From assembly GCA_958295835.1 (NCBI GenBank), contig OY282378.1, forward strand, positions 2,691,694-2,755,693: a stretch of 64,000 nt of DNA. Direction: 5' to 3'. Source of the DNA: an uncultured Gammaproteobacteria bacterium (GTDB taxonomy: Bacteria > Pseudomonadota > Gammaproteobacteria > HK1). The notes under the pieces were generated by a model that worked only from the letters and a program-made list of their open reading frames with translations, did not search any database and had not been told where the DNA came from. The position numbers and the translations under genes are program-made. Positions 1 to 64,000 of this stretch are shown here, piece by piece (position 1 is the stretch's first letter; the number at the start of each line of letters is the position of its first letter).

Positions 1-398
1 CATGCCGAGATGCACCCGCAACGGCTCTGTGATCTGGTAGCCCACGGTGAGCACCGGGTTCAGCGAGGTCATCGGATCCTGGAAGACGAACCCCACGTGG
101 GCGCCGCGCACGCGCCTCAGGTCCTTCGAATCGAGCCCCATCAGGTCTTCGCCGTCGAGGCGCGCCCCGCCGGAAACGATCTCGGCCGGCGGCATCGGCA
201 GGAGCTTGAGCAGCGACATCATGGTCACGCTCTTGCCCGAGCCGCTCTCGCCGACCACCCCGAGCAGCTCCCCCTCTCCGAGGTCGAAGCTGATGCCGTT
301 GACCGCGTGGACGGTGCCGTCCCGGGTGTGGAAGCGGGTACGGACGTCCTCGACCTCCAGGACCTTCCGTCGGGCAGGCGCCTCGGGCGTCGCACCGG

Positions 399-402
<4 letters not shown>
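1..402 (-). CDS. Oligo/dipeptide ABC transporter ATP-binding protein (OppD/DppD family), 5' part only
   Basis: The first 134 codons of an ABC ATPase are present; the rest lies beyond the window edge. The protein would energise import of peptides (or nickel or opines) through an inner-membrane permease. Visible features are the N-terminal beta-strand pattern around [13 protein letters not shown], the Walker A GESGSGKS at about residues 46-53, and the Q-loop region [15 protein letters not shown] near residue 110, which is typical of OppD/DppD rather than of other ABC families. I chose a GTG start because it overlaps the fumC stop codon by four bases (GTGA), suggesting translational coupling with fumC. 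Substrate specificity cannot be read from this fragment. Confidence 0.88.
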
Positions 403-1799
<1,397 letters not shown>

Positions 1800-1921
1800 T
1801 GCCTGCCGCTCCTTCCGGCCACGGGAATGCCGTATGGTAAGCGCTCGGAGGAGGCGCCGGACAGGGATGCGGGGAAAGAGACGGCCCTGCGCCGGCGACT
1901 GCCGGCAATCGGAGGCATCGC

Positions 1922-2326
1922 ATGATCAGGACGGTCGATTTGAATCGCGATCTGGCGGGACTCGTGAAGCTGGAGGGCCGCGGAGCGCATACCACCGAGG
2001 AAGAGGCGCAGGCGTCGTTCATGACCCTCGCCGATTTCCGTGACGGCGGCATCTTCGCCGCGAGCTTCAGTGGGTCCAGCGGCTGGGAGCGGCACTCGAA
2101 GGGCGACGAGCTCGTGCAGATCGTCGAGGGCGAGACCCGCCTGGAGGTCATCGTCGATGACGAGATCGAATCCCACGAGCTCGCCGCCGGCATGCTGCTG
2201 GTGGTGCCGAGGGGCTGCTGGCACCGCTTCACGTCGGAGCACGGGGTCAAGGTGATGACCGCGACCCCCCAGCCCACCGAGCACCTCCACGTCGACGATC
2301 CCAGGAGCCTGCCGGGCACGGGTTGA
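1922..2326 (+). CDS. Small cupin-domain protein
   Basis: A 134-residue single-domain cupin. A conserved double-stranded beta-helix pattern is visible: [16 protein letters not shown] (first cupin motif, metal ligands probably His and Glu) and, about 25 residues later, [12 protein letters not shown] (second motif, ligand His). Such small cupins bind a metal and may act as isomerases, dioxygenases or ligand sensors; the substrate cannot be told here. It diverges from fumC and converges on znuB, so it is probably monocistronic. The ATG at 1922 follows the purine-rich stretch CGGAGGCATCGC, which contains a good ribosome binding site. Confidence 0.85.
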
Positions 2327-2471
2327 AGGCGGGGGAGGTCATGTCCAGGGTCTCCGCCGCGGGGGCCTGCCCATTGCCATCGAGCTTCGAAGACGGGGAG
2401 GGGCGTCACGTCCACGGTCCCCGCTCGCGCCGGAAGGCCGTATCGCCCGCCTCCGGGAAGCGATGGCTCGT

Positions 2472-3278
2472 TCACTCACGCCGGCGGGACGACGAGCGGG
2501 CGGGGACGAGCAGGCCAGCGGCGAATATCGCGCTCGCGACCATCACGATCGCCGGTCCGGCCGGCACGTCCCATTCGAGCGATCCGAACAGGCCGGCGGC
2601 GACCGCGGCGGCGCCGATCCCCGCCGCGGCGACCACCATCTGCTCGGGCGTCGCGGCGAAACGACGCGCGGCGGCGGGAGGGATGATCACCAGCGCCAGC
2701 ACCAGCAGCATGCCGACGATCTTCATCCCCGTCGCGATGACCACCGCGAGCAGGATCACCAGCAGCATCCGCACCCGCTGCACCGGCACCCCCTCCACCG
2801 CCGCCAGATCCTCGTTGACGGTCACGGAGAGGAGGTTGCGCCACTGCCAGGCAAGCGCCGCGATGGACCCGGCGGCAATCGCGAAGATGAACCGGAGATC
2901 GGCGGCGCTCACCGAGAGGACGTCGCCGAAGAGGTAGCCCATCAGATCGACACGCACCTGCTCCATGAAGGCGATGACGATGAGGCCCGCCGCGAACACT
3001 CCGTGGGCCAGCACCCCGAGCAGGGTGTCGAGGGGAACGAGCTGCTGGCGCTCCAGCAGGGCCAGACCACCCGCGAGCAGGAGGCAGATCGCGAGGATGG
3101 CGAGGGTCGGCTCGATCTCCAGCAGAAAACCGAGCGCCACGCCGAGGAGCACCGCGTGGGCGAGCGTCGCACCGAAGTAGGCCATGCGTCGCCACACCAC
3201 GAAACAGCCGATCGGACCTGCCGCCAGCGCCACCCCGATGCCGCCGGCCAGCGCACGCAGGAAGAAATCCTCGGTCAC
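2472..3278 (-). CDS. znuB: Zinc ABC transporter permease ZnuB
   Basis: A 268-residue polytopic inner-membrane protein of the ABC-3 (manganese/zinc) permease family, with about seven or eight hydrophobic segments and the typical LAHAVLLGVALG loop near residue 40. It forms the channel for Zn2+ delivered by ZnuA and driven by ZnuC. A GTG start is chosen because it overlaps the znuC TGA by four bases (GTGA), giving an N-terminus VTEDFFLRALAGG that matches family length; an upstream in-frame ATG would add 113 residues that only read znuC in another frame. It ends convergently with the cupin gene, with 145 bp between them and no clear hairpin. Confidence 0.94.
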   Translation of the reverse strand: MTEDFFLRALAGGIGVALAAGPIGCFVVWRRMAYFGATLAHAVLLGVALGFLLEIEPTLAILAICLLLAGGLALLERQQLVPLDTLLGVLAHGVFAAGLIVIAFMEQVRVDLMGYLFGDVLSVSAADLRFIFAIAAGSIAALAWQWRNLLSVTVNEDLAAVEGVPVQRVRMLLVILLAVVIATGMKIVGMLLVLALVIIPPAAARRFAATPEQMVVAAAGIGAAAVAAGLFGSLEWDVPAGPAIVMVASAIFAAGLLVPARSSSRRRE

Positions 3279-4225
3279 GGACGTGCGCCGCGGGCGTCCG
3301 GTCCGGTCCGTTCGCTGGATTCGGTCAGGCCCGGCGCGACGGTCGCGCGCGATGCGTCCCGGGCAATCCCGTCGTCCGGCGCTCTCCCCGGGCCGCGGTC
3401 CACTGCCCCGCGCCCGTCGTTCGCCGGCGTGTCGGCATTGGCCCGCGTGCCGGAGTCGATCGGTACCGGCTCGGCGAGCGCGTCGTGATGGTGGTCGTGG
3501 GAATGCTCGTAGACCGCGAGGGTGTTCGCCACGTGGCGGCCGAACAGGGAAACGAACGCCGGATCGCGCGTGATCGCCCGTGGATGGCCGGTGCAGCAGA
3601 CGTGACGGTTGATGCACACCACGGTGTCCGTCGCGGCCATGACCAGGTGAAGGTCATGCGAGACGAGCAGCACCCCGCAGCCGTACCGATCCCGGATCGC
3701 GGCGATCAGGCGGTAGAGCTCGCTCTGGCTCGTCACGTCGACTCCCGCCAGCGGCTCGTCGAGCACGAGCAATCCGGGCTCGCGCAAGAGCGCTCTGGCG
3801 AGCAGCACCCGGTGAAGCTCTCCTCCCGAGATCCCGGATACGGGATGGTCGAGGATCGCGCCCGCGCCGACCTCGGCAAGCAATGTTTCGAGCCGCTCGC
3901 GGGTCGCCGGCGCGCCCACGGTCAGAAAGCGCCGCACCGTCATCGGCAGAACCGGATCGCGATGCACGTGCTGCGGCGCATAGCCGATGCGAAGACCGGG
4001 GGCGCGCACCACCCGGCCGCGGCTGGGCCGGACGATGCCGAGCAGCACGCGGACCAGGGTCGACTTTCCCGCGCCGTTGAGACCGACCAAGGTCACGATC
4101 TCGCCGGCGTGGACCGCCAGATCCACCCCTTCCAGCACGTTCCGGCGCCCGAAGCTGACGCTCACTCCGTGCGCTTCGACGAGGGGCGGAGGCTCCGGGG
4201 GAACGGCGGTCGGTGGTCGATCCAT
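3275..4225 (-). CDS. znuC: Zinc ABC transporter ATP-binding protein ZnuC
   Basis: A 316-residue ABC ATPase powering high-affinity zinc uptake. The Walker A GLNGAGKS is near residue 48, the signature loop SGGELHRVLLARAL near 133, Walker B LLVLDEP near 154 and the switch His in LLVSHD near 188. The C-terminus is longer than in many ABC ATPases and begins with a His-rich stretch (HSHDHHHD), a common zinc-binding tail in ZnuC, followed by a low-complexity tail of about 60 residues. It is first in a znuCB operon that diverges from znuA across a Zur-type operator. Starvation for zinc should derepress it. Confidence 0.95.
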   Translation of the reverse strand: MDRPPTAVPPEPPPLVEAHGVSVSFGRRNVLEGVDLAVHAGEIVTLVGLNGAGKSTLVRVLLGIVRPSRGRVVRAPGLRIGYAPQHVHRDPVLPMTVRRFLTVGAPATRERLETLLAEVGAGAILDHPVSGISGGELHRVLLARALLREPGLLVLDEPLAGVDVTSQSELYRLIAAIRDRYGCGVLLVSHDLHLVMAATDTVVCINRHVCCTGHPRAITRDPAFVSLFGRHVANTLAVYEHSHDHHHDALAEPVPIDSGTRANADTPANDGRGAVDRGPGRAPDDGIARDASRATVAPGLTESSERTGPDARGARP

Positions 4226-4257
4226 GCGGTGTTTCTCCGGGGGGACGGGCTGCCCGC

Positions 4258-4278
4258 AAGTGATATACTATAACACTT
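4258..4278. promoter_or_regulatory. Putative Zur operator (21-bp near-palindrome)
   Basis: The two 10-bp arms AAGTGATATA and TATAACACTT are separated by one central base and are mutually complementary except at one symmetric pair. This is close to the gamma/beta-proteobacterial Zur consensus (a TGTTATANTATAACA core). It lies 33 bp upstream of the znuC start and 65 bp upstream of the znuA start, so one site could repress both directions. The zur gene itself is downstream of znuA. Confidence 0.85.
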
Positions 4279-4342
4279 CCGGTCTTCCGTTCCCTTCGGC
4301 ACGACCGGCGACGGCAATTTCCGCCAAGCCCGAGAACGTCCC

Positions 4343-5377
4343 ATGAATCGCAACGCTCAGATGCTCGGGCGGCCGGTATCCCGGAATGCGCCATGCCGGC
4401 CTGCCCGCCGTTCAGGCCTCATCCGGACGGGACGATTGCGCATGGCGCTGTTCGCGCTCGTCGCCCTGCATTCGGCGCCGGAGGCGTGCGCCGCACCCGA
4501 GGTCGTGGTGAGCATCAAGCCGATCCACGCGCTCGTCGCCGGCGTGATGGGCGAGATCGGCACGCCACGGCTGATCGTCGACGGCGGTGCGTCTCCCCAC
4601 ACTTACCAGATGCGCCCGTCCGAAGCAGCGGCGTTGCAATCCGCGGACCTGGTCGTCTGGGTCGGCGACACCCTGGAGACGTTTCTCGCACGTCCCATCG
4701 CAAGCCTCGGGGCGGGGGCGGAGATCGTCACCCTGCATCGAGTGGCCGGGATGCGGCTGCTGCCCAATCGCGAGGGAGGCATGTGGAATGGGAGCTCCGC
4801 ACGGCTCCCTGACGGCGAGGACGCCAACGACGGTGACCCTCACGCCCATGACCATGACGAGCTCGATGCGCACATCTGGCTGGACCCCGGCAACGCACGA
4901 CAGATCGTGGAGACCGTGGCCGCGGCGCTCATCCGCGTCCACCCGGAGGGGGCGGCGATGTTCCGGCGCAACTCCGTCTCCATGGGAGCGCGTATCACGG
5001 CGCTGGAAGCGTCGCTGCGGAGGCGGCTCGCGCCGGTGGGCCGGCATGCGTTCGTCGTCTTCCACGACGGGTACCAGTACTTCGAGCGGGCGTTCGAGCT
5101 CAACGGCATCGGCGCGGTCACCCTCGGCCCGACCCGTTTGCCGGGGGCGAAGCGGCTCGCGGCGCTGCGGCGCGCCCTCGTCGAACGCGACGCCCGCTGC
5201 GTCTTCACCGAACCGCAGTTCGAGCCGCGTCTCGTTCGGACCGTGATCGAACACACCGGGGTTCGGACCGCGGTACTCGACCCCCTCGGGGCGGACGTCG
5301 CAGCGGGCGCAGATGCCTGGTTCGACGTCATGCGCCGCATGGGCGATTCCGTAGCCGGATGCCTCGGCGACGCCTGA
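4343..5377 (+). CDS. znuA: Periplasmic zinc-binding protein ZnuA
   Basis: A 344-residue cluster A-I (ZnuA/TroA) substrate-binding protein that captures Zn2+ in the periplasm for ZnuBC. Metal-ligand segments are GGASPHTYQMRP (His near 86), DELDAHIWLDP (His near 174), VFHDGYQYF (His near 238) and the late Asp region TAVLDPLG. A His/Asp-rich loop (DPHAHDHDELDAH, about 162-174) is the zinc-ZnuA hallmark and separates it from manganese homologues. The N-terminus carries a signal peptide ending near PEACA-AP. The chosen ATG leaves a long basic n-region; an in-frame ATG at 4442 gives a more usual signal peptide and is a real alternative. Confidence 0.94.
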   Translation: MNRNAQMLGRPVSRNAPCRPARRSGLIRTGRLRMALFALVALHSAPEACAAPEVVVSIKPIHALVAGVMGEIGTPRLIVDGGASPHTYQMRPSEAAALQSADLVVWVGDTLETFLARPIASLGAGAEIVTLHRVAGMRLLPNREGGMWNGSSARLPDGEDANDGDPHAHDHDELDAHIWLDPGNARQIVETVAAALIRVHPEGAAMFRRNSVSMGARITALEASLRRRLAPVGRHAFVVFHDGYQYFERAFELNGIGAVTLGPTRLPGAKRLAALRRALVERDARCVFTEPQFEPRLVRTVIEHTGVRTAVLDPLGADVAAGADAWFDVMRRMGDSVAGCLGDA

Positions 5378-5608
5378 CCACCCTTCCGGCGCCGGCGACG
5401 ATGTTTTCGCTCCTGTCGTTCGGCGCCGGGATCGGAGCTGCAGCGGGGAGTGTCGCTCAAGCCCTCGATCGATTCAGGCCTGGTCTCCGAGTCGCCGGCG
5501 GATACGGCGGCCGACGGCCCGCTCGTCGCGAATCGTCACGCGGTCTTGTATTCTCGCTGCCCGCCCGGGCGCTTCGCCGAGAGACCGGCATGGCCTCGAC
5601 CCCGACCG

Positions 5609-6121
5609 ATGAACAGCGCGCACAATGAGAGTGGCCGGTTCCCGTCCCACGAGCACGATCACCGTCACTGCGTGGCGAGCGCGCTCGACGATGCCAAGGC
5701 CGTCTGCTCGGAACGGGGCGCGCGGCTCACGCCGGTGCGGCGGCGGGTGCTCGAGATCATCTGGCAGAGCCACCGCCCGCTCGGGGCATACGCGATCCTC
5801 GACGTACTCTCGGGCGAAGGACATTCCCCGGCGCCGCCCACCGTGTACCGCGCCCTGGAATTCCTGCTCATGCATGGTCTCGTGCATCGACTGTCATCCC
5901 TCAATGCGTTCATCGGATGTGCTCGCCCCGGACATCCCGGCGCCGGACAGTTTCTCCTCTGTATCGCCTGCGGGACCGCGGCAGAGCTCAACGACGCCGC
6001 GATCGAGCGCGCGATCGAGCGTAGCGCCGCGGCGGAAGGCTTCACCTCGCAGGTGCACACCGTCGAGATCAGCGGCATCTGCCCCCACTGCCGCGAGGCC
6101 CCGAACGCCGGCGCGCACTAG
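5609..6121 (+). CDS. zur: Fur-family zinc uptake regulator Zur
   Basis: A 170-residue Fur-family repressor. It has the DNA-binding winged-helix segment (RGARLTPVRRRVLEII, then PPTVYRALEFLL recognition helix) and a structural zinc site made of two CxxC pairs, LLCIACG and GICPHC. The reading frame is open upstream to 5450, but the ATG at 5609 gives the normal Fur/Zur length and the added residues look non-coding. Location 230 bp downstream of znuA and the operator between znuC and znuA argue for Zur rather than Fur. The His-rich N-terminus (HEHDHRHC) is also usual for Zur proteins. Confidence 0.93.
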   Translation: MNSAHNESGRFPSHEHDHRHCVASALDDAKAVCSERGARLTPVRRRVLEIIWQSHRPLGAYAILDVLSGEGHSPAPPTVYRALEFLLMHGLVHRLSSLNAFIGCARPGHPGAGQFLLCIACGTAAELNDAAIERAIERSAAAEGFTSQVHTVEISGICPHCREAPNAGAH

Positions 6122-6290
6122 AGGGCCGGCCGGTGTCCGACTCCGCGATTCTGCGTCGCGGATGACCGGGCTGACCATGAAGCACCGGTGACGATTCGAG
6201 ATCCGCCTTGCCCGCACCGGATCGCTGCCTGAAGATCGACTCCGTCCGGCTTTCGACAGCGTGCCGGCCATGATCGTCGCGACCTGATCG

Positions 6291-7013
6291 ATGCCTTCCC
6301 AGCCTCGGATCGTTTCCATCGCAAGGACCCTCTCGCGCCGGGCCGACGCGCTCACCTTCGCGCCCCCGGTGACCCACGTCTACAACCCCCTCCGGTACGC
6401 ATGGGCGCCGCACCGGGCGTATCTCGCGCGCTACGGCACGGGGTCGCCCGAGGTCCTGATGCTCGGGATGAACCCCGGCCCGTTCGGAATGGCGCAGACC
6501 GGCGTACCCTTCGGCGACGTCGAGATCACCCGTGACTGGCTCGGGGTGCGAGGAAGGGTCGCGCGGCCGAGGGTCGAACATCCAAGGCGGCCCGTCGCCG
6601 GCTTCGACTGCCCGCGCGGCGAGGTGAGCGGGCGCCGGCTCTGGGGATGGGCGCGAAGCCGGTTCGGCGAGCCGAAGCGCTTCTTCGAGCGTTTCTTCGT
6701 CTGGAACTACTGCCCGCTCTGCTTCATGGAGGATTCGGGGAGGAACCGCACCCCCGACAAGCTGCCGGCCGCGGAGCGAGCGCCACTCTACGAGGCGTGC
6801 GACGCGGCGCTCGTGCGTGTCGTCGGCGCGCTCGGGACGCGACACGTACTCGGGATCGGGCGATTCGCCGCGGACCGCGCCCGCGCCGCACTGGGTGAAG
6901 ATGCGGTGACCGTGAGTGTCGCGCCGCATCCGAGCCCCGCGAGCCCGCTCGCCAACCGAGGATGGGCCGAGGCGTTCGAGCGCGCGCTCCGTGACGCCGG
7001 GATCGCAGTCTGA
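6291..7013 (+). CDS. SMUG1-type uracil-DNA glycosylase
   Basis: A 240-residue base-excision repair enzyme of the SMUG1 family within the UDG superfamily. Motif I, GMNPGPFGMAQTGVPFG (residues 59-75), is almost identical to animal SMUG1, and the late HPSPASPLAN segment (about 214-223) is the DNA-intercalation/catalytic His motif. Such enzymes remove uracil, 5-hydroxymethyluracil and related oxidised bases. SMUG1 is common in animals and patchy in bacteria, where horizontal spread has been proposed. It sits between zur and a methyltransferase gene without overlap. The ATG at 6291 is the first in frame and gives the full family length. Confidence 0.92.
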   Translation: MPSQPRIVSIARTLSRRADALTFAPPVTHVYNPLRYAWAPHRAYLARYGTGSPEVLMLGMNPGPFGMAQTGVPFGDVEITRDWLGVRGRVARPRVEHPRRPVAGFDCPRGEVSGRRLWGWARSRFGEPKRFFERFFVWNYCPLCFMEDSGRNRTPDKLPAAERAPLYEACDAALVRVVGALGTRHVLGIGRFAADRARAALGEDAVTVSVAPHPSPASPLANRGWAEAFERALRDAGIAV

Positions 7014-7077
7014 ACGTCGCCGGCCACCGGCCACCGCGAGCGACGACGATACGGAGCAGGGACAGGCCCATTCCGCG

Positions 7078-8592
7078 ATGACCGCTCGATCTTCACCGCT
7101 TCACGAGCGCATCCACTATCCCGGCGGCGCGTGGGAGCACTCCCACCCCGATCGCATCGCGGCCAACGCACGGTTGTACGGCCTGAATCCCGCACCGGTT
7201 GAACGCTGCCGAGTCCTGGAGCTCGGATGCGGCGCGGGCGGGAACCTCATCCCGATGGCCTGCGGGCTTCCCGACGCACGCTTTCTCGGCATCGAGCTCG
7301 CGACCCGGCCGGTTGCGATCGGGCGAGGGCTCGCGGCCGCGCTCGGACTCTCCAACTTCGAGCTGCAGCAACGTGACGTTCTCGACCTCCCTGCGGATCT
7401 CGGGGAATTCGACTACATCATCGCGCACGGCGTGTACTCGTGGGTTCCGGCGCCGGTGCGCGATGCGCTGATGTCGGTCTTCGCGCGCCATCTCGCGCCC
7501 CAGGGGATCGCTTACCTGAATTTCAACGCCTTGCCCGGCGGCCATCTGCGCCGCCTCGTCCGCGACATGATGAAGTTCCGGCTCGCGGTGTTCGACGACC
7601 CGGAAGCACACGGCGAGGATGCGGTGCGGTTCCTGCGGCTGGTCACAGGCGCCCAGCCGGAAGGGTCGCCCTACCGGCGGATACTGGAGGAGGAGCTCGG
7701 CCGCATCGGGCACAACCCGGTCGGCGTGCTCTTCCATGACGATCTCGTCCCGCACCATCAGGCGTTCCACTTCCGGCGCGTCGTCGAGCATGCCGCGGAA
7801 CACGGCTTGCAATACCTGTGCGAGGCGCGGCCCGCCGACGTGCACCCGGGCCGGTATCCGGGACCGATTCGGGCCGCGTTGCACCGGTTCGGCGGCGGTC
7901 GAATCGCCCGCGAGCAGTGCTTCGACTTCCTCGTCTGCCAGATGTATCGCTGCTCCCTGTTCTGTCGCGAAGGCATCGCGCTCGCGCCGGTCGGGGACCT
8001 CGACGGGATGCGCGGTCTGCGCGCCGCATCGCCGGTCCGCCCCGCCACCGCGCCCGCGGACCTCACCGACGGTATCGCGGTGACCTTCCACGCGCCGGAC
8101 GGGGCCGACCTGCACCTCGACGACTCGGCTGCCAAGGCAGCGCTGGAGATCCTTGCCGAACGTTGGCCCGCGAGCGTCGGAGCCGAGATGCTGTTCCGGG
8201 ACGCGCGCAAGCGGTCCGGCCGCCCCGGCGGACCCACGCGGCTGGAACGGCGCGAGTTCGCCGGATTTCTCGCCACGAACCACGCAACGGGATTCGTCGA
8301 TCTCCACACCTGGGAGCCGCCGCTGGCGACGGCGGTCAGCGATCGACCCGTTGCGAGCGCGCTCTCGCGCATCGAGATCGAGCGCACGGCCCGAATCACC
8401 AGCCTGCGTCACCGCCAGGTGGAGATCGACGACCCGATCGCTGCCGCGGTGCTTGCACGCCTCGACGGGACCAGGGATCTCGCGGCGCTTCATGAGGACG
8501 TGAGCCGGGAGCTCCCTGCCGGATCCGTCGCCCGGCGGCACATCGAGGCGGCGCTGGCGGGGCTGGCGCACCACTGCCTGCTGGAAGGCTGA
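7078..8592 (+). CDS. Class I SAM-dependent methyltransferase with methyltransferase regulatory domain
   Basis: A 504-residue protein. The N-terminal Rossmann methyltransferase has motif I VLELGCGAGGN near residue 42, an acidic residue after strand 2 (FLGIELATRP) and the post-I motif FDYIIAHGVYSWVP. The middle and C-terminal parts, from about residue 220, match the pattern of the methyltransferase regulatory domain family and end in a region resembling a winged PqqD-like element (DPIAAAVLARLDGTRDLAALH). Substrate unknown. The ATG at 7078 is preferred; the 54 extra codons available upstream overlap the preceding gene and are low-complexity. Confidence 0.85.
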   Translation: MTARSSPLHERIHYPGGAWEHSHPDRIAANARLYGLNPAPVERCRVLELGCGAGGNLIPMACGLPDARFLGIELATRPVAIGRGLAAALGLSNFELQQRDVLDLPADLGEFDYIIAHGVYSWVPAPVRDALMSVFARHLAPQGIAYLNFNALPGGHLRRLVRDMMKFRLAVFDDPEAHGEDAVRFLRLVTGAQPEGSPYRRILEEELGRIGHNPVGVLFHDDLVPHHQAFHFRRVVEHAAEHGLQYLCEARPADVHPGRYPGPIRAALHRFGGGRIAREQCFDFLVCQMYRCSLFCREGIALAPVGDLDGMRGLRAASPVRPATAPADLTDGIAVTFHAPDGADLHLDDSAAKAALEILAERWPASVGAEMLFRDARKRSGRPGGPTRLERREFAGFLATNHATGFVDLHTWEPPLATAVSDRPVASALSRIEIERTARITSLRHRQVEIDDPIAAAVLARLDGTRDLAALHEDVSRELPAGSVARRHIEAALAGLAHHCLLEG

Positions 8593-8612
8593 TGCGCATG
8601 CCCACCCAGGAA

Positions 8613-8672
8613 CGTCATTCCCGCGCACGGCACGCTATCGCGAAGACGGGGCGGGGCGGGGCGGGAATCCTG
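8613..8672. repeat. REP-like imperfect palindrome
   Basis: The segment begins CGTCATTCCCGCGC and ends GGGGCGGGAATCC, so the arms ATTCCCGC and GCGGGAAT face each other across a G-rich middle. This CGTCATTCCCGCG...CGGGAATCC layout is that of many proteobacterial REP elements. It lies between the convergent methyltransferase and HAD genes and could also act as a terminator. Confidence 0.5.
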
Positions 8673-8722
8673 ATCCCAGGCGGCGGGAAAGCGTCCGTCG
8701 AGGCGGGCCGTGGCTTCGGGGA

Positions 8723-9430
8723 TCAGGCTGCGGTGATGATCCCGAGGACGGCGTCGCGATGCGTCAGGTCGGGGAACGCGCGGTCGGGTGCCGCCGCCGC
8801 CAGATCGGAGAGGGATGAATCGCCGGTTGCCACCGCGATCGCCTTCGCGGCGATGCATCGGGCGCATCGGACGTCCTCCGGCGTATCGCCGATCACCGTC
8901 GTCAGCGCGGGCTCCGCCGAAAGCCGATGCGTCGTCCGCAGATATGCGTCGGCAGCGCCCAGCGCGTCAGCGGCGATGCCGCCGCGATCGAGGCGGTGGT
9001 CACCGAATCCGCCGAAATCGAAGAACGAATCGATGCCGTAGTGCCTGAGCTTGAGCCAGGCGCCGGCCGCCACGTTGCCGGTAAGAATGCCCATCGCGAT
9101 GTCGCTTCGCTCCCGGATCGCACGCAACAGCGGCAGCACCCCCGGAAGCAGGCATCCGCGGCGGGTGACGAGGGTCCGTTCGAGCCGTTGCAGGTAGCCT
9201 TGCCGGAACCGTTGCCACGTGCCGGGCCGATCCTCGATCCCGTGCTGCGTGAAGACCTCCCGTACGATTGCCCGATCGCTGCGTCCTGCAAAGGAAATAT
9301 CGCCCCGGATGCGCTCGATGTCGAACTCGGCGCGAAACGTCTCGGCAAACGCCGCTCGGCCGGCTCCCTGAGTGCGGAGCAAAGTCGAATCGATGTCGAA
9401 CAGGGCCACGTACATGGGCGATTGACGCAC
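8723..9430 (-). CDS. HAD-superfamily hydrolase (phosphoglycolate phosphatase-like)
   Basis: A 235-residue HAD phosphatase. The nucleophile motif is ALFDIDSTLLRTQG (residues 9-22, nucleophile first Asp, acid/base second Asp), motif II is the TGN of GILTGN (near residue 119) and motif IV is VIGDTPEDVRCA (near 189). A helical cap lies between motifs I and II. Such enzymes dephosphorylate small phosphorylated metabolites such as 2-phosphoglycolate; the exact substrate is not readable. The ATG at 9430 leaves five residues before the core; a second ATG five codons in is equally possible. Confidence 0.88.
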   Translation of the reverse strand: MRQSPMYVALFDIDSTLLRTQGAGRAAFAETFRAEFDIERIRGDISFAGRSDRAIVREVFTQHGIEDRPGTWQRFRQGYLQRLERTLVTRRGCLLPGVLPLLRAIRERSDIAMGILTGNVAAGAWLKLRHYGIDSFFDFGGFGDHRLDRGGIAADALGAADAYLRTTHRLSAEPALTTVIGDTPEDVRCARCIAAKAIAVATGDSSLSDLAAAAPDRAFPDLTHRDAVLGIITAA

Positions 9431-9705
9431 CGGGACGCCTGGCTGGAAGCGCCGCGCACGCGGTTAGCGTGCTGCATCCTGACCGTGAAGTCCATCCGCG
9501 ATACGTTCCCGACAGGTGATTTCACGCCAGTTGGGCGGAGTCGTGTACACTTGGTCCACCCTTTGCTTCGCAGGGATGGCGGCGGGGCTGGAGGCGACGC
9601 CCACCGCATGAGGCGGCATCAGGCACCATCGACGCATCGTGGTGGCGCGTCCGGGTCCGGCCCGCGTCGTGAGTCGCGGGGGTGCATCGGTTTCGGAATC
9701 AGGGC

Positions 9706-10983
9706 ATGCGAGTCTATCTGGGACTGGGCTCGAACCTCGGGGATCGGCGGAACCACCTGTCGCGGGCCGTCGATGCGCTGGAGGCGCATGGACTGACCAT
9801 CGCGCGGGTATCCCCGGTGGTGGAGTCGCCGGCCCTCCTCCCCGATTCCGCGCCCTCCGAGTGGAATCTGCCCTACCTCAACCTCGTGCTCGAATGCACG
9901 GCACGATGCTCCCCCGAGCAGCTCCGGATCCGGATCGACGAGATCCAGCGGAAGTTCGGACGGCACGAGGAATCGCACTGGTCACCCCGCCCCATCGACA
10001 TCGACATACTGCTGTGGGGACGCGAGCGCATCGTGACCGGGCGGCTGACCATCCCCCATCGCGATCTGACCTGCCGGAGCTTCGTGCTGGCGCCGCTGGT
10101 GGCGCTGGAGCCCCGGCTCACGATTCCGGGCCAGGGCCAGCGGACGGTGCTCGACTGTTCGATTGCGCTCGAACGGCACATCCCGTTGTGGATGGGTATC
10201 GTCAACGTCACTCCGGACTCGTTCTCCGACGGTGGCCGGTTCCTCGACCGGAGCCGGATCGAACCCCACGTCGCAGCCATGATCGAGGCCGGGGTCCACA
10301 TCCTCGACGTGGGGGGGGAGTCGACCCGGCCCGGCGCCACCCCCGTAGACCCCGCCACCGAATGGTCTCGGGCAGGACCGGTGCTGGAGCGGCTGATCGA
10401 GCTGACGGGAGGACGCAGGCTGCGGCCCCTGCTGAGCCTCGACACGCGCCACCCCGAGGTCGCGGAGAAGGGCCTGGCACTCGGAGTGGACATCATCAAC
10501 GACGTCGGCGGGCTGACTTCTCCCGCCATGGTCGCGTTGGCGAGAGACAGCGGCAAGGACTGGGTCGCGATGCATCACGTCACGGTGCCGGCCGACCCGC
10601 GGGCCATGCTGCCCGCCGATCTCGACCCGTACGACGGCGTCGAGCGCTGGCTGCTGGCCCGGATGGAGGCATGGGATGCGCAAGGCCTGGACCTCGGGCG
10701 GATCGTCTTCGACCCCGGGATCGGCTTCGGCAAGAACCGCCTGCAGTCGCTGCGGCTGCTGAGGCGCGCGGGCGAGTTCCGCCGCCACGGGCTGCGCGTG
10801 CTGGTGGGCCACTCGCGCAAGTCCTTCATGAAGAGCTTCTCGGGAGAGGACGAGGCCGGCAACGATCTGGCGACCCTCGGCGCCTCCCTGCATCTGTGCG
10901 CCCAGGGCGTGGACGTCATCAGGGTCCACGACGTGCCGCTCCACGCCACCGCCTACCGGGGATGGTCGCATCTGGCCGGCTGA
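9706..10983 (+). CDS. folKP: Bifunctional HPPK / dihydropteroate synthase (FolK-FolP fusion)
   Basis: A 425-residue fusion of two consecutive folate-synthesis enzymes. The N-terminal 150 residues are 6-hydroxymethyl-7,8-dihydropterin pyrophosphokinase (LGLGSNLGDR and the RPIDIDILLWG magnesium motif). The remainder is dihydropteroate synthase: GIVNVTPDSFSDGG, GGESTRPGA, SLDTRHPEV, FDPGIGFGKN and the sulfonamide-site VGHSRKSF. The product would turn dihydropterin plus ATP and 4-aminobenzoate into dihydropteroate in the cytosol. FolK-FolP fusions occur in some bacteria and most eukaryotes but are less common than separate genes. I chose the ATG at 9706 because it begins directly with the HPPK strand MRVYLGLGSN. 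Confidence 0.95.
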   Translation: MRVYLGLGSNLGDRRNHLSRAVDALEAHGLTIARVSPVVESPALLPDSAPSEWNLPYLNLVLECTARCSPEQLRIRIDEIQRKFGRHEESHWSPRPIDIDILLWGRERIVTGRLTIPHRDLTCRSFVLAPLVALEPRLTIPGQGQRTVLDCSIALERHIPLWMGIVNVTPDSFSDGGRFLDRSRIEPHVAAMIEAGVHILDVGGESTRPGATPVDPATEWSRAGPVLERLIELTGGRRLRPLLSLDTRHPEVAEKGLALGVDIINDVGGLTSPAMVALARDSGKDWVAMHHVTVPADPRAMLPADLDPYDGVERWLLARMEAWDAQGLDLGRIVFDPGIGFGKNRLQSLRLLRRAGEFRRHGLRVLVGHSRKSFMKSFSGEDEAGNDLATLGASLHLCAQGVDVIRVHDVPLHATAYRGWSHLAG

Positions 10984-11208
10984 GGGCATGGACGACGTGG
11001 CCGCCGGGTCGCGGCCACCGTCACTGCGACGACCTGACTGCGACGACCTGGAGGCAGGGTGTCGCACTCGGATTCGGACGCGGTTCGATGCACGACTGAA
11101 GGTCCCCTCCGGGGGACGAAGGCGTCCTGACGGCGTATCGCGGCCGCCCTGGCCCGGATCAGGCCCCGTGCTACGATGCGCCCCGGTCCTGACGGTGGCG
11201 CGGTCGAC

Positions 11209-14200
11209 ATGAACAGCGCAGCGCGACGTGGCCGGCACGCGGCGCTCGGGTACGGCCGGTGGGTGATGTGGCTCGGGTCGGGCGCCCTGCTCATCGCTTT
11301 CGTGAGCTACGTGGCGCTTCCCTTCGGCCTTGCGTCGTACATCCCCCGACTCGCCGCCCAATACGGTATGCGTCTCGACGTGGATCGGGTACGAGTCGAG
11401 CCGTTCAGGTCCAGGCTCGAGCTCTCCGGGGTTCGAATCGCGACCTCCGGCGACTCGTCGATCGAGTGGTCGAGCGTCGAAACGCGGGTCGATCTCGCCC
11501 AGCTCCTGTCCGGCCGGCTCGTGCTCGACGACTTCCGTTTGAGTGAGGCGACGCTGCGCACCGACGGTCCGGGAGTGGATGCGGCCGACATGCCGGCCGG
11601 ACTGCCCGAGGAGGTGAGCGTCGGCGAGCTCGTCATCGACGGCGTCGAGCTCGCGACGGTCTCCGAAGCGCTCGGTCGCCCGGTCACCATGGACTGGTTG
11701 CGACTCTCGTCGCTCAACGAGGTGTTCCGGCCCGAAGGCGCGGAGGTCGAGGCGGACATCTCCTTCGGCAACGGGCGTTCCAGGCTCCGGGGGCGGCTCA
11801 ACTTCGATGAAAGGGGCTGGATTCTCGATGCCGAGGTCGGTGCGAACGACATCCTGCTCGATGGATTCCCGGCGCTGCTCGGAGCCGCTGGGTCGTGGCG
11901 CGGGAAGCTCGACGGTGCGGGGCCGGTGCGCCTCGTCTACGCGCCGGTCAACGGTGCGTTCAGTGCGACCACCAGTGGCCGGTGGGCAATCGACGGACTG
12001 GAGATCGGGCTTGCGCAGGTCGCGATCTCCGGCGCCCGGGCCCATTGGGATGGTGCTGCATTCATGACGTTCTCCGGGAGCGCCGTGGATGCGCTCAGCG
12101 TCGACGGGGAGATTGGTCTGAGTGAGCTCCGGGCCGGCGTCGTCGATGTGCTTGAAGTCGAGGCGGCGGAGCTCACGCTGCGAATCGATGCTTCACGGGC
12201 GCCCGAGACCCGCCTGTCGGTGGAGGGCCACATCCCCGTGGCCCGCTTCAACGGCAAGGGAGGCGCATTCGAAGCGGTCGGTGCGGAGGCCACGAATCTC
12301 GTCTCGCAGGTCGCGCTGACGTTCGCCGATGACGTCGGAGTCGAGATCGATCGGCTGAGCTCCGGCACCCTCACGGTGAAGCTGCCGGCCGACCGGTCGA
12401 TCGACACGGAGCGAATCGAGATCGATCGCGTGATTGTCGAATCCGCCGCGGGATTCGTCTCGGCGGCGGCAGGGACGGTGGAACGGGCCGACTGGCGCGG
12501 CTTCACCGGACCGCGGAGCACCGGGACGGCGACCGGCCTCGCGATCCGGCGAATCGAACGGCACGGAAACGACGGGTTTCGGCTCGCCCTCGCCTCGGCG
12601 GAGACGATCGAGGACAGGAATGACGATTCCGTTCTGCGGTTGCGCGACGTCGCGCTCGACTCCACGACGTTCTCGCCGAAGGGCATGGTCGCGGTTGGCG
12701 GAGTGCGCGCCTCGGATGCGTGGCTTGCGAGTGAAACGAGCACGCTGGTCCTCGAACGACTCTCCCTGGACGGAGTGGAGCAGGATGCAGACGGCGCGAT
12801 GAGCATCGCATCGGGGCGGGCTCGCATCGTCGACCACACGCACCCGGAGGGGTGGGCGATGGTGGGCACGGGTTTCCGGTTCACCGGCGGCACGGTGTCC
12901 GATCGAGCCTGGAAGTCGAAGTCGATTCAGCTCGACGAGGTGGACGTCGATACGGGCGATGCGAGCTACACGCTGCGGGATCTGGCGCTGATCGATGCAA
13001 CGGGTGAAGGCGAAGGTGGAAACGCCCGTCTCGCAAGGCTCGGCACGCTGGAGCTCGGTCGAGGCGGAAGCCGCGTCGTCGTCGAAGACTTGTCCGCGCA
13101 TTCACCGGCGTGGCGCGAAGGGATGGGGGGCGCGCAAGCGATTGAAGCGGTCTCGATGACCGTCGACACCGTGGACCGGCATCGTTGGCAGTCCAGCGGT
13201 TGGCGCCTGATCGGGGTCGCGACGGCAACATCGGGGCGTACAAGCGCAGATACGGCATCGCTGGAGAATCTCGTTCTGGACGTGGCCGACGACTCGACGG
13301 TCGGCGCACAGCGGATCGAGCTCGACGGATTGATCTTCGACGGTGAATCCACGGTGCACGCGGCGAGCGCCTTCGCGGAGCGGACGTACTTCCGCGCGAG
13401 CGATGGCTCCGGCGTCGATGTCCCCGGCCTGCGCGCAGATACCGTCGAGTGGAACGGTGAGACCCTGGCCGCGGAGCGGGGTGCGGCGCCGCTGATGAAT
13501 GTCGCGGCAACTCCGGTCCGTGCAGCGTTCGATACGGTCGCGTTCACCTCGGCCCGGCTCGGAGCCGGCGGGATACGCCAGCTCGGAGCCGCGACCTCCG
13601 CATCCGGTCGCGGCGAGGTGGAGCACGTGCTCGAATGGTCCGCGGGAGCGTTGGCACTGGGCGGCTACCACGCACCGACCCCCGACGAGTCGATGTTCGA
13701 CTTCGCCGAGGCGCGTGACATCGAGATCGTCGGCGACGCCAATGGAGCGCGCCTTCGGACCGATCGCGTGGCGGCGCGGGGAGCGCGCCTCGATGCATCG
13801 GGCGAAACGCTGCTCGCGAACGCGGAGGTGGACGGCCTCACGCTGGACGATCCGCGCGGTCGCGCGCGCACGTCGGCGCGCGCGCTACGGGCGAGCCCGT
13901 TGACGATCCGCGAGTCGGGGTTGGACATCGGGGCACTGAGTCTCTCCGGCATCGAAAGCGCGATCGGACTGAGCGAGAATGGCGACTGGGAGCTTCCGGC
14001 GCTGCCAATCGGTCCCGGCGAAGCCCAGTCCTCGTTCAGGGTCCGGATCCGGGAAGCGAGCACCGCGGACTCCGACTCGGTCATCCGCGTCGTCGACCGG
14101 ACAACGGAGCCGGACTTCGCGGCAAGCATCGACATCACGAGCGCTACGTTGCGCGGGCTCGACCACGAAGCGATCGGCGTGCCGGCCCGCTTCTCCGTCG

Positions 14201-14670
14201 AAGCGGCCGCGGACGTCTTCACCGCCTTGCAGGCCGGCGGCGTGCTGGTCCCCACGTTGACCGGTACCGATTTCGACCTGAACGCGACGATTCACGGACT
14301 CTCGCTACGCGATCTCTCGCCGTACTCTCGACTGCACCTCGGCCGGTCCGTCGAGGACGGGCAGGCCGACGTGGCCCTCGATGCCACGATTCGGACCTCC
14401 GACCTCGAAGGCGTCGCCGACTTCACCATGAGCGAAGTCGTGCTCGGGAAATCCGAGCTGCCGGCAGGATCGACCGAACCGCTGGCGGAGGCCCCGTCCA
14501 CGCTCGACGCGGCCCTGGATTCGCTCGAGGACGAGCGGGGCAGGATCGAGCTGAAGGTTCCGCTGCGCGGCAAGCTCGATGCTCCCGGATTCGACCTCGA
14601 CGGTCTGGTGACCCGGGCGCTCGCAAACATCGCCCTGGAGACCGCGGAGGCGTTGCCGAAGGCCGAGTAA
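11209..14670 (+). CDS. Very large AsmA/DUF748-type envelope protein
   Basis: A 1153-residue protein with one N-terminal transmembrane segment (about 20-45, VMWLGSGALLIAFVSY), then a long beta-rich, repetitive periplasmic region. The C-terminal SPYSRLHLGRSVEDGQADVALD matches the DUF748 end motif, in which a hydrophobic beta-strand is followed by a short charged tail. AsmA-like proteins are thought to form grooves that carry phospholipids between membranes or affect outer-membrane assembly, so an envelope lipid-transport role is likely but inferred. The ATG at 11209 is preferred over one 11 codons upstream. Its stop shares one base with the uvrD start (TAATG), implying coupled translation. Confidence 0.8.
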   Translation: MNSAARRGRHAALGYGRWVMWLGSGALLIAFVSYVALPFGLASYIPRLAAQYGMRLDVDRVRVEPFRSRLELSGVRIATSGDSSIEWSSVETRVDLAQLLSGRLVLDDFRLSEATLRTDGPGVDAADMPAGLPEEVSVGELVIDGVELATVSEALGRPVTMDWLRLSSLNEVFRPEGAEVEADISFGNGRSRLRGRLNFDERGWILDAEVGANDILLDGFPALLGAAGSWRGKLDGAGPVRLVYAPVNGAFSATTSGRWAIDGLEIGLAQVAISGARAHWDGAAFMTFSGSAVDALSVDGEIGLSELRAGVVDVLEVEAAELTLRIDASRAPETRLSVEGHIPVARFNGKGGAFEAVGAEATNLVSQVALTFADDVGVEIDRLSSGTLTVKLPADRSIDTERIEIDRVIVESAAGFVSAAAGTVERADWRGFTGPRSTGTATGLAIRRIERHGNDGFRLALASAETIEDRNDDSVLRLRDVALDSTTFSPKGMVAVGGVRASDAWLASETSTLVLERLSLDGVEQDADGAMSIASGRARIVDHTHPEGWAMVGTGFRFTGGTVSDRAWKSKSIQLDEVDVDTGDASYTLRDLALIDATGEGEGGNARLARLGTLELGRGGSRVVVEDLSAHSPAWREGMGGAQAIEAVSMTVDTVDRHRWQSSGWRLIGVATATSGRTSADTASLENLVLDVADDSTVGAQRIELDGLIFDGESTVHAASAFAERTYFRASDGSGVDVPGLRADTVEWNGETLAAERGAAPLMNVAATPVRAAFDTVAFTSARLGAGGIRQLGAATSASGRGEVEHVLEWSAGALALGGYHAPTPDESMFDFAEARDIEIVGDANGARLRTDRVAARGARLDASGETLLANAEVDGLTLDDPRGRARTSARALRASPLTIRESGLDIGALSLSGIESAIGLSENGDWELPALPIGPGEAQSSFRVRIREASTADSDSVIRVVDRTTEPDFAASIDITSATLRGLDHEAIGVPARFSVEAAADVFTALQAGGVLVPTLTGTDFDLNATIHGLSLRDLSPYSRLHLGRSVEDGQADVALDATIRTSDLEGVADFTMSEVVLGKSELPAGSTEPLAEAPSTLDAALDSLEDERGRIELKVPLRGKLDAPGFDLDGLVTRALANIALETAEALPKAE

Positions 14671-16856
14671 TGGACGTCACCGACATCATCGAGCCCCTGA
14701 ACGACGCGCAGCGCAAGGCGGTCACCGCCCCCGCCGGACATTTGCTCGTGCTCGCCGGCGCCGGGAGCGGAAAGACGCGGGTGCTCGTGCATCGCATCGC
14801 GTGGTTGCTCGCCACCCGTGACGCGACGCCGTTCGGGATTCTCGCGGTGACGTTCACCAACAAGGCCGCATCGGAGATGCGGACCCGGATCGAATCGATG
14901 CTCGGACGGCCGGTGGGCGGCATGTGGGTAGGCACGTTCCACGGACTCGCGCATCGGCTGCTGCGCGCGCATCGGCAGGATGCCGGCCTGCGGGAGGACT
15001 TCCAGATCCTCGACAGCGACGATCAGCTACGCTGCATCCGTCGTGTGTTGCGCGATCTCGACCTCGACGAACAACGCTGGCCGGCAAGGCAGGCGCAAGC
15101 GTTCATCAACGCGCGCAAGGACGAAGGGCTTCGCGCCGAGCATATCGAGGATCGCGACGACCTCCGGATGACCCGCATGCTGCGCATCTATGCGGCGTAC
15201 CAGGAGACCTGCGAGCGCACCGGGGTCGTGGACTTCGCCGAGCTGCTGCTCCGGTGCCACGAGCTGTTTCGCGACCGCGACGACGTGCTCGCGCACTACC
15301 GGGAACGCTTCCGCCATATCCTCGTCGACGAGTTCCAGGACACCAACACCATCCAGTACGCGTGGCTGAGGCTGCTGGCGGGAAGCGCAGGCCACTTGTG
15401 CTGCGTCGGCGACGACGATCAATCGGTGTACGGCTGGCGGGGCGCCCGCATCGAGAACATCCTCCAGTTCCCCAGGGACTTCGCGCACGTCTCGACCGTG
15501 CGCCTGGAACGGAACTACCGATCGACCGGCAACATCCTCGCCGCCGCGAACGCCCTCATCGCCAACAACCAGGGGCGCATGGGCAAGAACCTCTGGACCG
15601 ACGACGGCGACGGGGAGCCGATCGCGGTCTACGCGGGATTCAACGACATCGACGAATCCCGGTTCATCGTATCGCGCATCCGGCAATGGGTCGCATCCGG
15701 GGGACGTCGCGACGAGATCGCGATCCTGTACCGGGTCAGCGCCCAGTCCCGGGTGCTGGAAGAGGCGCTCCTCACGCAGGGCGTCGCCTACCGGGTCTAC
15801 GGCGGCCTTCGCTTCTATGAACGCGCCGAGATCAGGAACGCCCTCGCGTATTGCCGCCTCGTCGCGAATCGCGACGACGATGCCGCATTCGAGAGAGTCG
15901 TCAACCTCCCGCCCCGCGGGATCGGCGCGCGCACGGTGGACATCCTGCGCACCGAGGCGAAAGGACGGAACGAGTCCCTCTGGACGGCGGCGCTCCGGGT
16001 GATCGCCGAAGGCAGGGCAGGCGCGCGCGCGGCCGGTGCATTGCGGAGCTTCGTCGAGCTGATCGATGAGCTCGCGAGCGGTTTCCGCGACGTCTCGCTA
16101 CAGGAGAAGATCGAGACGGCGGTGGGGGGCAGCGGCCTTTTCGAGTACTACCGGCAGGAGAAGGTCGATCGTGCCCGGACGCGGATCGAGAACCTCCAGG
16201 AGCTCGCGGTCGCGGCGGGGCAGTTCGCTTTCGACGGCGAAGATCGGGATTCGCAGGATCCCCTGACCGCATTCCTCTCCCATGCGGCGCTGGAGGCAGG
16301 CGAGGAGCAGGCGGCGGACGGAGAGGATCTGGTCAGCCTGATGACGTTGCACTCGGCGAAGGGGCTGGAATTCCCTCTCGTCTTCATCTGCGGGATGGAA
16401 GAAGGACTGTTCCCGCACAGCCGGAGCAGCGACGATCCGGGAAAGCTCGAGGAGGAACGGCGGCTCTGCTACGTCGGCATGACCCGTGCGAAACGCAGTC
16501 TGTGCCTGTCCTACGCGGAGTCGCGGCGGCTGTATGGCGGCGGTTCCGACAGGTACTCGACGCCCTCGCGTTTCCTGCGGGAGCTGCCACCCGAGCGCGT
16601 CGAGGAAGTGCGCCTTCGGGGTACGGTGTCACGGCCCGTCATGCCGGCTCTGCCCAGGCGCCGCGCCGGCTCGGAATCGATTCGCGACGAGCCGGATGGA
16701 TTGCGTCTCGGACAACGGGTACAGCACCCGAAGTTCGGCGAGGGCGTCGTGTTGACGTATGAAGGACAAGGCGCCCACGCTCGCGTGCAGGTCAACTTCG
16801 AGGCGGCCGGCAGCAAGTGGCTCGTCGTCGCCTACGCGAACCTGGTAGCGGTCTGA
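14670..16856 (+). CDS. uvrD: DNA helicase II (UvrD/PcrA/Rep superfamily 1A)
   Basis: A 728-residue 3'-5' helicase, close to the length of E. coli UvrD. Ordered motifs are QRKAVTAP (Q motif), AGAGSGKT (Walker A, about 28-35), AVTFTNKAASEMR (Ia), ILVDEFQDTN (Walker B), GDDDQSVYGWRGA (III), LERNYRST (IV), LMTLHSAKGLEFPLVF (V) and EERRLCYVGMTRAK (VI). The C-terminal Tudor-like segment (GQRVQHPKFGEGVVL) that binds RNA polymerase in UvrD/PcrA is present. It unwinds DNA in nucleotide excision and mismatch repair. The start overlaps the preceding DUF748-type gene by one base. Confidence 0.95.
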   Translation: MDVTDIIEPLNDAQRKAVTAPAGHLLVLAGAGSGKTRVLVHRIAWLLATRDATPFGILAVTFTNKAASEMRTRIESMLGRPVGGMWVGTFHGLAHRLLRAHRQDAGLREDFQILDSDDQLRCIRRVLRDLDLDEQRWPARQAQAFINARKDEGLRAEHIEDRDDLRMTRMLRIYAAYQETCERTGVVDFAELLLRCHELFRDRDDVLAHYRERFRHILVDEFQDTNTIQYAWLRLLAGSAGHLCCVGDDDQSVYGWRGARIENILQFPRDFAHVSTVRLERNYRSTGNILAAANALIANNQGRMGKNLWTDDGDGEPIAVYAGFNDIDESRFIVSRIRQWVASGGRRDEIAILYRVSAQSRVLEEALLTQGVAYRVYGGLRFYERAEIRNALAYCRLVANRDDDAAFERVVNLPPRGIGARTVDILRTEAKGRNESLWTAALRVIAEGRAGARAAGALRSFVELIDELASGFRDVSLQEKIETAVGGSGLFEYYRQEKVDRARTRIENLQELAVAAGQFAFDGEDRDSQDPLTAFLSHAALEAGEEQAADGEDLVSLMTLHSAKGLEFPLVFICGMEEGLFPHSRSSDDPGKLEEERRLCYVGMTRAKRSLCLSYAESRRLYGGGSDRYSTPSRFLRELPPERVEEVRLRGTVSRPVMPALPRRRAGSESIRDEPDGLRLGQRVQHPKFGEGVVLTYEGQGAHARVQVNFEAAGSKWLVVAYANLVAV

Positions 16857-16930
16857 GCCCGGCCTGCGGCCGGTTCCCGACCGCGTTGACGAGCGGGTCG
16901 TGGTCTGCGCAAGACTTTGCGGACAAGGGG

Positions 16931-17521
16931 TTATCCGCCGGCCGACACCCCCGCCTTGTCGAGCATGAACCCGACCGCGTTGCGGACATCCTCGTCGGTC
17001 AGATGCGCAAAGCCGCCTTTCGGGGGCATCGCCCCCTTGCCGTTGGTGACGGACTGGAGGAGTCCCGCCATGCCCTGGCCCAACCGGGGCTCCCATGCGG
17101 CCGGATCGTCGAGCTTCGGCGCTTCCGCCACGCCGCTCAGGTGGCATGCGAAGCAAGCGCTCTGGTAGATCTGCTCGCCCGCCGCGATATCGACGGGCCC
17201 GGCCGCGGCCGTGACGGTCTGGCCCGCAGAGCCTGCGGCGCCGACGTCCGAGGCTGCCGCCGTTGTCCCGCTCGTGGCATCGGCCTGCGTCGCGGTCGAG
17301 GCGGCGGGGGCCGGGGCCTGCGTCTGCCCGGCGGGGTCGCCGATGCGTGACCGGCCGACCGGCGCGATCCGTACGGCCACGACGTCAGGGTTGCTCTGCA
17401 TCTTCGCGTAGGCCCGCCCGCCGATCGAGTTCGTAGCGAAGTACATGGCGAACCCGAACACGGTCAGGAGAATCAATATCACGCCGAACTGGCGCCAGAA
17501 CACGTTGTCAGCCTTGCTCAC
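16931..17521 (-). CDS. Membrane-anchored class I cytochrome c (cytochrome c5 type)
   Basis: A 196-residue protein with an N-terminal anchor (about 12-34, FGVILILLTVFGFAMYF), an Ala/Thr-rich periplasmic linker (about 60-115), and one heme c site CFACH near residue 131. The distal Met ligand is probably in GKGAMPPKGGF. The order and the QSACFACHLSG context match cytochrome c5 or CycB-like proteins that carry electrons to terminal oxidases. It converges on uvrD with a 74-bp gap. Confidence 0.9.
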   Translation of the reverse strand: MSKADNVFWRQFGVILILLTVFGFAMYFATNSIGGRAYAKMQSNPDVVAVRIAPVGRSRIGDPAGQTQAPAPAASTATQADATSGTTAAASDVGAAGSAGQTVTAAAGPVDIAAGEQIYQSACFACHLSGVAEAPKLDDPAAWEPRLGQGMAGLLQSVTNGKGAMPPKGGFAHLTDEDVRNAVGFMLDKAGVSAGG

Positions 17522-18089
<568 letters not shown>

Positions 18090-18443
18090 TCAGGCAGCCT
18101 TCGGCAGCGTCTCGTTGACGGCCTTGACGCTGTCGACGACGACATCCTTGAGCTCGGAGCCCGTCTCGCGCTGGATCTCCACGAGCTTTCCCGTGGTCGC
18201 GACGAGCTTCTCGCTCAACGTCTTCCACGCATCCATCTGAATGGCCAGCACCTCTTCCGGCTGCTTGGCGGCGACGAGGGGGCGCGTGGTGTCGATGGCC
18301 GCCTCGAACAGCCCGAACTGCTCCTCGATGGTCCGCTCGATGCCCTTCGCGACGATTCGATTGGCGCGGATCGTCTGGTCCAGCATCGCGGTGTACAGAT
18401 CGATCGGCTGCTTGAACGGCTGTGTGGTCTTCTTGGTGCTCAT
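18090..18443 (-). CDS. Phasin family protein
   Basis: A 117-residue all-helical protein with the phasin pattern: an amphipathic stretch LYTAMLDQTIRANRIVAKG, then EEQFGLFEAAIDTTRP and a long C-terminal helix. Phasins coat polyhydroxyalkanoate granules or act as small cytosolic chaperones. No PHA synthase or depolymerase is in the window, so the link to storage is by family only. I chose the ATG at 18443 because a GGGAG motif lies nine bases upstream; another ATG at 18452 sits directly on that motif and is less likely. It diverges from the deacylase gene. Confidence 0.8.
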   Translation of the reverse strand: MSTKKTTQPFKQPIDLYTAMLDQTIRANRIVAKGIERTIEEQFGLFEAAIDTTRPLVAAKQPEEVLAIQMDAWKTLSEKLVATTGKLVEIQRETGSELKDVVVDSVKAVNETLPKAA

Positions 18444-18575
18444 GGCGTTCATCTCCCGTGGTCGTGGTCTCGGACAATGGATGGTGCGTTGCAGCAATGG
18501 TGCAGCGCAACATAGGGCCGGGCCACCTGAATGTCAAGGGACCTGAAGCGGATCGCACGGGGAGCTGCCGAGCAA

Positions 18576-19526
18576 ATGGCCAATTCATATTCCGTCGAGC
18601 TGGAGGCGTTCGACATCTCGCGTCGTCGCCGGGGAGAGACCGGTATCGACTACGTGACCACGTTCGACAGCGGCGCGCCCGGCCCGCATGTGATGCTGAG
18701 CGCGCTGGTCCATGGCAACGAGCTCTGCGGTGCGCACGCTCTCGACTACCTGCTGCGCGAGGGCGTCCGACCGGAGCGGGGGAAGCTCACGCTGGCCTTC
18801 ATGAACGTCGCGGCATACGCCCGCTTCGATCCCTCCAACCCGGCCGCTTCACGCTACGTCGACGAGGATTTCAACCGCCTCTGGTCGACCGATGTTCTCG
18901 ACGGTCCCCGCGACAGTGTCGAGCTCGGGCGAGCGCGGGAAATCCGCCCGTTGATGGACACCGTCGATCTGTTGCTCGACATCCATTCCATGCAGCATGC
19001 GACGGCTCCGTTGATGCTCGCGGGTCCCCTGGACAAGGGCAGGCGGCTTGCCGCCGAAGTCGCGGCGCCGGTCCACGTCGTCTGTGACGCGGGCCACGCT
19101 GCCGGCACCCGGTTGCGCGACTACGCGGCATTCGGCGATCCGGGAAGCCACCGCAATGCCCTGCTGGTCGAATGCGGGCAGCACTGGGCGCGCGGGACGG
19201 CCGGGGTGGCCATCGAGGTCGCGCTGCGGTTCCTGGCGTGCTCGGGGGCCGTGGCCCGTGATTGGGTGGAGTCGCGACTCCCGCGGACTGCACCGGCGGC
19301 GCAACGGATCATCGAGGTGACCGGACCGGTGACCATCGACACCGACCGTTTCCGGTTCGTCGAGGGCTACCGGGGGATGGAGGTCATCCCCGAACGGGGC
19401 ACGATCATCGGCTGGGACGGAGACCGTGCGATCCGGACTCCTTACGCGGACTGTGTCCTCATCATGCCGTCGCGCCGCCTGCGCCGCGGGGAATCGGCGG
19501 TGCGGCTCGGCCGCTACATCGACTGA
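18576..19526 (+). CDS. Succinylglutamate desuccinylase / aspartoacylase family protein
   Basis: A zinc-dependent deacylase-like protein of about 316 residues (M14-like fold). Zinc ligands are visible as SALVHGNELCG (His and Glu) and LLLDIHSMQ (His). NVAAYARFDP and DEDFNRLWS are substrate-loop segments, and LLVECGQHW carries the likely catalytic Glu. Family members hydrolyse N-acyl amino acids such as N-succinylglutamate or N-acetylaspartate. No arginine-catabolic ast genes are nearby, so the substrate is open. An in-frame ATG at 18531 would add 15 residues; 18576 is preferred because a GGGGAG motif precedes it. Confidence 0.85.
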   Translation: MANSYSVELEAFDISRRRRGETGIDYVTTFDSGAPGPHVMLSALVHGNELCGAHALDYLLREGVRPERGKLTLAFMNVAAYARFDPSNPAASRYVDEDFNRLWSTDVLDGPRDSVELGRAREIRPLMDTVDLLLDIHSMQHATAPLMLAGPLDKGRRLAAEVAAPVHVVCDAGHAAGTRLRDYAAFGDPGSHRNALLVECGQHWARGTAGVAIEVALRFLACSGAVARDWVESRLPRTAPAAQRIIEVTGPVTIDTDRFRFVEGYRGMEVIPERGTIIGWDGDRAIRTPYADCVLIMPSRRLRRGESAVRLGRYID

Positions 19527-19728
19527 ACCGGCTCGCACCACCCGACTTCGCGATTGGCCGGAGAATGCAGGATACGCTTGTCGCCGGCCCATGGCCGCGC
19601 GAAGATCGTGCCGTGTGCCGGGGGAGTTCGTATCCGGCCCGAGTCTTCGCCTCGCATCGGCGATCCGCGTGCGCTCGGCAGGGTCCCCCCGGCTATCCCA
19701 TGTTCAGCAAACGAGAGGACGACGAACG

Positions 19729-20208
19729 ATGACGATCAAGGTTGGAGACAAGGTTCCGAGCGTGAACCTCGCCCATATGACGGAGAGCGGCCCCGGCGGG
19801 CTCGCGAGCGACGCGCTGTTCGGCGGCAGGAAGGTGGTCATGTTCGCGGTGCCCGGCGCATTCACCCCCACGTGCTCGGCCGCCCACCTGCCCGGTTTCG
19901 TCGCCAATGCCGACAGGATCAAGGCGAAAGGCGTGGACGACATCGTGTGCATCTCGGTGAACGACGCCTTCGTGATGGATGCGTGGGGGAAGGCGCAGAA
20001 CGCCGACGCCATCCACATGGTCGCGGACGGCAGTGGTGAGTTCGCGAGGGCGGCGGGCCTGGAGCTCGACCTCGTGAGCCGCGGCCTCGGCATGCGGTCC
20101 CAGCGCTACGCGATGGTGGTGGAGGACGGCGTGGTCACCCATCTGCACGTGGATGAAGCCGGCAAGCTCGACAAGTCGAGCGCGGAGTCGGTGCTCGATC
20201 TCCTCTGA
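19729..20208 (+). CDS. Peroxiredoxin, Prx5/AhpE-like thioredoxin-fold peroxidase
   Basis: A 159-residue peroxiredoxin with the active-site signature VPGAFTPTCSAAHLPGF, in which the Cys near residue 48 is the peroxidatic cysteine and Thr/Pro belong to the PxxxTxxC motif. This wording (PGAFTPTCS) is typical of the Prx5 subfamily that reduces hydrogen peroxide and alkyl hydroperoxides using glutathione/glutaredoxin or thioredoxin. No resolving-Cys fusion to glutaredoxin is present. The ATG at 19729 is preceded by AGAGGAC and gives the standard N-terminus MTIKVGDKVPSV. It converges on etfA across a strong hairpin. Confidence 0.95.
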   Translation: MTIKVGDKVPSVNLAHMTESGPGGLASDALFGGRKVVMFAVPGAFTPTCSAAHLPGFVANADRIKAKGVDDIVCISVNDAFVMDAWGKAQNADAIHMVADGSGEFARAAGLELDLVSRGLGMRSQRYAMVVEDGVVTHLHVDEAGKLDKSSAESVLDLL

Positions 20209-20212
20209 CCTG

Positions 20213-20259
20213 CGGGCGTCCCGCGCCGAACCGCAGGCCGATCCGGCGCGGGACGCCCG
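20213..20259. terminator. Bidirectional terminator-like hairpin
   Basis: A perfect 16-bp inverted repeat, CGGGCGTCCCGCGCCG and its complement, surrounds a 15-base loop immediately after the peroxiredoxin stop and upstream of the etfA stop. There is no U tract on either side, so the hairpin may work with Rho or simply protect mRNA ends. Its position between convergent genes supports a two-way terminator. Confidence 0.75.
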
Positions 20260-20334
20260 TCACGACTTCAAGCGTGGATGGGCGGGCCTGCAACGGGTGG
20301 AACGGGTCGTCCGGCCCCCGGCGTGGAGCATCCG

Positions 20335-21273
20335 TCAGGATTTCGACAGCTCGGCGCTCAGCTCCGGCACCGCCTGGAACAGGTCCGCGACCAGGCCGTA
20401 GTCCGCGACCTGGAAGATCGGGGCCTCTTCGTCCTTGTTGATCGCGACGATGACCTTGCTCTCCTTCATTCCGGCGAGGTGCTGGATCGCGCCCGAGATC
20501 CCCACCGCGACGTAGAGATCGGGGGCGACCACCTTCCCGGTCTGGCCGACCTGGTAGTCGTTGGGGACGAATCCGGCGTCGACCGCGGCCCGGGAAGCGC
20601 CGACCGCGGCCCCGAGCTTGTCGGCGACGTCTTCGAGGAGCGCGAAATTGTCGCCGCTCTGCATCCCGCGTCCGCCGGAGATCACGATGCGGGCGGAGGT
20701 CAGCTCCGGACGTTCGGACTGCGTGAGATCCTGGCCCACGAACGCGGACAGGCCACTGTCGCCGGCGGCCTCCACCGTCTCCACGACCGCGACGCCGCCC
20801 TCTTCCGGAGCCGCATCGAACGAAGTGGCCCGGACCGAGACCAGCTTGATCGGATCGCTCGACTGCACGGTGGCGATCGCGTTGCCCGCGTAGATGGGCC
20901 GCACGAACGTGTCGGCCGACTCGATCCCGCTGATGTCCGATATCGGCGAGACGTCCAGCAACGCGGCGGCTCGCGGCAGCACGTTCTTGCCCGCTTTGGT
21001 GGCCGCGACGAGTACGTGCGAGTACTCGCTCGCGATGCCCGTGATCAGGGCCGCGAGATTCTCCGCGAGCTGATTGGCGTAGGCCGGGTCGTCCGCCACG
21101 CGCACCTTCCCGACGCCGGCGACCCTGGCCGCGGCATCGGCCGCTCCGGCGCATCCGGCGCCGGCAACCAGCACGTGGACATCGTCGTCGAGCCGGCGCG
21201 CGGCGGTGATCGTGTTGAGGGTGGCCGCGGCGAGTGCGGCGTTGTCGTGTTCCGCGATGACGAGGGCGCTCAT
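20335..21273 (-). CDS. etfA: Electron transfer flavoprotein alpha subunit
   Basis: A 312-residue ETF alpha chain. With EtfB it forms the FAD-containing heterodimer that takes electrons from acyl-CoA and other dehydrogenases and passes them to the quinone pool via ETF:quinone oxidoreductase. The C-terminal FAD domain is intact: [51 protein letters not shown] and [20 protein letters not shown] follow in the family order. The length is standard for group I ETFs. Its ATG lies directly after the etfB TAG, so the two are one operon. No ETF dehydrogenase is seen nearby. Confidence 0.96.
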
Positions 21274-22023
21274 CTAGATCACCTTGGCTTCGTTCTTCAG
21301 CTTTTCGATCAGCTCGGCCACGCTCCCCACCCGCACTCCCGCATCCCGCTTCGGCGGCTCGGTGACCTTGAGCGTCTTCACCCGCGGGGTGACGTCGATG
21401 CCGAGGTCCTCCGGGGTCAGCGTATCGACGGGCTTCTTCTTCGCTCTCATGATGTTGGGAAGAGACGCGAAGCGCGGCTCGTTGAGCCGCAGGTCGGTGG
21501 TCACCACCGCGGGCATCTTCAGCCTGACGGTCTCCAGCCCCCCGTCGATCTCGCGGGTCAGGCCCATCTCCCCGTCGTCGATCTCGATCCGGTAGGCGAA
21601 CGTTCCCTGCGCCCAGCCGAGGAGGGCGGCGAGCATCTGGCCGGTCTGGGTGTTGTCGCCGTCGATCGACTGCTTGCCGGTAATGACCAGCCCCGGCTGT
21701 TCGCGTTCGACGACCGCCTTCATCAGCTTCGCGACGGCGAGCGGTTCGAGCGTCTCGTCGGTGCGGATCAGGATTCCGCGATCGGCTCCCATCGCCAGAG
21801 CGGTGCGGATCGTCTCCTGGCACTGCTGCACCCCGAGCGAGAGCGCGATGACCTCGTCGGCCTTTCCGGCCTCTCTCAGTCTGAGCGCCTCCTCGACCCC
21901 GATCTCGTCGAACGGATTCATCGACATCTTCACGTTCGCGAGCTCGACGCCGCTCTGGTCCGCCTTCACCCTGACCTTGACGTTGTAGTCGATCACCCGC
22001 TTGACCGCGACCAGAATCTTCAT
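21274..22023 (-). CDS. etfB: Electron transfer flavoprotein beta subunit
   Basis: A 249-residue ETF beta chain, exactly the usual length, beginning [19 protein letters not shown]. The AMP-binding segment is [12 protein letters not shown] with [17 protein letters not shown], and the recognition-loop region is [18 protein letters not shown], which carries the conserved leucine anchor for acyl-CoA dehydrogenases. It is the first gene of the etfBA operon. A longer open frame upstream of the ATG exists but shows no family similarity. Confidence 0.96.
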
Positions 22024-22253
22024 TGCTTCAGCCCTTGACGTCACGGTTGCCCGCACGCCCGAAAAAAAGACGCGCAAGCTTAATTCCCGCTCTGCCGGCG
22101 CGCAATGCGCCCGGGAGCCGGGGTCCACGCGAGATCCGCGATCAGCGAGCGCGGCACGCGAGCACCCGGCGAGCGCAAGCCGGTGGCGATACTCGTGGTG
22201 GTCACCGTGGGACCGCGCTACGGAAGGGCCGGCGGGGAGGATTGCCGCCGGAA

Positions 22254-23231
22254 TCAGAAGCTGCCCAGGGCATTGAGGGCCGACAGGAAGGCCGGGCCCG
22301 CGACCAGCAGCATGGTGCCCGGCACCACGAACAGAAGCATGGGCAAGGTCATCAGCACGGGCAGTCGCTCGGCCTGCTCGGTGATCCGCGCGGCCCGTTG
22401 CGCACGCTCGTTGCCCGCGATGTTCGTCAGCGATTCGGTCAGGGGGGTACCGTAGCGGTCGCTCTGCATCAGGACGAAGGCCAGCGACTTGATCCCCTCG
22501 ATAGGGGTGCGCTCGGCGAAGGCGGTGATCGTGTGGCGTCTCGCGCCGCCTACTTGCAGCTCCTTCTCGAACAGGACGAACTCCCGGGCCAGATGAGGCT
22601 CCACGCTCTCGAATTCGTTGGCGACGGTCTCCAGCGCGCGTTCGAACGTGAGCCCTGCCTCCCGGCACATGACGATGAGATCGAGCGCGTCCGGGAGTGC
22701 GCTGCTCATGCGCACCGTGCGCCGGTCGGCGAGCCACTTCACGCCCCGCTCGCTCACGATTCCTCCGACGACGAACGCTCCGAACGCGCCCATGATCGGA
22801 ATGAGCAGCCCTCCTGCCAATTGCTCCACCCCCCGTATTCCCATCCACGCAGCAGCCGCCGCACCGAGTCCCAGGGTCGACTTCACCGCCAGGTACCGGG
22901 GCAGTGCATCCGGGTGTCCGAACCCGGCGTCACGGAGCAGACGGCTGAGCTTCTCCCGCTCCCCGGCTCCGATCGGCGCGATCACCGACACCACCGCCAC
23001 GAAGGCGCTGCCCACGTTCTGCAGCAGGCTTCGCGCGTCCTCCCGGCCGCGCCCCCCCTGGTGGTGGCGCTGCGTGGCAACCAGCACCGCCCGCGGCACG
23101 TCCAGGCGCCGGTCGAACTCCACCGCCCTGCGCAGGTTCCGGTTCGCCAGCCAGACGAGCAGCACGAGCAGGACCAGGCCCGTGACGAGCGCCGGCAGCA
23201 GCCAGAGCGCCGTGTCCTGCCCGGCGATCAT
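22254..23231 (-). CDS. tadC: Tad pilus inner-membrane platform protein TadC
   Basis: A 325-residue T2SSF-domain membrane protein. Hydrophobic segments lie near the N-terminus, around residues 120-160 and at the C-terminus. The cytoplasmic T2SF helix bundle includes [19 protein letters not shown] and [17 protein letters not shown], which are the family hallmarks. With TadB it forms the platform that TadA drives to extrude Flp pilin. Its ATG overlaps the tadB stop by four bases (ATGA), so it is coupled to tadB; it is the last gene of this transcript. Confidence 0.93.
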
Positions 23232-24187
23232 CGTGTTCCCCGGGCGATCAGGAGGTAGGCGACCCCCACCCCCAGGGCGATGAGTCCAATTCCGACCCGC
23301 AGCACGAACAGTCCGTTCGGGGTGTTGAACAGGATGTCGACGGTCTCGGGTGCGGTGAACTTCTGCATGGCGAGCACCACGATGGGCAGCAGGATCAGCA
23401 CAATCAGGGTCAGCCGGGTCTGGGCGGTGGAGCTATGCGCCTTCAATGCAATCTTCCTGCGCTCCCTCAGGGTTCCGGTCAGGTTTCCCAGCGCCTCCGA
23501 GACCCCGCCTCCGGCCTTGCGCTGAAGCTTCAGCACCGCGCAGAACAGGGTGAATTCGGGGATCCGCACCCGCGCCGCCACGGTCTTCATCGTACGGTCC
23601 GCGTCAAGTCCTGCCCCGAGTCCGTTGCACACCGCCTCCAGCACCCCCTGGACGGGCGGCGGGACGTCCTGCACCACGTTGGACAGCGCCTCGAGGGGCG
23701 GGATGCCGGTGCGCGAAAGCTGGGCGATCTGATCCACCACGTCCGGGAATTGCTGGGTGAACTTCTTCGCCTCCCGGGCCTGGAGCCAGACCAGGGTGCC
23801 GTATACGCTCGCGGCCATCCCTCCCAGGATGCCCAGGGTCAACCACGGCCCGCCGGGGACCTGGAGGATGAGCCGCATTACGGCCCACAACCCCGCACCC
23901 ACCCCGGCGGCCACGCCTCCCGTGATCCCGACGGCGCGCGGACCCTGGAGCAAGGGATACCAGGCCTCGATCCGATCCCAGAGCCAGGCCCGCTTGCGTT
24001 CCGTCCGGAAGACGCTCTGGGCGATCTCTAGCCCCGGCGCATCGCCGTCGTCGGCCATCGGCGCCGCGACCCGCTGGATCCGGGGCTTCAACGCGCTCGC
24101 CCGGACGTAGGCCAGCGCCCACGCGCTCCCGGCCAGGAGACATGCGGCCAGGAATCCCGCGATCACTACCGTTACACCGCCGGTCAT
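23228..24187 (-). CDS. tadB: Tad pilus inner-membrane platform protein TadB
   Basis: A 319-residue T2SSF-domain protein. Transmembrane segments lie at about 5-27, 90-145 and 260-315. The family core QFPDVVDQIAQLSRTGIPPLEAL and the following AVLKLQRKAGGGVSEALGNL are clear. It begins with ATGA overlap on the stop of the two-TM sensor-like protein upstream and ends with ATGA overlap on tadC, so translation is coupled on both sides. This ties the sensor module physically to the pilus platform. A longer in-frame opening upstream reads the previous gene out of frame and is rejected. Confidence 0.93.
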   Translation of the reverse strand: MTGGVTVVIAGFLAACLLAGSAWALAYVRASALKPRIQRVAAPMADDGDAPGLEIAQSVFRTERKRAWLWDRIEAWYPLLQGPRAVGITGGVAAGVGAGLWAVMRLILQVPGGPWLTLGILGGMAASVYGTLVWLQAREAKKFTQQFPDVVDQIAQLSRTGIPPLEALSNVVQDVPPPVQGVLEAVCNGLGAGLDADRTMKTVAARVRIPEFTLFCAVLKLQRKAGGGVSEALGNLTGTLRERRKIALKAHSSTAQTRLTLIVLILLPIVVLAMQKFTAPETVDILFNTPNGLFVLRVGIGLIALGVGVAYLLIARGTR

Positions 24188-25263
24188 GGGGATTCGGGAC
24201 TCCCTCCCGGCGCCTTCCGCGTAATGCGCGCCAGGATGAGGCTGACCACCGCGACTCCCGCCAGGCCGCCGTAGAGCAGTCGCCGCCAGTCTTCGAGGCT
24301 GTCCCGGATGGCCCTCAAGCTGGAGACGGTGAGCACGATCTCTTCGGCGTCCCGATAGAGCAGCACGATCCACGGCGGCCCCCCCGGCTCTTCGTCCAGC
24401 CGGGCCCAGGCCAGCACGTGCTCCCTGCTGAGCATGATCCCTTCGGACCGCTCCGTCTCGTCCTCCAGCTTCCGTATGTCGTTGGAGATCCGGAACGCCC
24501 TCTCCGCCCGCCCGGGGTTGCCGTCCGCCACCACCGGCGCCGATGCGATTGCACGCCGCGCCTCCGGCACCCACAGGTGGGCGTGCCCCTTGTCCCCCAG
24601 GCCGCCGGCCGCCAGCCGGATGGGCCGGTGCACGGCGCTGGGCCCGCACCGGACCTCGATCCACCCGAACCGCCTGCCGGTCTGCATCTCCTCGATCGGG
24701 CTGCGCGTCGTGATCGTTCCGTCCGGGTGCACCTCGACGACGGGATCGTCCCGTCCATCGCTCCCGGGAGCTTGCCTGTCATCGAGGTCCGGGTGTGTCT
24801 CCTCCGTCCTTGTCCCGGAAGACGCCAGGACAGCGTCCCATTCCGGGCTCCTGGCCAGGATGTCCCCGGACAGGTCGTACACCGTCAGGCTGATGACGTC
24901 CCCGCCTTCGTCCACTTCTTTCCTCAGCCGTTCCACGGTGTCCCGGAGAGGGGGGACCGGGGGCGGCTTCCCGCCATCCTCCGCGACGCGATCCGATGCG
25001 TTCCCCCGGAGCTGCCGGATCAGATCCGCATCCCGCGCGACCCGTCTCGCCCTCCACTCCCAGTTGTCGCGGTGGTGCTGCACGGTACCGGCGACACTGC
25101 GGGCCTGGGCCCTCAGCGCTGCCCCGGCGACGTCCGTGACGATTTGCGCCCGGGCACGGTGAAGGTGGTCTTCAATGGTGTCGAGGCGGTATCCCAGCAC
25201 GCCATGCGCGACGAGGCCGGTCAGGACCAGCGGGAATACGATGCTCCATAGCGCCTGGCGCAT
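24184..25263 (-). CDS. Two-TM periplasmic sensor-like protein (module copy 1)
   Basis: A 359-residue protein with one N-terminal membrane segment (about 5-24), a large extracytoplasmic domain, a C-terminal membrane segment (about 331-348) and a short basic tail. The layout equals that of the clearer dCache protein at 29340-30485, and both hold the same place in the duplicated module, but dCache sequence signatures are weak here. It has no kinase, GGDEF or HAMP output domain, so any signal must pass to another protein, perhaps the adjacent DAHL protein. The stop overlaps the tadB start (ATGA). I do not recognise a named family with confidence. Confidence 0.75.
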   Translation of the reverse strand: MRQALWSIVFPLVLTGLVAHGVLGYRLDTIEDHLHRARAQIVTDVAGAALRAQARSVAGTVQHHRDNWEWRARRVARDADLIRQLRGNASDRVAEDGGKPPPVPPLRDTVERLRKEVDEGGDVISLTVYDLSGDILARSPEWDAVLASSGTRTEETHPDLDDRQAPGSDGRDDPVVEVHPDGTITTRSPIEEMQTGRRFGWIEVRCGPSAVHRPIRLAAGGLGDKGHAHLWVPEARRAIASAPVVADGNPGRAERAFRISNDIRKLEDETERSEGIMLSREHVLAWARLDEEPGGPPWIVLLYRDAEEIVLTVSSLRAIRDSLEDWRRLLYGGLAGVAVVSLILARITRKAPGGSPESP

Positions 25264-25284
25264 CGGTGCATCGCGTGCCCGGCG

Positions 25285-28038
25285 TCACTGCGCGGGCGGG
25301 CGCGATCGGGCCGGGGGCAGCCGGAGCCGGACCATGGTGCCGTGGCGGGGGTACGGGGTGATCTCCATCCCTCCCCCCTGTCCTTCGATCAGGCCACGGG
25401 CGACGGCCAGGGCCAGACTGCGGCGTTCGCCCGATCCCTCGCCCTCGGGTCCGTGATCCAGGCAGGTCAGGTGGACACCGTCGTCCTCCTGCACCAGGGT
25501 CAACGTCACGTACCCTTCCCCGCCGGGGTGGAGGCGCGCGCCCTCCAGGGCGTGCTTCACGATCAGGTCTGCCGCGGCCTCCAGCGCCTGCAGGTTGCCC
25601 CGGGTAACGGCTCCCGGGACCAGCGTCGCGTCGATCCGTCTCCGATCCTCTCCGGCCAGTGCGCCCAATTGCCTGTCGAGCAGCGCCCTCATGTCGATCC
25701 GACCCATGGACCCGCGCGGCGCCGGCGCAGCCGGGAGCCGGTCCACTTCCCGCAGCAGCGTGTGCACCGCCCAGCGCGCGCCGGCCATCCGGCCGGCGGC
25801 GGCGGCCCAGGCAGTACCCTGGTGCCCTTCGCCGTCCGCGTTTCTCCGGACGTGCTCCGCCTGCTCCGCGGCGGCGGTGGCGGCGCGGATCTCCTGCTCG
25901 ACTTCCCGCAGCCGATCGAGCATCGCTTCCCGGGTTGCCCGGTGGACGAACTCCGATCCGTCCGGTTGCGACGGCGGCGACGCTTCTTCGGCCTCCCGGT
26001 CCCGGAGACGAAGCTCTTCGCCGCCGCTTCGCACCGGCACTCCGTCCTCGGGTGCTCCGGTCCGAGCCCGGACGGCCGCCGCGGTCTTCGCTTCGGACTC
26101 TGCCGCCCGCGCCTGCGCTTGCGGGCTCTTCCCATCGGCCCGGATCAGCCTCGCGGCCCGATCGTCTTCTTTCCCCATGACCGGAAGCCGGCCGGTATCG
26201 TCGTCCGTATGCGCCTGTACTCCCCCACCCTCCGTGACCCCGACTCCCTGCTCCGGAGGAGCGTCTTCGGGTCCGGAAGAGGGCGGTAGCGGTTCCGGCG
26301 CCCGTTGTGCCCCGGCCTCCTCCGCCCTCAGCGCCTTCAGGCGGCTCTCCAGGAGCGGGCTCGTGCGGATCTCCTGGAAAGTGTCCGACGGTGGGTCCTG
26401 GCCCTCCGCGACGAAGGCGTCCGGCTCCCCGGCGTCTTCAGCGTCCCCGGGCACGGACCCTTCATGCGGTGCCCGCCGGTCGTCGGGTTTCGCCTTCAGC
26501 GTCGCCGGTCGCCCTTCCGGGGCAAGGTCCGCGCGTTCGGCCGCGGCGGTGTCTTCCTCCCCGCCCGCCGGGACGGTTCGGCTTGCCGTTACGCTCTCCG
26601 GGACGGCGGATCCCTGCTCCTCCCCGGCGTCTCCGGGCGGGAACCCTTCATGCTGCGCCCGCCGGGCCGCTTCCTGCGCCCGCGCCCGCCTCTGGGCCTC
26701 GAGCTCCGCCTTCAGGGCCTTCAGCCGCTCCTTCAGGGAAGGCTCCTCGGGTCCGCTCCCGGGTGCGTCTTCCTTCCCGCGGACCGGCGCCTCTCCTCCG
26801 GCCCCCTGCTCCCGGACGTCTTCACGTCCGGCTTCTTCGCGCTGCGTCCGGCGGGCCTTTCCGTCCCGCGCCTTCAGGCGTTCCTCCAGGGACGGAGACG
26901 CCCCCTCCCGGAACGCGGGGCCCGCCTCCGTCCGGCGTCCCGGGTGCTGAGCCGGCCGGGATTGCACCGAGCGCTCCCTCGCGCCGGTGCGCGCCGGTCC
27001 CTGGACGTCTTCCAGCGGAAATCCGGGACCACCCGCGGTGGCCAGCGCCACGTCCATGCCCCAGGGTGACGGAGACCCGCCCGCCGGGGCCGCTTCAGGC
27101 GCCTGGGACGCGGCCTTTCCTTTCCTGCGCCTGCCCCACCACCGGACGATCAGGGCGGCCCAGTAGAACGCGGCGAGCGCCAGCGACACCCAGAACCCAT
27201 AGTCGAAGTAGCGCCGCTTCGTCCGGCTCTGCTGGTGGTCCGCATCCAGCAGGCCGATGACCCGCTCGGCCCGGTCTTCCAGATCCGTACGCATGACATC
27301 TTCGAAGCGCTGCTCCGTCAGCCCGTGGTGCTGCAGCAGCGCGCTCACGTGCTTGTTCAACGTCTCGGCCTGAGTGCGCAAGGGGGTGTCGGCGGCGCTC
27401 TCGGTCAGCGTGCTTGCGGCCTGCGCCAACCGCTGGTGCTGGATCTCGGTGGGTTGCCTCAGGAAGCTCGGCATCCACTCGAGGATCTGCCGTGTCGCGG
27501 CTTCGACCCTCCTGTGCCCCCCGTCCCGTGCGGCCTCGGCGAGCAATGCACCCTCTCTCGGGATGATGCGGCGCGAATTCCGCACGATGGCGAAGCCGGA
27601 CTTGAAGCGCTCGATGCGCTCCTCTCGCGCCTTCAGGCGCTGCACGTAGCCGTTCAGGGCCCACTTGATGTCGGACGGCAGGTTGGGCATCGCGCTCTGG
27701 CTGTCGTGGATTACCCGGATGTGGGGGGACATCCGGTCGACGAAATTGGCGAGCACGTCGAAGTTGCTGTTGACCTCGTTCTTGACCTTTCCTACCTCGA
27801 TGCTCCACTGCGCAGCCAGCATCTGCGTCGAGCGGATGGAGTTCACTGCACTCATGCACTGCGCCGTCACCATCTCATCGCGCTGGATCGCGACATAGAA
27901 GAACCCTGCGGAGGCCAGCAGGGCAAGGCTCACCAGAACGCCCAGTGCTGCCCCCAACAGACTCTTCACGGACATCCGCCCATCGTCGTCCGGGTGTTCC
28001 CGGATCGGGCCGTTCCAGTGCTCCGCGGCTGCGTTCAT
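25285..28038 (-). CDS. DAHL-domain membrane protein with degenerate histidine-kinase-like ATPase domain (module copy 1)
   Basis: A 917-residue protein. TM1 is about 25-47 and TM2 about 282-304; the helical periplasmic domain between them contains ERIERFKSGFAIVRNSRRIIP, the pattern of the DAHL sensor domain. Residues about 310-720 are charged low-complexity sequence with repeated RLKAL-type heptads and EGFPPGDA-like units. The last 150 residues resemble a histidine-kinase ATPase: DHGP (G1-like) and SLALAVARGLIEGQGGGMEI (G2-like). The N-box lacks the usual Asn series, and I find no phosphoacceptor H-box, so kinase activity is doubtful. It is 21 bp from both module neighbours. Confidence 0.75.
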   Translation of the reverse strand: MNAAAEHWNGPIREHPDDDGRMSVKSLLGAALGVLVSLALLASAGFFYVAIQRDEMVTAQCMSAVNSIRSTQMLAAQWSIEVGKVKNEVNSNFDVLANFVDRMSPHIRVIHDSQSAMPNLPSDIKWALNGYVQRLKAREERIERFKSGFAIVRNSRRIIPREGALLAEAARDGGHRRVEAATRQILEWMPSFLRQPTEIQHQRLAQAASTLTESAADTPLRTQAETLNKHVSALLQHHGLTEQRFEDVMRTDLEDRAERVIGLLDADHQQSRTKRRYFDYGFWVSLALAAFYWAALIVRWWGRRRKGKAASQAPEAAPAGGSPSPWGMDVALATAGGPGFPLEDVQGPARTGARERSVQSRPAQHPGRRTEAGPAFREGASPSLEERLKARDGKARRTQREEAGREDVREQGAGGEAPVRGKEDAPGSGPEEPSLKERLKALKAELEAQRRARAQEAARRAQHEGFPPGDAGEEQGSAVPESVTASRTVPAGGEEDTAAAERADLAPEGRPATLKAKPDDRRAPHEGSVPGDAEDAGEPDAFVAEGQDPPSDTFQEIRTSPLLESRLKALRAEEAGAQRAPEPLPPSSGPEDAPPEQGVGVTEGGGVQAHTDDDTGRLPVMGKEDDRAARLIRADGKSPQAQARAAESEAKTAAAVRARTGAPEDGVPVRSGGEELRLRDREAEEASPPSQPDGSEFVHRATREAMLDRLREVEQEIRAATAAAEQAEHVRRNADGEGHQGTAWAAAAGRMAGARWAVHTLLREVDRLPAAPAPRGSMGRIDMRALLDRQLGALAGEDRRRIDATLVPGAVTRGNLQALEAAADLIVKHALEGARLHPGGEGYVTLTLVQEDDGVHLTCLDHGPEGEGSGERRSLALAVARGLIEGQGGGMEITPYPRHGTMVRLRLPPARSRPPAQ

Positions 28039-28059
28039 GGTGGTCTCTCCCGGGTCGTC

Positions 28060-29079
28060 TCAGTTCGCCCCGGTCTCCGGACTGACCTCAAGCTCGGGGT
28101 GCTCGCCCGGCAGGGTGCGCAGGAACGCCACGATGGCGTCCTTGTGGTCGTCGGGGGCCTCGAGCCCCAACTGGAAGGTGAACATGGCGTCCACGGCGTC
28201 GCGCAGGGTCTTTGCCGTGCCGTCGTGCAGGTAGGGAGGGGTCAGCGCGACCATCCGCAGGCTCGGGACCTTGAAGGAATGCATGTCCTCGATGTTCCCG
28301 GTGAGCATGAACCGTCCCCTGTCGGCGTCGGTGATGTTACCGCGACGGATGAAGTAGTTGTTGATCACCCCGAAGACCTGGAACATGTTGCCGCCCACCG
28401 CCGCGCCCTGGTGGCAGCTCGAGCAGCCGTAGTGCTTGAACAGGCGGTAGCCTTCGAGCTCTCGCTCGGTCAGCTTCGTGTCCGGGTCCTCCTCGCCCTT
28501 CAGCCATCGGTCGAAGCGTCCGTTGGTCGTGTTCAGGCTCCGGACGAAGGCCGCGATCGCCCGCTTGACGGTATTCCGGCTGATGGGCTCGTCGCTATCC
28601 GGCTCCAGGGCCTGGAACTGCTTCGTGTACTCGGGGTTGTCGTACAGCCGGATCAGCACCTCTCCCCATTCGTTGCCCATCTCCGCCGGGTTCTGGATGG
28701 GACCGTCTATCTGCTCTTCCAGCGTTTTCTTGCGCCCGTTCCAGAACTGGCTGTTCAGGAGACCCGCGTTGTACACGGTGGGAGAGTTGATGTCCCCCTT
28801 CTTCCCCTCGATTCCAATCGAGACCTGCCGGCCGTCGGCTCCCCCCTCGGCCAGCAGGTGGCAGCTCGCGCAGGCAATGGTGCCGTCCCGGGAGAGGTTC
28901 GGGTCCGTGAACAACGCCCGGCCGAGCGCGATACGCGCCGGATCCTCGGGCGGCGAAGGCGGCACCGGATTAATGGGCTCCGCCCTTGCCGCGGCATGGC
29001 TTCCCAACAACCCTGCACCCATTGCGCTCAAGAGCATCACCGTGCGGATCGCTTTCGTGCCTGTTCCTCCTGTTCGCAC
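28060..29079 (-). CDS. Periplasmic di-heme cytochrome c peroxidase / MauG-family protein (module copy 1)
   Basis: A 339-residue exported protein. A signal peptide (about 1-33, ending AARA-EP) is followed by two heme c sites, CASCH at 70-74 and CSSCH at 218-222, spaced as in bacterial cytochrome c peroxidases and MauG. INSPTVYNAGL and FKVPSLRMVALTPPYLHDG are the other family landmarks. Members reduce hydrogen peroxide or carry out protein oxidation in the periplasm. It heads the copy-1 module, followed by the DAHL protein and the two-TM protein, in a Tad pilus operon where such an enzyme is unexpected. A 260-bp gap upstream may hold its promoter. Confidence 0.92.
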   Translation of the reverse strand: MRTGGTGTKAIRTVMLLSAMGAGLLGSHAAARAEPINPVPPSPPEDPARIALGRALFTDPNLSRDGTIACASCHLLAEGGADGRQVSIGIEGKKGDINSPTVYNAGLLNSQFWNGRKKTLEEQIDGPIQNPAEMGNEWGEVLIRLYDNPEYTKQFQALEPDSDEPISRNTVKRAIAAFVRSLNTTNGRFDRWLKGEEDPDTKLTERELEGYRLFKHYGCSSCHQGAAVGGNMFQVFGVINNYFIRRGNITDADRGRFMLTGNIEDMHSFKVPSLRMVALTPPYLHDGTAKTLRDAVDAMFTFQLGLEAPDDHKDAIVAFLRTLPGEHPELEVSPETGAN

Positions 29080-29339
29080 CAGCCCCCCGATGCCGTGCGG
29101 GTTCCGTGCCGTTCGCCTTGTCCGGTCTCGCGTCCTCCGGAACCTCGACGGTTTGCCGTCCTGGCGTCGCGCTCTTGCGCGAGTCTACCACACGTCCCGG
29201 GCCTCCTCCGCTTCGAACGCGATCCCGCTGCACGGAGGCACGGGCGGCGGCCGCGCTTCCGGCCGGCTATCGGCGGGGGTCAGCCGAACGTTCGCCGGTG
29301 AGCCGGCGAAGACGAGACGCCGTCCGGCTCCTCCGCGCG

Positions 29340-30485
29340 TCAAGCGCCACCCTTGCCGCTCCGTTCCCCGACCGCGAGGAGGGCGGCCATCAGGATGCTG
29401 ACCCCGGCGATGCCCGCGAGGACGGCGGCCAGGAGAAGCCGCCATTCTTGCAGGGCGCCCTCGATCTGGACGAGCGTCGCGACCTCGCCTTCCATCCAGT
29501 TCGTCGCCTCTCGGACCACGACGATCCAGCCGAGCCCCGCGAAGTCCGGGGCGACCGCTTCGTACAGCGTGCCGCCGGGGGTCCGGGCGAACGCGGTGAG
29601 CATATGGTCGCCGGAGACGAGTCCTGCCGGTTCACCACCCTCGACCAGGGCGAGTATTTCGTCGGCGATGCCGACCTCCTCCTGCATCAGCCGTTCGGGC
29701 GCATGCCCGGACTTCGTGTCGGCGATGAGCCGGCCCTTCCTTTCGGCGACCTGCACGTTGCCGTCCTCCCTCAGGGTCGTTTCCGTACGGTCGGCGATAC
29801 CCTGGACGACATCGAGGGCCAGGACCGCCTTGAGCACACCCAGGGGAGCGCCGTCGTCCGGATCGTCGATGCGCAGGCTCAGCGCGACGGACCAGACCGC
29901 GGCCGAGGCGTCGTATTCGACTTCCCCGATGTGGAGGCCACGGTGCCACGCCTGCTGCCACCATCCTTCGTCGCTCTGGAGCATGTCGGACGTCGGGTTC
30001 GTGGTGGCGATGTTGAGACCGTGGACGTCGGTGAAGAACGTCTCGGCAAAATCCGGGGAGGCGAGGATGAAGGCGTGGAGGCGCTGGTCGGTCTCGGGGA
30101 ATGCGCGGAGGCTCTTCTCCGGCGGCGCCCGGGCTTCCAGTGCCTCGGGGTCGAGGCCCACGAGCCCTTCGGCTTCGTGGTGCTCCGCTCCCGCCCTGGC
30201 CGCGTTGACGACCAGCGGATCGCTGGCCCAGATCCGGAGGCTGGCGATCCGCTCGACGACGTAGCGGTCGATGGTGTCGGCGATGCGCTGGGCCTGCCCG
30301 ATGAGGTGGCGGCCTTCGACGCCCTCGACGAGAGCGGTCCGTGTCGCCCCGATCTGCTGGGCGATGACGTCCAGGCGGTAGCTCATGAAGAACCAGGCGG
30401 AGAGACCGATGATGACCACGGGGACCCCGACGCTCGTGAGGGTCAGCCTGACGAGGGCGCCGCGGCGGGGCGATGTGGTGGTCAT
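29340..30485 (-). CDS. dCache-type two-TM sensor protein (module copy 2)
   Basis: A 381-residue protein with TM1 about 12-34, a periplasmic double-Cache-like domain and TM2 about 348-370. The Cache signature is clear: FFTDVHGLNIATTNPTSD followed by DEGWWQQAWHRG (about 153-185), a ligand-pocket pattern seen in chemoreceptors and sensor kinases. There is no HAMP, kinase or cyclase output; the tail after TM2 is about ten residues. It occupies the same module slot as the protein at 24184-25263. Cache domains bind small molecules such as amino acids or carboxylates; the ligand here is unknown. Confidence 0.83.
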   Translation of the reverse strand: MTTTSPRRGALVRLTLTSVGVPVVIIGLSAWFFMSYRLDVIAQQIGATRTALVEGVEGRHLIGQAQRIADTIDRYVVERIASLRIWASDPLVVNAARAGAEHHEAEGLVGLDPEALEARAPPEKSLRAFPETDQRLHAFILASPDFAETFFTDVHGLNIATTNPTSDMLQSDEGWWQQAWHRGLHIGEVEYDASAAVWSVALSLRIDDPDDGAPLGVLKAVLALDVVQGIADRTETTLREDGNVQVAERKGRLIADTKSGHAPERLMQEEVGIADEILALVEGGEPAGLVSGDHMLTAFARTPGGTLYEAVAPDFAGLGWIVVVREATNWMEGEVATLVQIEGALQEWRLLLAAVLAGIAGVSILMAALLAVGERSGKGGA

Positions 30486-30530
30486 GGCGCCGGCTCCTTG
30501 CGGCTCCGGTACGAAAGGGCTCCACCATGT

Positions 30531-32630
30531 CTATCGGGAGATCGTATAGCGGTCATGACGCTGGCTCCTTGGCTCGACATCCCTTCGGGTGGGGCTTCCG
30601 TTACAGGGGGGGATCCAGATTCGGATCCGGCTGCCGTAGGGGGGGTAGGTGGCGGCTTCGAACTCCCCGCCCTGCACGGTGACGAGGCGGCGGGCGACGT
30701 CCAGGTCCAGCGTATCGCGCCAGGCCGGTGCGCCGCCTGCCGCCGGCGTCGGCGGACCGGGTCCGTGGTCGATGCAACTGATGCAGTGCCGGCCTTCGCG
30801 GGTCGTGAGCGTGAGCTCGACGTGCCCGGCGCCCTCGGGGTGGCGGGCGGCGGCTTCCAGGGCATGGCCCAGTATCCGCTCCATGGCGGCCTCGAACGCC
30901 CGGAGGTCGACGTCGGCGACGGCGCCGGGGAGGAGGACCGCGGTGATCCGTCCGCGACGCGCCTCGTCGAGCGTATCGAGGAGCGACTTCAGGGCGTCGC
31001 GCAGGTCGATACGCTGCCGGTCGGGCTCGGCCTTCGTCCCTTCGAGCACGCCACGGGCCTGGGCGGCCAGGCGATACGCGCCCCACCGCGCCCCGGCCAG
31101 CCGGCCCAGAAGGGCGGCCAGTGCCTCCTCCGAGCGCTCCCCGGCCACGGGGCTCCTGAGCGCTTCGCCGGCTTCGGCCGCCCGGTCGAGCTCGTCGGCG
31201 ACCTCCGCGAGCTTCCCGAAGACGGCCTCGACCAGAGCATGCGTCGTGAGGCCGATGCCGCCTCCGCGGATCGGCGGCGCGTACGGCTCGGGCGCCGGCC
31301 CGGCGGGCGCTTCGGCCGCGACGCCGGTATCCACCGCCGGCGCCTCCGCCACCGGCTGCGGCGGTATCGCCTCCGTCACCGGCTGCGGCGGTATCGCCTC
31401 CGCCACCGGCCGCGGCGGTATCGCCTCCGCCACCGGCCGCGGCGGTATCGCCTCCGCCACCGGCCGCGGCGGTATCGCCTCCGCCACCGGCTGCGGCGGT
31501 ATCGCCTCCGCCACCGGCTGCGGCGGTATCGCCTCCGCCACCGGCCGCGGCGGTATCGCCTCCGCCACCGGCCGCGGCGGTATCGCCTCCGCCACCGGCC
31601 GCGGCGGTATCGCCTCCGCCCCGGCTCCCGTTGCCGCGGCCACGGAAGCCGGCGCCATGGGCGGGGCGCCGCGCAACATGCCGCTGTAAACGCGCCCGGC
31701 AACCGCTTCTTCCGCAGCCGGCGCCTCCGCCCCGGCAACGGGAGCCGGCGCCTCCTCCTCGCGGCGCCCGCGCCCGCGTCCGCGGAAGAAGCGCATGACG
31801 AGGGATGTCCAGTAGACGAATGCGAGCCCCGCTATCGCGTAAAGGGTATAGTTGAGGTAGTCGACGGAGATCCGGCGCGCTTGGTGGTGGGCGTCGATCC
31901 GGGCGCCGAGGACGGCGGCGGCGCTCCTGATGTCCCGGTTCGAAACCGCCTCCTCGAAGCGGTCCTCGGCGAGCTTGTAGCGATCGAGCAAAACGTCGAC
32001 GTGCGCGGCGATCTCCTCCACCTTCACCGCATCGGGCGTGCCGTCGCTCACTTCGAGGAGGGCATCGAGGGTCTGGCCGGTGCGCTGTCGCCAGGCGCGG
32101 GTGGGGGTCCTGATGAACTGCTCCAGCTCTTCGAGCATGAGCCCCGCGGCGTCCACGGCCATGGTCCGGCCGCCTCCGCGGGCGTTCCGGAGCAGCGCCT
32201 TGCTACCTTCCGGATCGTTCAGGAGGAAGTCCTGGCTGTTGCGGATCACGGCGTGATCGGTCTTGAAGCGCTCGATCAGCTCCTGCTTCGCCCGAAGGCG
32301 GTTCAAGTAGCCCCGTATCCCGTTCCGGATCTCGTTCGGCAGCTCTCCCATCCGCCCGCGGGCGGTGACGATGGCCTCGCGCTGGGCGGCGAGCCTCGGG
32401 ATGTAGACCTTGAGGGAGTCGAAGTCCGCGTCGGGCTGGTTCTTCACGCGTCCGACCTCGGCCCCCCATTCCGCGGCGATCCGCTCGCTCGCGCGGATGG
32501 CGTCGAGTGCCTGCATGCCGGCGGTGGCGCCAGCCTGATTCCTGAGGAGCTGGCGGTAGACGAGCCCGGCCCCGGCAACGAGGCAGGCGCTGATCACCAG
32601 TGCGATGACGAGGTTGGCGAGGCGATTCAT
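30531..32630 (-). CDS. DAHL-domain membrane protein with repeat linker and degenerate ATPase domain (module copy 2)
   Basis: A 699-residue paralogue of the 917-residue protein. TM1 is about 7-28 and TM2 about 247-267. The helical periplasmic domain carries ELIERFKTDHAVIRNSQDFL, the DAHL pattern. The cytoplasmic linker contains ten exact or near-exact copies of AEAIPPRPV/AEAIPPQPV (about 338-427). The C-terminal domain is histidine-kinase-ATPase-like, with DHGPGP as a G1-like motif, but has no canonical N-box and no H-box. Its start overlaps the peroxidase stop by four bases (ATGA). Proline-rich spacers of this sort often act as stiff linkers or docking sites. Confidence 0.75.
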   Translation of the reverse strand: MNRLANLVIALVISACLVAGAGLVYRQLLRNQAGATAGMQALDAIRASERIAAEWGAEVGRVKNQPDADFDSLKVYIPRLAAQREAIVTARGRMGELPNEIRNGIRGYLNRLRAKQELIERFKTDHAVIRNSQDFLLNDPEGSKALLRNARGGGRTMAVDAAGLMLEELEQFIRTPTRAWRQRTGQTLDALLEVSDGTPDAVKVEEIAAHVDVLLDRYKLAEDRFEEAVSNRDIRSAAAVLGARIDAHHQARRISVDYLNYTLYAIAGLAFVYWTSLVMRFFRGRGRGRREEEAPAPVAGAEAPAAEEAVAGRVYSGMLRGAPPMAPASVAAATGAGAEAIPPRPVAEAIPPRPVAEAIPPRPVAEAIPPQPVAEAIPPQPVAEAIPPRPVAEAIPPRPVAEAIPPRPVAEAIPPQPVTEAIPPQPVAEAPAVDTGVAAEAPAGPAPEPYAPPIRGGGIGLTTHALVEAVFGKLAEVADELDRAAEAGEALRSPVAGERSEEALAALLGRLAGARWGAYRLAAQARGVLEGTKAEPDRQRIDLRDALKSLLDTLDEARRGRITAVLLPGAVADVDLRAFEAAMERILGHALEAAARHPEGAGHVELTLTTREGRHCISCIDHGPGPPTPAAGGAPAWRDTLDLDVARRLVTVQGGEFEAATYPPYGSRIRIWIPPCNGSPTRRDVEPRSQRHDRYTISR
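31350..31619. repeat. Ten tandem 27-bp coding repeats with a 135-bp super-repeat
   Basis: Ten head-to-tail 27-bp units encode the nonapeptide AEAIPPxPV within the copy-2 DAHL protein. Read in the gene's direction, the variable codon gives R,R,R,Q,Q,R,R,R,Q,Q, so five-unit blocks are themselves duplicated. The only other change is T for A at the start of the last unit. Units are nearly identical in DNA, indicating recent expansion by slippage or unequal crossing-over. Confidence 0.95.
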
Positions 32631-33727
32631 CTGGATGCCTCCTCCCGGGACGGGAGCGGCGGACCGAGGGGGTGGGTGCCGGCCAGGGTGTAGAGGAAGT
32701 CGATGATCGCTTCCTTGTGGTGGTCGGGGGCGGTGCGGCCGAGCTGGTGGGTGAACATCGCATCGACGGCGTCGCGCAGGGTCTTGGCGCTTCCGTCGTG
32801 GAGGTAAGGCGCGGTGTGGACGACCATGCGCAGACTGGGCACCTTGAACGCATGCATGTCGGCCCGGTTGCCGGTGATGTTGAAACGCCCGCGGTCGGCC
32901 TTGGTGATGTTGCCGCGCTCACGGAAGTACTGGCTGTCGTTGAGCACCCCGAACACCTGGAAGAAGTTTCCTCCGACGGCGGCCCCCTGGTGGCAGGAAT
33001 GGCAGCCGTAGTGCTTGAACCATCGGTAGCCCTCCAGCTCCCGGGCCGAGAGTGCGTTCTCGTCACCGGCGAGCCACCGGTCGAAACGGCTTCCGGTGGT
33101 GTGGAGGCTGCGGACGAAGGTGGCGATGGTCCGCTTGATGGTGTCGCGGGTGATCGTGTCGCCATCCCTGTCAGGGGGATAGAGGGCATCGAACTCCGCG
33201 GCGATCGCCGCGTCCCCGTACAGGCGATCGGTGACCTCGGGCCACATGCTGCCCATTTCTATCGGGTTCTGGACCGGCCCGTCGATCTGGTCGTCCAGCG
33301 TTTCCGCCCGGCCGTCCCAGAACTGGGCGACGTAGAGCCCGGCGTTGAAGACCGTGGGGGAATTGATCTCCCCTTTCTCACCGTCGATCCCGGTCGAGAT
33401 GACCTCGCCGTCGTCGCCGCCCTCGGCGAGCACGTGGCAGCTCGCACAGGAGATTTCCCCGGTCCTCGACAGGCGGGGGTCGTGGAAGAGCCGTTCGCCC
33501 AGGGCGACGATACGAGGGTCGGCGGCGGGCGGCGGGGGGACGGGATGGATCGGCTCGACGGCGCGGGCCTGATGGGCGACGAGGACGGCCGAGGCGACGA
33601 GGATCGCGGTCACCGGGCCGCGCCGCCCGGGCGCCCGCGAGGCGTCCCGCCGGAGGGATGGACGGGCGCCCGATTGGCCGGAGCCGGCGCGGATGCGCAG
33701 ACGCAGCAGCGGCCGATCAGGCTTCAT
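32627..33727 (-). CDS. Periplasmic di-heme cytochrome c peroxidase / MauG-family protein (module copy 2)
   Basis: A 366-residue paralogue of the peroxidase at 28060-29079. Heme c sites are CASCH at 94-98 and CHSCH at 242-246; INSPTVFNAGL, HQGAAVGGNFFQVFGV and KVPSLRMVVHTAPYLHDG are shared with copy 1. I chose the ATG at 33727, which gives a signal peptide with its hydrophobic core near residues 39-52 (TAILVASAVLVA) and cleavage near QARA-VE; the frame stays open to 33970 but the extra codons look non-coding. It is the first gene of the copy-2 module and overlaps the DAHL gene by ATGA. Confidence 0.9.
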   Translation of the reverse strand: MKPDRPLLRLRIRAGSGQSGARPSLRRDASRAPGRRGPVTAILVASAVLVAHQARAVEPIHPVPPPPAADPRIVALGERLFHDPRLSRTGEISCASCHVLAEGGDDGEVISTGIDGEKGEINSPTVFNAGLYVAQFWDGRAETLDDQIDGPVQNPIEMGSMWPEVTDRLYGDAAIAAEFDALYPPDRDGDTITRDTIKRTIATFVRSLHTTGSRFDRWLAGDENALSARELEGYRWFKHYGCHSCHQGAAVGGNFFQVFGVLNDSQYFRERGNITKADRGRFNITGNRADMHAFKVPSLRMVVHTAPYLHDGSAKTLRDAVDAMFTHQLGRTAPDHHKEAIIDFLYTLAGTHPLGPPLPSREEASR

Positions 33728-34129
33728 CGCCGAACCTGCCACCAAGCCAGGCCGAACCGACAGCAGCCCGGCGAGGAGCCTGCCGCGGCGGGCGGGGGGC
33801 ACCCTGCACCGAATGTCTCCACCTTGCTCATCCGTTCTCCTCGCAGGGAAACGACAGCTCCGGTCTTCACGGGCCGATGCTCTCCAGCCGGCGGATCCCC
33901 GTCTGTCGTCACGGTTCGACGCCGGCCGCAAGCCGAATGTACTACACCAGGTCCCTCTTGTGACCAACATTGAAGTTCGGAAGAGCGGCTGCGCCGGACC
34001 TTCCGGGGGATACGATCATCGACCTCGAAATTTCGAGATCGTTTCCGCTGCCGGCCGGACATGCAGGATCCGGCCGGCGTGCAACGGGCCGCCGGGACGG
34101 AGCCGTCCGTGTCTTCTCCCACTCGAGCG
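33728..34129. other. Intergenic region between tadA and the peroxidase module
   Basis: About 400 bp without a gene-like frame. It contains the 20-bp palindrome at 34021-34040 and is the natural place for a promoter that would let the module be transcribed apart from tadZ-tadA. I saw no clear terminator hairpin after tadA. Confidence 0.45.
34021..34040. promoter_or_regulatory. Candidate operator palindrome upstream of the peroxidase module
   Basis: A perfect 14-bp palindrome, CTCGAAATTTCGAG, is extended by GA/TC outer pairs with one mismatch on each side. It lies about 300 bp upstream of the copy-2 peroxidase start, in otherwise very GC-rich spacer, so an A/T-centred dyad stands out. The regulator is unknown. 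Confidence 0.4.
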
Positions 34130-35581
34130 CTAATCCGCCGCCTCGTCCTTTCGGGGATCCATCCTGAACGCTTCCATCAGCTCGGCCTCCCTGCCGATCG
34201 CCTCCACCCGCGTCATCCACGGGGGCTGCCTCCCCGAGCATTCGAACACGTGCTCGGCGTCGAGCCCCGGCCGGCGGCGCCAGAGCTCCTCCGTGATGAC
34301 CACTTCTCCCTCCATCCCGACGATCGCGGTGGCGCTGGTGACGCATCGGTGGCCGCTGCGCAGCCGTTCCACCTGGATGACGAGATCCACGCTGCCGGCG
34401 ATCTGCCGGCGCAATGCCGGGAGCGGTATCTCCCCGGAGCCCATCATCAGCATGTTCTCCAGTCTGGTGAGGGCGTCCCTCGGATTGTTCGCGTGCAACG
34501 TCGACATCGACCCGGGATGCCCCGTGTTCATGGCGTTCAGCATCTCCTTGACCTCGGCGCCCCGGACCTCCCCCACGATGATCCGGTCCGGCCGCATCCG
34601 CAACGTGTTCACCAGAAGCGACTGCATGTCGACCTCTCCCGTTCCCTCGGCGCCGATCACGCGGGTCTCCAGCCGCACCACGTGGGACTGCTGGAGCTGG
34701 AGCTCGGCCGCGTCCTCGATCGTGATCAGCCGCTCCCCGTCGGGGATCTCCCTCGAGAGCGCGTTCATCATGGTGGTCTTGCCCGCGCCCGTGCCCCCGG
34801 ACACCAGGATGTTCAACCGGGCCTGCACCGCGATTTGCAGCATCAGCGCCATCGCGTACGAGAGCATCTGCTGCTCGGCCATCTGGACCAGACTGATCTC
34901 GCGCATCACGAAGCGCCGGATCGAGATCGCGGTGCCGTCGAGCGCGAGCGGCGGGATGACGATGTTCACCCGCGATCCGTCCGCCAGCCGGGCGTCCACC
35001 ATTGGACTGGCTTCGTCCACGCGCCGCCCGATGGAGCCCGCGATCCGCTGCGCGACCTGCAGGAGGTGGGCCTCGTCCCGGAAGTACAGATCGACGCGCT
35101 CCAGCCTCCCCCTGCGCTCGACGTAGGCGCTGTCCGGTCCGTTGATCAGGATGTCGGAGACGTCGGGGTCCTGGAGCACCGGCTCGAGCGGTCCGAGCCC
35201 CTTGATCTCGTCGACCAGCAGCTTGGCGACGCCCCTGCGGTCCAGGGCCGTCATGGTGGGGACTCCCGCGGCCCGTGCCGCGGGGGAGTCCAGCCACTCG
35301 TAGAGCTCCCGGTTCAGGGCCGGCCCTTCGATCTCCGCTACCCGCGTGGCGTCCAGATCCTTCACCAACAGCGGGTGGACCTCGGCGGTGAGCCGGGCCA
35401 GCTCGGCGTCCTGGGGGTCCGGGCGCCGCCTCGCGGGCGCCGCCTCGCGGGTTCCGGCCACCGCCGGCTCCGCGGCGGGCTCGGGCCTGCCTCCGGGGCG
35501 CGCGGGCGCGACCGGCCTGGAACCGACAGGTCCCGGCCGCCGCTCGGGGGTTCCTTTCTGCCCGAAGCGCCTGCGCAACAT
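34130..35581 (-). CDS. tadA: Tad/Flp pilus assembly ATPase TadA (CpaF)
   Basis: A 483-residue secretion ATPase of the VirB11/GspE superfamily. A Pro/Arg-rich N-terminus (about 1-55) precedes the N-domain. SDILINGPDSAYVERRG, the Walker A GGTGAGKT (262-269), the Asp box TIEDAAELQL, Walker B RIIVGEVRGAE and the His-box GSMSTLHANNP are all present, so it should be active. It powers polymerisation of Flp pilin through TadBC. It follows tadZ with a 168-bp gap; unusually, two peroxidase/sensor modules separate it from tadB. Confidence 0.95.
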   Translation of the reverse strand: MLRRRFGQKGTPERRPGPVGSRPVAPARPGGRPEPAAEPAVAGTREAAPARRRPDPQDAELARLTAEVHPLLVKDLDATRVAEIEGPALNRELYEWLDSPAARAAGVPTMTALDRRGVAKLLVDEIKGLGPLEPVLQDPDVSDILINGPDSAYVERRGRLERVDLYFRDEAHLLQVAQRIAGSIGRRVDEASPMVDARLADGSRVNIVIPPLALDGTAISIRRFVMREISLVQMAEQQMLSYAMALMLQIAVQARLNILVSGGTGAGKTTMMNALSREIPDGERLITIEDAAELQLQQSHVVRLETRVIGAEGTGEVDMQSLLVNTLRMRPDRIIVGEVRGAEVKEMLNAMNTGHPGSMSTLHANNPRDALTRLENMLMMGSGEIPLPALRRQIAGSVDLVIQVERLRSGHRCVTSATAIVGMEGEVVITEELWRRRPGLDAEHVFECSGRQPPWMTRVEAIGREAELMEAFRMDPRKDEAAD

Positions 35582-35749
35582 GGCCTAACCCCGACGAGCC
35601 GGAACCAGGAGACGATCGATCATGAACATATCGGGTCCGTGCGTTTCCTGGAAGCGCGTGCCCCGGGAACGCGCTTCCAGGCGCCCATTCGGCGACGTCT
35701 TCGGCATCTTGTCCGGGATCCGGGCGGTCACGGCGATCGACGGAAACCT

Positions 35750-36805
35750 TCAGCCGCCCAGGAGGCGCCGGCTCAAGGTGGCGGCGGTGGCCTGGAGCGG
35801 CTTCGGCACGCCGCCTTGCGTGTCCCACCCCCGGTCGCTCCGGGCTCCGAGACGAGGATCGTAGGGCACGGTCAGGGCCTTCTCCAGCCTGACCCCCCGT
35901 GCCTCGAAGGCTTCCGCGGTCTTGCCTCCGCCATGCGGCCGGGTGTGGTTCATCACCGTCCAGGTGGGAATCTCCGGGCTCAGCAGCGAGATGCTCCGGC
36001 TCAGGATATCGGCCGTTTCCAGCGTCGGCTCGGCCACCAGCACGCGGGCGTCGACCAGATCCAGCAACTGGAAACGCAGGTGGGGGGCGCCCAGCCCGTC
36101 CACGATGATCAAGTGGGCGTCGCGAGCGAGGTGGTCCAGCAGCCATACGAGCCCCTGAAGTCCCGGGGGCGAGGGGAGCGTGCCCGTGAACCGGTAGCCC
36201 ACGACGTCCAGCCGTTCGCCGATGCGTCCGCTGAGCGCGGAGAGCGTCTCCGGATTGCCTTGCCCGCCCTCGGCCTGGGTCAGTACCTGCTCCAGGCCGG
36301 GCGGGACCTCGGTCTTCAACAGGAAGGCCAGGGCCGGGAACAGCCGGTTCAGATCCACGCAAACCACGTAGTGTCCGGCCTGGGCGGCGGTGAGGGCGAC
36401 GGCCCCTGCCAGCGTGGTCGCACCGGCCCCGGAGGCGCTTGCGAAGGCCGCCACCACTCCCCGGACCGGCGGCGCATCCGGCTCGGACCTGAGCCGTTCC
36501 AGGGTGGCTTCCAGAACGGCCGGATCGACCGGCTTCACCAGGTAGTCGCCGACGCCTGCCTGCATGACCTCCCGCGTACGCTCGGCGCTCGCGTCGCTCC
36601 CGACCGCGATGACCAGAGTGTCGGCGGTGCACCACTGGGCCAGCTCGTGCAGGCCACCCCCGGCGTAGTCGGTGCCGTCGAGGTCGACGATCAGGGTGCG
36701 GGCCGAGGTTCCGTCCTTGACCGCCCGCAGGACGGTGCGCAGGTCGCCGGACAGCCTCGTCCCGTCGGAGTCCGGATGCGCGATGGCGTCAAGCTCTCCG
36801 GTCAA
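35750..36805 (-). CDS. tadZ: TadZ/CpaE-like pilus localisation ATPase, copy 1
   Basis: A 351-residue protein with an atypical receiver-like N-terminal domain (VIAVGSD...GVGDYLVKPVDP, about 66-94) and a MinD/ParA-like C-terminal domain. The P-loop reads SASGAGATT (123-131): the conserved Lys of the deviant Walker A is missing, as in a number of TadZ proteins, so ATP hydrolysis may be weak or absent. CVDLNRLFPAL follows as strand 2. TadZ proteins mark the cell pole and recruit the Tad machine. A second, more divergent TadZ lies at 57226-58413. Confidence 0.85.
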   Translation of the reverse strand: MTGELDAIAHPDSDGTRLSGDLRTVLRAVKDGTSARTLIVDLDGTDYAGGGLHELAQWCTADTLVIAVGSDASAERTREVMQAGVGDYLVKPVDPAVLEATLERLRSEPDAPPVRGVVAAFASASGAGATTLAGAVALTAAQAGHYVVCVDLNRLFPALAFLLKTEVPPGLEQVLTQAEGGQGNPETLSALSGRIGERLDVVGYRFTGTLPSPPGLQGLVWLLDHLARDAHLIIVDGLGAPHLRFQLLDLVDARVLVAEPTLETADILSRSISLLSPEIPTWTVMNHTRPHGGGKTAEAFEARGVRLEKALTVPYDPRLGARSDRGWDTQGGVPKPLQATAATLSRRLLGG

Positions 36806-37081
36806 CGGCGTGGCCTGCCTGAATCATGGACACATCGGGGATCGTGACGCCGTCCGGTTTCCCGATCAATAGCGCGATCGGCCCGAACCACGGGTACGTA
36901 TCCCGGTGCACGACGGATGCGACGCCGTTCCCTCGCCGCCCTCACTCGTTCCACATACGACCGGATCCAGTCCCTCGCGATTTCCAACTGGTCGATCGCC
37001 TCGATCATCATACCGTTCCCGGCAAGGACCGTGGCCTCGTTTACCCGGCGCGGAACGATCCCGGATGATCCTCGACGGCGG

Positions 37082-38287
37082 TCACGGCGTACCAATGGCG
37101 GCAAGGAACTGCGCCTCGTCCGCACAGGCCATCGCCGCCTCGAACACCGCGTCCTCGGACGATGCGGCGAACGCCGGGTCGGCCAGGAACCCCTCCGAAA
37201 CCTCCACCCCTCGCGAGCGCAGCATCCGGCGCGCCACCCTCGCCAGAGTGTCCGCCCGGCCTTCCATCCGGCCCTTGCGCTCGCCTTCCGCCAAGCCTTC
37301 CGCCCGGCCTTTCCGCCGGCCCTCTGCCAACCCCTTCGTCCGGCCCTTGTGCTCGCCTTCCGCCCGGCTCTGACCACGCAGGGAACGCATCAGTGCATCG
37401 TCGTCCGGCCCCGTGCCGTCACGCGACCCCAACCCCCGGCCCAGGCGCTCCAGTCTCTCGTTCGTCCGCACCGAACGCTCCGCCTCGTTCATCGCCTCGT
37501 GGATGGCCTCCGCACGCCAGCCCGGAAACGCCACGCTCTCCGGTGAGGCCCGGTAGACACCATCCTCCAGCAAATGAATCGTCAGCCCCGGAACGAGCCC
37601 CCGCGGTCGGCTCGCCACCCGGTGCTCCGGTACCTCCACCCACACCTCCGGGAATCCCCACGACTCGTACAGCTTCAGCTTCCCCCGCCGAATGTCGGTG
37701 GTGTGGTCCACCTCCAGCACCACATCCGGATAGTTGTGCCTCCCTACCACCATCGCACTCGCGCCCAGCAACTCCGCCCGCCGCGGATACAGGTACACCG
37801 TCTGGTCCGCCTGCATGATGCGCCTCGGCTCACCCCGCGCGTCGCGCCTCAGCAGGTCCATCGAGCCGTAGCACTTGATGGACGAGCCACGCACCGCGGC
37901 GATGCGCTCGACCAGTCCGGCGAGGCCGTGGGAGGGGCTCTCGTGGGTGGGGCTGGTGGGCTCGCGGACCATCCAGGCGGTTTCGGACTCGGCGTCCCAG
38001 ACTTCGAGGCGTCCGTCGTAGCGGCGGAGCTGGTCATAGGTCATGGGCACGGCCGTGCAGCCGGTGAACTCCAGCTCGGACAGCGGTAGCTCCGCCGGCG
38101 GCGGGGACGGCCGCGATGATGCCAGAGGCTCCGGCGGCGATGGGGATACCGAAGGCTCCGGCTGCAATGCGGCCGGGGATGGCTGCGGGGGCTGCGGGGA
38201 CAATGCGACCGCCGCCGCTGACGGCTCGTCCGCCGGTGAACACCCCGGCCCGGAAGGGATGGTGGTCAATGTCTGCGCGTCGTCCAT
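37082..38287 (-). CDS. Uma2-family (DUF820) endonuclease-like protein, copy 1
   Basis: A 401-residue protein. The N-terminal 70 residues are Pro/Ser-rich. The core is a PD-(D/E)xK-like Uma2 domain: YPDVVLEVDHTTDIRRGKL, then YESWGFPEVWVEVP (catalytic Asp/Glu and a Lys-containing strand). The C-terminus has variable KGRAEGLAEG-like charged repeats followed by a helical end (SRGVEVSEGFLADPAFA). Uma2 genes multiply as paralogues in many bacteria, often near mobile elements; their function is unsettled. It is nearly identical to the next gene, showing recent tandem duplication. Confidence 0.85.
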   Translation of the reverse strand: MDDAQTLTTIPSGPGCSPADEPSAAAVALSPQPPQPSPAALQPEPSVSPSPPEPLASSRPSPPPAELPLSELEFTGCTAVPMTYDQLRRYDGRLEVWDAESETAWMVREPTSPTHESPSHGLAGLVERIAAVRGSSIKCYGSMDLLRRDARGEPRRIMQADQTVYLYPRRAELLGASAMVVGRHNYPDVVLEVDHTTDIRRGKLKLYESWGFPEVWVEVPEHRVASRPRGLVPGLTIHLLEDGVYRASPESVAFPGWRAEAIHEAMNEAERSVRTNERLERLGRGLGSRDGTGPDDDALMRSLRGQSRAEGEHKGRTKGLAEGRRKGRAEGLAEGERKGRMEGRADTLARVARRMLRSRGVEVSEGFLADPAFAASSEDAVFEAAMACADEAQFLAAIGTP

Positions 38288-38355
38288 GCAGGCATTGTAG
38301 ACCGCCCCGGATTGCTCGGCGAACCCGGGGGCGTTACCGGAACGTGCACGGTCCG

Positions 38356-39459
38356 TTACCGGAGCGTGGCAAGGAACTGCGCCTCGTCCGCGCAGGCCAT
38401 CGCCGCCTCGAACACCGCGTCCTCGGACGATGCGGCGAACGCCGGGTCGGCCAGGAACCCCTCCGAAACCTCCACCCCTCGCGAGCGCAGCATCCGGCGC
38501 GCCACCTTCGCCAGAGTGTTCGCCCGGCCCCTCTTCTCGCCTTCCGCCAAGCCCTCCGCCTTGCCTTCCGCCCGGCTCTGACCACGCAGGGAACGCATCA
38601 GCGCATCGTCGTCCGGCCCCGTGCCCTCACGCGACCCCAACCTCCGGCCCAGCCCCTCCAGTCTCTCGTTCGTCCGCACCGAACGCTCCGCCTCGCTCAT
38701 CGCCTCGTGGATGGCCTCCGCCCGCCAGCCCGGAAACGCCACACTCTCCGGCGACACACGGTAGACACCGTCCTCCAGTAAATGAATCGTCAGCCCCGGC
38801 ACCAGCCCCCGCGGTCGGCTCGCCACCCACTGCTCCGGCACCTCCACCCACACCTCCGGGAACCCCCACGACTCGTACAGCTTCAGCTTCCCCCGCCGAA
38901 CGTCCGTCGTGTGGTCCACCTCCAGCACCACGTCCGGGTAGTTGTGCCTCCCCACCACCATCGCACTCGCGCCCAACAACTCCGCCCGCCGCGGATACAG
39001 GTACACCGTCTGGTCCGCCTGCATGATGCGCCTCGGCTCACCCCGCGCGTCGCGCCTCAGCAGGTCCATCGAGCCGTAGCACTTGATGGACGAGCCACGC
39101 ACCGCGGCGATGCGCTCGACCAGTCCGGCGAGGCCGTGGGAGGGGCTCTCGTGGGTGGGGCTGGTGGGCTCGCGGACCATCCAGGCGGTTTCGGACTCGG
39201 CGTCCCAGACTTCGAGGCGTCCGTCGAAGCGGCGGAGCTGGTCATAGGTCATGGGCACGGCCGTGCAGCCGGTGAACTCCAGCTCCGACAGCGGTAGCTC
39301 CGCCGGCGGCAAGGATGCCGGGGACTCTGCCGTCGACGGCAACGGGGATGCCGGAGGCTTCGGCGGCAATGCGACCGGGGATGGCTCCGCCGCCGACGAG
39401 GACATCGAGGGCTCAGGCGGCAATGCGGCTTCGACGGGTTCGAGGTCGGGGGTGGCCAT
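38356..39459 (-). CDS. Uma2-family (DUF820) endonuclease-like protein, copy 2
   Basis: A 367-residue near-twin of the preceding gene. Identity is almost complete from the ELPLSELEFTGC segment to the C-terminus. The differences are a divergent Pro-rich N-terminus and a shorter block of AEGLAEG-type repeats before NTLAKVARRMLRS. I chose the ATG at 39459 because AGGACGGC lies just upstream; the frame is open to 39585 but those codons have no counterpart in copy 1. Only 68 bp separate the two copies. Catalytic Uma2 residues are intact, so both copies may be functional. Confidence 0.82.
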   Translation of the reverse strand: MATPDLEPVEAALPPEPSMSSSAAEPSPVALPPKPPASPLPSTAESPASLPPAELPLSELEFTGCTAVPMTYDQLRRFDGRLEVWDAESETAWMVREPTSPTHESPSHGLAGLVERIAAVRGSSIKCYGSMDLLRRDARGEPRRIMQADQTVYLYPRRAELLGASAMVVGRHNYPDVVLEVDHTTDVRRGKLKLYESWGFPEVWVEVPEQWVASRPRGLVPGLTIHLLEDGVYRVSPESVAFPGWRAEAIHEAMSEAERSVRTNERLEGLGRRLGSREGTGPDDDALMRSLRGQSRAEGKAEGLAEGEKRGRANTLAKVARRMLRSRGVEVSEGFLADPAFAASSEDAVFEAAMACADEAQFLATLR

Positions 39460-39603
39460 GGCGCCGTCCTGTGTCAGTGGAGGGCCAAGAGGATCGGGGT
39501 TTCGCGGCTTCCCGGTCAACTCCCTCGAATGCTCTCGACAGGGGCCGGTGCCGATGGTGACACCGGGAGCTCCAGGCGTTTCCACAACGATGTCAGGTCC
39601 TGG

Positions 39604-39942
39604 GGCACGGTGTGAGACAGGTGCCGCTGTTCACCGAATATGCGCGTCTGCACAGCCGTTGACAGCGGACCGTCCGTGGAGCCTCCGAGGGCGATTGAAG
39701 GTCAGAGCGGCAGGAACCGAAGGGCGGTCAGGATGGCGACGATGGTCCCGCCCTGAATCCGGAGGGCGCGGTACATGCGCGCTTCGATGCCGGCGAGGTC
39801 GGCGCGGAGCTCCGATCGGAGGGCGGTGACGGCGGTATCGAGGTCGGCCTTTGGTGGCGGCACGTTCGTCGCCGTGGTTGACGACCTTCGCGATGGCTTC
39901 GCCGTGTTTGCGCTCGATGCCGGCCGCTTCAAGGTCCTGGGC
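39604..39942. repeat. Direct repeat, left copy (pairs with 46062-46399)
   Basis: About 339 bp match 46062-46399 almost base for base, from GGCACNGTGTG to AAGGTCCTGGGC, including the DUF1640-like coding region. The two copies have the same orientation and bracket the IS21 remnant, the sulfotransferase fragment, the pentapeptide gene and the Uma2 fragment. They differ by single-base changes and two indels. Confidence 0.9.
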
Positions 39943-39975
39943 GGCGCTGAGGGTGTCGAAGGCGGTGGTGCTCAT
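39702..39975 (-). pseudogene. DUF1640-like coiled-coil protein gene, frameshifted (copy 1)
   Basis: The frame opens with MSTTAFDTLSAAQDLEAAG, a pattern of short DUF1640/CCDC90-type proteins (amphipathic helix, coiled coil, C-terminal membrane helix). An extra T near 39852, compared with the other copy, shifts the frame after ERAATK. The continuation KADLDTAVTALRSELRADL...GGTIVAILTALRFLPL is intact in the next frame. If the extra base is real the gene is dead; a ribosomal slip or sequencing error is also possible. Restored length would be about 90 residues. Confidence 0.7.
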
Positions 39976-40129
39976 GGCTTGTCTCGGGCGGCGGATGGTT
40001 TACCGGGCCGCGCGGTCCTGGAGACAGCATAGTGCACTCTCAAAGCACTGCGGGATATATTGAATGACATGCAGCGAGACCGGGACCGAAGCCGGCGTGG
40101 CGCGGATCGAGGCACGGGGATGCCTGTGT

Positions 40130-40197
40130 ATTCCGGTCCAAGCCGATCACTGATTCCGGTCGAACCCGATCACCGATTCCGGTCCCAAGCCGATCAC
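40130..40197. repeat. Three terminal direct repeats of the IS21-like element
   Basis: Copies at 40130-40150, 40153-40173 and 40176-40197 share the pattern ATTCCGGTC-(N)AA-N-CCGATCAC, separated by two bases. Multiple short repeats of this kind at each end are the transposase binding sites of IS21-family elements. Confidence 0.8.
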
Positions 40198-40327
40198 TTT
40201 TCGGCGCTGACCGGAATCGTGCGGTTCGTCCGGTGTGAAGGAGTCCACGACGCGGGATATCCCCTTGCGATGACATCCTCTGGCCTTTTCCAGCGAGGGG
40301 ACGTCAATGGCATTCAGGAGGTTATCC

Positions 40328-41616
40328 ATGCGCAAGATTCACAGCACCCTGCGGTTGTTCTTCGAGGCCGGGCTGTCGATTCGAGCTATCGCCCGCACCC
40401 TGCGGGTCTCGCCGGAGGTCCCCGCGAAAGCGGGGATGGGCGATTACATCCGCCGTGCCAAGGTGGCAGGGCTGAGCTGGCCGTTGCCCGAGGGGCTTGA
40501 CGAGCGGGCGCTCGAAGCACGGCTGTTCCCTGGCGCCAGCGTGCCGGCGCCGGACTGGGCGCACGTTCACGCCGAGTTGCGGCGCAAGGGGGTTACCCTG
40601 TCGCTGCTGTGGCAGGAGTACAAGGGCGAGCATCCCGAGGGGCTTCAGTACAGCCAGTTCTGCGAGCGCTACCGCGCCTTCCGCCAAGGCGTCGATGGGG
40701 TCATGCGCCACAACCACCGCGCTGGCGAGAAGCTGTTCGTCGACTACGCCGGGCACACGGTGCCCATCGTGGACCGAGAGAGCGGGGCGCGGCGCGAGGC
40801 GCAGGTGTTCGTCGCGGTGCCCGGGGCGTCGAGCTACACCTACGCCGAGGCCACCTGGGCGCAGACGCTGCCTGACTGGTGCGCCTCCCACCCCCGATAG
40901 AGGCATTCGGGGGCAGGCCCGCGCACGCTGCGGTTTCTCGGCGGGGTCCCCGAGTGCGTGGTCCCGGACAATCTGCGCTCGGCGGTGAGCCGGGCGCATC
41001 GCTACGAACCCGACCTCAACCCCACCTACGCCGACCTCGCCGAGCCCTACGGCTTCGCCCAGTGGAAGAAGGTCCGCGTGCACCTCGACTACCACGTCGA
41101 ACTCGACCGCCACGACTACTCCGTCCCCCACCCCCTGGTCGGGCGCCAACTCCTCGCCCGATACACCGCCCACACCATCGAACTCCTCGACCGCGGGCAG
41201 CGCATCGCCTCACACCGGCGCTCCCACCAGCCCGGGCGCCATACCACCGTCCCCGAGCACATGCCCGAGCCCCACCGGCGCTTCGCCCAACAGTACTCCC
41301 CCGAGCACTTCTCGCGATGGGCCGAGTCCATCGGGCCGGCCACCGCCGCGCTCATCGCCGACATCCTCCATGCCCGCCGACACCCCGAGCACAGCTATCG
41401 CGCCTGCCTCGGCATCCTGCGACTGGCCAAGACCTACTCCAACCCCCGACTCGAAGCCGCCGCACGAGCCGCGCCCTCACCCTCGGCTCACCCTCGGTTC
41501 GCTCCATCGAATCCATCCTCAAGCACCGTCTCGACGAGCGCGCGCTCAACGAGGCACACGAACGCCCGCTGCCCGCCGACCACGACAACATCCGCGGGCC
41601 GTCCTACTTCCACTGA
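40328..41616 (+). pseudogene. istA: IS21 transposase IstA, frameshifted
   Basis: The frame starts MRKIHSTLRLFFEAGLSIRA (HTH) and contains the DDE segment LFVDYAGHTVPIVD, then stops after QTLPDWCASHPR at 40898. It resumes in another frame at [20 protein letters not shown] near 40927 and shifts again near 41475 to end [19 protein letters not shown]...GPSYFH at 41616. A hairpin-bearing insert (CCCCCGA...TTCGGGGG) marks the first break. Another short insert, TCCCCGCGAAAGCGGGGA at 40419-40436, adds in-frame codons in the HTH region. At least two frameshifts make it inactive. Confidence 0.85.
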
Positions 41617-41638
41617 GCCACAGGAGACCTCACCGAGG

Positions 41639-41690
41639 TTGACCCACCCGACCATCGACAAGCTCCACCAACTGCGCTGCGCCGCCATAG
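41639..41690 (+). pseudogene. istB: IS21 ATPase IstB, 5' fragment
   Basis: A TTG start 22 bp after the istA stop begins [14 protein letters not shown], the typical N-terminus of IstB helper ATPases. Similarity ends after about 15 codons and the Walker motifs are absent. An upstream CAGGAGAC could serve as a ribosome binding site. This is a remnant only. Confidence 0.7.
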
Positions 41691-41848
41691 CCGCGGCCCT
41701 GGCCTGTTGTTTCCCGCTTTCTCTCGTGGGATCACCACGGGAATTGGCCGGACTATTTCGTAGACGGTTTCCTGGGATGACGGAGTAATCCGGGAACCGG
41801 CTGAAGCCGGTGAAGTTGCCTTTCCTATGAATCGCTGTTGCAGAAGCG

Positions 41849-42514
41849 GTGAGGCTGTGGGCGCGAGAGCGGCGAGTGTGGGCAAGGGGCAGCGGCGTAT
41901 CATTCCGAAGCACGGTTCTCGAACCGGCGTTCGGCGATCGTTTGCTGTACGACTACGCGGACAGGCCCATTGCGACCGGCCGGGCTGAAAGGAACGCCCA
42001 TGCCGCCGCTTACGTGCCGAGTGACGATCTGCTTGCACGTTACGATTGCGTACACGGCCACTTCCCGGCCACGAAGTACGTGTGCGACAAGGCGCCTTGC
42101 GAGTTCTCCGTCTGGTTGCGGCATCCCGTGCAACGGGTCGCTTCACGCTTTTTCTACGGCAAGCGTACGGGAGACGAGGCGACCAAGGACCTCACGTTCT
42201 CCCAGTTCTGCCGCCTGGAGCGGTTCCACAACTTGTACGCGCAGTATTTGTGGAATTTCGACGTTGAACGCTTCGACTTCGTCGGCGTCATCGAGGACTA
42301 CGCGAGAAGCATGGCCGTGTTCTGCCGTCGTTTCGGCATTTCACAGGAGATTACCGGCGCCGCGGCGTCCGACGTCAACCCGGACAAGAACGCAAGACAA
42401 ACCTACGACGTCGCCCCGGTATTGCGTGAATTCATCGAGCGCACCAACGCACAGGATCTTGAAATCTACGAATGGGGCAAATGCCATTTGTCAGACCTGG
42501 AGCGGCGGCTATGA
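41849..42514 (+). pseudogene. Sulfotransferase-like protein, N-terminally truncated
   Basis: Up to 221 codons with the mid and C-terminal pattern of bacterial carbohydrate sulfotransferase-like proteins: HGHFPATKY, VWLRHPVQRVASRFFYGKR (the 3'-phosphate-binding Arg/Ser region of PAPS enzymes) and FDFVGVIEDYARSM. The N-terminal PKTGGTS-type PAPS loop is missing and the gene starts right after the IS21 remnant, so the 5' end was probably lost. The assigned start is only the first possible codon. No PAPS synthesis genes are nearby. Confidence 0.72.
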
Positions 42515-42800
42515 TGGCGTTTCGCTATACTGGGGGCTTGTTCGACATCCTGGCAGGGAAGGTTCTCGATACAGCCCCGGAGACTGCGAAACAGATAGCG
42601 GAGGAGATCCAAGAAGTATTGACGAAAGACCAGGATCCACCGGGTTGCGGGACGCCGCCAGAACCGCTCCTTCCCGCACCGGTGCCAGCTTCCTCGCCCT
42701 CGCGCCACAAAAGTACCCCGGAGCATCTGAACCGCTACGGCCAGGAGTTCGCCGGGAGGCGCAGCCGACAACCCTATGGAGCAACGTAATTCAAAGGCGC
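42515..42800. other. Spacer without a supported gene
   Basis: Between the sulfotransferase fragment and the decayed pentapeptide-gene end. A 105-codon frame on the plus strand (42472-42789) overlaps the sulfotransferase end and has no family pattern. Base composition shifts from GC-rich to AT-richer here, marking the edge of the imported patch. Confidence 0.4.
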
Positions 42801-43469
42801 TTACGGTTGACTGCCAACAAACATTTTCCATTCGGCGTCGTCGGACGATATTGCCTGAAGGCCGAAGCATGGCTCGCATTCTTGTTGACACATCTTCGCC
42901 ATAAGCAGCCCATTACGTACGTTTTTCTTCAACTCGGCCAATTTTTCGGCATCAATCCAGGATTTTTCATTGTACAGAGGCATCTTATACGCCTCCAGCG
43001 TTTCAAGCTGCTGAGGGCTGTGTATTGATTTTTGCAAGCGAATTCGACGGTCCAATCAACCCATGCCTTCCTGTAATTCTTATCGAGATCAACGGATGAG
43101 GGCCATTTTTGATTTGTAGAAAATGTGTGGAAGACCATATACTCATCCTCTGGTCGAGATGGTTGAAAACCCCAAGATCAACTCCTTTCATTATATACTC
43201 ATCTATGTGTTCTCCAAGATATACGTTTCTTCTCCATGAAAGTTTGTTGTCCACTTTCCCCCATATATCTTTGTTCAACAGTTCCTCGATGTATTTCCTG
43301 GCCTTGGTGCGCTCACTCGGCTGACCTACGTTTGAGCTGTTATGCAAAATGGGGAAATCAAGCGAGACATCAGGCATCCATGCAAGATACAAAGAACCAG
43401 ATCCAGGTTGACCAAAACTACCCTGTAACTGCGTGTCTCCAAGGTCCGCATCTTAAAACTTCGCGTCCT
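42801..43469 (-). pseudogene. Decayed C-terminal part of the adjacent pentapeptide-repeat gene
   Basis: Directly after the stop at 43470 another frame reads LKDAKF-stop-DADLGDTQLQGSF, keeping the five-residue pentapeptide rhythm across the stop. It runs on as GSLYLAWMPDVSLDFP to about 43140. Two further frame changes give KAWVDWTVEFACKNQYTALSS and then MPLYNEKSWIDAEKLAELKK, ending at 42801. The order matches my recollection of the non-repeat C-terminus of similar membrane pentapeptide proteins (a DW...ACKNQYTA-type helix). So the ancestral protein was probably about 200 residues longer and has lost its end by one stop and about three frameshifts. Confidence 0.5.
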
Positions 43470-45062
43470 TTAATCGAATTGTGCTCCGGTGAGATTTGCG
43501 CCTTGCAATTTCGCTCCCTTGAGATTTGCGCCTTGCAATTTCGCTCCCTTGAGATTTGCGCCTTCGAGATTCACCCCCTGCAATTCCGCAAACCGGAGGT
43601 CTGCGCCTTGCAACCTTACATGTGCGAGGTTTTCGCCCACTAGATTCGCAAACCGGAGGTCTGCGCCTTGCAACTGCACAAGTTCTAAATTTGTATCCTC
43701 AAATTCCGCACCAATGAGATCGGCGCCCTGCAATTTCGCAGTCATGAGATATGCACTCTGTAATTTCGCGCGCGAGACGTTCGCATTTTGCAGATTTGCG
43801 TTTTCCAGGATTGCACCTTGCAATTGCGCGCCACTGAAATCAGCATCTTGCAATTCCGTTCCCGCCAAGAATGCACCCCGCAGATCCGCATTCCTGAAAT
43901 TTGCTTTGTCCAATTTCGTAGTTCCGAATCTGGCGAAGCGCATTTCTCGAGAATGCAAATCGATTCCGTGCATGTCCGGCAGCGAATTGCTGATATCTAG
44001 ATAGCGGCAGATAAGACCCCATGCGCTGCACAGTACGGCATCGAAATAGTTTATCTCTATTGTCTCTATTATCTGTGTCAAGAAACCGACATTCTCACCG
44101 TCTATTTTCTGTGTAGCGTCTACTGTCGGTGTCAAGAAATTCTCAGTATCATTTTTTTGCCAGAGTCGATTTTGCTCCTTCTTTACGTTTCTGAGGTCGA
44201 TATCCGGTGAATCAACTACTGATACCAGTACTGCCATTACTGATACCAGTACTGCCACCATCACACATTTTACATATTTCAGGATTTTCGAGATGTACTT
44301 CTTCTCTGGGGACATCTCTTGCTTAGGGGATGCCTCTGGGTCGGAATTCCGATTCGCACCCTCCAAGTTCTCATTTGGTACCGGTTTTTCCGGATCTACC
44401 TTTCGGAATATTGAACGTACCTTTTTGGCCAAATCTCCACGCCGGTTCCATATATACGAAAAGCACTCGGATCTGAAAAATGCAATAAACAACAAATCGA
44501 GAAGAAAGACGATTTTGTGGAGCGAGGTGATCCAATCGGACTGATAGCGAACAAAAGAATGATGGGTGGCGAACAGCAACATCAACGGAAGTGCTACGAC
44601 GCTGAACCAGACCAGCATCTTGGAAGATTGTCTTGGGCACGGTAGGAATGACTGAACGAAGGCGGAAGAGGAAAGCCAATTCCAGCGTTGAGCCTGATCC
44701 TCGGCATTCAGGCCATTTATCGCCTGTCTGAATGCCTGTATTTTCCGTTTCAACTCATCCAACAGGAACAACAAGTGGAAGTGCAGGTAAAGGAAGATCA
44801 CCGGCGCAACGATATAGCTCGCCGAAAGCGAGATACCAACACCCACCTGAGGCAGCGCTATACGGCTGTCGCGGATCAGGTTCTCGTCGGTAGAGAAAAC
44901 CAGGGTTAAGCCCAGATAGAGTCCCGCCAAGAGGACCAGAGACGATGTGTTCCGTACTGTTCGGGCTGTATCGTTGATCGAGTCGGCGAGTTTTTGCAGT
45001 ATCGAGCACTGCTTCTCATGCTTGCAGGGCTCGCAGGCTGTCTCGTCTCTTGTAGTTGCCAT
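43470..45062 (-). CDS. Multi-pass membrane protein with pentapeptide repeats
   Basis: A 530-residue protein. Hydrophobic segments lie at about 41-62, 78-100, 145-165, 178-200 and 262-285. The C-terminal part from about residue 385 is a right-handed pentapeptide beta-helix of about 28 A(D/N)LXX units, such as NADLRGAFLAGTELQDADFS, rich in LQGAN and LKGAK. Some soluble pentapeptide proteins mimic DNA or protect gyrase, but for membrane-anchored types function is unknown. The base composition is clearly AT-richer than the flanks, suggesting transfer. The end appears truncated (see 42801-43469). Two micro-genes lie just upstream on the same strand. Confidence 0.82.
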   Translation of the reverse strand: MATTRDETACEPCKHEKQCSILQKLADSINDTARTVRNTSSLVLLAGLYLGLTLVFSTDENLIRDSRIALPQVGVGISLSASYIVAPVIFLYLHFHLLFLLDELKRKIQAFRQAINGLNAEDQAQRWNWLSSSAFVQSFLPCPRQSSKMLVWFSVVALPLMLLFATHHSFVRYQSDWITSLHKIVFLLDLLFIAFFRSECFSYIWNRRGDLAKKVRSIFRKVDPEKPVPNENLEGANRNSDPEASPKQEMSPEKKYISKILKYVKCVMVAVLVSVMAVLVSVVDSPDIDLRNVKKEQNRLWQKNDTENFLTPTVDATQKIDGENVGFLTQIIETIEINYFDAVLCSAWGLICRYLDISNSLPDMHGIDLHSREMRFARFGTTKLDKANFRNADLRGAFLAGTELQDADFSGAQLQGAILENANLQNANVSRAKLQSAYLMTAKLQGADLIGAEFEDTNLELVQLQGADLRFANLVGENLAHVRLQGADLRFAELQGVNLEGANLKGAKLQGANLKGAKLQGANLTGAQFD

Positions 45063-45202
45063 GTCCGAGTGAATACCGGTACCAAGAACGAACTATTGCA
45101 CGTCCAAGAGTACGCTGACGTGTCTTCAGGCTTGACCTGATTTTCCCCGCCTACGGGCGGCGGGGGCGGATGCCCAACGCCCTGCCTGTCCACACTACAT
45201 CG

Positions 45203-45367
45203 CTATTGGCTGCAAGCATTGGAGCACTCGCTGTCACTGTGGCCTTTATCCTTGCAGGATTGCTTGCATGCAGCAAAGTCGCGTGCGTTCGTCGCTAGCG
45301 GAACTGCGATGAGTGACATCGCAAGTATCATTCCAACGAGCCATGTCGTTAGCCGATTTACTTTCAT
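45203..45367 (-). CDS. Small secreted four-cysteine peptide
   Basis: A 54-residue gene too short for most automatic calls. It starts MKVNRLTTWLVGMILAM, a good signal peptide with likely cleavage after LATNA (residue 28). The mature part of about 26 residues has Cys at 34, 38, 48 and 52: a C-x3-C-x9-C-x3-C pattern. This spacing resembles helical-hairpin (alpha-hairpinin) peptides held by two disulfides, many of which are toxins or inhibitors; that similarity is by pattern only. GGAG nine bases upstream is a good ribosome binding site, and the ATG overlaps the stop of the 37-codon gene (ATGA). Confidence 0.6.
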   Translation of the reverse strand: MKVNRLTTWLVGMILAMSLIAVPLATNARDFAACKQSCKDKGHSDSECSNACSQ

Positions 45368-45477
45368 GATCTATTCTCCGCATGTACCGGTTTAGGTGTC
45401 CCCAACCACGGCTCTCTGGGCGGAGTACCCACACTCGTGAACTCATTCTCCAGAATCTGCAGTTTGCTCGCATCCAT
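45364..45477 (-). CDS. 37-residue micro-protein coupled to the cysteine peptide
   Basis: MDASKLQILENEFTSVGTPP begins a 37-codon frame with a strong Shine-Dalgarno (AAGGAG, nine bases before ATG). The stop overlaps the next ATG as ATGA, a typical translational-coupling arrangement. The peptide is hydrophilic, Pro-rich in the second half (REPWLGTPKPVHAENRS) and has no signal peptide or TM segment. No family is recognised. The strength of the ribosome site and the coupling are the main support. Confidence 0.5.
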   Translation of the reverse strand: MDASKLQILENEFTSVGTPPREPWLGTPKPVHAENRS

Positions 45478-45663
45478 ACACAGCTTCTCCTTCTGAGTTT
45501 TACAGTATCCACAAGGTCGTGTCAATCACGTGGCAGGGGTGCCGACGAGCCGCGCCCCCGTGGGAGAGCCGAGATTACCCCCGCATAGGCATCCGTAGAG
45601 GGAGCAATCCGGGCCTGACCCAAGTGCCAACGATGTAGATATGTCAACATAACGTATTGAAAT

Positions 45664-45927
45664 TTAACGGAAATCAGTCTGTGTCATACGGACGGCCGCG
45701 CAGCCGGTGAACTCCAGCCCGGACAGCGGTAGCTCCGCCGGCGGCGAGAATGCCGGGGACTCTGCCGCCGACGGCAACGGGGATGCCGGAGGCTCCGGCG
45801 GCAATGCGACCGGCGCCGCCGGGGGCTCGTCCTCCTCCGAGCGCCGCAACGACGCCACCGGTGGCTCGTCCGCCAGTGCACGCCCCGGTCCGGAGGGGAT
45901 GGCTGTCAGTGCTTGCACATCGTCCAT
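45664..45927 (-). pseudogene. Uma2-family gene fragment, copy 3 (5' end only)
   Basis: The first 80 or so codons of a third Uma2 paralogue. The start MDDVQALTAIPSGPG matches copy 1, while SPLPSAAESPAFSPPAELPL resembles copy 2, so the fragment is chimeric. Similarity ends at LEFTGCAAVRM, just where copies 1 and 2 begin their conserved core; downstream the sequence turns AT-rich. The catalytic domain is absent. The break marks one edge of the imported pentapeptide patch. Confidence 0.85.
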
Positions 45928-46061
45928 GCCGGTATTGTAGGCCGCGCCGGAATCGCAACGCCACCGCAGGCGGGCGAGACCCCGCAGGCCGAATACCCGT
46001 GGCGAAACACCGGACAGGCCGGAGAGCCGATGCCACCGTGTACTACCGTCGCAATACGGGG

Positions 46062-46399
46062 GGCACCGTGTGGGACAGGTGCCGCTGTTCGCCGAATATG
46101 CGCGCGTCTGCACAGCCGTTGACAGCGGACCGTCCGTGGAGCCTCCGAGGGCGATTGAAGGTCAGAGCGGCAGGAACCGAAGGGCGGTCAGGATGGACGA
46201 TGGTCCCGCCCTGAATCCGGAGGGCGCGGTACATGCGCGCTTCGATGCCGGCGAGATCGGCGCGGAGCTCCGATCGGAGGGCGGTGACGGCGGTATCGAG
46301 GTCGGCCTTGGTGGCGGCACGTTCGTCGCCGTGGTTGACGACCTTCGCAATGGCTTCGGCGTGTTTGCGCTCGATGCCGGCCGCTTCAAGGTCCTGGGC
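46062..46399. repeat. Direct repeat, right copy (pairs with 39604-39942)
   Basis: Same orientation and nearly the same sequence as the left copy. Relative to it, this copy lacks one T in the KADLD region and two bases near 46194. The two repeats bound about 6.1 kb of accessory DNA and could recombine to delete it. Confidence 0.9.
46162..46399 (-). pseudogene. DUF1640-like coiled-coil protein gene, frameshifted and 5'-truncated (copy 2)
   Basis: Reads AQDLEAAGIERKHAEAIAK...KADLDTAVTALRSELRADL in one frame, then a two-base deletion near 46194 moves ILTALRFLPL into another. The first codons (MSTTAFDTL in copy 1) are replaced by unrelated sequence after AAGGTCCTGGGC. Copy 1 is broken at a different place, so the two decayed independently from an intact parent. 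Confidence 0.7.
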
Positions 46400-46481
46400 A
46401 CCGCCGAACATCGTCTGGGATGCAACCGGCGCAGGGCGCCGGATCAGGAGGGGGGTGCCGATCCCGGCGGGAGGCGCCGGA

Positions 46482-46667
46482 TCAGGTGCTGCCGATCCCG
46501 GCGGTGAGCCCCGGGATCTTGCTGGCGATGGTGGTGATCATGTCGTCGAGGTTGGTTCCGAGAACGGTGACGGCGGCGACGCCGACGCCGGCGAGGACGG
46601 CCAGGAGGATCGCGTATTCCAGCACCGTGGCGCCCGCCTGTTCCGGTTTGCTCCGCATTCGGCGCAT
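46482..46667 (-). CDS. flp: Flp/Fap-type pilin, copy 1
   Basis: A 61-residue prepilin. A short basic leader, MRRMRSKPEQAG, is followed by ATVLEYAILLAVLAGVGVAA, the hydrophobic Flp helix. The prepilin peptidase (TadV) site is G12/A13 with Glu at +5 and Tyr at +6, which is canonical. The mature pilin of about 49 residues is the main fibre subunit candidate. I chose the ATG at 46667; the longer frame upstream is out of keeping with Flp leaders. The upstream DNA is a tandem array that seems derived from this leader. Confidence 0.9.
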   Translation of the reverse strand: MRRMRSKPEQAGATVLEYAILLAVLAGVGVAAVTVLGTNLDDMITTIASKIPGLTAGIGST

Positions 46668-46860
46668 GGCGTGGGCTTCCTGTCCGCCTGCCCGCGGCGG
46701 CTCCGCAGCAGGCTCATGGCTCGGGATGCCACCCGCCTGCCGCGGTCCGCTTCGGATTCGGGTCATGGGGCGGGCTTCCGTGGCTGCCTGTCCCCGAACC
46801 GCCTTGTTCCGCCGACCGGCGCGGGACGTCGTATGCGCCTGCCCTCGGGGCGTTTCATGT

Positions 46861-47400
46861 CCGGTCCGCTACGGGGGCTGCCGGGTTGCCTGCTCCGGAC
46901 CCGTTCCGTATCGGGCCAGCCTCCGGGAGCGGGTGACCCTGTCTGCCTCCGGCCCGCTTCGCGTCCGGCTTGCGGCGCGAGTCGCCCGGCGTGAGTCGCC
47001 GCAGCCTGCCTGCTCCGGACCCGTTTCGTATCGGGCCAGCCTCTCCGGAGCGGGTGACCCTGCCTGCCTCCGGCCCGCTTCGCGTTCGGCCTGCGGCGTG
47101 CGTTGCCCGGTACGAGCCGCCCGCCGTGAATTGCCCGGCGTGAGCCGCCGCAGCCTGCCTGCTCCGAACCCGTTCCGTATCGGGCCAGCCTCCGGGAAGC
47201 GGGTGATCCCGCCTGCCCCCGGCCCGCTTCGCGCCCGGCCTGCGGCGTGCGTTGCCCGGTACGAGTCGCCCGGCGTGAATCGCCGTGTCTGCCTGCTCCG
47301 GACCCGTCCGTATCCAGCCTTCCCGGAGCGGGTGGCCCTGCCTGCCCCGCTCCGGCCTGCTTCGCGTTCGCCGCATGGCGTGGGGCGCCGTGCCTGTCAG
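46861..47400. repeat. Degenerate tandem repeat array (about 120-148 bp period), pilin-leader derived
   Basis: The anchor TGCTCCGGACCCGT recurs near 46891, 47011, 47159 and 47293, followed each time by CGTATCGGGCCAGCC or a close variant, then a GGAGCGGGTG block and a CCGGCCCGCTTCGCG block. On the minus strand one unit reads HAMRRTRSRPERG, close to the flp leader HAMRRMRSKPEQAG. The array lies between the two flp genes, upstream of flp copy 1. Long open frames on both strands here look like by-products of GC-rich repeats. Confidence 0.75.
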
Positions 47401-47503
47401 CCCCCATCCGCCGCGCCACGCCCACCCTACGGCATGGGCCGCCCTGCCCATGCGAGCCGGACCGCCGGCAACGGCGGGCGGGCGTCACGCCAGCCCGTGG
47501 GCG

Positions 47504-47770
47504 TCAGGTGCTTCCGACGTTGCCGACGGTGGTGGTCACTCTACCCGCAATGTCGTTGATCGCGGCCGAGATCTGAGTCCCGAACTGCCCGACGGCCAGC
47601 GTCACCGCGCCCACGATGACGCCGAGCAGGATCGCGTACTCGATGACCGAAACCGCCCGCTCGTCCTTCACCAGTCGCCGGACCGTCGTTCCGGTGCGCC
47701 CGGCGCCGGCCTTCAGGGATTCCACGGCGCTCATGCACTTCACCTGCATCTTCAGGAACATGGTGTTCAT
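47504..47770 (-). CDS. flp: Flp/Fap-type pilin, copy 2
   Basis: An 88-residue prepilin with an unusually long leader. The core ERAVSVIEYAILLGVIVGAVT is a clear Flp helix, but the residue at -1 of the expected cleavage is Ala (A39/V40), not Gly, with Glu at +5 and Tyr at +6. The mature part ends DIAGRVTTTVGNVGST. An ATG at 47734 would shorten the leader by 12 residues. It may be a minor or differently processed pilin. GAGGCAG precedes the ATG at 47770. Confidence 0.87.
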   Translation of the reverse strand: MNTMFLKMQVKCMSAVESLKAGAGRTGTTVRRLVKDERAVSVIEYAILLGVIVGAVTLAVGQFGTQISAAINDIAGRVTTTVGNVGST

Positions 47771-48168
47771 TGTTCTGCCTCACTGTGCAGTGGATTGATC
47801 TTCCCCGATGGTCACGGGGCTGTTTCCCTCTCCGTCCCAAGTGCTCGTCAAGTAAGTGGCCGCAACTCCGTTCGCGATTCGATACCCAATCTTCCGATTC
47901 CCGATCCCGCCCCGGCCAGTCTGCCCGCTCCCCCGTTTTTTACGGAGGCAGGCCCCGCTTTTCCCGCTTCCGCGGGAATGACAGGGAGAACAGGCCCCTG
48001 CTCTTGCGGCAACATGCCTGCTTCATGCCTTCATGATGCGGTCGGGAACGAATCCAAGCACGACACTCCGGGCCGTGCAACCCTGGAATCGTGTATCGAC
48101 GCCCTGGCCGCCGGCCTGCGTGCCGGTCGAACGGCCCACCCGATCCACCTCGGTGGCCCCGCCCCCGC
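47771..48168. other. Intergenic region with one REP-like hairpin
   Basis: Nearly 400 bp between flp copy 2 and tadG with no gene-like frame. The only structured element seen is the hairpin at 47961-47978. The flp promoter should lie here, close to 47800-47850. Confidence 0.45.
47961..47978. repeat. REP-like hairpin
   Basis: TTCCCGC-TTCC-GCGGGAA is a 7-bp perfect stem with a four-base loop, followed by TGACAGGG. The same stem family (with loop GAAA on the other strand) occurs at 40419-40436 and 50844-50863 inside coding regions. Confidence 0.7.
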
Positions 48169-50187
48169 TCACCCGGCCCGCCGGATGCGCGCGACGCGCT
48201 GGCCGATGTCCCGGAACGCGGCCTTGATCTGGTCCACGTTCTTCGCCTGGAAGGTGTAGTCCGCCGCCCCCGGGGCGTCCTTGGTGCCCGCGCATTCCTG
48301 CAGCACCGTGTCCTGATGCAAGCTGCTGGGGCTCCAGCTCCACCCCGCGCTCAGGGACACCGTGTAGACGTCGATCTCCTCCTTGCGGGCTTCCGAGCAC
48401 GAGGCCTTGAGCAGCTTGTCGAGGAAGTCCCGGCCCTTCCTTGTGACGTCCGGCACATCGGTTTGTATCCCCGCATCGGTGCCCGTGATGTGGTCCATGT
48501 CTCCGCGGTGGCCGTCCGCCAGGGCGCCGGGGCCGTTGCGCCCCAGCGCGGAGTAGCCGGTCACCGCCGCCGTTTCGAGGTCCTTGCGGGCAAGTTCCTC
48601 CCCACCGGCGAGGCTGCCCGGCAGTCCGAGCTGCATCTGCTGGATCGCGTTTAGCCCCAGGACGACCCGCGCCCGTCCCGGCGTGGTGGTCCACGGGTCG
48701 ATCCGCTTTATCCCGTTGCCCCCGTCGGAGAGCAGGACCAGTACCTGCTTCAGGGACTTGTCCTTCTTCAGATGGCCTCCGCCTTTCGCGTCGTCCGGCG
48801 ATCCGTCGGGGTCCCAGATGGCGCCCCATGCCGGGTGCAGCATCCGCCGCCCCCAGGTCACCCCCAGATGGGCCATCGTCCCTTCGCCGGGCAGGCTCGA
48901 TTTCGGCACGTCGCGCAGGCGCGCCAACGCCTCGGTGAACCAGGTGTCCGTGGAGGTCAGGGTGCGCGGCGGGATCATCCCGATCGGCGTGCACCCCTTG
49001 TTGGGACCGCCCCCGCGGCTCCAGTCGTTGTCGCCCCGCAACACCTGCAGCAGGGTGGCGGGATCGTCGTCGGGGAGCCCCGTCAGGCCACGCGCCGCCT
49101 GCGCCCGGATGAACCGCTGCATGGCCTGGCCCCACTCCGTGCGCCTGGTATGCCGCTCGGTGTCGGGATAGATGTAGGGGGGGAAGTAGCGGTCTTCGGC
49201 GGTGTCGAGGCTGAGCCCGAGGCTCGACTCGGGCAACGAGGAGGTGTTCATCAACCGGTCTTCGAGGCATCCGCCCCACTGCTGCGCCTCGACGCTCTGA
49301 TCCGCTCCCCGCAGGGCGAACCGGCGCGCGTCGATCCAGCCGTTGCTCTTCCAGCGGTCTTCCTGCCCGTCCGGGACCTTGACGCTGCTCGCCCAAGGGA
49401 CGATCCCGACCTTGAGCTCGAGGTCCGAGCACAGGCGCTGAATGCTGCCGACCATCTCCGCGACCACGTCCAACATCGCGTCGTACCGGAGCGGGCTTTC
49501 GTTCCAGGGCATACCGGCCTGCGCCAACCGGCTGCCCATACTGTCCGTCATGTCGAGGGCGAGCACGAGCTCCACCTTGTCCGAGACGCATTGGACCTGG
49601 CTCTTTCCGGCGGTCTTCTCCGACAGGGCCACCTTGCCCGTGCCCGGCGCGATCATCAGGGCCTGCACGATCTTCCGCCCGGGGAGGGTGGCCTCGAGAT
49701 CGACCCGCACAATCTGATTGACCGGGTCGCTCGTCATGCGTATCTGCAGGCTCTCCAGCGCCTTGCGCCGGTCGGCCGGCGGCAGGTCCAGCAGGTTGAG
49801 CCGGGCGTAGCGCTCGGCTTCCCGGCGCAACGTCTCCGCGCTCACGCCCGCGCCCTCCGCGCGCATCTTCCCGGTCGCCGCGAGCCCGGCCGCGGTCGCC
49901 GCATCTTCCATCCGCTTGCTGTCCGCGTTCAGGGTGATGTTCGCCACCGGCAGCGCGGTGGCGCCGACCAGCATGGCGGCCACCAGGACGCCGGGGATTC
50001 CGATCGCCGCGCGGGTGTCCCGCCCCAGCCGCGCCAGCGGACCAGGCACGCCCCGGCTTACCCCCTTCCAGCTTCCCCCACTTTCGTGGAGGACAAGCCC
50101 GCGAGGAGGGGCAGGCTGCTCAGCCTCAGGGTTCCGGGCGTTCCGGTCGGGGCCGTATGTACATTCATGGATCGTGTATGCATTCAT
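48169..50187 (-). CDS. tadG: TadG-like protein with von Willebrand A domain
   Basis: A 672-residue protein. A hydrophobic TadE/G-like segment (about 63-83, IGIPGVLVAAMLVGATALPV) is followed by a large extracytoplasmic region. The vWA MIDAS motif is DMTDSMGS near 211, with later VLVLLSDGGNGI (about 500) as the second metal-site strand. TadG is needed for Flp pilus assembly in some species and may anchor or sense the fibre. The N-terminal 45 residues look like a translated REP-type insert. It lies 10 bp after the TadE gene in one transcript with the TadE/F genes. Confidence 0.87.
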   Translation of the reverse strand: MNAYTIHECTYGPDRNARNPEAEQPAPPRGLVLHESGGSWKGVSRGVPGPLARLGRDTRAAIGIPGVLVAAMLVGATALPVANITLNADSKRMEDAATAAGLAATGKMRAEGAGVSAETLRREAERYARLNLLDLPPADRRKALESLQIRMTSDPVNQIVRVDLEATLPGRKIVQALMIAPGTGKVALSEKTAGKSQVQCVSDKVELVLALDMTDSMGSRLAQAGMPWNESPLRYDAMLDVVAEMVGSIQRLCSDLELKVGIVPWASSVKVPDGQEDRWKSNGWIDARRFALRGADQSVEAQQWGGCLEDRLMNTSSLPESSLGLSLDTAEDRYFPPYIYPDTERHTRRTEWGQAMQRFIRAQAARGLTGLPDDDPATLLQVLRGDNDWSRGGGPNKGCTPIGMIPPRTLTSTDTWFTEALARLRDVPKSSLPGEGTMAHLGVTWGRRMLHPAWGAIWDPDGSPDDAKGGGHLKKDKSLKQVLVLLSDGGNGIKRIDPWTTTPGRARVVLGLNAIQQMQLGLPGSLAGGEELARKDLETAAVTGYSALGRNGPGALADGHRGDMDHITGTDAGIQTDVPDVTRKGRDFLDKLLKASCSEARKEEIDVYTVSLSAGWSWSPSSLHQDTVLQECAGTKDAPGAADYTFQAKNVDQIKAAFRDIGQRVARIRRAG
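50066..50105. repeat. REP-like element inside the tadG coding region
   Basis: Contains CCAC-TTTC-GTGG with flanks CTTCCCC and AGGACAAGCCC. Its reverse complement matches 50833-50868 (GGGCTTGTCCTCC-CGAAAG-GGGG), so the same element sits in tadG and tadE. It is translated as a short Gly/Ser/Lys stretch near the tadG N-terminus. Confidence 0.65.
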
Positions 50188-50197
50188 GATGTCGTCT

Positions 50198-50917
50198 CTA
50201 GGATGGCGTCCCGGGGGTCTGCGGCCGCCCGGTCGGTGCGGCCGGCGGCCGCGTTGCGGGTTGATTGAAGGGAATGGCTCTCGCCCGGTAGATGACTGCG
50301 TCGAACAGGGCGTTCTGCGCGACCCCGGGGTTCGTGAGCTGCACGCAGAGCTGGGCGACGATGACGTCGGCGCCGCCGTCGAGGGTGAGGCCGTCGGGGA
50401 GGGCCGGGGTGTTCCCCTCCTCGCCGAAGAAGTCGAACCGGCCGTCGCGCGGCGGGCATCGGGCGGTGAGCCCGTTGGCGACGGCCGAGTCCCCGAGCGG
50501 AATCGAGGTCACCCAGGGGATCGTGGGGGTGCTGCCCGCGGCGCTTTCCTGGTGCAGGGCGGTCAGGCGGACGACCATCGCGTTGTCGGCGCCGATCTCC
50601 GGGCCTCTCAGCGCCCTTCCCAACGCCTGGACCTCGGGGTATGCCAGGGTGCCGGACTGGTTCGCCACGTAGTCCGCGATGATCTGGGCCATCCTCTGCG
50701 CCCCGGCCTGCGCGCGCTGGTAGGCGTAGACGTCCAGCACCATGGTGATGCTGGCCAGAAGCACGGAGACGAGGGCCGCCAGCTCCACGGTGGCGCTCGC
50801 ACGGGCGTCGCCCGGCAGAGCCTGCCTCTCCCCGCGGGCTTGTCCTCCGCGAAAGCGGGGAGGAAGCGGGGACCCGATCAGGGGACCGGGGAGGCGAAGG
50901 GATCGGGCCACGATCAC
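50198..50917 (-). CDS. tadE: TadE/TadF-family pseudopilin
   Basis: A 239-residue pseudopilin. The hydrophobic helix ASATVELAALVSVLLASITM starts near residue 41, with Glu-Leu at the place of the pilin Glu. It is followed by a periplasmic domain with two Cys (LTARCPPRDG, VAQLCVQLT). A GTG start with GGGAGG six bases upstream is chosen because no suitable ATG exists in frame. The 40 residues before the helix, including PLPPRFRGGQARGE, appear to be a translated REP-like insert. The start overlaps the stop of a 22-codon micro-ORF (GTGA). Confidence 0.8.
   Translation of the reverse strand: MIVARSLRLPGPLIGSPLPPRFRGGQARGERQALPGDARASATVELAALVSVLLASITMVLDVYAYQRAQAGAQRMAQIIADYVANQSGTLAYPEVQALGRALRGPEIGADNAMVVRLTALHQESAAGSTPTIPWVTSIPLGDSAVANGLTARCPPRDGRFDFFGEEGNTPALPDGLTLDGGADVIVAQLCVQLTNPGVAQNALFDAVIYRARAIPFNQPATRPPAAPTGRPQTPGTPS
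50833..50868. repeat. REP-like element inside the tadE coding region
   Basis: CCTCCGC-GAAA-GCGGGGAGG forms a hairpin preceded by GGGCTTGT. The same element in opposite orientation lies in tadG at 50066-50105. It splits the LPGDARA-containing leader from its original start. Confidence 0.7.
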
Positions 50918-50982
50918 GGCGCGCCTCCCGCTCCGGCCCGGGCGTCGCCCGGCAAGATCCGGAGTCTCCGGGTCGCGGTCAT
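50914..50982 (-). CDS. 22-residue micro-ORF between the two TadE/F genes
   Basis: Starts at an ATG overlapping the upstream pseudopilin stop (ATGA) and ends in a TGA overlapping the tadE GTG start (GTGA). Its sequence MTATRRLRILPGDARAGAGG contains LPGDARA, which recurs just before the tadE pilin helix. It looks like the original tadE start, cut off by an insert and kept as a coupling leader. Confidence 0.5.
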   Translation of the reverse strand: MTATRRLRILPGDARAGAGGAP

Positions 50983-51548
50983 GGCGTGCCTCCCACGCCG
51001 CGGCCGTTGCGCGCGAACCCGACGGCGACGGGCGGCCCCTTCGCTCCCTTCGAATCGGGAGCCGCGTTCGCGTACGCGGGGTCGGGGAACAGCTTGTGCC
51101 AGATCGGCTCGCTCCTGAGGAACATCCGGACGACGACGACGTCATTGTCCTCTCCGCCCACCGCCCCACCGGTTCGGGGCGTGGGGGGGTCGGCGGCGAG
51201 CGCGGACGGGGAGGCATAGGCCTGGAGTTCGAGCACCCATTCGTCTCCGCAACTGGCGGTGGGCCGGCCCAGACTCTCCTTGACCGCATCGCAGAGCACC
51301 GTCTGCAGGTCGGCATCGGAGGCCGGGGCCGTCTCCAGCACGGCCACGGCCATCGCGGCGTCCCGGGCGGCCTGGGCGTAGGTGTCGGTGACGGCGATCT
51401 TCTGGACGAGTCCCGTGATCGGCATCACGAGCCCGAGAACGAGCAGGGTGAGTCCGATCACCCCTTCCAGGGTGCTCGCCCCTTGCATGCGTGACCGAGG
51501 GCTACGCCGGAGCGCCCGCCGGTTGGTCGATTCGGAGAGCCGTCCCAT
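50979..51548 (-). CDS. tadF: TadE/TadF-family pseudopilin
   Basis: A 189-residue pseudopilin. A basic leader (NRRALRRSPRSRM) precedes QGASTLEGVIGLTLLVLGLV, the pilin-like helix with Glu at +5 after the conserved Gly. A periplasmic domain follows with a Cys pair (TVLCDAV, ASCGDEW). I chose the ATG at 51548; upstream in-frame codons look non-coding. It is first in the run tadF, micro-ORF, tadE, tadG, probably one mRNA. TadE and TadF are processed by TadV and prime Flp fibre growth; which of E or F this is cannot be decided. Confidence 0.8.
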   Translation of the reverse strand: MGRLSESTNRRALRRSPRSRMQGASTLEGVIGLTLLVLGLVMPITGLVQKIAVTDTYAQAARDAAMAVAVLETAPASDADLQTVLCDAVKESLGRPTASCGDEWVLELQAYASPSALAADPPTPRTGGAVGGEDNDVVVVRMFLRSEPIWHKLFPDPAYANAAPDSKGAKGPPVAVGFARNGRGVGGTP

Positions 51549-51800
51549 GTCGACCTGCCCGCCTGTCGATTCGGAATCCTCTTTGTCGTCCCGGTCAACC
51601 CGTGTCCACCTCACGATGCAGGCACGGGCCACGAGCGGAGAAGCTTTGCCGATGAGTGCAGCCGTCAGGATATCATCATCGCGCGCAGGGTAGAACCCGG
51701 TCGGGATCTTGGGACCGGCTCAGGGACCGTGACCATTCGATCCGGACAATAATGCGTATCGGATTCGTCAATGGCCGGCCAAAACCGCTGTGCGGAGGCG

Positions 51801-52637
51801 TCAGCCGGCGACACCACGGCAACGGTCCCGCGCATCATCCCCACGCGCCCGCGGCGCACGGGTTTCATCCGCGCAGGGGCGGCAACAACGCACCGGCCGC
51901 TTGCCGACGTTCTCGTACCATGGGTGCAACTGCCGAACCACGAACACCGAGGTCAGGAGATCGAGATAGCGCCTCACCGTGGTGTGGGAAACGCCGAACG
52001 CGCGGCCGAACTCGGCGCCGTTCCACAACTGGCCGTGCCAGTGGGCGAGCATGGTCCAGAAACGGCGCAGGGTCGTCGAGGGGATCAGACAGCCGAGCTC
52101 CGGGACGTCGCGGGCGAGGAAGGTCCGGATGAAGCCGTCGCGCCAGCGGCGGCTGGCCGGCATCGAGCGTGCGAGCCAGGAGAGCGGAAAGCCGCCGCGC
52201 AGCCACAGCCGTTCCAGGTCATCGACCTCTCGCAGGGAGAAACCGTCGAGTTCGTGGAACGCTACGCGCCCGGCGAGCGTCTCCGAGGTCTGGCGGAGCA
52301 GGTCGGGAGACGCGCTGCCCAGCACGAGGAACCGGGCCGGCGTTCGCGGCCGGTCCGCGAGGACGCGCAAGAGCGGGAACACGTCCGGGAGGCGGTGGAT
52401 CTCGTCGAGGACGACGAGTCCGCGCAGAGGCCGGAGCTCCAGTCCGGGGTCGGCCAGACGGGCGAGATCGGCCGGGTTCTCCAGGTCGAACCATGTGGTC
52501 GGGCCAGGGCGCGATGCGACGAGTTGCCGGGCGAGCGTGGACTTTCCGACCTGTCGCGCGCCCAGCAGCGCGACCACCGGGAACTCGCGCAACAGCAGGT
52601 TCACGCGACGCAGGTGGTGTGTTCGAGGAATCGCCAT
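51801..52637 (-). pseudogene. AAA/DUF4143-type ATPase, C-terminally truncated
   Basis: A 278-codon frame beginning MAIPRTHHLRRVNLLLREF. Walker A GARQVGKST, Walker B LRGLVVLDEIH and sensor FLVLGSASPDLL are intact, and the DUF4143 helices run up to LHPWYENVGKRPVR. There the usual continuation (a KSPKVYLRDSGLLH-type strand and nuclease-like end) is replaced by unrelated basic sequence, so the last third is lost. Intact family members are often linked to mobile DNA and toxin-antitoxin-like loci. A related complete gene lies at 55997-57127, beyond the NYN/NACHT pair. Confidence 0.75.
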
Positions 52638-52710
52638 GCCTTGAAATATGAACGGTGGATGTTCGGATTTCAATGCAGTTCGGCATGGGCGGCGGTATGG
52701 CGCCCCCCTT

Positions 52711-54996
52711 TCAGCTTCGGATTTTCCCGATCAGTGAAGAATAGAAATCCCGGATCTGAGGATCGGTTTCATCCTCCTTCAATATGTCCCTGGAACGTCT
52801 GATGAGAAAAAAATCCCTCACACGACCACGCGACCGACGTGTCGTACTTGGTCTCGACAGACCTTTGCGTTCTTCCCGGATCAGATCGTGTTCCTTCAAT
52901 ATGTCGAAAACTTCGGGCCAAAGCGGATCTTCCACGAACGCATTGATGTGGCTGTCCGCCTTTTTCGGAATCCAGTATGAACCGTTTCGGCAGGCGCGAC
53001 CGAGGAGCTTCACCAAATCGTCGTGGCGGAGATCATCGGGTACAAGCCCGGAACGGGCTTCCCGCATAACAGTGCTGCTCCGTCCATGCCTATCCAGCCA
53101 TTCTTCGATTTCCCGTGGTTCTCCGACAACCCGCCCCCGTCCGGTTCCAAGCTGCTCGTCTCGAATCAACCTGGGAATCGGGCACGACTCCGGTACACGC
53201 GTCGTTTCGTCCACGATCAGGGTTCCGATCCTGCATTTTTGAAAAATCAGATTCCGGAGATCCGCGCCCCGGACATCGAGCTGATTCACGATACATTCCA
53301 TGATCTTCGCTGCCGGCGCGGTTCCCTGTACCAAGGATTCGTCAACAACGAGTTTCTCGACTCCCAGATCGCCCGTGTCCTCCATTGCCGGCAGCATGGT
53401 CATGAGCAAGGCGCCGAGATTTCGCGACCCCCGGTCAATGGTCGAATATGTTCGTACACGATCGGAAACGATCGAGAAAAATGTTCGGATACGTTCCGGG
53501 TCCGATTCAGCCACATGCAAGGCCAGATCACTGAATGCCGAAAGAAAATCCGCACCCAGGATGTTCCGCCTGATGAATTTCGGCAGTTCCTCGTTCAGTA
53601 TGGCCTTGATCACCACTTCACCGAGGAAGTGATTGAATATCTGGGAATGCGCGAATCGACGATAGTTCGGCCTGTCGTCCTTCTCGAGAAATGCCACGAC
53701 AGATGCGCGATTCTTCAAAATCCCGAGGACTTCCCGATCGGTATCCTCGGGCAGGACGAAATCGACGAGCCACGCTATCAGGATCTCGTCGATGGCCTCC
53801 GTCTGGTCGTCAGCCAAATGGCGAGCGACTTCCTGGAGAAGGTTCCGGAGAAAGTCCCGACGTTTCTCATCATCCATCACCTCTTCGACCGGATTGCCGA
53901 ACTTGCCCGCTTCACGTTCGATCATCCACTCGGCCAGGAAAGCGAGGGGCCTGCCGGTGGGTCTTTCCCGAATGGTCGAAACAATATCGGAGTTGGCGAT
54001 TTGCACCAGGAAAAATGGCCGCAACGCATAGGAACCCGGTTCGAAGAGCTCGCCAACGGATTCGATATCACTCGCCGACCATCCTTTTTCTTCAATCCAC
54101 CTTTTTGCAACACGTGGTTCGGGCGGCTGCAAGGAAAGGGTATTGACGAAATCACACTCTTTCAGTGTCGTGATGTTCCTCTCGATGCGCTCGTGCCCGA
54201 TGAATGTCTCCCGCCCCGCCAATATGAGAGTTCCCTCGCCTCGAACCTGTTCGACCAGGTCGTTCACCTGGCTCCATGCAAGATCGTACCCGTTTGGATC
54301 TCCAAGTTCATCGAAACCGTCGATGGCCAGGGTCACAAGTCCGTGACGAACAAGCACCGGGACCTGATCGAACGTAACGGCAAGGCGCAGGGTTTGCAGG
54401 CTGAACGCGATCAGATCCTGGAGAAAGGTAAGCACACGTCCCCGGCTCTGGACATGAAGGAGGAGGGGACGTCGCCCGGTCATGAATCTGTCCGCGCGGG
54501 AATGGGCAAGGGACTCGATGAATTTGGTCTTGCCGATACCGGCAGGGCCGTCGATCAGCATGACGTGGACGGATCGCAGCTCGTGGCGCTCCCTCAAGGA
54601 CAGAAAATCATCGAGACGGGCGATGTCCATGGAAGGATCATCGGCAGGATCATCGACTTTCGAAAGCAATCCCTTGACCGGAATACGGACCTCGACATTC
54701 TTCGGGTGTTCCCGGAAGAATTTCTTCTGCTGATTGGCCCATCGTCCAAGGTCGCCGAATTTTTCCGAAGCCAGGAGCGCTCGATATGACCGATGGGTGC
54801 GAGGCGGTCTGCCGTCGGGGTAGCGCTCGACAACCCGGCCGGACCCGCCTTCCTGAAACTCCAGATCCAGATCTTCGCCTTCCCGGCACATTCCGATGAC
54901 CTGACGACCGCCATGAGACATCCAGCGGGGAGGCGCCGTCCCGAGATCGGCAAATACGGCGAGTTCTTCGCAACGCGATTTCATGTCGACGTTCAT
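52711..54996 (-). CDS. NACHT-like (STAND) NTPase, probable defence effector/sensor
   Basis: A 761-residue NTPase. The N-terminal 140 residues are not recognised. Walker A is GPAGIGKT (150-157), Walker B LAIDGFDEL (223-231) with the NACHT-style second acidic residues, and sensor 1 is LILAGRETF (257-265). A helical region follows, and a short pentapeptide-like stretch (VRGADLRNLIF) lies near 615. NACHT/STAND proteins detect phage or stress cues and trigger a linked effector. The ATG overlaps the NYN stop by one base (TGATG), so the pair is co-translated. Composition is less GC-rich than the pilus genes. Confidence 0.82.
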   Translation of the reverse strand: MNVDMKSRCEELAVFADLGTAPPRWMSHGGRQVIGMCREGEDLDLEFQEGGSGRVVERYPDGRPPRTHRSYRALLASEKFGDLGRWANQQKKFFREHPKNVEVRIPVKGLLSKVDDPADDPSMDIARLDDFLSLRERHELRSVHVMLIDGPAGIGKTKFIESLAHSRADRFMTGRRPLLLHVQSRGRVLTFLQDLIAFSLQTLRLAVTFDQVPVLVRHGLVTLAIDGFDELGDPNGYDLAWSQVNDLVEQVRGEGTLILAGRETFIGHERIERNITTLKECDFVNTLSLQPPEPRVAKRWIEEKGWSASDIESVGELFEPGSYALRPFFLVQIANSDIVSTIRERPTGRPLAFLAEWMIEREAGKFGNPVEEVMDDEKRRDFLRNLLQEVARHLADDQTEAIDEILIAWLVDFVLPEDTDREVLGILKNRASVVAFLEKDDRPNYRRFAHSQIFNHFLGEVVIKAILNEELPKFIRRNILGADFLSAFSDLALHVAESDPERIRTFFSIVSDRVRTYSTIDRGSRNLGALLMTMLPAMEDTGDLGVEKLVVDESLVQGTAPAAKIMECIVNQLDVRGADLRNLIFQKCRIGTLIVDETTRVPESCPIPRLIRDEQLGTGRGRVVGEPREIEEWLDRHGRSSTVMREARSGLVPDDLRHDDLVKLLGRACRNGSYWIPKKADSHINAFVEDPLWPEVFDILKEHDLIREERKGLSRPSTTRRSRGRVRDFFLIRRSRDILKEDETDPQIRDFYSSLIGKIRS

Positions 54997-55760
54997 CACT
55001 TCATCTCCAGCAACAATCCATCCAGCTTGAGAAACGAACCACCGCGCCGGATTCTTAGTATGAATGCGCGGCCCCCATGCGGTCTTGTCCATGCTTCCGC
55101 CGCAAGAACCGGGGGCACGACGTCATCATCCTCGGAGAGGACGAGCGCCCAACCACCTTGACCTTCCCGCGCCCAATCCAGAAGATCGGCGGCGAGCGCG
55201 GTGTCAACCATCTTTTCCTGCCGTGCCGAGCGTCCATCTTGTTGGCGCCACGTGTTTGGAAGATGGATCGGAGGACGAACATGTCTCCTTTCCGGCAGAG
55301 CAGAAAGCAGCGTGTGTCCGTACTGTACGTCCGGGGAAAAAGTCACGTTGCGTGTTCGCGCCAACATGGAAAAATCGGTCTGCGAGACGATGGTGGTTAT
55401 CGCCTTGAAATTGTCAGCCGGCTCCCAACCCTTGTACCATCCATGATAAAGTCGGAAAATCACACTGAATCGACAGGCTGGCGCCAGCCGGGCCAAAGCC
55501 TTCCCGATAATCCTGGATGTCTTCGTCAACGTCCGTCTCGCGTTGCCATGCGGATCATCCGGAGAAACGTCAGCGTTGTGGATTTGCGAGTTCCAGTCCA
55601 CGAAGGCCGTCACGGAAATCGGCGTGGAACCGATCCTTGCTCCGCTCGAACCGGATCCCATCCCCCTGCCTCCTCGAGTGGATGCTACGTCCGACTCCGC
55701 AACCGGTCGGATCACACTGTTCATGTTGCCGACAACGGCAGCACGGGGCCGTTTTGGCAT
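54996..55760 (-). CDS. NYN/PIN-like nuclease-domain protein paired with the NACHT NTPase
   Basis: A 254-residue protein. After a 45-residue Gly/Ser-rich N-terminus comes a NYN-type fold: VTAFVDWNSQIH (Asp55, Asn57), RLYHGWYKGW, KMVDTALAADLLDWA (Asp186) and WALVLSEDDDVVPPVL (Asp211-213), the four acidic landmarks of NYN/PIN-like RNases. It likely cuts RNA with a bound metal ion. The ATG at 55760 is preceded by AGGA. Coupling to a NACHT ATPase suggests the NTPase controls nuclease activity during infection or stress; that role is inferred from layout and I know of no characterised pair of this kind. Confidence 0.78.
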   Translation of the reverse strand: MPKRPRAAVVGNMNSVIRPVAESDVASTRGGRGMGSGSSGARIGSTPISVTAFVDWNSQIHNADVSPDDPHGNARRTLTKTSRIIGKALARLAPACRFSVIFRLYHGWYKGWEPADNFKAITTIVSQTDFSMLARTRNVTFSPDVQYGHTLLSALPERRHVRPPIHLPNTWRQQDGRSARQEKMVDTALAADLLDWAREGQGGWALVLSEDDDVVPPVLAAEAWTRPHGGRAFILRIRRGGSFLKLDGLLLEMK

Positions 55761-55996
55761 TCAATCCTATCATGAGCCCCGCCGCACATTGCACCTGAAT
55801 ATCAGTACATCGGCGTCAATCATGTAGGACAGGAGGACAATACTTGTAGGAAATCTTCCCGACGTTCGAGGTAGAACGGCCATGGAACGAATCCGGACGG
55901 GCGAACGGCGGAGCGCCGGAGCAGGAGGATCATGCTCGCGGCGCCGATATCGAAGCCGCGTGTCGCAGGGTGATCCGCCGGAGCGCCGGAGATTCA

Positions 55997-57127
55997 TCAT
56001 CGAAGATCCCTCGTGGTGCAGATCGTGAATACCCGGCCACCCTGGCGGACGCGGTAAGGCTTCTTCACGACAGGGCTGACGATGTAGTTGTCGCCCTTCG
56101 GATACAGGCCCCGGAAGGCCTCGACCGCGGCGGGAGCGAACTTGTCGGAGTTGATCTTGCACTCCACCACGTCCACGCGGTCCCGCTCCCGACGGATGAC
56201 GAAATCCACTTCACGGCGGGATTTGTCCTGCCAGTAGAAGATGTCCTCGTCCGCGTAACGAAAGCGCAGGGCGTCCAGCACCAGATGCTCCCACAGCAGG
56301 CCACGGTCGTCGTCCCGGATGCTTTCCCAGCCCTTCTCGAAGGTGACGAATCCGGTATCGAAGGCGTAGCACTTGGGACGGCTGACGATCTCCCGCTTGC
56401 CACCGCCGTGAAAAGGCCGCAGCAGATGCACGGCGTGGGCGGTCTGCATGGCCTCGATGTGCGCCTTGACCGTCGGCCGGCTCAGTTCGCTCAGATTCGC
56501 AAGCCGGCTGTAGTCGATCTGCCCGCCGCTCCGGCGCAACAGCAGCCGGAACAACGACAGGAAGCCCTGGCGGTTGCGGATCCCGAACAGCTCCAGGATG
56601 TCCCGGGCGTAGAAGCTGTCGATCCATTCGCTGAACGACGCGGGGGTCTTGCGTTCCGCCAGCAGCGGTTCGGGCAGGCCGCCATGCAACAGGCGGCGGT
56701 CGAGCTCGGGCAGGCCGAAAGGATCGGCGCATTCCTCCCACAACACCGGGCAGAGGTGGACGGCCTCCTTGCGCCCGGTCAGGGCATCCCGGAACTTGCG
56801 CGTGGCGGCCAGGGTGGAGGAGCCGGTGGCCAGGATCCTGAGGTGGCGGTACTCGTCGGCGGCGATCTTCAGCAGGCGGCTGGGGTCATCCAGGCGGTGG
56901 ACTTCATCGAGAACCACCATCGTGCCCGGTTTCCGGCCGTCGAGGAACAGCTCGGGATCATCCAGCGTCCGCACCACGGAGGGCAGGTCACAGTTCATGT
57001 ACACGGCGTCCGGCAGCATCCGGGCCAGGGTCGTCTTTCCCACGCGGCGCACGCCGGAGAGCCAGACGATCGGCCGGCGGAACCCTGCCCGCTGAAGCCG
57101 GTTCAGCCAGATGTCGCGCCTGATCAT
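55997..57127 (-). CDS. AAA/DUF4143-type ATPase, intact
   Basis: A 376-residue protein with Walker A SGVRRVGKTT (about 24-33), Walker B TMVVLDEVH (about 69-77) and sensor ILATGSSTL (near 97). The winged-helix part ANLSELSRPTVKAHIEAM is followed by the DUF4143 end, a PD-(D/E)xK-like fold: REVDFVIRRE and VDVVECKIN. The layout is that of the complete family, unlike the truncated relative at 51801. Exact function of the family is not established. It is separated from the NYN gene by 236 bp and shares its strand. Confidence 0.88.
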   Translation of the reverse strand: MIRRDIWLNRLQRAGFRRPIVWLSGVRRVGKTTLARMLPDAVYMNCDLPSVVRTLDDPELFLDGRKPGTMVVLDEVHRLDDPSRLLKIAADEYRHLRILATGSSTLAATRKFRDALTGRKEAVHLCPVLWEECADPFGLPELDRRLLHGGLPEPLLAERKTPASFSEWIDSFYARDILELFGIRNRQGFLSLFRLLLRRSGGQIDYSRLANLSELSRPTVKAHIEAMQTAHAVHLLRPFHGGGKREIVSRPKCYAFDTGFVTFEKGWESIRDDDRGLLWEHLVLDALRFRYADEDIFYWQDKSRREVDFVIRRERDRVDVVECKINSDKFAPAAVEAFRGLYPKGDNYIVSPVVKKPYRVRQGGRVFTICTTRDLR

Positions 57128-57225
57128 ATTTGTATTTTACAAACAGACGACTATATGTAAATCGGAATTTCAGATTCGTCGATACCGGCCACCTCCTGTC
57201 CGATCAGCCGGAAACGCACGCTCCG

Positions 57226-58413
57226 TCACCCCCTGCCCAGATGCTCCACCGGGGCGCCGATGGCGGTGGCGATCACCGTTTGCAGACCCCGGAGGTAGCG
57301 CTTGCCGGGGGGACGGGGCTTCTCGCGTCCGCCCGCCCGCGCCCACAGGGACGGCTCGTAGGGGATGACGACGTCCGGGCGGCGTCCCGCCAGAGCCTGC
57401 ATGATCTCCCTCGGGGTCAGGGACGTGCGGGGTCCGCGCGGATGGCATTCGATGAGGGTGGTGCTCTGCGGGTCCTCGAGCAGCGCGAGGAGGTGTGTCG
57501 CGTACCCGATGCTGGCCAGGGTCGGCTCGTAGGCGACGAGGCGGGCGTCGGCGGCCTCGAACGCCGCCATCTGCACGTCCGGCTCGGAGAGCCCGATGAC
57601 CAGCACCACCTGGGCCTGGTTCGCCAGCCCGTCCAGCAGGCGCTGGACGCTGCGCCCCGTCGGGGGCTCCTCGGGAGGACTCTCCGGGGCCGGAAACGCC
57701 ACCAGCCCCAACCCGGGCTGCACCGGCACGGCCAGGCGCACGTCGATCTCCGTGCGCGTCAGCGCCGGATCCGCGTTCCCCTTCCCTTCCTCTTCCTCGG
57801 CCTCGTCCTGCGCCTGGAGCTCCACTTCGAGCCGGAACAGGGTCGCGTCCAGGGCCAGGTTGGGCCGGGTCCCGGTCAGGTTCCGCGCGCGTCCGGCGAC
57901 CGGGTCGAGGTCCACGCAGAGCACCGTCCGCCCGGCATGAGCGATCCCCCGGGCGATGATCAGGGCGAGCGAGGAGAGCCCCAGCCCCGCGGTTCCGCCG
58001 CACGCCACCACCCTGCCCGCGTGCTGGCGGGCGGGAGCGTCCGGATCCGACAGCGCCATGGTGACCGCCTCCCGGGCGGACGCCGCGCTCAGGGGCTTGA
58101 CCAGGTAGTCCGTGGCGCCGGCCCGGTAGCAGACGCGCACGCTCTGGGCGCTGTCGTCGGTGGCGATGACGATGAGGAGGGTGTCGGGGTGGATGATCCC
58201 CCGCAGCGCGCGCGTGGCCTCGGGGGCCGACATTTCCGCGCCCTCCAGATCCGCCAGGAGGACCTTCGGGCCGGGTTCCCGGGCCACCGTCTCGAGCATC
58301 GCCCGGAACGGCGCCCGGTCCACGCGGGCATTCAGGCCGGACAGCCCCGTGCGCAGTGCGAGGCAGGTCGCCGCGTCCCTCCCGAAGCCCCGGACCTCCG
58401 GATTCTCAGCCAT
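57226..58413 (-). CDS. tadZ: TadZ/CpaE-like pilus localisation ATPase, copy 2
   Basis: A 395-residue protein with a receiver-like N-domain (IVIATDD...GATDYLVKPLS, about 81-109) and a MinD/ParA-like domain. The P-loop is GGTAGLGLSS (139-148): the usual Lys-Thr/Ser pair is degraded, more so than in copy 1. CVDLDPVAGRARNLTG then YEPTLASIGYATHLL follow the family order. It is last of the secretin, lipoprotein, tadZ run. Two different TadZ-like proteins in one Tad locus could mark two sites or form a heterodimer. Confidence 0.83.
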   Translation of the reverse strand: MAENPEVRGFGRDAATCLALRTGLSGLNARVDRAPFRAMLETVAREPGPKVLLADLEGAEMSAPEATRALRGIIHPDTLLIVIATDDSAQSVRVCYRAGATDYLVKPLSAASAREAVTMALSDPDAPARQHAGRVVACGGTAGLGLSSLALIIARGIAHAGRTVLCVDLDPVAGRARNLTGTRPNLALDATLFRLEVELQAQDEAEEEEGKGNADPALTRTEIDVRLAVPVQPGLGLVAFPAPESPPEEPPTGRSVQRLLDGLANQAQVVLVIGLSEPDVQMAAFEAADARLVAYEPTLASIGYATHLLALLEDPQSTTLIECHPRGPRTSLTPREIMQALAGRRPDVVIPYEPSLWARAGGREKPRPPGKRYLRGLQTVIATAIGAPVEHLGRG

Positions 58414-58516
58414 CGGTCATCCTGCAAGGCCCGCCATTCCGGGCCCGTCCGCATCCATGCCGCGAGCCGGTCGGAATGAAATGCGCCTGGAAGATATTCG
58501 GGCCGCTCCTTGCAGA

Positions 58517-58879
58517 CTACAGCGATGCCGGGGCGACCTCTCCGGCCGGCTGCTTCGCCGCGCCCGCCTCCCATGCCTCCAGCGCCTTGATCGCACGCGG
58601 ATCCGACCGCGGCGCCACGGTCGGCTCGGGAGGGCAGACGTCGCGCGGCTTCCGGTTGCAGGCCCGGGCCACCGCCTGCCGGGCCCGGGCTTCGGCCACC
58701 ACCCCCGAGACCCGCTCCCCGATGGCGGTCACGGTCGCGTTGGAGGGGTTCATGAACGGCTCCTGCAGCGCCAACTGCGTGCAGCCGGCGAGCAGCAGGC
58801 CGGCGGCCAGCACGGCGAGCCTCCCGATCCTCCGGCGCCCGCGTTGCTTGCGGTTCACGTCCATTCCATCGACTCGCAT
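58517..58879 (-). CDS. Small lipoprotein of the Tad locus
   Basis: A 120-residue predicted lipoprotein. The basic leader RKQRGRRRIGRL is followed by a hydrophobic core and the lipobox LLAGC (Cys near 33). The mature part has two more Cys (ACNRKPRDVC) and a helical, Ala-rich end. Its place 25 bp after the secretin gene suits a CpaD/RcpB-like outer-membrane partner or pilotin, but sequence similarity is not evident to me. An alternative start five codons in is possible. Confidence 0.75.
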   Translation of the reverse strand: MRVDGMDVNRKQRGRRRIGRLAVLAAGLLLAGCTQLALQEPFMNPSNATVTAIGERVSGVVAEARARQAVARACNRKPRDVCPPEPTVAPRSDPRAIKALEAWEAGAAKQPAGEVAPASL

Positions 58880-58904
58880 GGCACTGCTCCTCGGCGGTCG
58901 CGCC

Positions 58905-61109
58905 TCACACGTAATACCCGTTGACCGTCCGGCCCAGCGGCGGGATCGGCGCCTCTCCTTCCTCCGGGACCTTGCCGGGGTGGACCAGCCGCGCGGTCAC
59001 CGTGATGATCAGCTCGCGCTCCTCCGCACTCGCCACGGTCTGCCCGAACAGCAGGCCGACCGCCGGCAGATCCTTCAGCACCGGAAGGCCCGACTCGCTC
59101 CGTTCGCTGCCGGTGCTGAACAGCCCCGCGATGACGAAGGACTCCCCGTTGCCGACCTCCACGGTGGTGCGGGCCTTGCGGGCGGCCAGAACCGGTATGG
59201 TGCTGACCGTGGTCCTCGACTCGTCCTCTTCCTTGACCTCCGCCCTGACGCTGATCCCGATGCGATCCTCGCTGATGACGGTGGGGACGAATCCCAGGAT
59301 CACGCCCAGCTCCCTGTAGGTGTAGACCGTCCGGTCTTCCTTGATCTCCGACACCACCGGGATCTCCCCTCCGGCGTGGAAGCTCGCCTCCTCTCCCGAC
59401 AGCGCCGTCAGGGTCGGCTGGGCCAGCACGTTCGCAAGCCCCGCGCTCGCCAGCACATCGATCATGACACTGTAATTGTTTATCTTTCTCCTTCCGATGA
59501 CATTTCCGAATCCATCCAGTATCGTCTCGAACGTCTTGTTCATGTTCCCGAACGGCGTCACGACGTTGAAGTTTCTGCTTTTGGTAGCAAAGGGATCAAA
59601 GAAATTATTTGGATCAAAATCGGGATCAAGGGGATGTATGGATATAGGATTTGGAAAGTTTATACTCTTCTGAGATCGAGATCCGATGCCCACCCTGCCC
59701 CATTGGATCCCGAGCCGTTCGCTGATCGAACGCGCGACCTCGGCGATCTGGACTTCGAGCTCGACCTGCAGCGGCCCTGCCACTTGCATCGCGTCGTCGA
59801 GGGCCACGCCCTCCGGCACCGCGCCCGCCACCCGCTTCAGCACCCATTGCGCAGTCTCCGGGGAAGGCACGGCGCCCCGGATGCTGATCGCGTAGGGGAG
59901 CCCGACCGCCTCCAGGTGCCTTCCCTCGTCCAGCGTGTCCAGCACCGCCTGGACGGGCGCCGGGTCCTGCACGACGGTGAGCGTGGTGTGGATCCGCTCC
60001 CCGCCTTCCAGATCGATCGCGATCTGGGTCTGGCCGGGTCCCCGGGTCACGAGGTAGAGCGTGTCCGGCGCCGTGAGGTGCACGTCGGCCACGTCCTCGC
60101 GGACCACCACCACCGCCGCCGCGGGCTCGGCCAGGGTGAGGGAGCGAGTCTGGCCCAGGGACAGCCGTACGGGCGCCGGGGCCGGGGGGGCCGGTCGCGC
60201 CGGCCCCGGCAGCCCGAGCCAGTGGAGCCTCGGCGTCCAGGGGCCGGTCTCCGACCCGGGCGGGGCCGGCAAGGAGCCGGCTTCACCGCCCGGAACCAGT
60301 CGGAGCGCCGGGGCGGGAGCGCTGGGGGCCGGTTCTCCGATCAGCCGTTCGAGCCGGCGCTTGTCCCCGCGCAGCCAGAATTCGTCCGCCCAGCTCGCCA
60401 GCAGGTACCGGGCTGCCCCAAGGTCTCCGTGCCGGGCCCGCATCGCGACCGCGTTGGCCCATAGCGCGGGGTCCGTCGGCGAGGCCGCGAGCGCCTTGCG
60501 CATGGCCTCGTCGGCGCCCGGCCGATCGCCCGCGTGGTCCCTGATGACGGCCATGAGTCCCCACGCCGCCCCCAGCCCCCCGGGGGGAGGGTCGAGTCCT
60601 TCGGCGTCCCGGAGGGCGCCCGCGAGCGTCTCCCCGGCCGCGTCCCAGCGTTCGACGGGAGGCCCGGGCCGATCCTCGTTCGTGTTCTCCGCGTTCCAGT
60701 CCCCACCGAGAAGCTGGCTCCGGGCGATTCCGATCCGGGCCTCCAGCAACATGTCCGGGCGGTCCCCGCTCCGGGCCTCCGCCTTCCCGAACGCCATGAA
60801 CGCCTTCCGCCAGTCTCCGGCCGCGAGGTGGATCTGCCCGAGCCCCAGATGCGGCTCCGGCGCCGGATCGACCTGCTGGGCGAGGGCACGGTAGAGGCGT
60901 TGCGCGGTGTCGAGCTGGCCGGTGCCCAGGGCCGCCCGGGCGATGGGGAGGCCACGATCCAGGATGTCCTGCCGGTCCGGCGGATCGCCGAGAAAGGGCG
61001 CGGCGGCGCAGCCCGCGAGCCCGGCCAGGACGGTCAGGACGGTCAGGACGGCCGCCGTCCGCCCGATCCGCCGGTCTTCGCGTTCCCGGGATTCGCGTCT
61101 CTGGATCAT
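58905..61109 (-). CDS. rcpA: TPR lipoprotein-secretin fusion (TadD-RcpA/CpaC-like)
   Basis: A 734-residue outer-membrane secretin with an extra N-terminal half. A leader ending at lipobox LAGLAGC (Cys near 34) starts a TPR-like region (about 50-250; APEPHLGLGQIHLAAGDWRK is one repeat). Then come a BON/N-domain region (LSLGQTRSLTLAEPAAAVVV) and the secretin core (VELEVQIAEVARSISERLGI, LAQPTLTALSGEEASFHAGG, ESGLPVLKDLPAVGLLFG). In most Tad loci TadD and RcpA are separate genes. The ATG at 61109 is chosen because the leader begins there; longer frames upstream are implausible. Confidence 0.88.
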   Translation of the reverse strand: MIQRRESREREDRRIGRTAAVLTVLTVLAGLAGCAAAPFLGDPPDRQDILDRGLPIARAALGTGQLDTAQRLYRALAQQVDPAPEPHLGLGQIHLAAGDWRKAFMAFGKAEARSGDRPDMLLEARIGIARSQLLGGDWNAENTNEDRPGPPVERWDAAGETLAGALRDAEGLDPPPGGLGAAWGLMAVIRDHAGDRPGADEAMRKALAASPTDPALWANAVAMRARHGDLGAARYLLASWADEFWLRGDKRRLERLIGEPAPSAPAPALRLVPGGEAGSLPAPPGSETGPWTPRLHWLGLPGPARPAPPAPAPVRLSLGQTRSLTLAEPAAAVVVVREDVADVHLTAPDTLYLVTRGPGQTQIAIDLEGGERIHTTLTVVQDPAPVQAVLDTLDEGRHLEAVGLPYAISIRGAVPSPETAQWVLKRVAGAVPEGVALDDAMQVAGPLQVELEVQIAEVARSISERLGIQWGRVGIGSRSQKSINFPNPISIHPLDPDFDPNNFFDPFATKSRNFNVVTPFGNMNKTFETILDGFGNVIGRRKINNYSVMIDVLASAGLANVLAQPTLTALSGEEASFHAGGEIPVVSEIKEDRTVYTYRELGVILGFVPTVISEDRIGISVRAEVKEEDESRTTVSTIPVLAARKARTTVEVGNGESFVIAGLFSTGSERSESGLPVLKDLPAVGLLFGQTVASAEERELIITVTARLVHPGKVPEEGEAPIPPLGRTVNGYYV

Positions 61110-61488
61110 GCGCCCGGCCTTCCAGTCCGTCCGGCAGTTTCCGCTAACCCGCGGATCCGTCTCGCTCCGCCGCCCGGACCGTTGGAAGGTCCGGGCACGG
61201 GAGCGGTATGGCCCTGCCCCGGGGAATGAGCGGGAATTCCTGCATTTCGTCGTTCCCGTTGCCGAAACCGAGCGGCTCTGCGAGCATCCGTCCCGAAGCG
61301 GACGATCCGGCCGCCGCAGCGCCCACCGGGTCCGCCTGCCGTCGGCGGAGGCGTGGCACGCAGCTCGCCTCTCGGTCTTTTCGATGCCGGAGTATGCCAT
61401 ACTTCAATATGTTGCACGCTGCTTTGGAAGAAGTATCTCACCTTACGTCATGGGCAATGAGCCCGCGATCCCGGCAAGGAGGTTCTTC
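61110..61488. other. Divergent promoter region between secretin and prepilin peptidase genes
   Basis: The 379-bp spacer should carry both promoters. AT-rich stretches occur near 61385-61440 around the dyad at 61391-61403, on an otherwise GC-rich background. No gene-like frame. Confidence 0.5.
61391..61403. promoter_or_regulatory. Candidate operator dyad
   Basis: AGTATG and CATACT flank a single central C, a perfect 13-bp dyad set in the AT-rich part of the divergent spacer. It lies about 280 bp upstream of the secretin start and 85 bp upstream of tadV. The binding protein is unknown. Confidence 0.4.
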
Positions 61489-61941
61489 ATGACGTTTCCG
61501 CTGCCCTTGGCTCTGGGCGCGTGCGTCCTGCTGCTGGCCAGCGTGGTCACCGATTGCGCCGCCCGGGTCGTCCCGAACGTCATCCCCATCGCCCTGGGGG
61601 TGCTGTTCGCCGCGGCATGGGCCTGGACCGGTTTTCCTCCGGGCGTCCTGCCCCACGTCGTGATCGCCGCCATCGCCTTCCTTCTTCTTCTCGCGGGGTT
61701 CCTGCTCGGGCATTGCGGGGGCGGAGACGTGAAGCTCGCCACGGCGACCGTGCTCTGGGTGCAGCCGCAGCAGTGGGCGGCGTACTGCCTGGGATTCGCC
61801 CTCATCTCCCTGCTGATGGCCCTGTGGGCCGCGCTTCCGCTCCCCGCCTCTCGGCGCCACCGGCGCCAGCTTCCCTTCGCCGTGGCGGTCGCCCTGCCCG
61901 CGGTGGGGGTCCTGCTGGCGGCGCCCCTGGGCGTCCTTTAG
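61489..61941 (+). CDS. tadV: Tad prepilin peptidase TadV/CpaA
   Basis: A 150-residue inner-membrane aspartyl peptidase with about five hydrophobic segments. The two catalytic Asp lie in ASVVTDCAARVVPN and in the FLLGHCGGGDVKLA motif (GGGD). It trims leaders from Flp pilin and TadE/F pseudopilins. The ATG at 61489 has AAGGAGG six bases upstream, the best ribosome binding site in the area; an ATG at 61450 is also in frame but lacks one. It is transcribed away from the secretin operon and followed by rcpC after 25 bp. Confidence 0.93.
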   Translation: MTFPLPLALGACVLLLASVVTDCAARVVPNVIPIALGVLFAAAWAWTGFPPGVLPHVVIAAIAFLLLLAGFLLGHCGGGDVKLATATVLWVQPQQWAAYCLGFALISLLMALWAALPLPASRRHRRQLPFAVAVALPAVGVLLAAPLGVL

Positions 61942-61966
61942 AAGGAGCCGCGGAGAGGCCGCCGCC

Positions 61967-62887
61967 ATGCGTCGCTACTGGGCCATCGTCGCTCTCCTCG
62001 TCGCCGCCGTCCTCCTCGTGACTCTGGCGATCACCTACGGACTCCTCAATCTCGGCCGCTCCCCCCAGCCGGTGCCCGTGCCCGCCACGGCCGCACCCGT
62101 GCCCGAAATCGTGGCGCCGGAGACGAAGCGGATGCTGCTCGCGGCCCGTTACCTCTCCGTCGGCACCCTCCTCGGCGAGGCCGACGTCGTCCCCGATGCG
62201 CTGGAGGTCGGCCAGATCCCGGCCGGCGCGATCCCCGCGTCGTCCGCCGACGACATCCTCGGCGCCGCGGTGCGCGTCCCCATCGACGCGGGCACTCCCC
62301 TGCTGTCCACCGATCTGGTGCACCCCGGGGCACGGGGCTTTCTGTCCCTCATCCTTTCCCCCGGCATGAGGGCGGTGTCCGTGAACATCGGGCCGGCGAC
62401 CCGGTATGCCGGCCTCATCGATCCCGGTGATCGGGTCGACGTGATCTTCACCGCGAGCGTGCCGTCCACGGAGCTTTTCGAGTTGGACAATCTCCTCTCG
62501 GCCACGGGCGGGGGCCGGCTGAGCCGGATTGTGTTCGATGATCTCCGGGTGCTCGCCATCGACCGCACGGCCCGACCTCCGGCCGTCGGCGGCGAGGCTC
62601 CCGTCGAGGACCGTTCGGAGTTCGCCACCGCCACGCTGGAGGTCTCTCCCGTCCAGGCGCCTGCGCTGGTCCACGCCAACCGGGAGGGCGAGCTCGCCCT
62701 GGCGGTGCGGGCCGCGCGGACCGCGCCGGATTCGGCCGCGCCCCTGTCGGCGGTGCATATCCAGGAGCTGCTCCTGCCGGATGCCAGTCCGGCGGCGACC
62801 TCTCCCGTGCCGCTCCCCAGGGTGGTGAAGATCTTCCGCGCCGGCTCCGAGGCCGAGGTGATGTTCCCCGACACCGGCCCGCCCTGA
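61967..62887 (+). CDS. rcpC: Tad pilus assembly protein CpaB/RcpC
   Basis: A 306-residue protein with an N-terminal membrane anchor (about 7-29) and a SAF/RcpC-like periplasmic region: LLAARYLSVGTLLGEADV, VRVPIDAGTPLLSTDLVHPG, then MRAVSVNIGPATRYAGLIDPGDRVDV. The PGDRVDVI segment is the most conserved part of the family. It is thought to bridge the secretin and periplasm in Tad systems. The ATG follows GAAGGAGC. The end is Pro-rich and short of usual accessory domains. Confidence 0.9.
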   Translation: MRRYWAIVALLVAAVLLVTLAITYGLLNLGRSPQPVPVPATAAPVPEIVAPETKRMLLAARYLSVGTLLGEADVVPDALEVGQIPAGAIPASSADDILGAAVRVPIDAGTPLLSTDLVHPGARGFLSLILSPGMRAVSVNIGPATRYAGLIDPGDRVDVIFTASVPSTELFELDNLLSATGGGRLSRIVFDDLRVLAIDRTARPPAVGGEAPVEDRSEFATATLEVSPVQAPALVHANREGELALAVRAARTAPDSAAPLSAVHIQELLLPDASPAATSPVPLPRVVKIFRAGSEAEVMFPDTGPP

Positions 62888-63090
62888 CCGTCCGGGTTCC
62901 GACCCGTGTTCCGTCCCCGCCGATTTCCTCTCCGGGCCTGCCGGCTCCTTCCCCGCCCCCGGAGGAGCCGTCATGATTCCCGGCGCGGAGATTCTTTCGA
63001 CTTTCACACCAGCCATCGGCCGTTGACTGGTCGCCTGTTGCCGAACGCGGCCCGGTTCGAGCCTGGGAGCGGTCTGTTGAAGCCATCCGG

Positions 63091-64000
63091 ATGATGTTTC
63101 CGCCCCGCGCCGCGGCCATGAAGCGCGGCGCGACCCCGGACGCGCGGCGGAAGCTGACCCTCGCCGCGTGCTGCGGCACGCACGGCGTCCAGGACGGGCT
63201 CACCGCGTCGATCTACGTCCTGCTTCCGGTCCTGGCGCAGACGTTCGGGCTCGGCTACGCGCAGGTGGGCATGATCCGTGCCGTCCACGGCGGCGCCATG
63301 TGGGTGCTGGAGCTGCCCTCCGGCATGCTCTCGGAGCGGTTCGGGCAGCGCGGCCTGCTGGCGTTCGGACTGCTCTGCGGCGGGGCCGGGTACTTCGCCT
63401 TCTCGATGGCCGGCGGGTTCACCGGAGTGCTGCTCGGGCTCGGCATCGCGGGCTGCGGCGCCGCCTTCCAGCACTCGCTCTGCTCGTCGCTGGTGAGCGG
63501 GCAGTTCGAAGGCCCGGCGCGGCGCACCGCGCTCGGCGCCTACAACGCGAGCGGCGACGCCGGCAAGCTCGCATTCACCGGGCTGGCGACGGCCCTCCTC
63601 GGCGCCGGCGTGGGCTGGCAGGGGGTGGCGTCCGGCTACGGCGCGCTCGTGCTGGTCGCGGGCGCCGGCCTGTTCCTGCTGTTGCGCGCGGCCCGGATCG
63701 GAGGAGGCGGCGCCCGTTCCGGCGGAGAGCGTGCGATGCGCAGCACCGATTGGGGGATCCGTCATCCGTTCGGGTTCACCGCCCTCGCGTCGATCGCGTT
63801 TCTCGACATCGCGGTACAGGACGGATTCCTGGTGTTCGTCACCTTCCTGCTGCTGCAGAAGCAGGCGCCGGCGGGTCTGGCCGGCCTGGGCGTGGTGCTC
63901 ACCCTCGCTGGCGGCATGGTGGGGAAGCTCGGATGCGGCCTGCTGGCCGCGCGCATCGGGGTGGTGCGGGCGCTCGTCCTGGTCGAGCTGCTGAGCGCCG
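63091..64000 (+). CDS. Major facilitator superfamily transporter, 5' part
   Basis: At least 303 codons with no stop before the window end. The N-terminus after a short basic leader begins TLAACCGTHGVQDGLTASIY and continues through about eight hydrophobic segments separated by MFS-type loops (ELPSGMLSERFGQR is the loop 2-3 motif with Gly-x-Leu-Ser-Asp/Glu-Arg). Substrate is not evident; the HGVQDG start resembles sugar- or drug-efflux MFS proteins. Two adjacent ATG codons could serve as starts. It is probably unrelated to the pilus locus. Confidence 0.82.
   Translation, partial: MMFPPRAAAMKRGATPDARRKLTLAACCGTHGVQDGLTASIYVLLPVLAQTFGLGYAQVGMIRAVHGGAMWVLELPSGMLSERFGQRGLLAFGLLCGGAGYFAFSMAGGFTGVLLGLGIAGCGAAFQHSLCSSLVSGQFEGPARRTALGAYNASGDAGKLAFTGLATALLGAGVGWQGVASGYGALVLVAGAGLFLLLRAARIGGGGARSGGERAMRSTDWGIRHPFGFTALASIAFLDIAVQDGFLVFVTFLLLQKQAPAGLAGLGVVLTLAGGMVGKLGCGLLAARIGVVRALVLVELLSA

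Follow-up and report, generated by a model that had tools for sequence, protein, structure and literature searches.

A duplicated peroxidase–DAHL–Cache array inside a Tad pilus locus as a candidate periplasmic sensor module

The window analysed here, a stretch of 64,000 nucleotides from an uncultured gammaproteobacterium, raises the question of why six genes for di-haem cytochrome c peroxidases (CCPs), DAHL receptors and Cache proteins lie between the motor and platform genes of a Tad pilus. On balance, the evidence favours reading the six genes as a paralogous pair of modules from a widespread family of periplasmic sensor cassettes, belonging to a branch of it that is specific to Tad and serving as a sensor module for this pilus.

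The surrounding locus contains tadA, tadB, tadC, tadZ, secretin, rcpC and Flp pilin genes, all on the minus strand except rcpC. These comprise a CpaE/TadZ-like pilus localisation ATPase (35750..36805; N-terminal partial PF00072 match, E=0.0013), the motor ATPase tadA (34130..35581; T2SSE E=2e-60; TIGR03819, 323 bits), the platform proteins tadB (23228..24187; T2SSF E=5e-16) and tadC (22254..23231; T2SSF E=1e-14), a Flp pilin (47504..47770; PF04964 E=1.7e-05, under the family cut-off), a second CpaE/TadZ-like protein (57226..58413; CpaE profile 310 bits; partial PF00072, E=1.1e-4), the secretin RcpA/CpaC (58905..61400; PF00263 E=1.7e-35) and, on the plus strand, RcpC/CpaB (61967..62887; PF16976 E=4.7e-25). 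The N-terminus of TadZ is taken to be receiver-like on the basis of the solved receiver-like domains of CpaE (4myr, 4n0p).

As the original prediction had it, two copies of the CCP/DAHL/Cache trio are present between tadA and tadB within this full Tad locus, with all six open reading frames on the minus strand in the order CCP2-DAHL2-Cache2-CCP1-DAHL1-Cache1, copy 2 preceding copy 1. The two ATGA overlaps that it described, joining Cache1 to tadB (24187-24184) and CCP2 to DAHL2 (32630-32627), were likewise found. The further claim that the genes are translated together with the pilus platform holds strictly only for Cache1 and tadB, as gaps of about 400-520 bp between tadA and CCP2 and of 260 bp between Cache2 and CCP1 leave the array end alone coupled to tadB. 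A scan for promoters and terminators returned one promoter-like and six terminator-like matches, both at chance level, and did not help to set operon limits.

Both peroxidases, the secreted CCP2 (32627..33727, starting at ATG 33727 or GTG 33613) and CCP1 (28060..29079), match CCP_MauG (PF03150; E=1.2e-51 and 2.2e-54, respectively). Two CxxCH haem motifs are invariant in our CCP alignment (A1) and kept in all 22 Tad-linked CCPs, and in alignment to the Nitrosomonas europaea enzyme 1iqc the axial Met of the high-potential haem has a counterpart in both window proteins and in 22 of 22 Tad-linked ones. The loop His of the H71 type, which blocks the peroxidatic haem until reduction, is absent from the window CCPs, where the aligned loop reads STGIDGEKG and SIGIEGKKG vs SIGHKWQQG in 1iqc. 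A MauG-type enzyme was considered and rejected, given an axial Met in place of the MauG Tyr and NCBIfam scores far under the equivalog cut-offs (TIGR04039, 155 and 173 bits vs 363; TIGR03791, 138 vs 444). By sequence, the window CCPs are thus classed as members of the bacterial di-haem cytochrome c peroxidase family with putative peroxidase activity.

The partner receptors DAHL2 (30531..32630) and DAHL1 (25285..28038) score 71.4 and 78.6 bits against the DAHL domain (PF19443, cut-off 38), and their linkers are proline-rich with AIPP[RQ]PVAE repeats in DAHL2, and long and charged in DAHL1. Their cytoplasmic halves derive from a histidine kinase: HATPase_c is matched at 30 bits by copy 2 (above the cut-off of 26.4) and at 17.7 bits by copy 1 (below it), the AlphaFold model of DAHL2 has confident sensor and CA-like domains with the DHp hairpin and CA domain predicted as folded, and Foldseek matches include HK853 and the pseudokinase DivL (4q20; best E 6.5e-9). 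The DHp hairpin and HATPase fold of a sensor histidine kinase are therefore recognisable, with no H-box and, in the window copies, no intact N-box and no G2 box; the DHp helices also share little sequence with active kinases. The 'decayed ATPase' of the original prediction is apparent in both window DAHLs, which carry His in place of the N-box Asn and have no G2 box left, whereas Tad-linked relatives keep the ATP-site motifs; the two window copies are probably unable to bind ATP. Across the Tad-linked DAHL proteins, HisKA is matched by 0 of 19 and HATPase_c by 19 of 19, and the H-box is absent from 22 of 22, three of them truncated; Pfam counts were used outside the clade, where many outputs are GGDEF/EAL and the H-box regular expression is uninformative. 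On these profile and motif comparisons, the phospho-acceptor His is missing from every Tad-linked DAHL protein.

The third member of the trio is the Cache protein. Cache2 (29340..30485) reaches 44.0 bits against dCache_1 (PF02743), just under the cut-off of 45, and a search with its model finds dCache structures (best E 5e-11), so that it is predicted to adopt a dCache fold between two transmembrane (TM) helices. Cache1 (24184..25263), also a two-TM protein, has no Pfam match and lacks the conserved TNPTSD..QSDE..W core; it is homologous to Cache2 (E=5e-10, 24% identity). Both proteins end just past TM2 without a cytoplasmic output domain, and both have lost even the HAMP-like tail, which is all that their relatives keep.

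Identity between copies 1 and 2 is 66% for CCP, 33% for the DAHL sensor, 40% for DHp+CA and 29% for Cache, and dN/dS is about 0.9 for DAHL and Cache and 0.26 for CCP, with a dS near 1 that may be underestimated at this high GC content. A recent tandem duplication was rejected on this divergence, and the duplication is read as old. The copies are sisters on both the CCP and the DAHL tree, each on a long branch, and their tandem arrangement between tadA and tadB was seen in this genome only among the loci found. With the sensor parts evolving this fast, loss of function could be under way in one receptor or in both.

Beyond the window, a CCP gene lies directly upstream of, and in the same direction as, 117 of 119 DAHL genes among the matches listed, a pairing seen whether the collection started from DAHL or from CCP. 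Such pairs occur across Pseudomonadota, and the idea that the trio is a novelty unique to the window was accordingly rejected. The outputs outside the clade that contains the Tad-linked members (62 scanned: PAS 48, GGDEF 31, HATPase 28, EAL 25, HisKA 25) are interchangeable, which makes CCP plus DAHL an input cassette and, as judged from gene content, a general sensory one; the assumption that the parts are sensory is thereby strengthened. Distances among the CCPs are correlated with those among the DAHL proteins (r=0.90), although such tree congruence is expected anyway because linked genes are co-inherited. Some DAHL partners (L085, L092) lack any cytoplasmic domain, so that a role of DAHL as a membrane anchor for the peroxidase also fits.

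Linkage to Tad is confined to one CCP-DAHL clade, in which 20 of 39 loci are Tad-linked vs none of 76 outside it, among the matches listed. Besides the window, 20 loci (with L181 in addition) carry CCP-DAHL inside Tad loci, mostly in metagenome bins, some of them with a doubtful taxonomic label, and common descent or transfer seems to connect many of the loci; all conclusions on loci rest on profile matches to six-frame open reading frames. They span Alphaproteobacteria, Gammaproteobacteria and Binatia metagenome-assembled genomes, and thus two phyla, and the names of many of these carriers recur in sponge studies, as judged from titles. The pair is placed in three ways: following tadC, ahead of tadE/F/G, or between tadA and tadB. 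Most often the genes run tadZ-tadA-tadB-tadC-CCP-DAHL(-Cache) and overlap by 4 bp, and in tadC-linked loci the spacing between tadC, CCP, DAHL and often Cache is about -8 to +2 bp. One genome from the window's own family has tadZ-tadA-tadB-tadC-CCP-DAHL-Cache in a single copy. Chance insertion next to Tad was rejected on this repeated linkage in three arrangements, and the Tad label requires 3 changes on the CCP tree vs 20 in shuffles and 2 on the DAHL tree vs 17. A full-length DAHL-kinase is absent from four same-genus genomes, in none of which a TadA exceeds 40% identity; the genome G286 has tadA on contigs that end before the informative stretch, and this comparison yielded no close relative with a Tad locus empty of the module. 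Co-occurrence with tad genes thus extends beyond the window. The pilus link had been staked on the trio not being widespread without Tad genes: the CCP-DAHL pair does occur without them, as in every one of the 76 loci that fall outside the clade, whereas Cache genes were found solely next to Tad and every complete trio among the loci found is Tad-linked.

Taken as a working mechanism, the secreted di-haem peroxidase would act as a co-sensor, either by reacting with an oxidant such as peroxide or by monitoring how reduced the electron carriers of the periplasm are, and would dock on the all-helical DAHL domain that its near-obligate partner, the receptor, exposes to the periplasm. The cytoplasmic half of this receptor, a histidine-kinase-derived pseudokinase presumably incapable of His autophosphorylation, would pass a conformational, protein-contact signal to the Tad machine of the same operon without phosphotransfer, and the dCache protein may serve this receptor as an accessory subunit that senses ligands. 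We infer such a complex, the nature of its signal and the pilus as its output, and redox conditions outside the cell probably steer the Tad pilus via the module. The docking site could be the N-terminal domain of TadZ/CpaE, which is receiver-like, by analogy with DivL and DivK, with TadA or TadB as alternatives; this choice of TadZ is a tentative prediction that may well be wrong. The complete picture of a redox receptor in which a peroxidase co-receptor and a DAHL pseudokinase directly gate or position the machine through that domain is likewise doubtful. If true, it would mean that oxidants outside the cell control a type IVc pilus post-translationally and without phosphate, with a peroxidase co-receptor as the normal working mode of DAHL receptors. 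For carriers of the kind named in sponge studies, adhesion in the presence of oxidants from the host would matter. The near-obligate pairing offers a testable answer to what DAHL receptors sense, and the Tad-locked, phosphate-dead branch a testable route to the signals that control Tad pili post-translationally.

Several other explanations compete with this sensor module. The pseudokinase could tune, or heterodimerise with, an ordinary histidine kinase encoded elsewhere that controls tad transcription, with no Tad contact at all, as DivL does with CckA and RetS with GacS. The retained kinase-derived DHp hairpin and CA fold are consistent with this, some non-Tad members of the clade adjoin MalT-like LuxR regulators, and pprA/pprB in the flp-tad-rcp locus exemplify two-component control of a Tad locus (PMC3510237); yet the low similarity of the DHp helices to those of active kinases, and the finding of no regulator gene linked to the Tad-associated modules among those examined, make it a rather unlikely account. 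It is improbable that the peroxidase is instead a MauG/MbnH-like enzyme of the pilus pathway that oxidises residues of a partner (Tad pilin, DAHL or Cache) while DAHL merely anchors it: the axial Met in all 22 Tad-linked CCPs, the equivalog scores of 155-173 vs 363 and the pairing with receptors of very different output, which leaves no single fixed substrate, outweigh the weak match to MbnH and MauG models, the strong constraint on CCP within the module and the existence of DAHL partners without a cytoplasmic part.

Signs that would fit decay are present in the window itself, where both DAHLs lack ATP-site motifs kept in relatives, both copies sit on long branches, the Cache proteins have lost their dCache core (Cache1) or HAMP-like tail (both), and dN/dS is high for DAHL and Cache. 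That the window modules are decaying duplicates of a formerly functional Tad-linked module is nevertheless quite improbable, since all six genes form long open frames at 70% GC, both CCPs retain haem and active-site motifs and evolve under purifying selection, conservation between the copies is no lower in DHp+CA than in the sensor (40% vs 33%), and the CA-like domain is modelled with high confidence. Bacterial CCPs are in general detoxifying enzymes, and the pair is widespread without Tad, which would suit plain periplasmic peroxide detoxification genes hitch-hiking in the Tad locus without a functional link; persistence of the linkage across two phyla and three arrangements, the few-base overlaps with tadC and DAHL wherever the pair is tadC-linked, and the near-obligate receptor partner make this very improbable.

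Compared with known systems, the sensor module proposed here combines known sensor parts in a new way. Searches of an open library of papers found no relevant work that connects Tad pili to a cytochrome c peroxidase or DAHL to a di-haem peroxidase, no description of the Pseudomonadota CCP-DAHL cassettes and no described system with the CCP-DAHL-Cache-Tad arrangement of the window. The 1iqc peroxidase and MauG/MbnH share the fold family and two CxxCH motifs with the window CCPs, which have the axial Met of bacterial CCPs, unlike MauG, and like MauG lack the loop His of reductively activated ones; we know of no partner receptor for any of these enzymes. Tlp10 is a chemoreceptor whose DAHL sensor domain, shared with the window, detects small ligands, and the available part of its description mentions no peroxidase partner (PMC9796306). 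The sensor kinase gene pprA of Pseudomonas aeruginosa lies inside the flp-tad-rcp locus that PprA/PprB control (PMC3510237), but this is a working histidine kinase/response regulator pair acting on transcription, with no CCP, DAHL or Cache module. A precedent for a repurposed kinase is provided by Caulobacter DivL (as far as the accessible part of PMC4211667 goes), a kinase fold (4q20) without phospho-His that signals by protein contact with a receiver, as proposed here, although DivL is a cell-cycle protein with other sensor domains and the TadZ contact is a proposal. In the Pseudomonadota CCP-DAHL cassettes with GGDEF/EAL or histidine-kinase output, a di-haem CCP likewise lies directly upstream of a DAHL receptor; there the receptor acts through a cyclase, a phosphodiesterase or a kinase, and the neighbourhood is free of Tad genes, whereas the window joins the same input to a His-less kinase remnant within a Tad operon.

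On the minus strand of the window, the gene order runs tadZ/cpaE (36805-35750), tadA (35581-34130), CCP2, DAHL2, Cache2, CCP1, DAHL1, Cache1, tadB (24187-23228) and tadC (23231-22254), each module copy comprising a secreted di-haem cytochrome c peroxidase (CCP), a membrane receptor with a DAHL sensor and a kinase-derived DHp/CA half, and a two-TM dCache-like protein without an output domain. Farther upstream, this strand also carries genes for a Flp pilin, a second CpaE and a secretin, and rcpC is on the opposite strand; together these mark one large Tad locus broken by insertions. The original prediction named two ATGA overlaps, Cache1 with tadB and CCP2 with DAHL2; both are present, but coupling does not span the full array, which has gaps between tadA and CCP2 (about 400-520 bp, varying with start codon choice) and between Cache2 and CCP1 (260 bp). 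The insertions (40307-41788, 42000-46000 and 51801-57127) hold a transposase-like remnant recognised by eye, a low-GC stretch that encodes a pentapeptide-repeat membrane protein, a NACHT-like gene that is likewise low in GC, and AAA/DUF4143 genes; a tandem pair of very similar Uma2-like genes (37082-39585; weak Pfam match) separates the halves of the Tad locus. CpaE/TadZ paralogues often number two per module-bearing locus, as in the window (35750-36805 and 57226-58413) and at loci L077, L083, L090 and L099 from other genomes.

The pairing of peroxidase and receptor extends well beyond the window, whose genome holds only two DAHL genes, both in the module; DAHL is present in 45 of 274 genomes of the same class, Gammaproteobacteria. 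In the set retrieved through DAHL, a CCP gene lies directly upstream of nearly all DAHL genes examined. A CCP-alignment scan with one genome per species added at least 80 loci with organism names, and 117 of 119 DAHL genes in the pooled loci (L033-L152) have a CCP partner, outputs being mostly c-di-GMP or kinase; the DAHL-first set is the cleaner evidence, because part of the pooled set was fetched through CCP. Such pairing seems to be a general and so far undescribed property of the DAHL domain. Outside the window's clade, 62 DAHL proteins carry varied output domains (PAS 48, GGDEF 31, HATPase 28, EAL 25, HisKA 25), which makes CCP-DAHL an input cassette that can be exchanged between outputs; the simplest reading is then that the peroxidase serves as co-sensor of the receptor. 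Two DAHL partners (L085:10879-11835, L092:3949-4836) end just past the second TM helix, without a cytoplasmic domain, and a second CCP of the group, lacking DAHL (L135:9695-10915), shares a contig with the L089 Tad locus.

The third gene is less constant. Cache proteins were found only in the window and at eight loci (L076, L077, L083, L087, L090, L097, L099, L181), all Tad-linked, and the Cache2 structure model has a dCache fold. L089 and L091 instead hold an Ig-like protein, with prepilin peptidase and RcpC, and L079-type loci an AAA ATPase and a globin. In a non-Tad branch (L078, L081, L073, L095, L103, L106), the slot is taken by a conserved 400-aa single-TM coiled-coil protein with a DLRKP motif, which has no Pfam match in those scanned and lies near MalT-like LuxR regulators in L081 and L073. 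Given these replacements, the module has CCP-DAHL as its core, to which Cache is accessory.

Tad linkage belongs to one clade of the CCP tree (41 rows, SH-aLRT 99), in which 20 of 39 non-window loci are Tad-linked versus 0 of 76 outside, the rows being phylogenetically non-independent and the flanks somewhat shorter outside (medians 7.7 and 6.7 kb versus 10.9 and 8.1 kb). Three changes of the Tad label suffice on the CCP tree, where shuffled labels need 20 on average, and two on the DAHL tree, where the shuffled average is 17. The module follows tadC in Defluviicoccus, other Alphaproteobacteria and gammaproteobacterial MAGs, immediately precedes tadE/tadF/tadG/secretin in five Binatia-type loci, and lies duplicated between tadA and tadB in the window. 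Spacing at tadC-linked loci is -8 to +1 bp for tadC-CCP, -4 or +2 for CCP-DAHL and often -4 for DAHL-Cache. That the peroxidase genes are merely hitch-hiking in the Tad locus seems very improbable beside this spacing and a linkage kept in three gene arrangements. A relative of the same family (G284) has single-copy tadZ-tadA-tadB-tadC-CCP-DAHL-Cache, which suggests that this order is ancestral. Locus L100 (JAJDTX010000178.1), labelled Bryobacterales, has a DAHL sensor identical to that of alphaproteobacterial L091, and its label is probably a binning error. The window copies are sisters on the CCP (SH-aLRT 99) and DAHL (SH-aLRT 100) trees, with identities of 66% for CCP, 33% for the DAHL sensor, 40% for DHp+CA and 29% for Cache. 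Between the copies, dN/dS is 0.26 for CCP (clear purifying selection), an intermediate 0.62 for DHp+CA and about 0.9 for the DAHL sensor and Cache, with the reservation that a GC content of 70% makes dS difficult to estimate. Decay of these copies appears improbable.

HATPase_c matches each of the 19 Tad-linked DAHL proteins of full length and HisKA matches not one of them; the H-box is absent in all 22 Tad-linked DAHL proteins. The N, G1 and G2 boxes are kept in the Tad-linked relatives, so these may still bind ATP; in DAHL1 and DAHL2 the N-box Asn is His and G2 is missing, losses that most simply predate the window duplication. In the AlphaFold model of DAHL2 the sensor is predicted with confidence and the proline-rich linker (292-459) is disordered; the model further has a DHp-like hairpin and a CA-like domain whose pLDDT is about 90 along much of its length, and Foldseek gives matches to HK853 and the pseudokinase DivL. 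The linker carries about ten AIPP[RQ]PVAE units as an almost perfect DNA repeat (31330-31620), likely variable in length. CCP2 aligns with solved bacterial CCPs and retains the two haem sites, the axial Met and the region of the catalytic Glu. Missing from it, and from nearly all of the examined CCPs linked to DAHL, is the loop His that reductively activated enzymes have, which predicts a permanently open peroxidatic haem. A MauG-like modifying enzyme, to be set against the co-sensor reading that the exchangeable cassette favours, is rather unlikely. As co-sensor, CCP would bind DAHL, redox chemistry at CCP would alter the receptor, and the His-less cytoplasmic domain would contact a Tad protein. 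TadZ/CpaE is a tentative first choice for that contact, because its N-terminus is receiver-like and His-less kinase folds are known to bind receivers, as described for DivL-DivK (PMC4211667). Modulation of another kinase by the pseudokinase is a less likely alternative.

The open literature searched, with most subscription journals outside its scope, yielded no joint description of Tad pili and cytochrome c peroxidase and none of DAHL with di-haem peroxidases in a co-sensor sense, an absence that is not proof of novelty. Among known systems, DAHL is an established ligand-binding domain (PMC9796306), and PprAB is a two-component pair within a Tad locus (PMC3510237).
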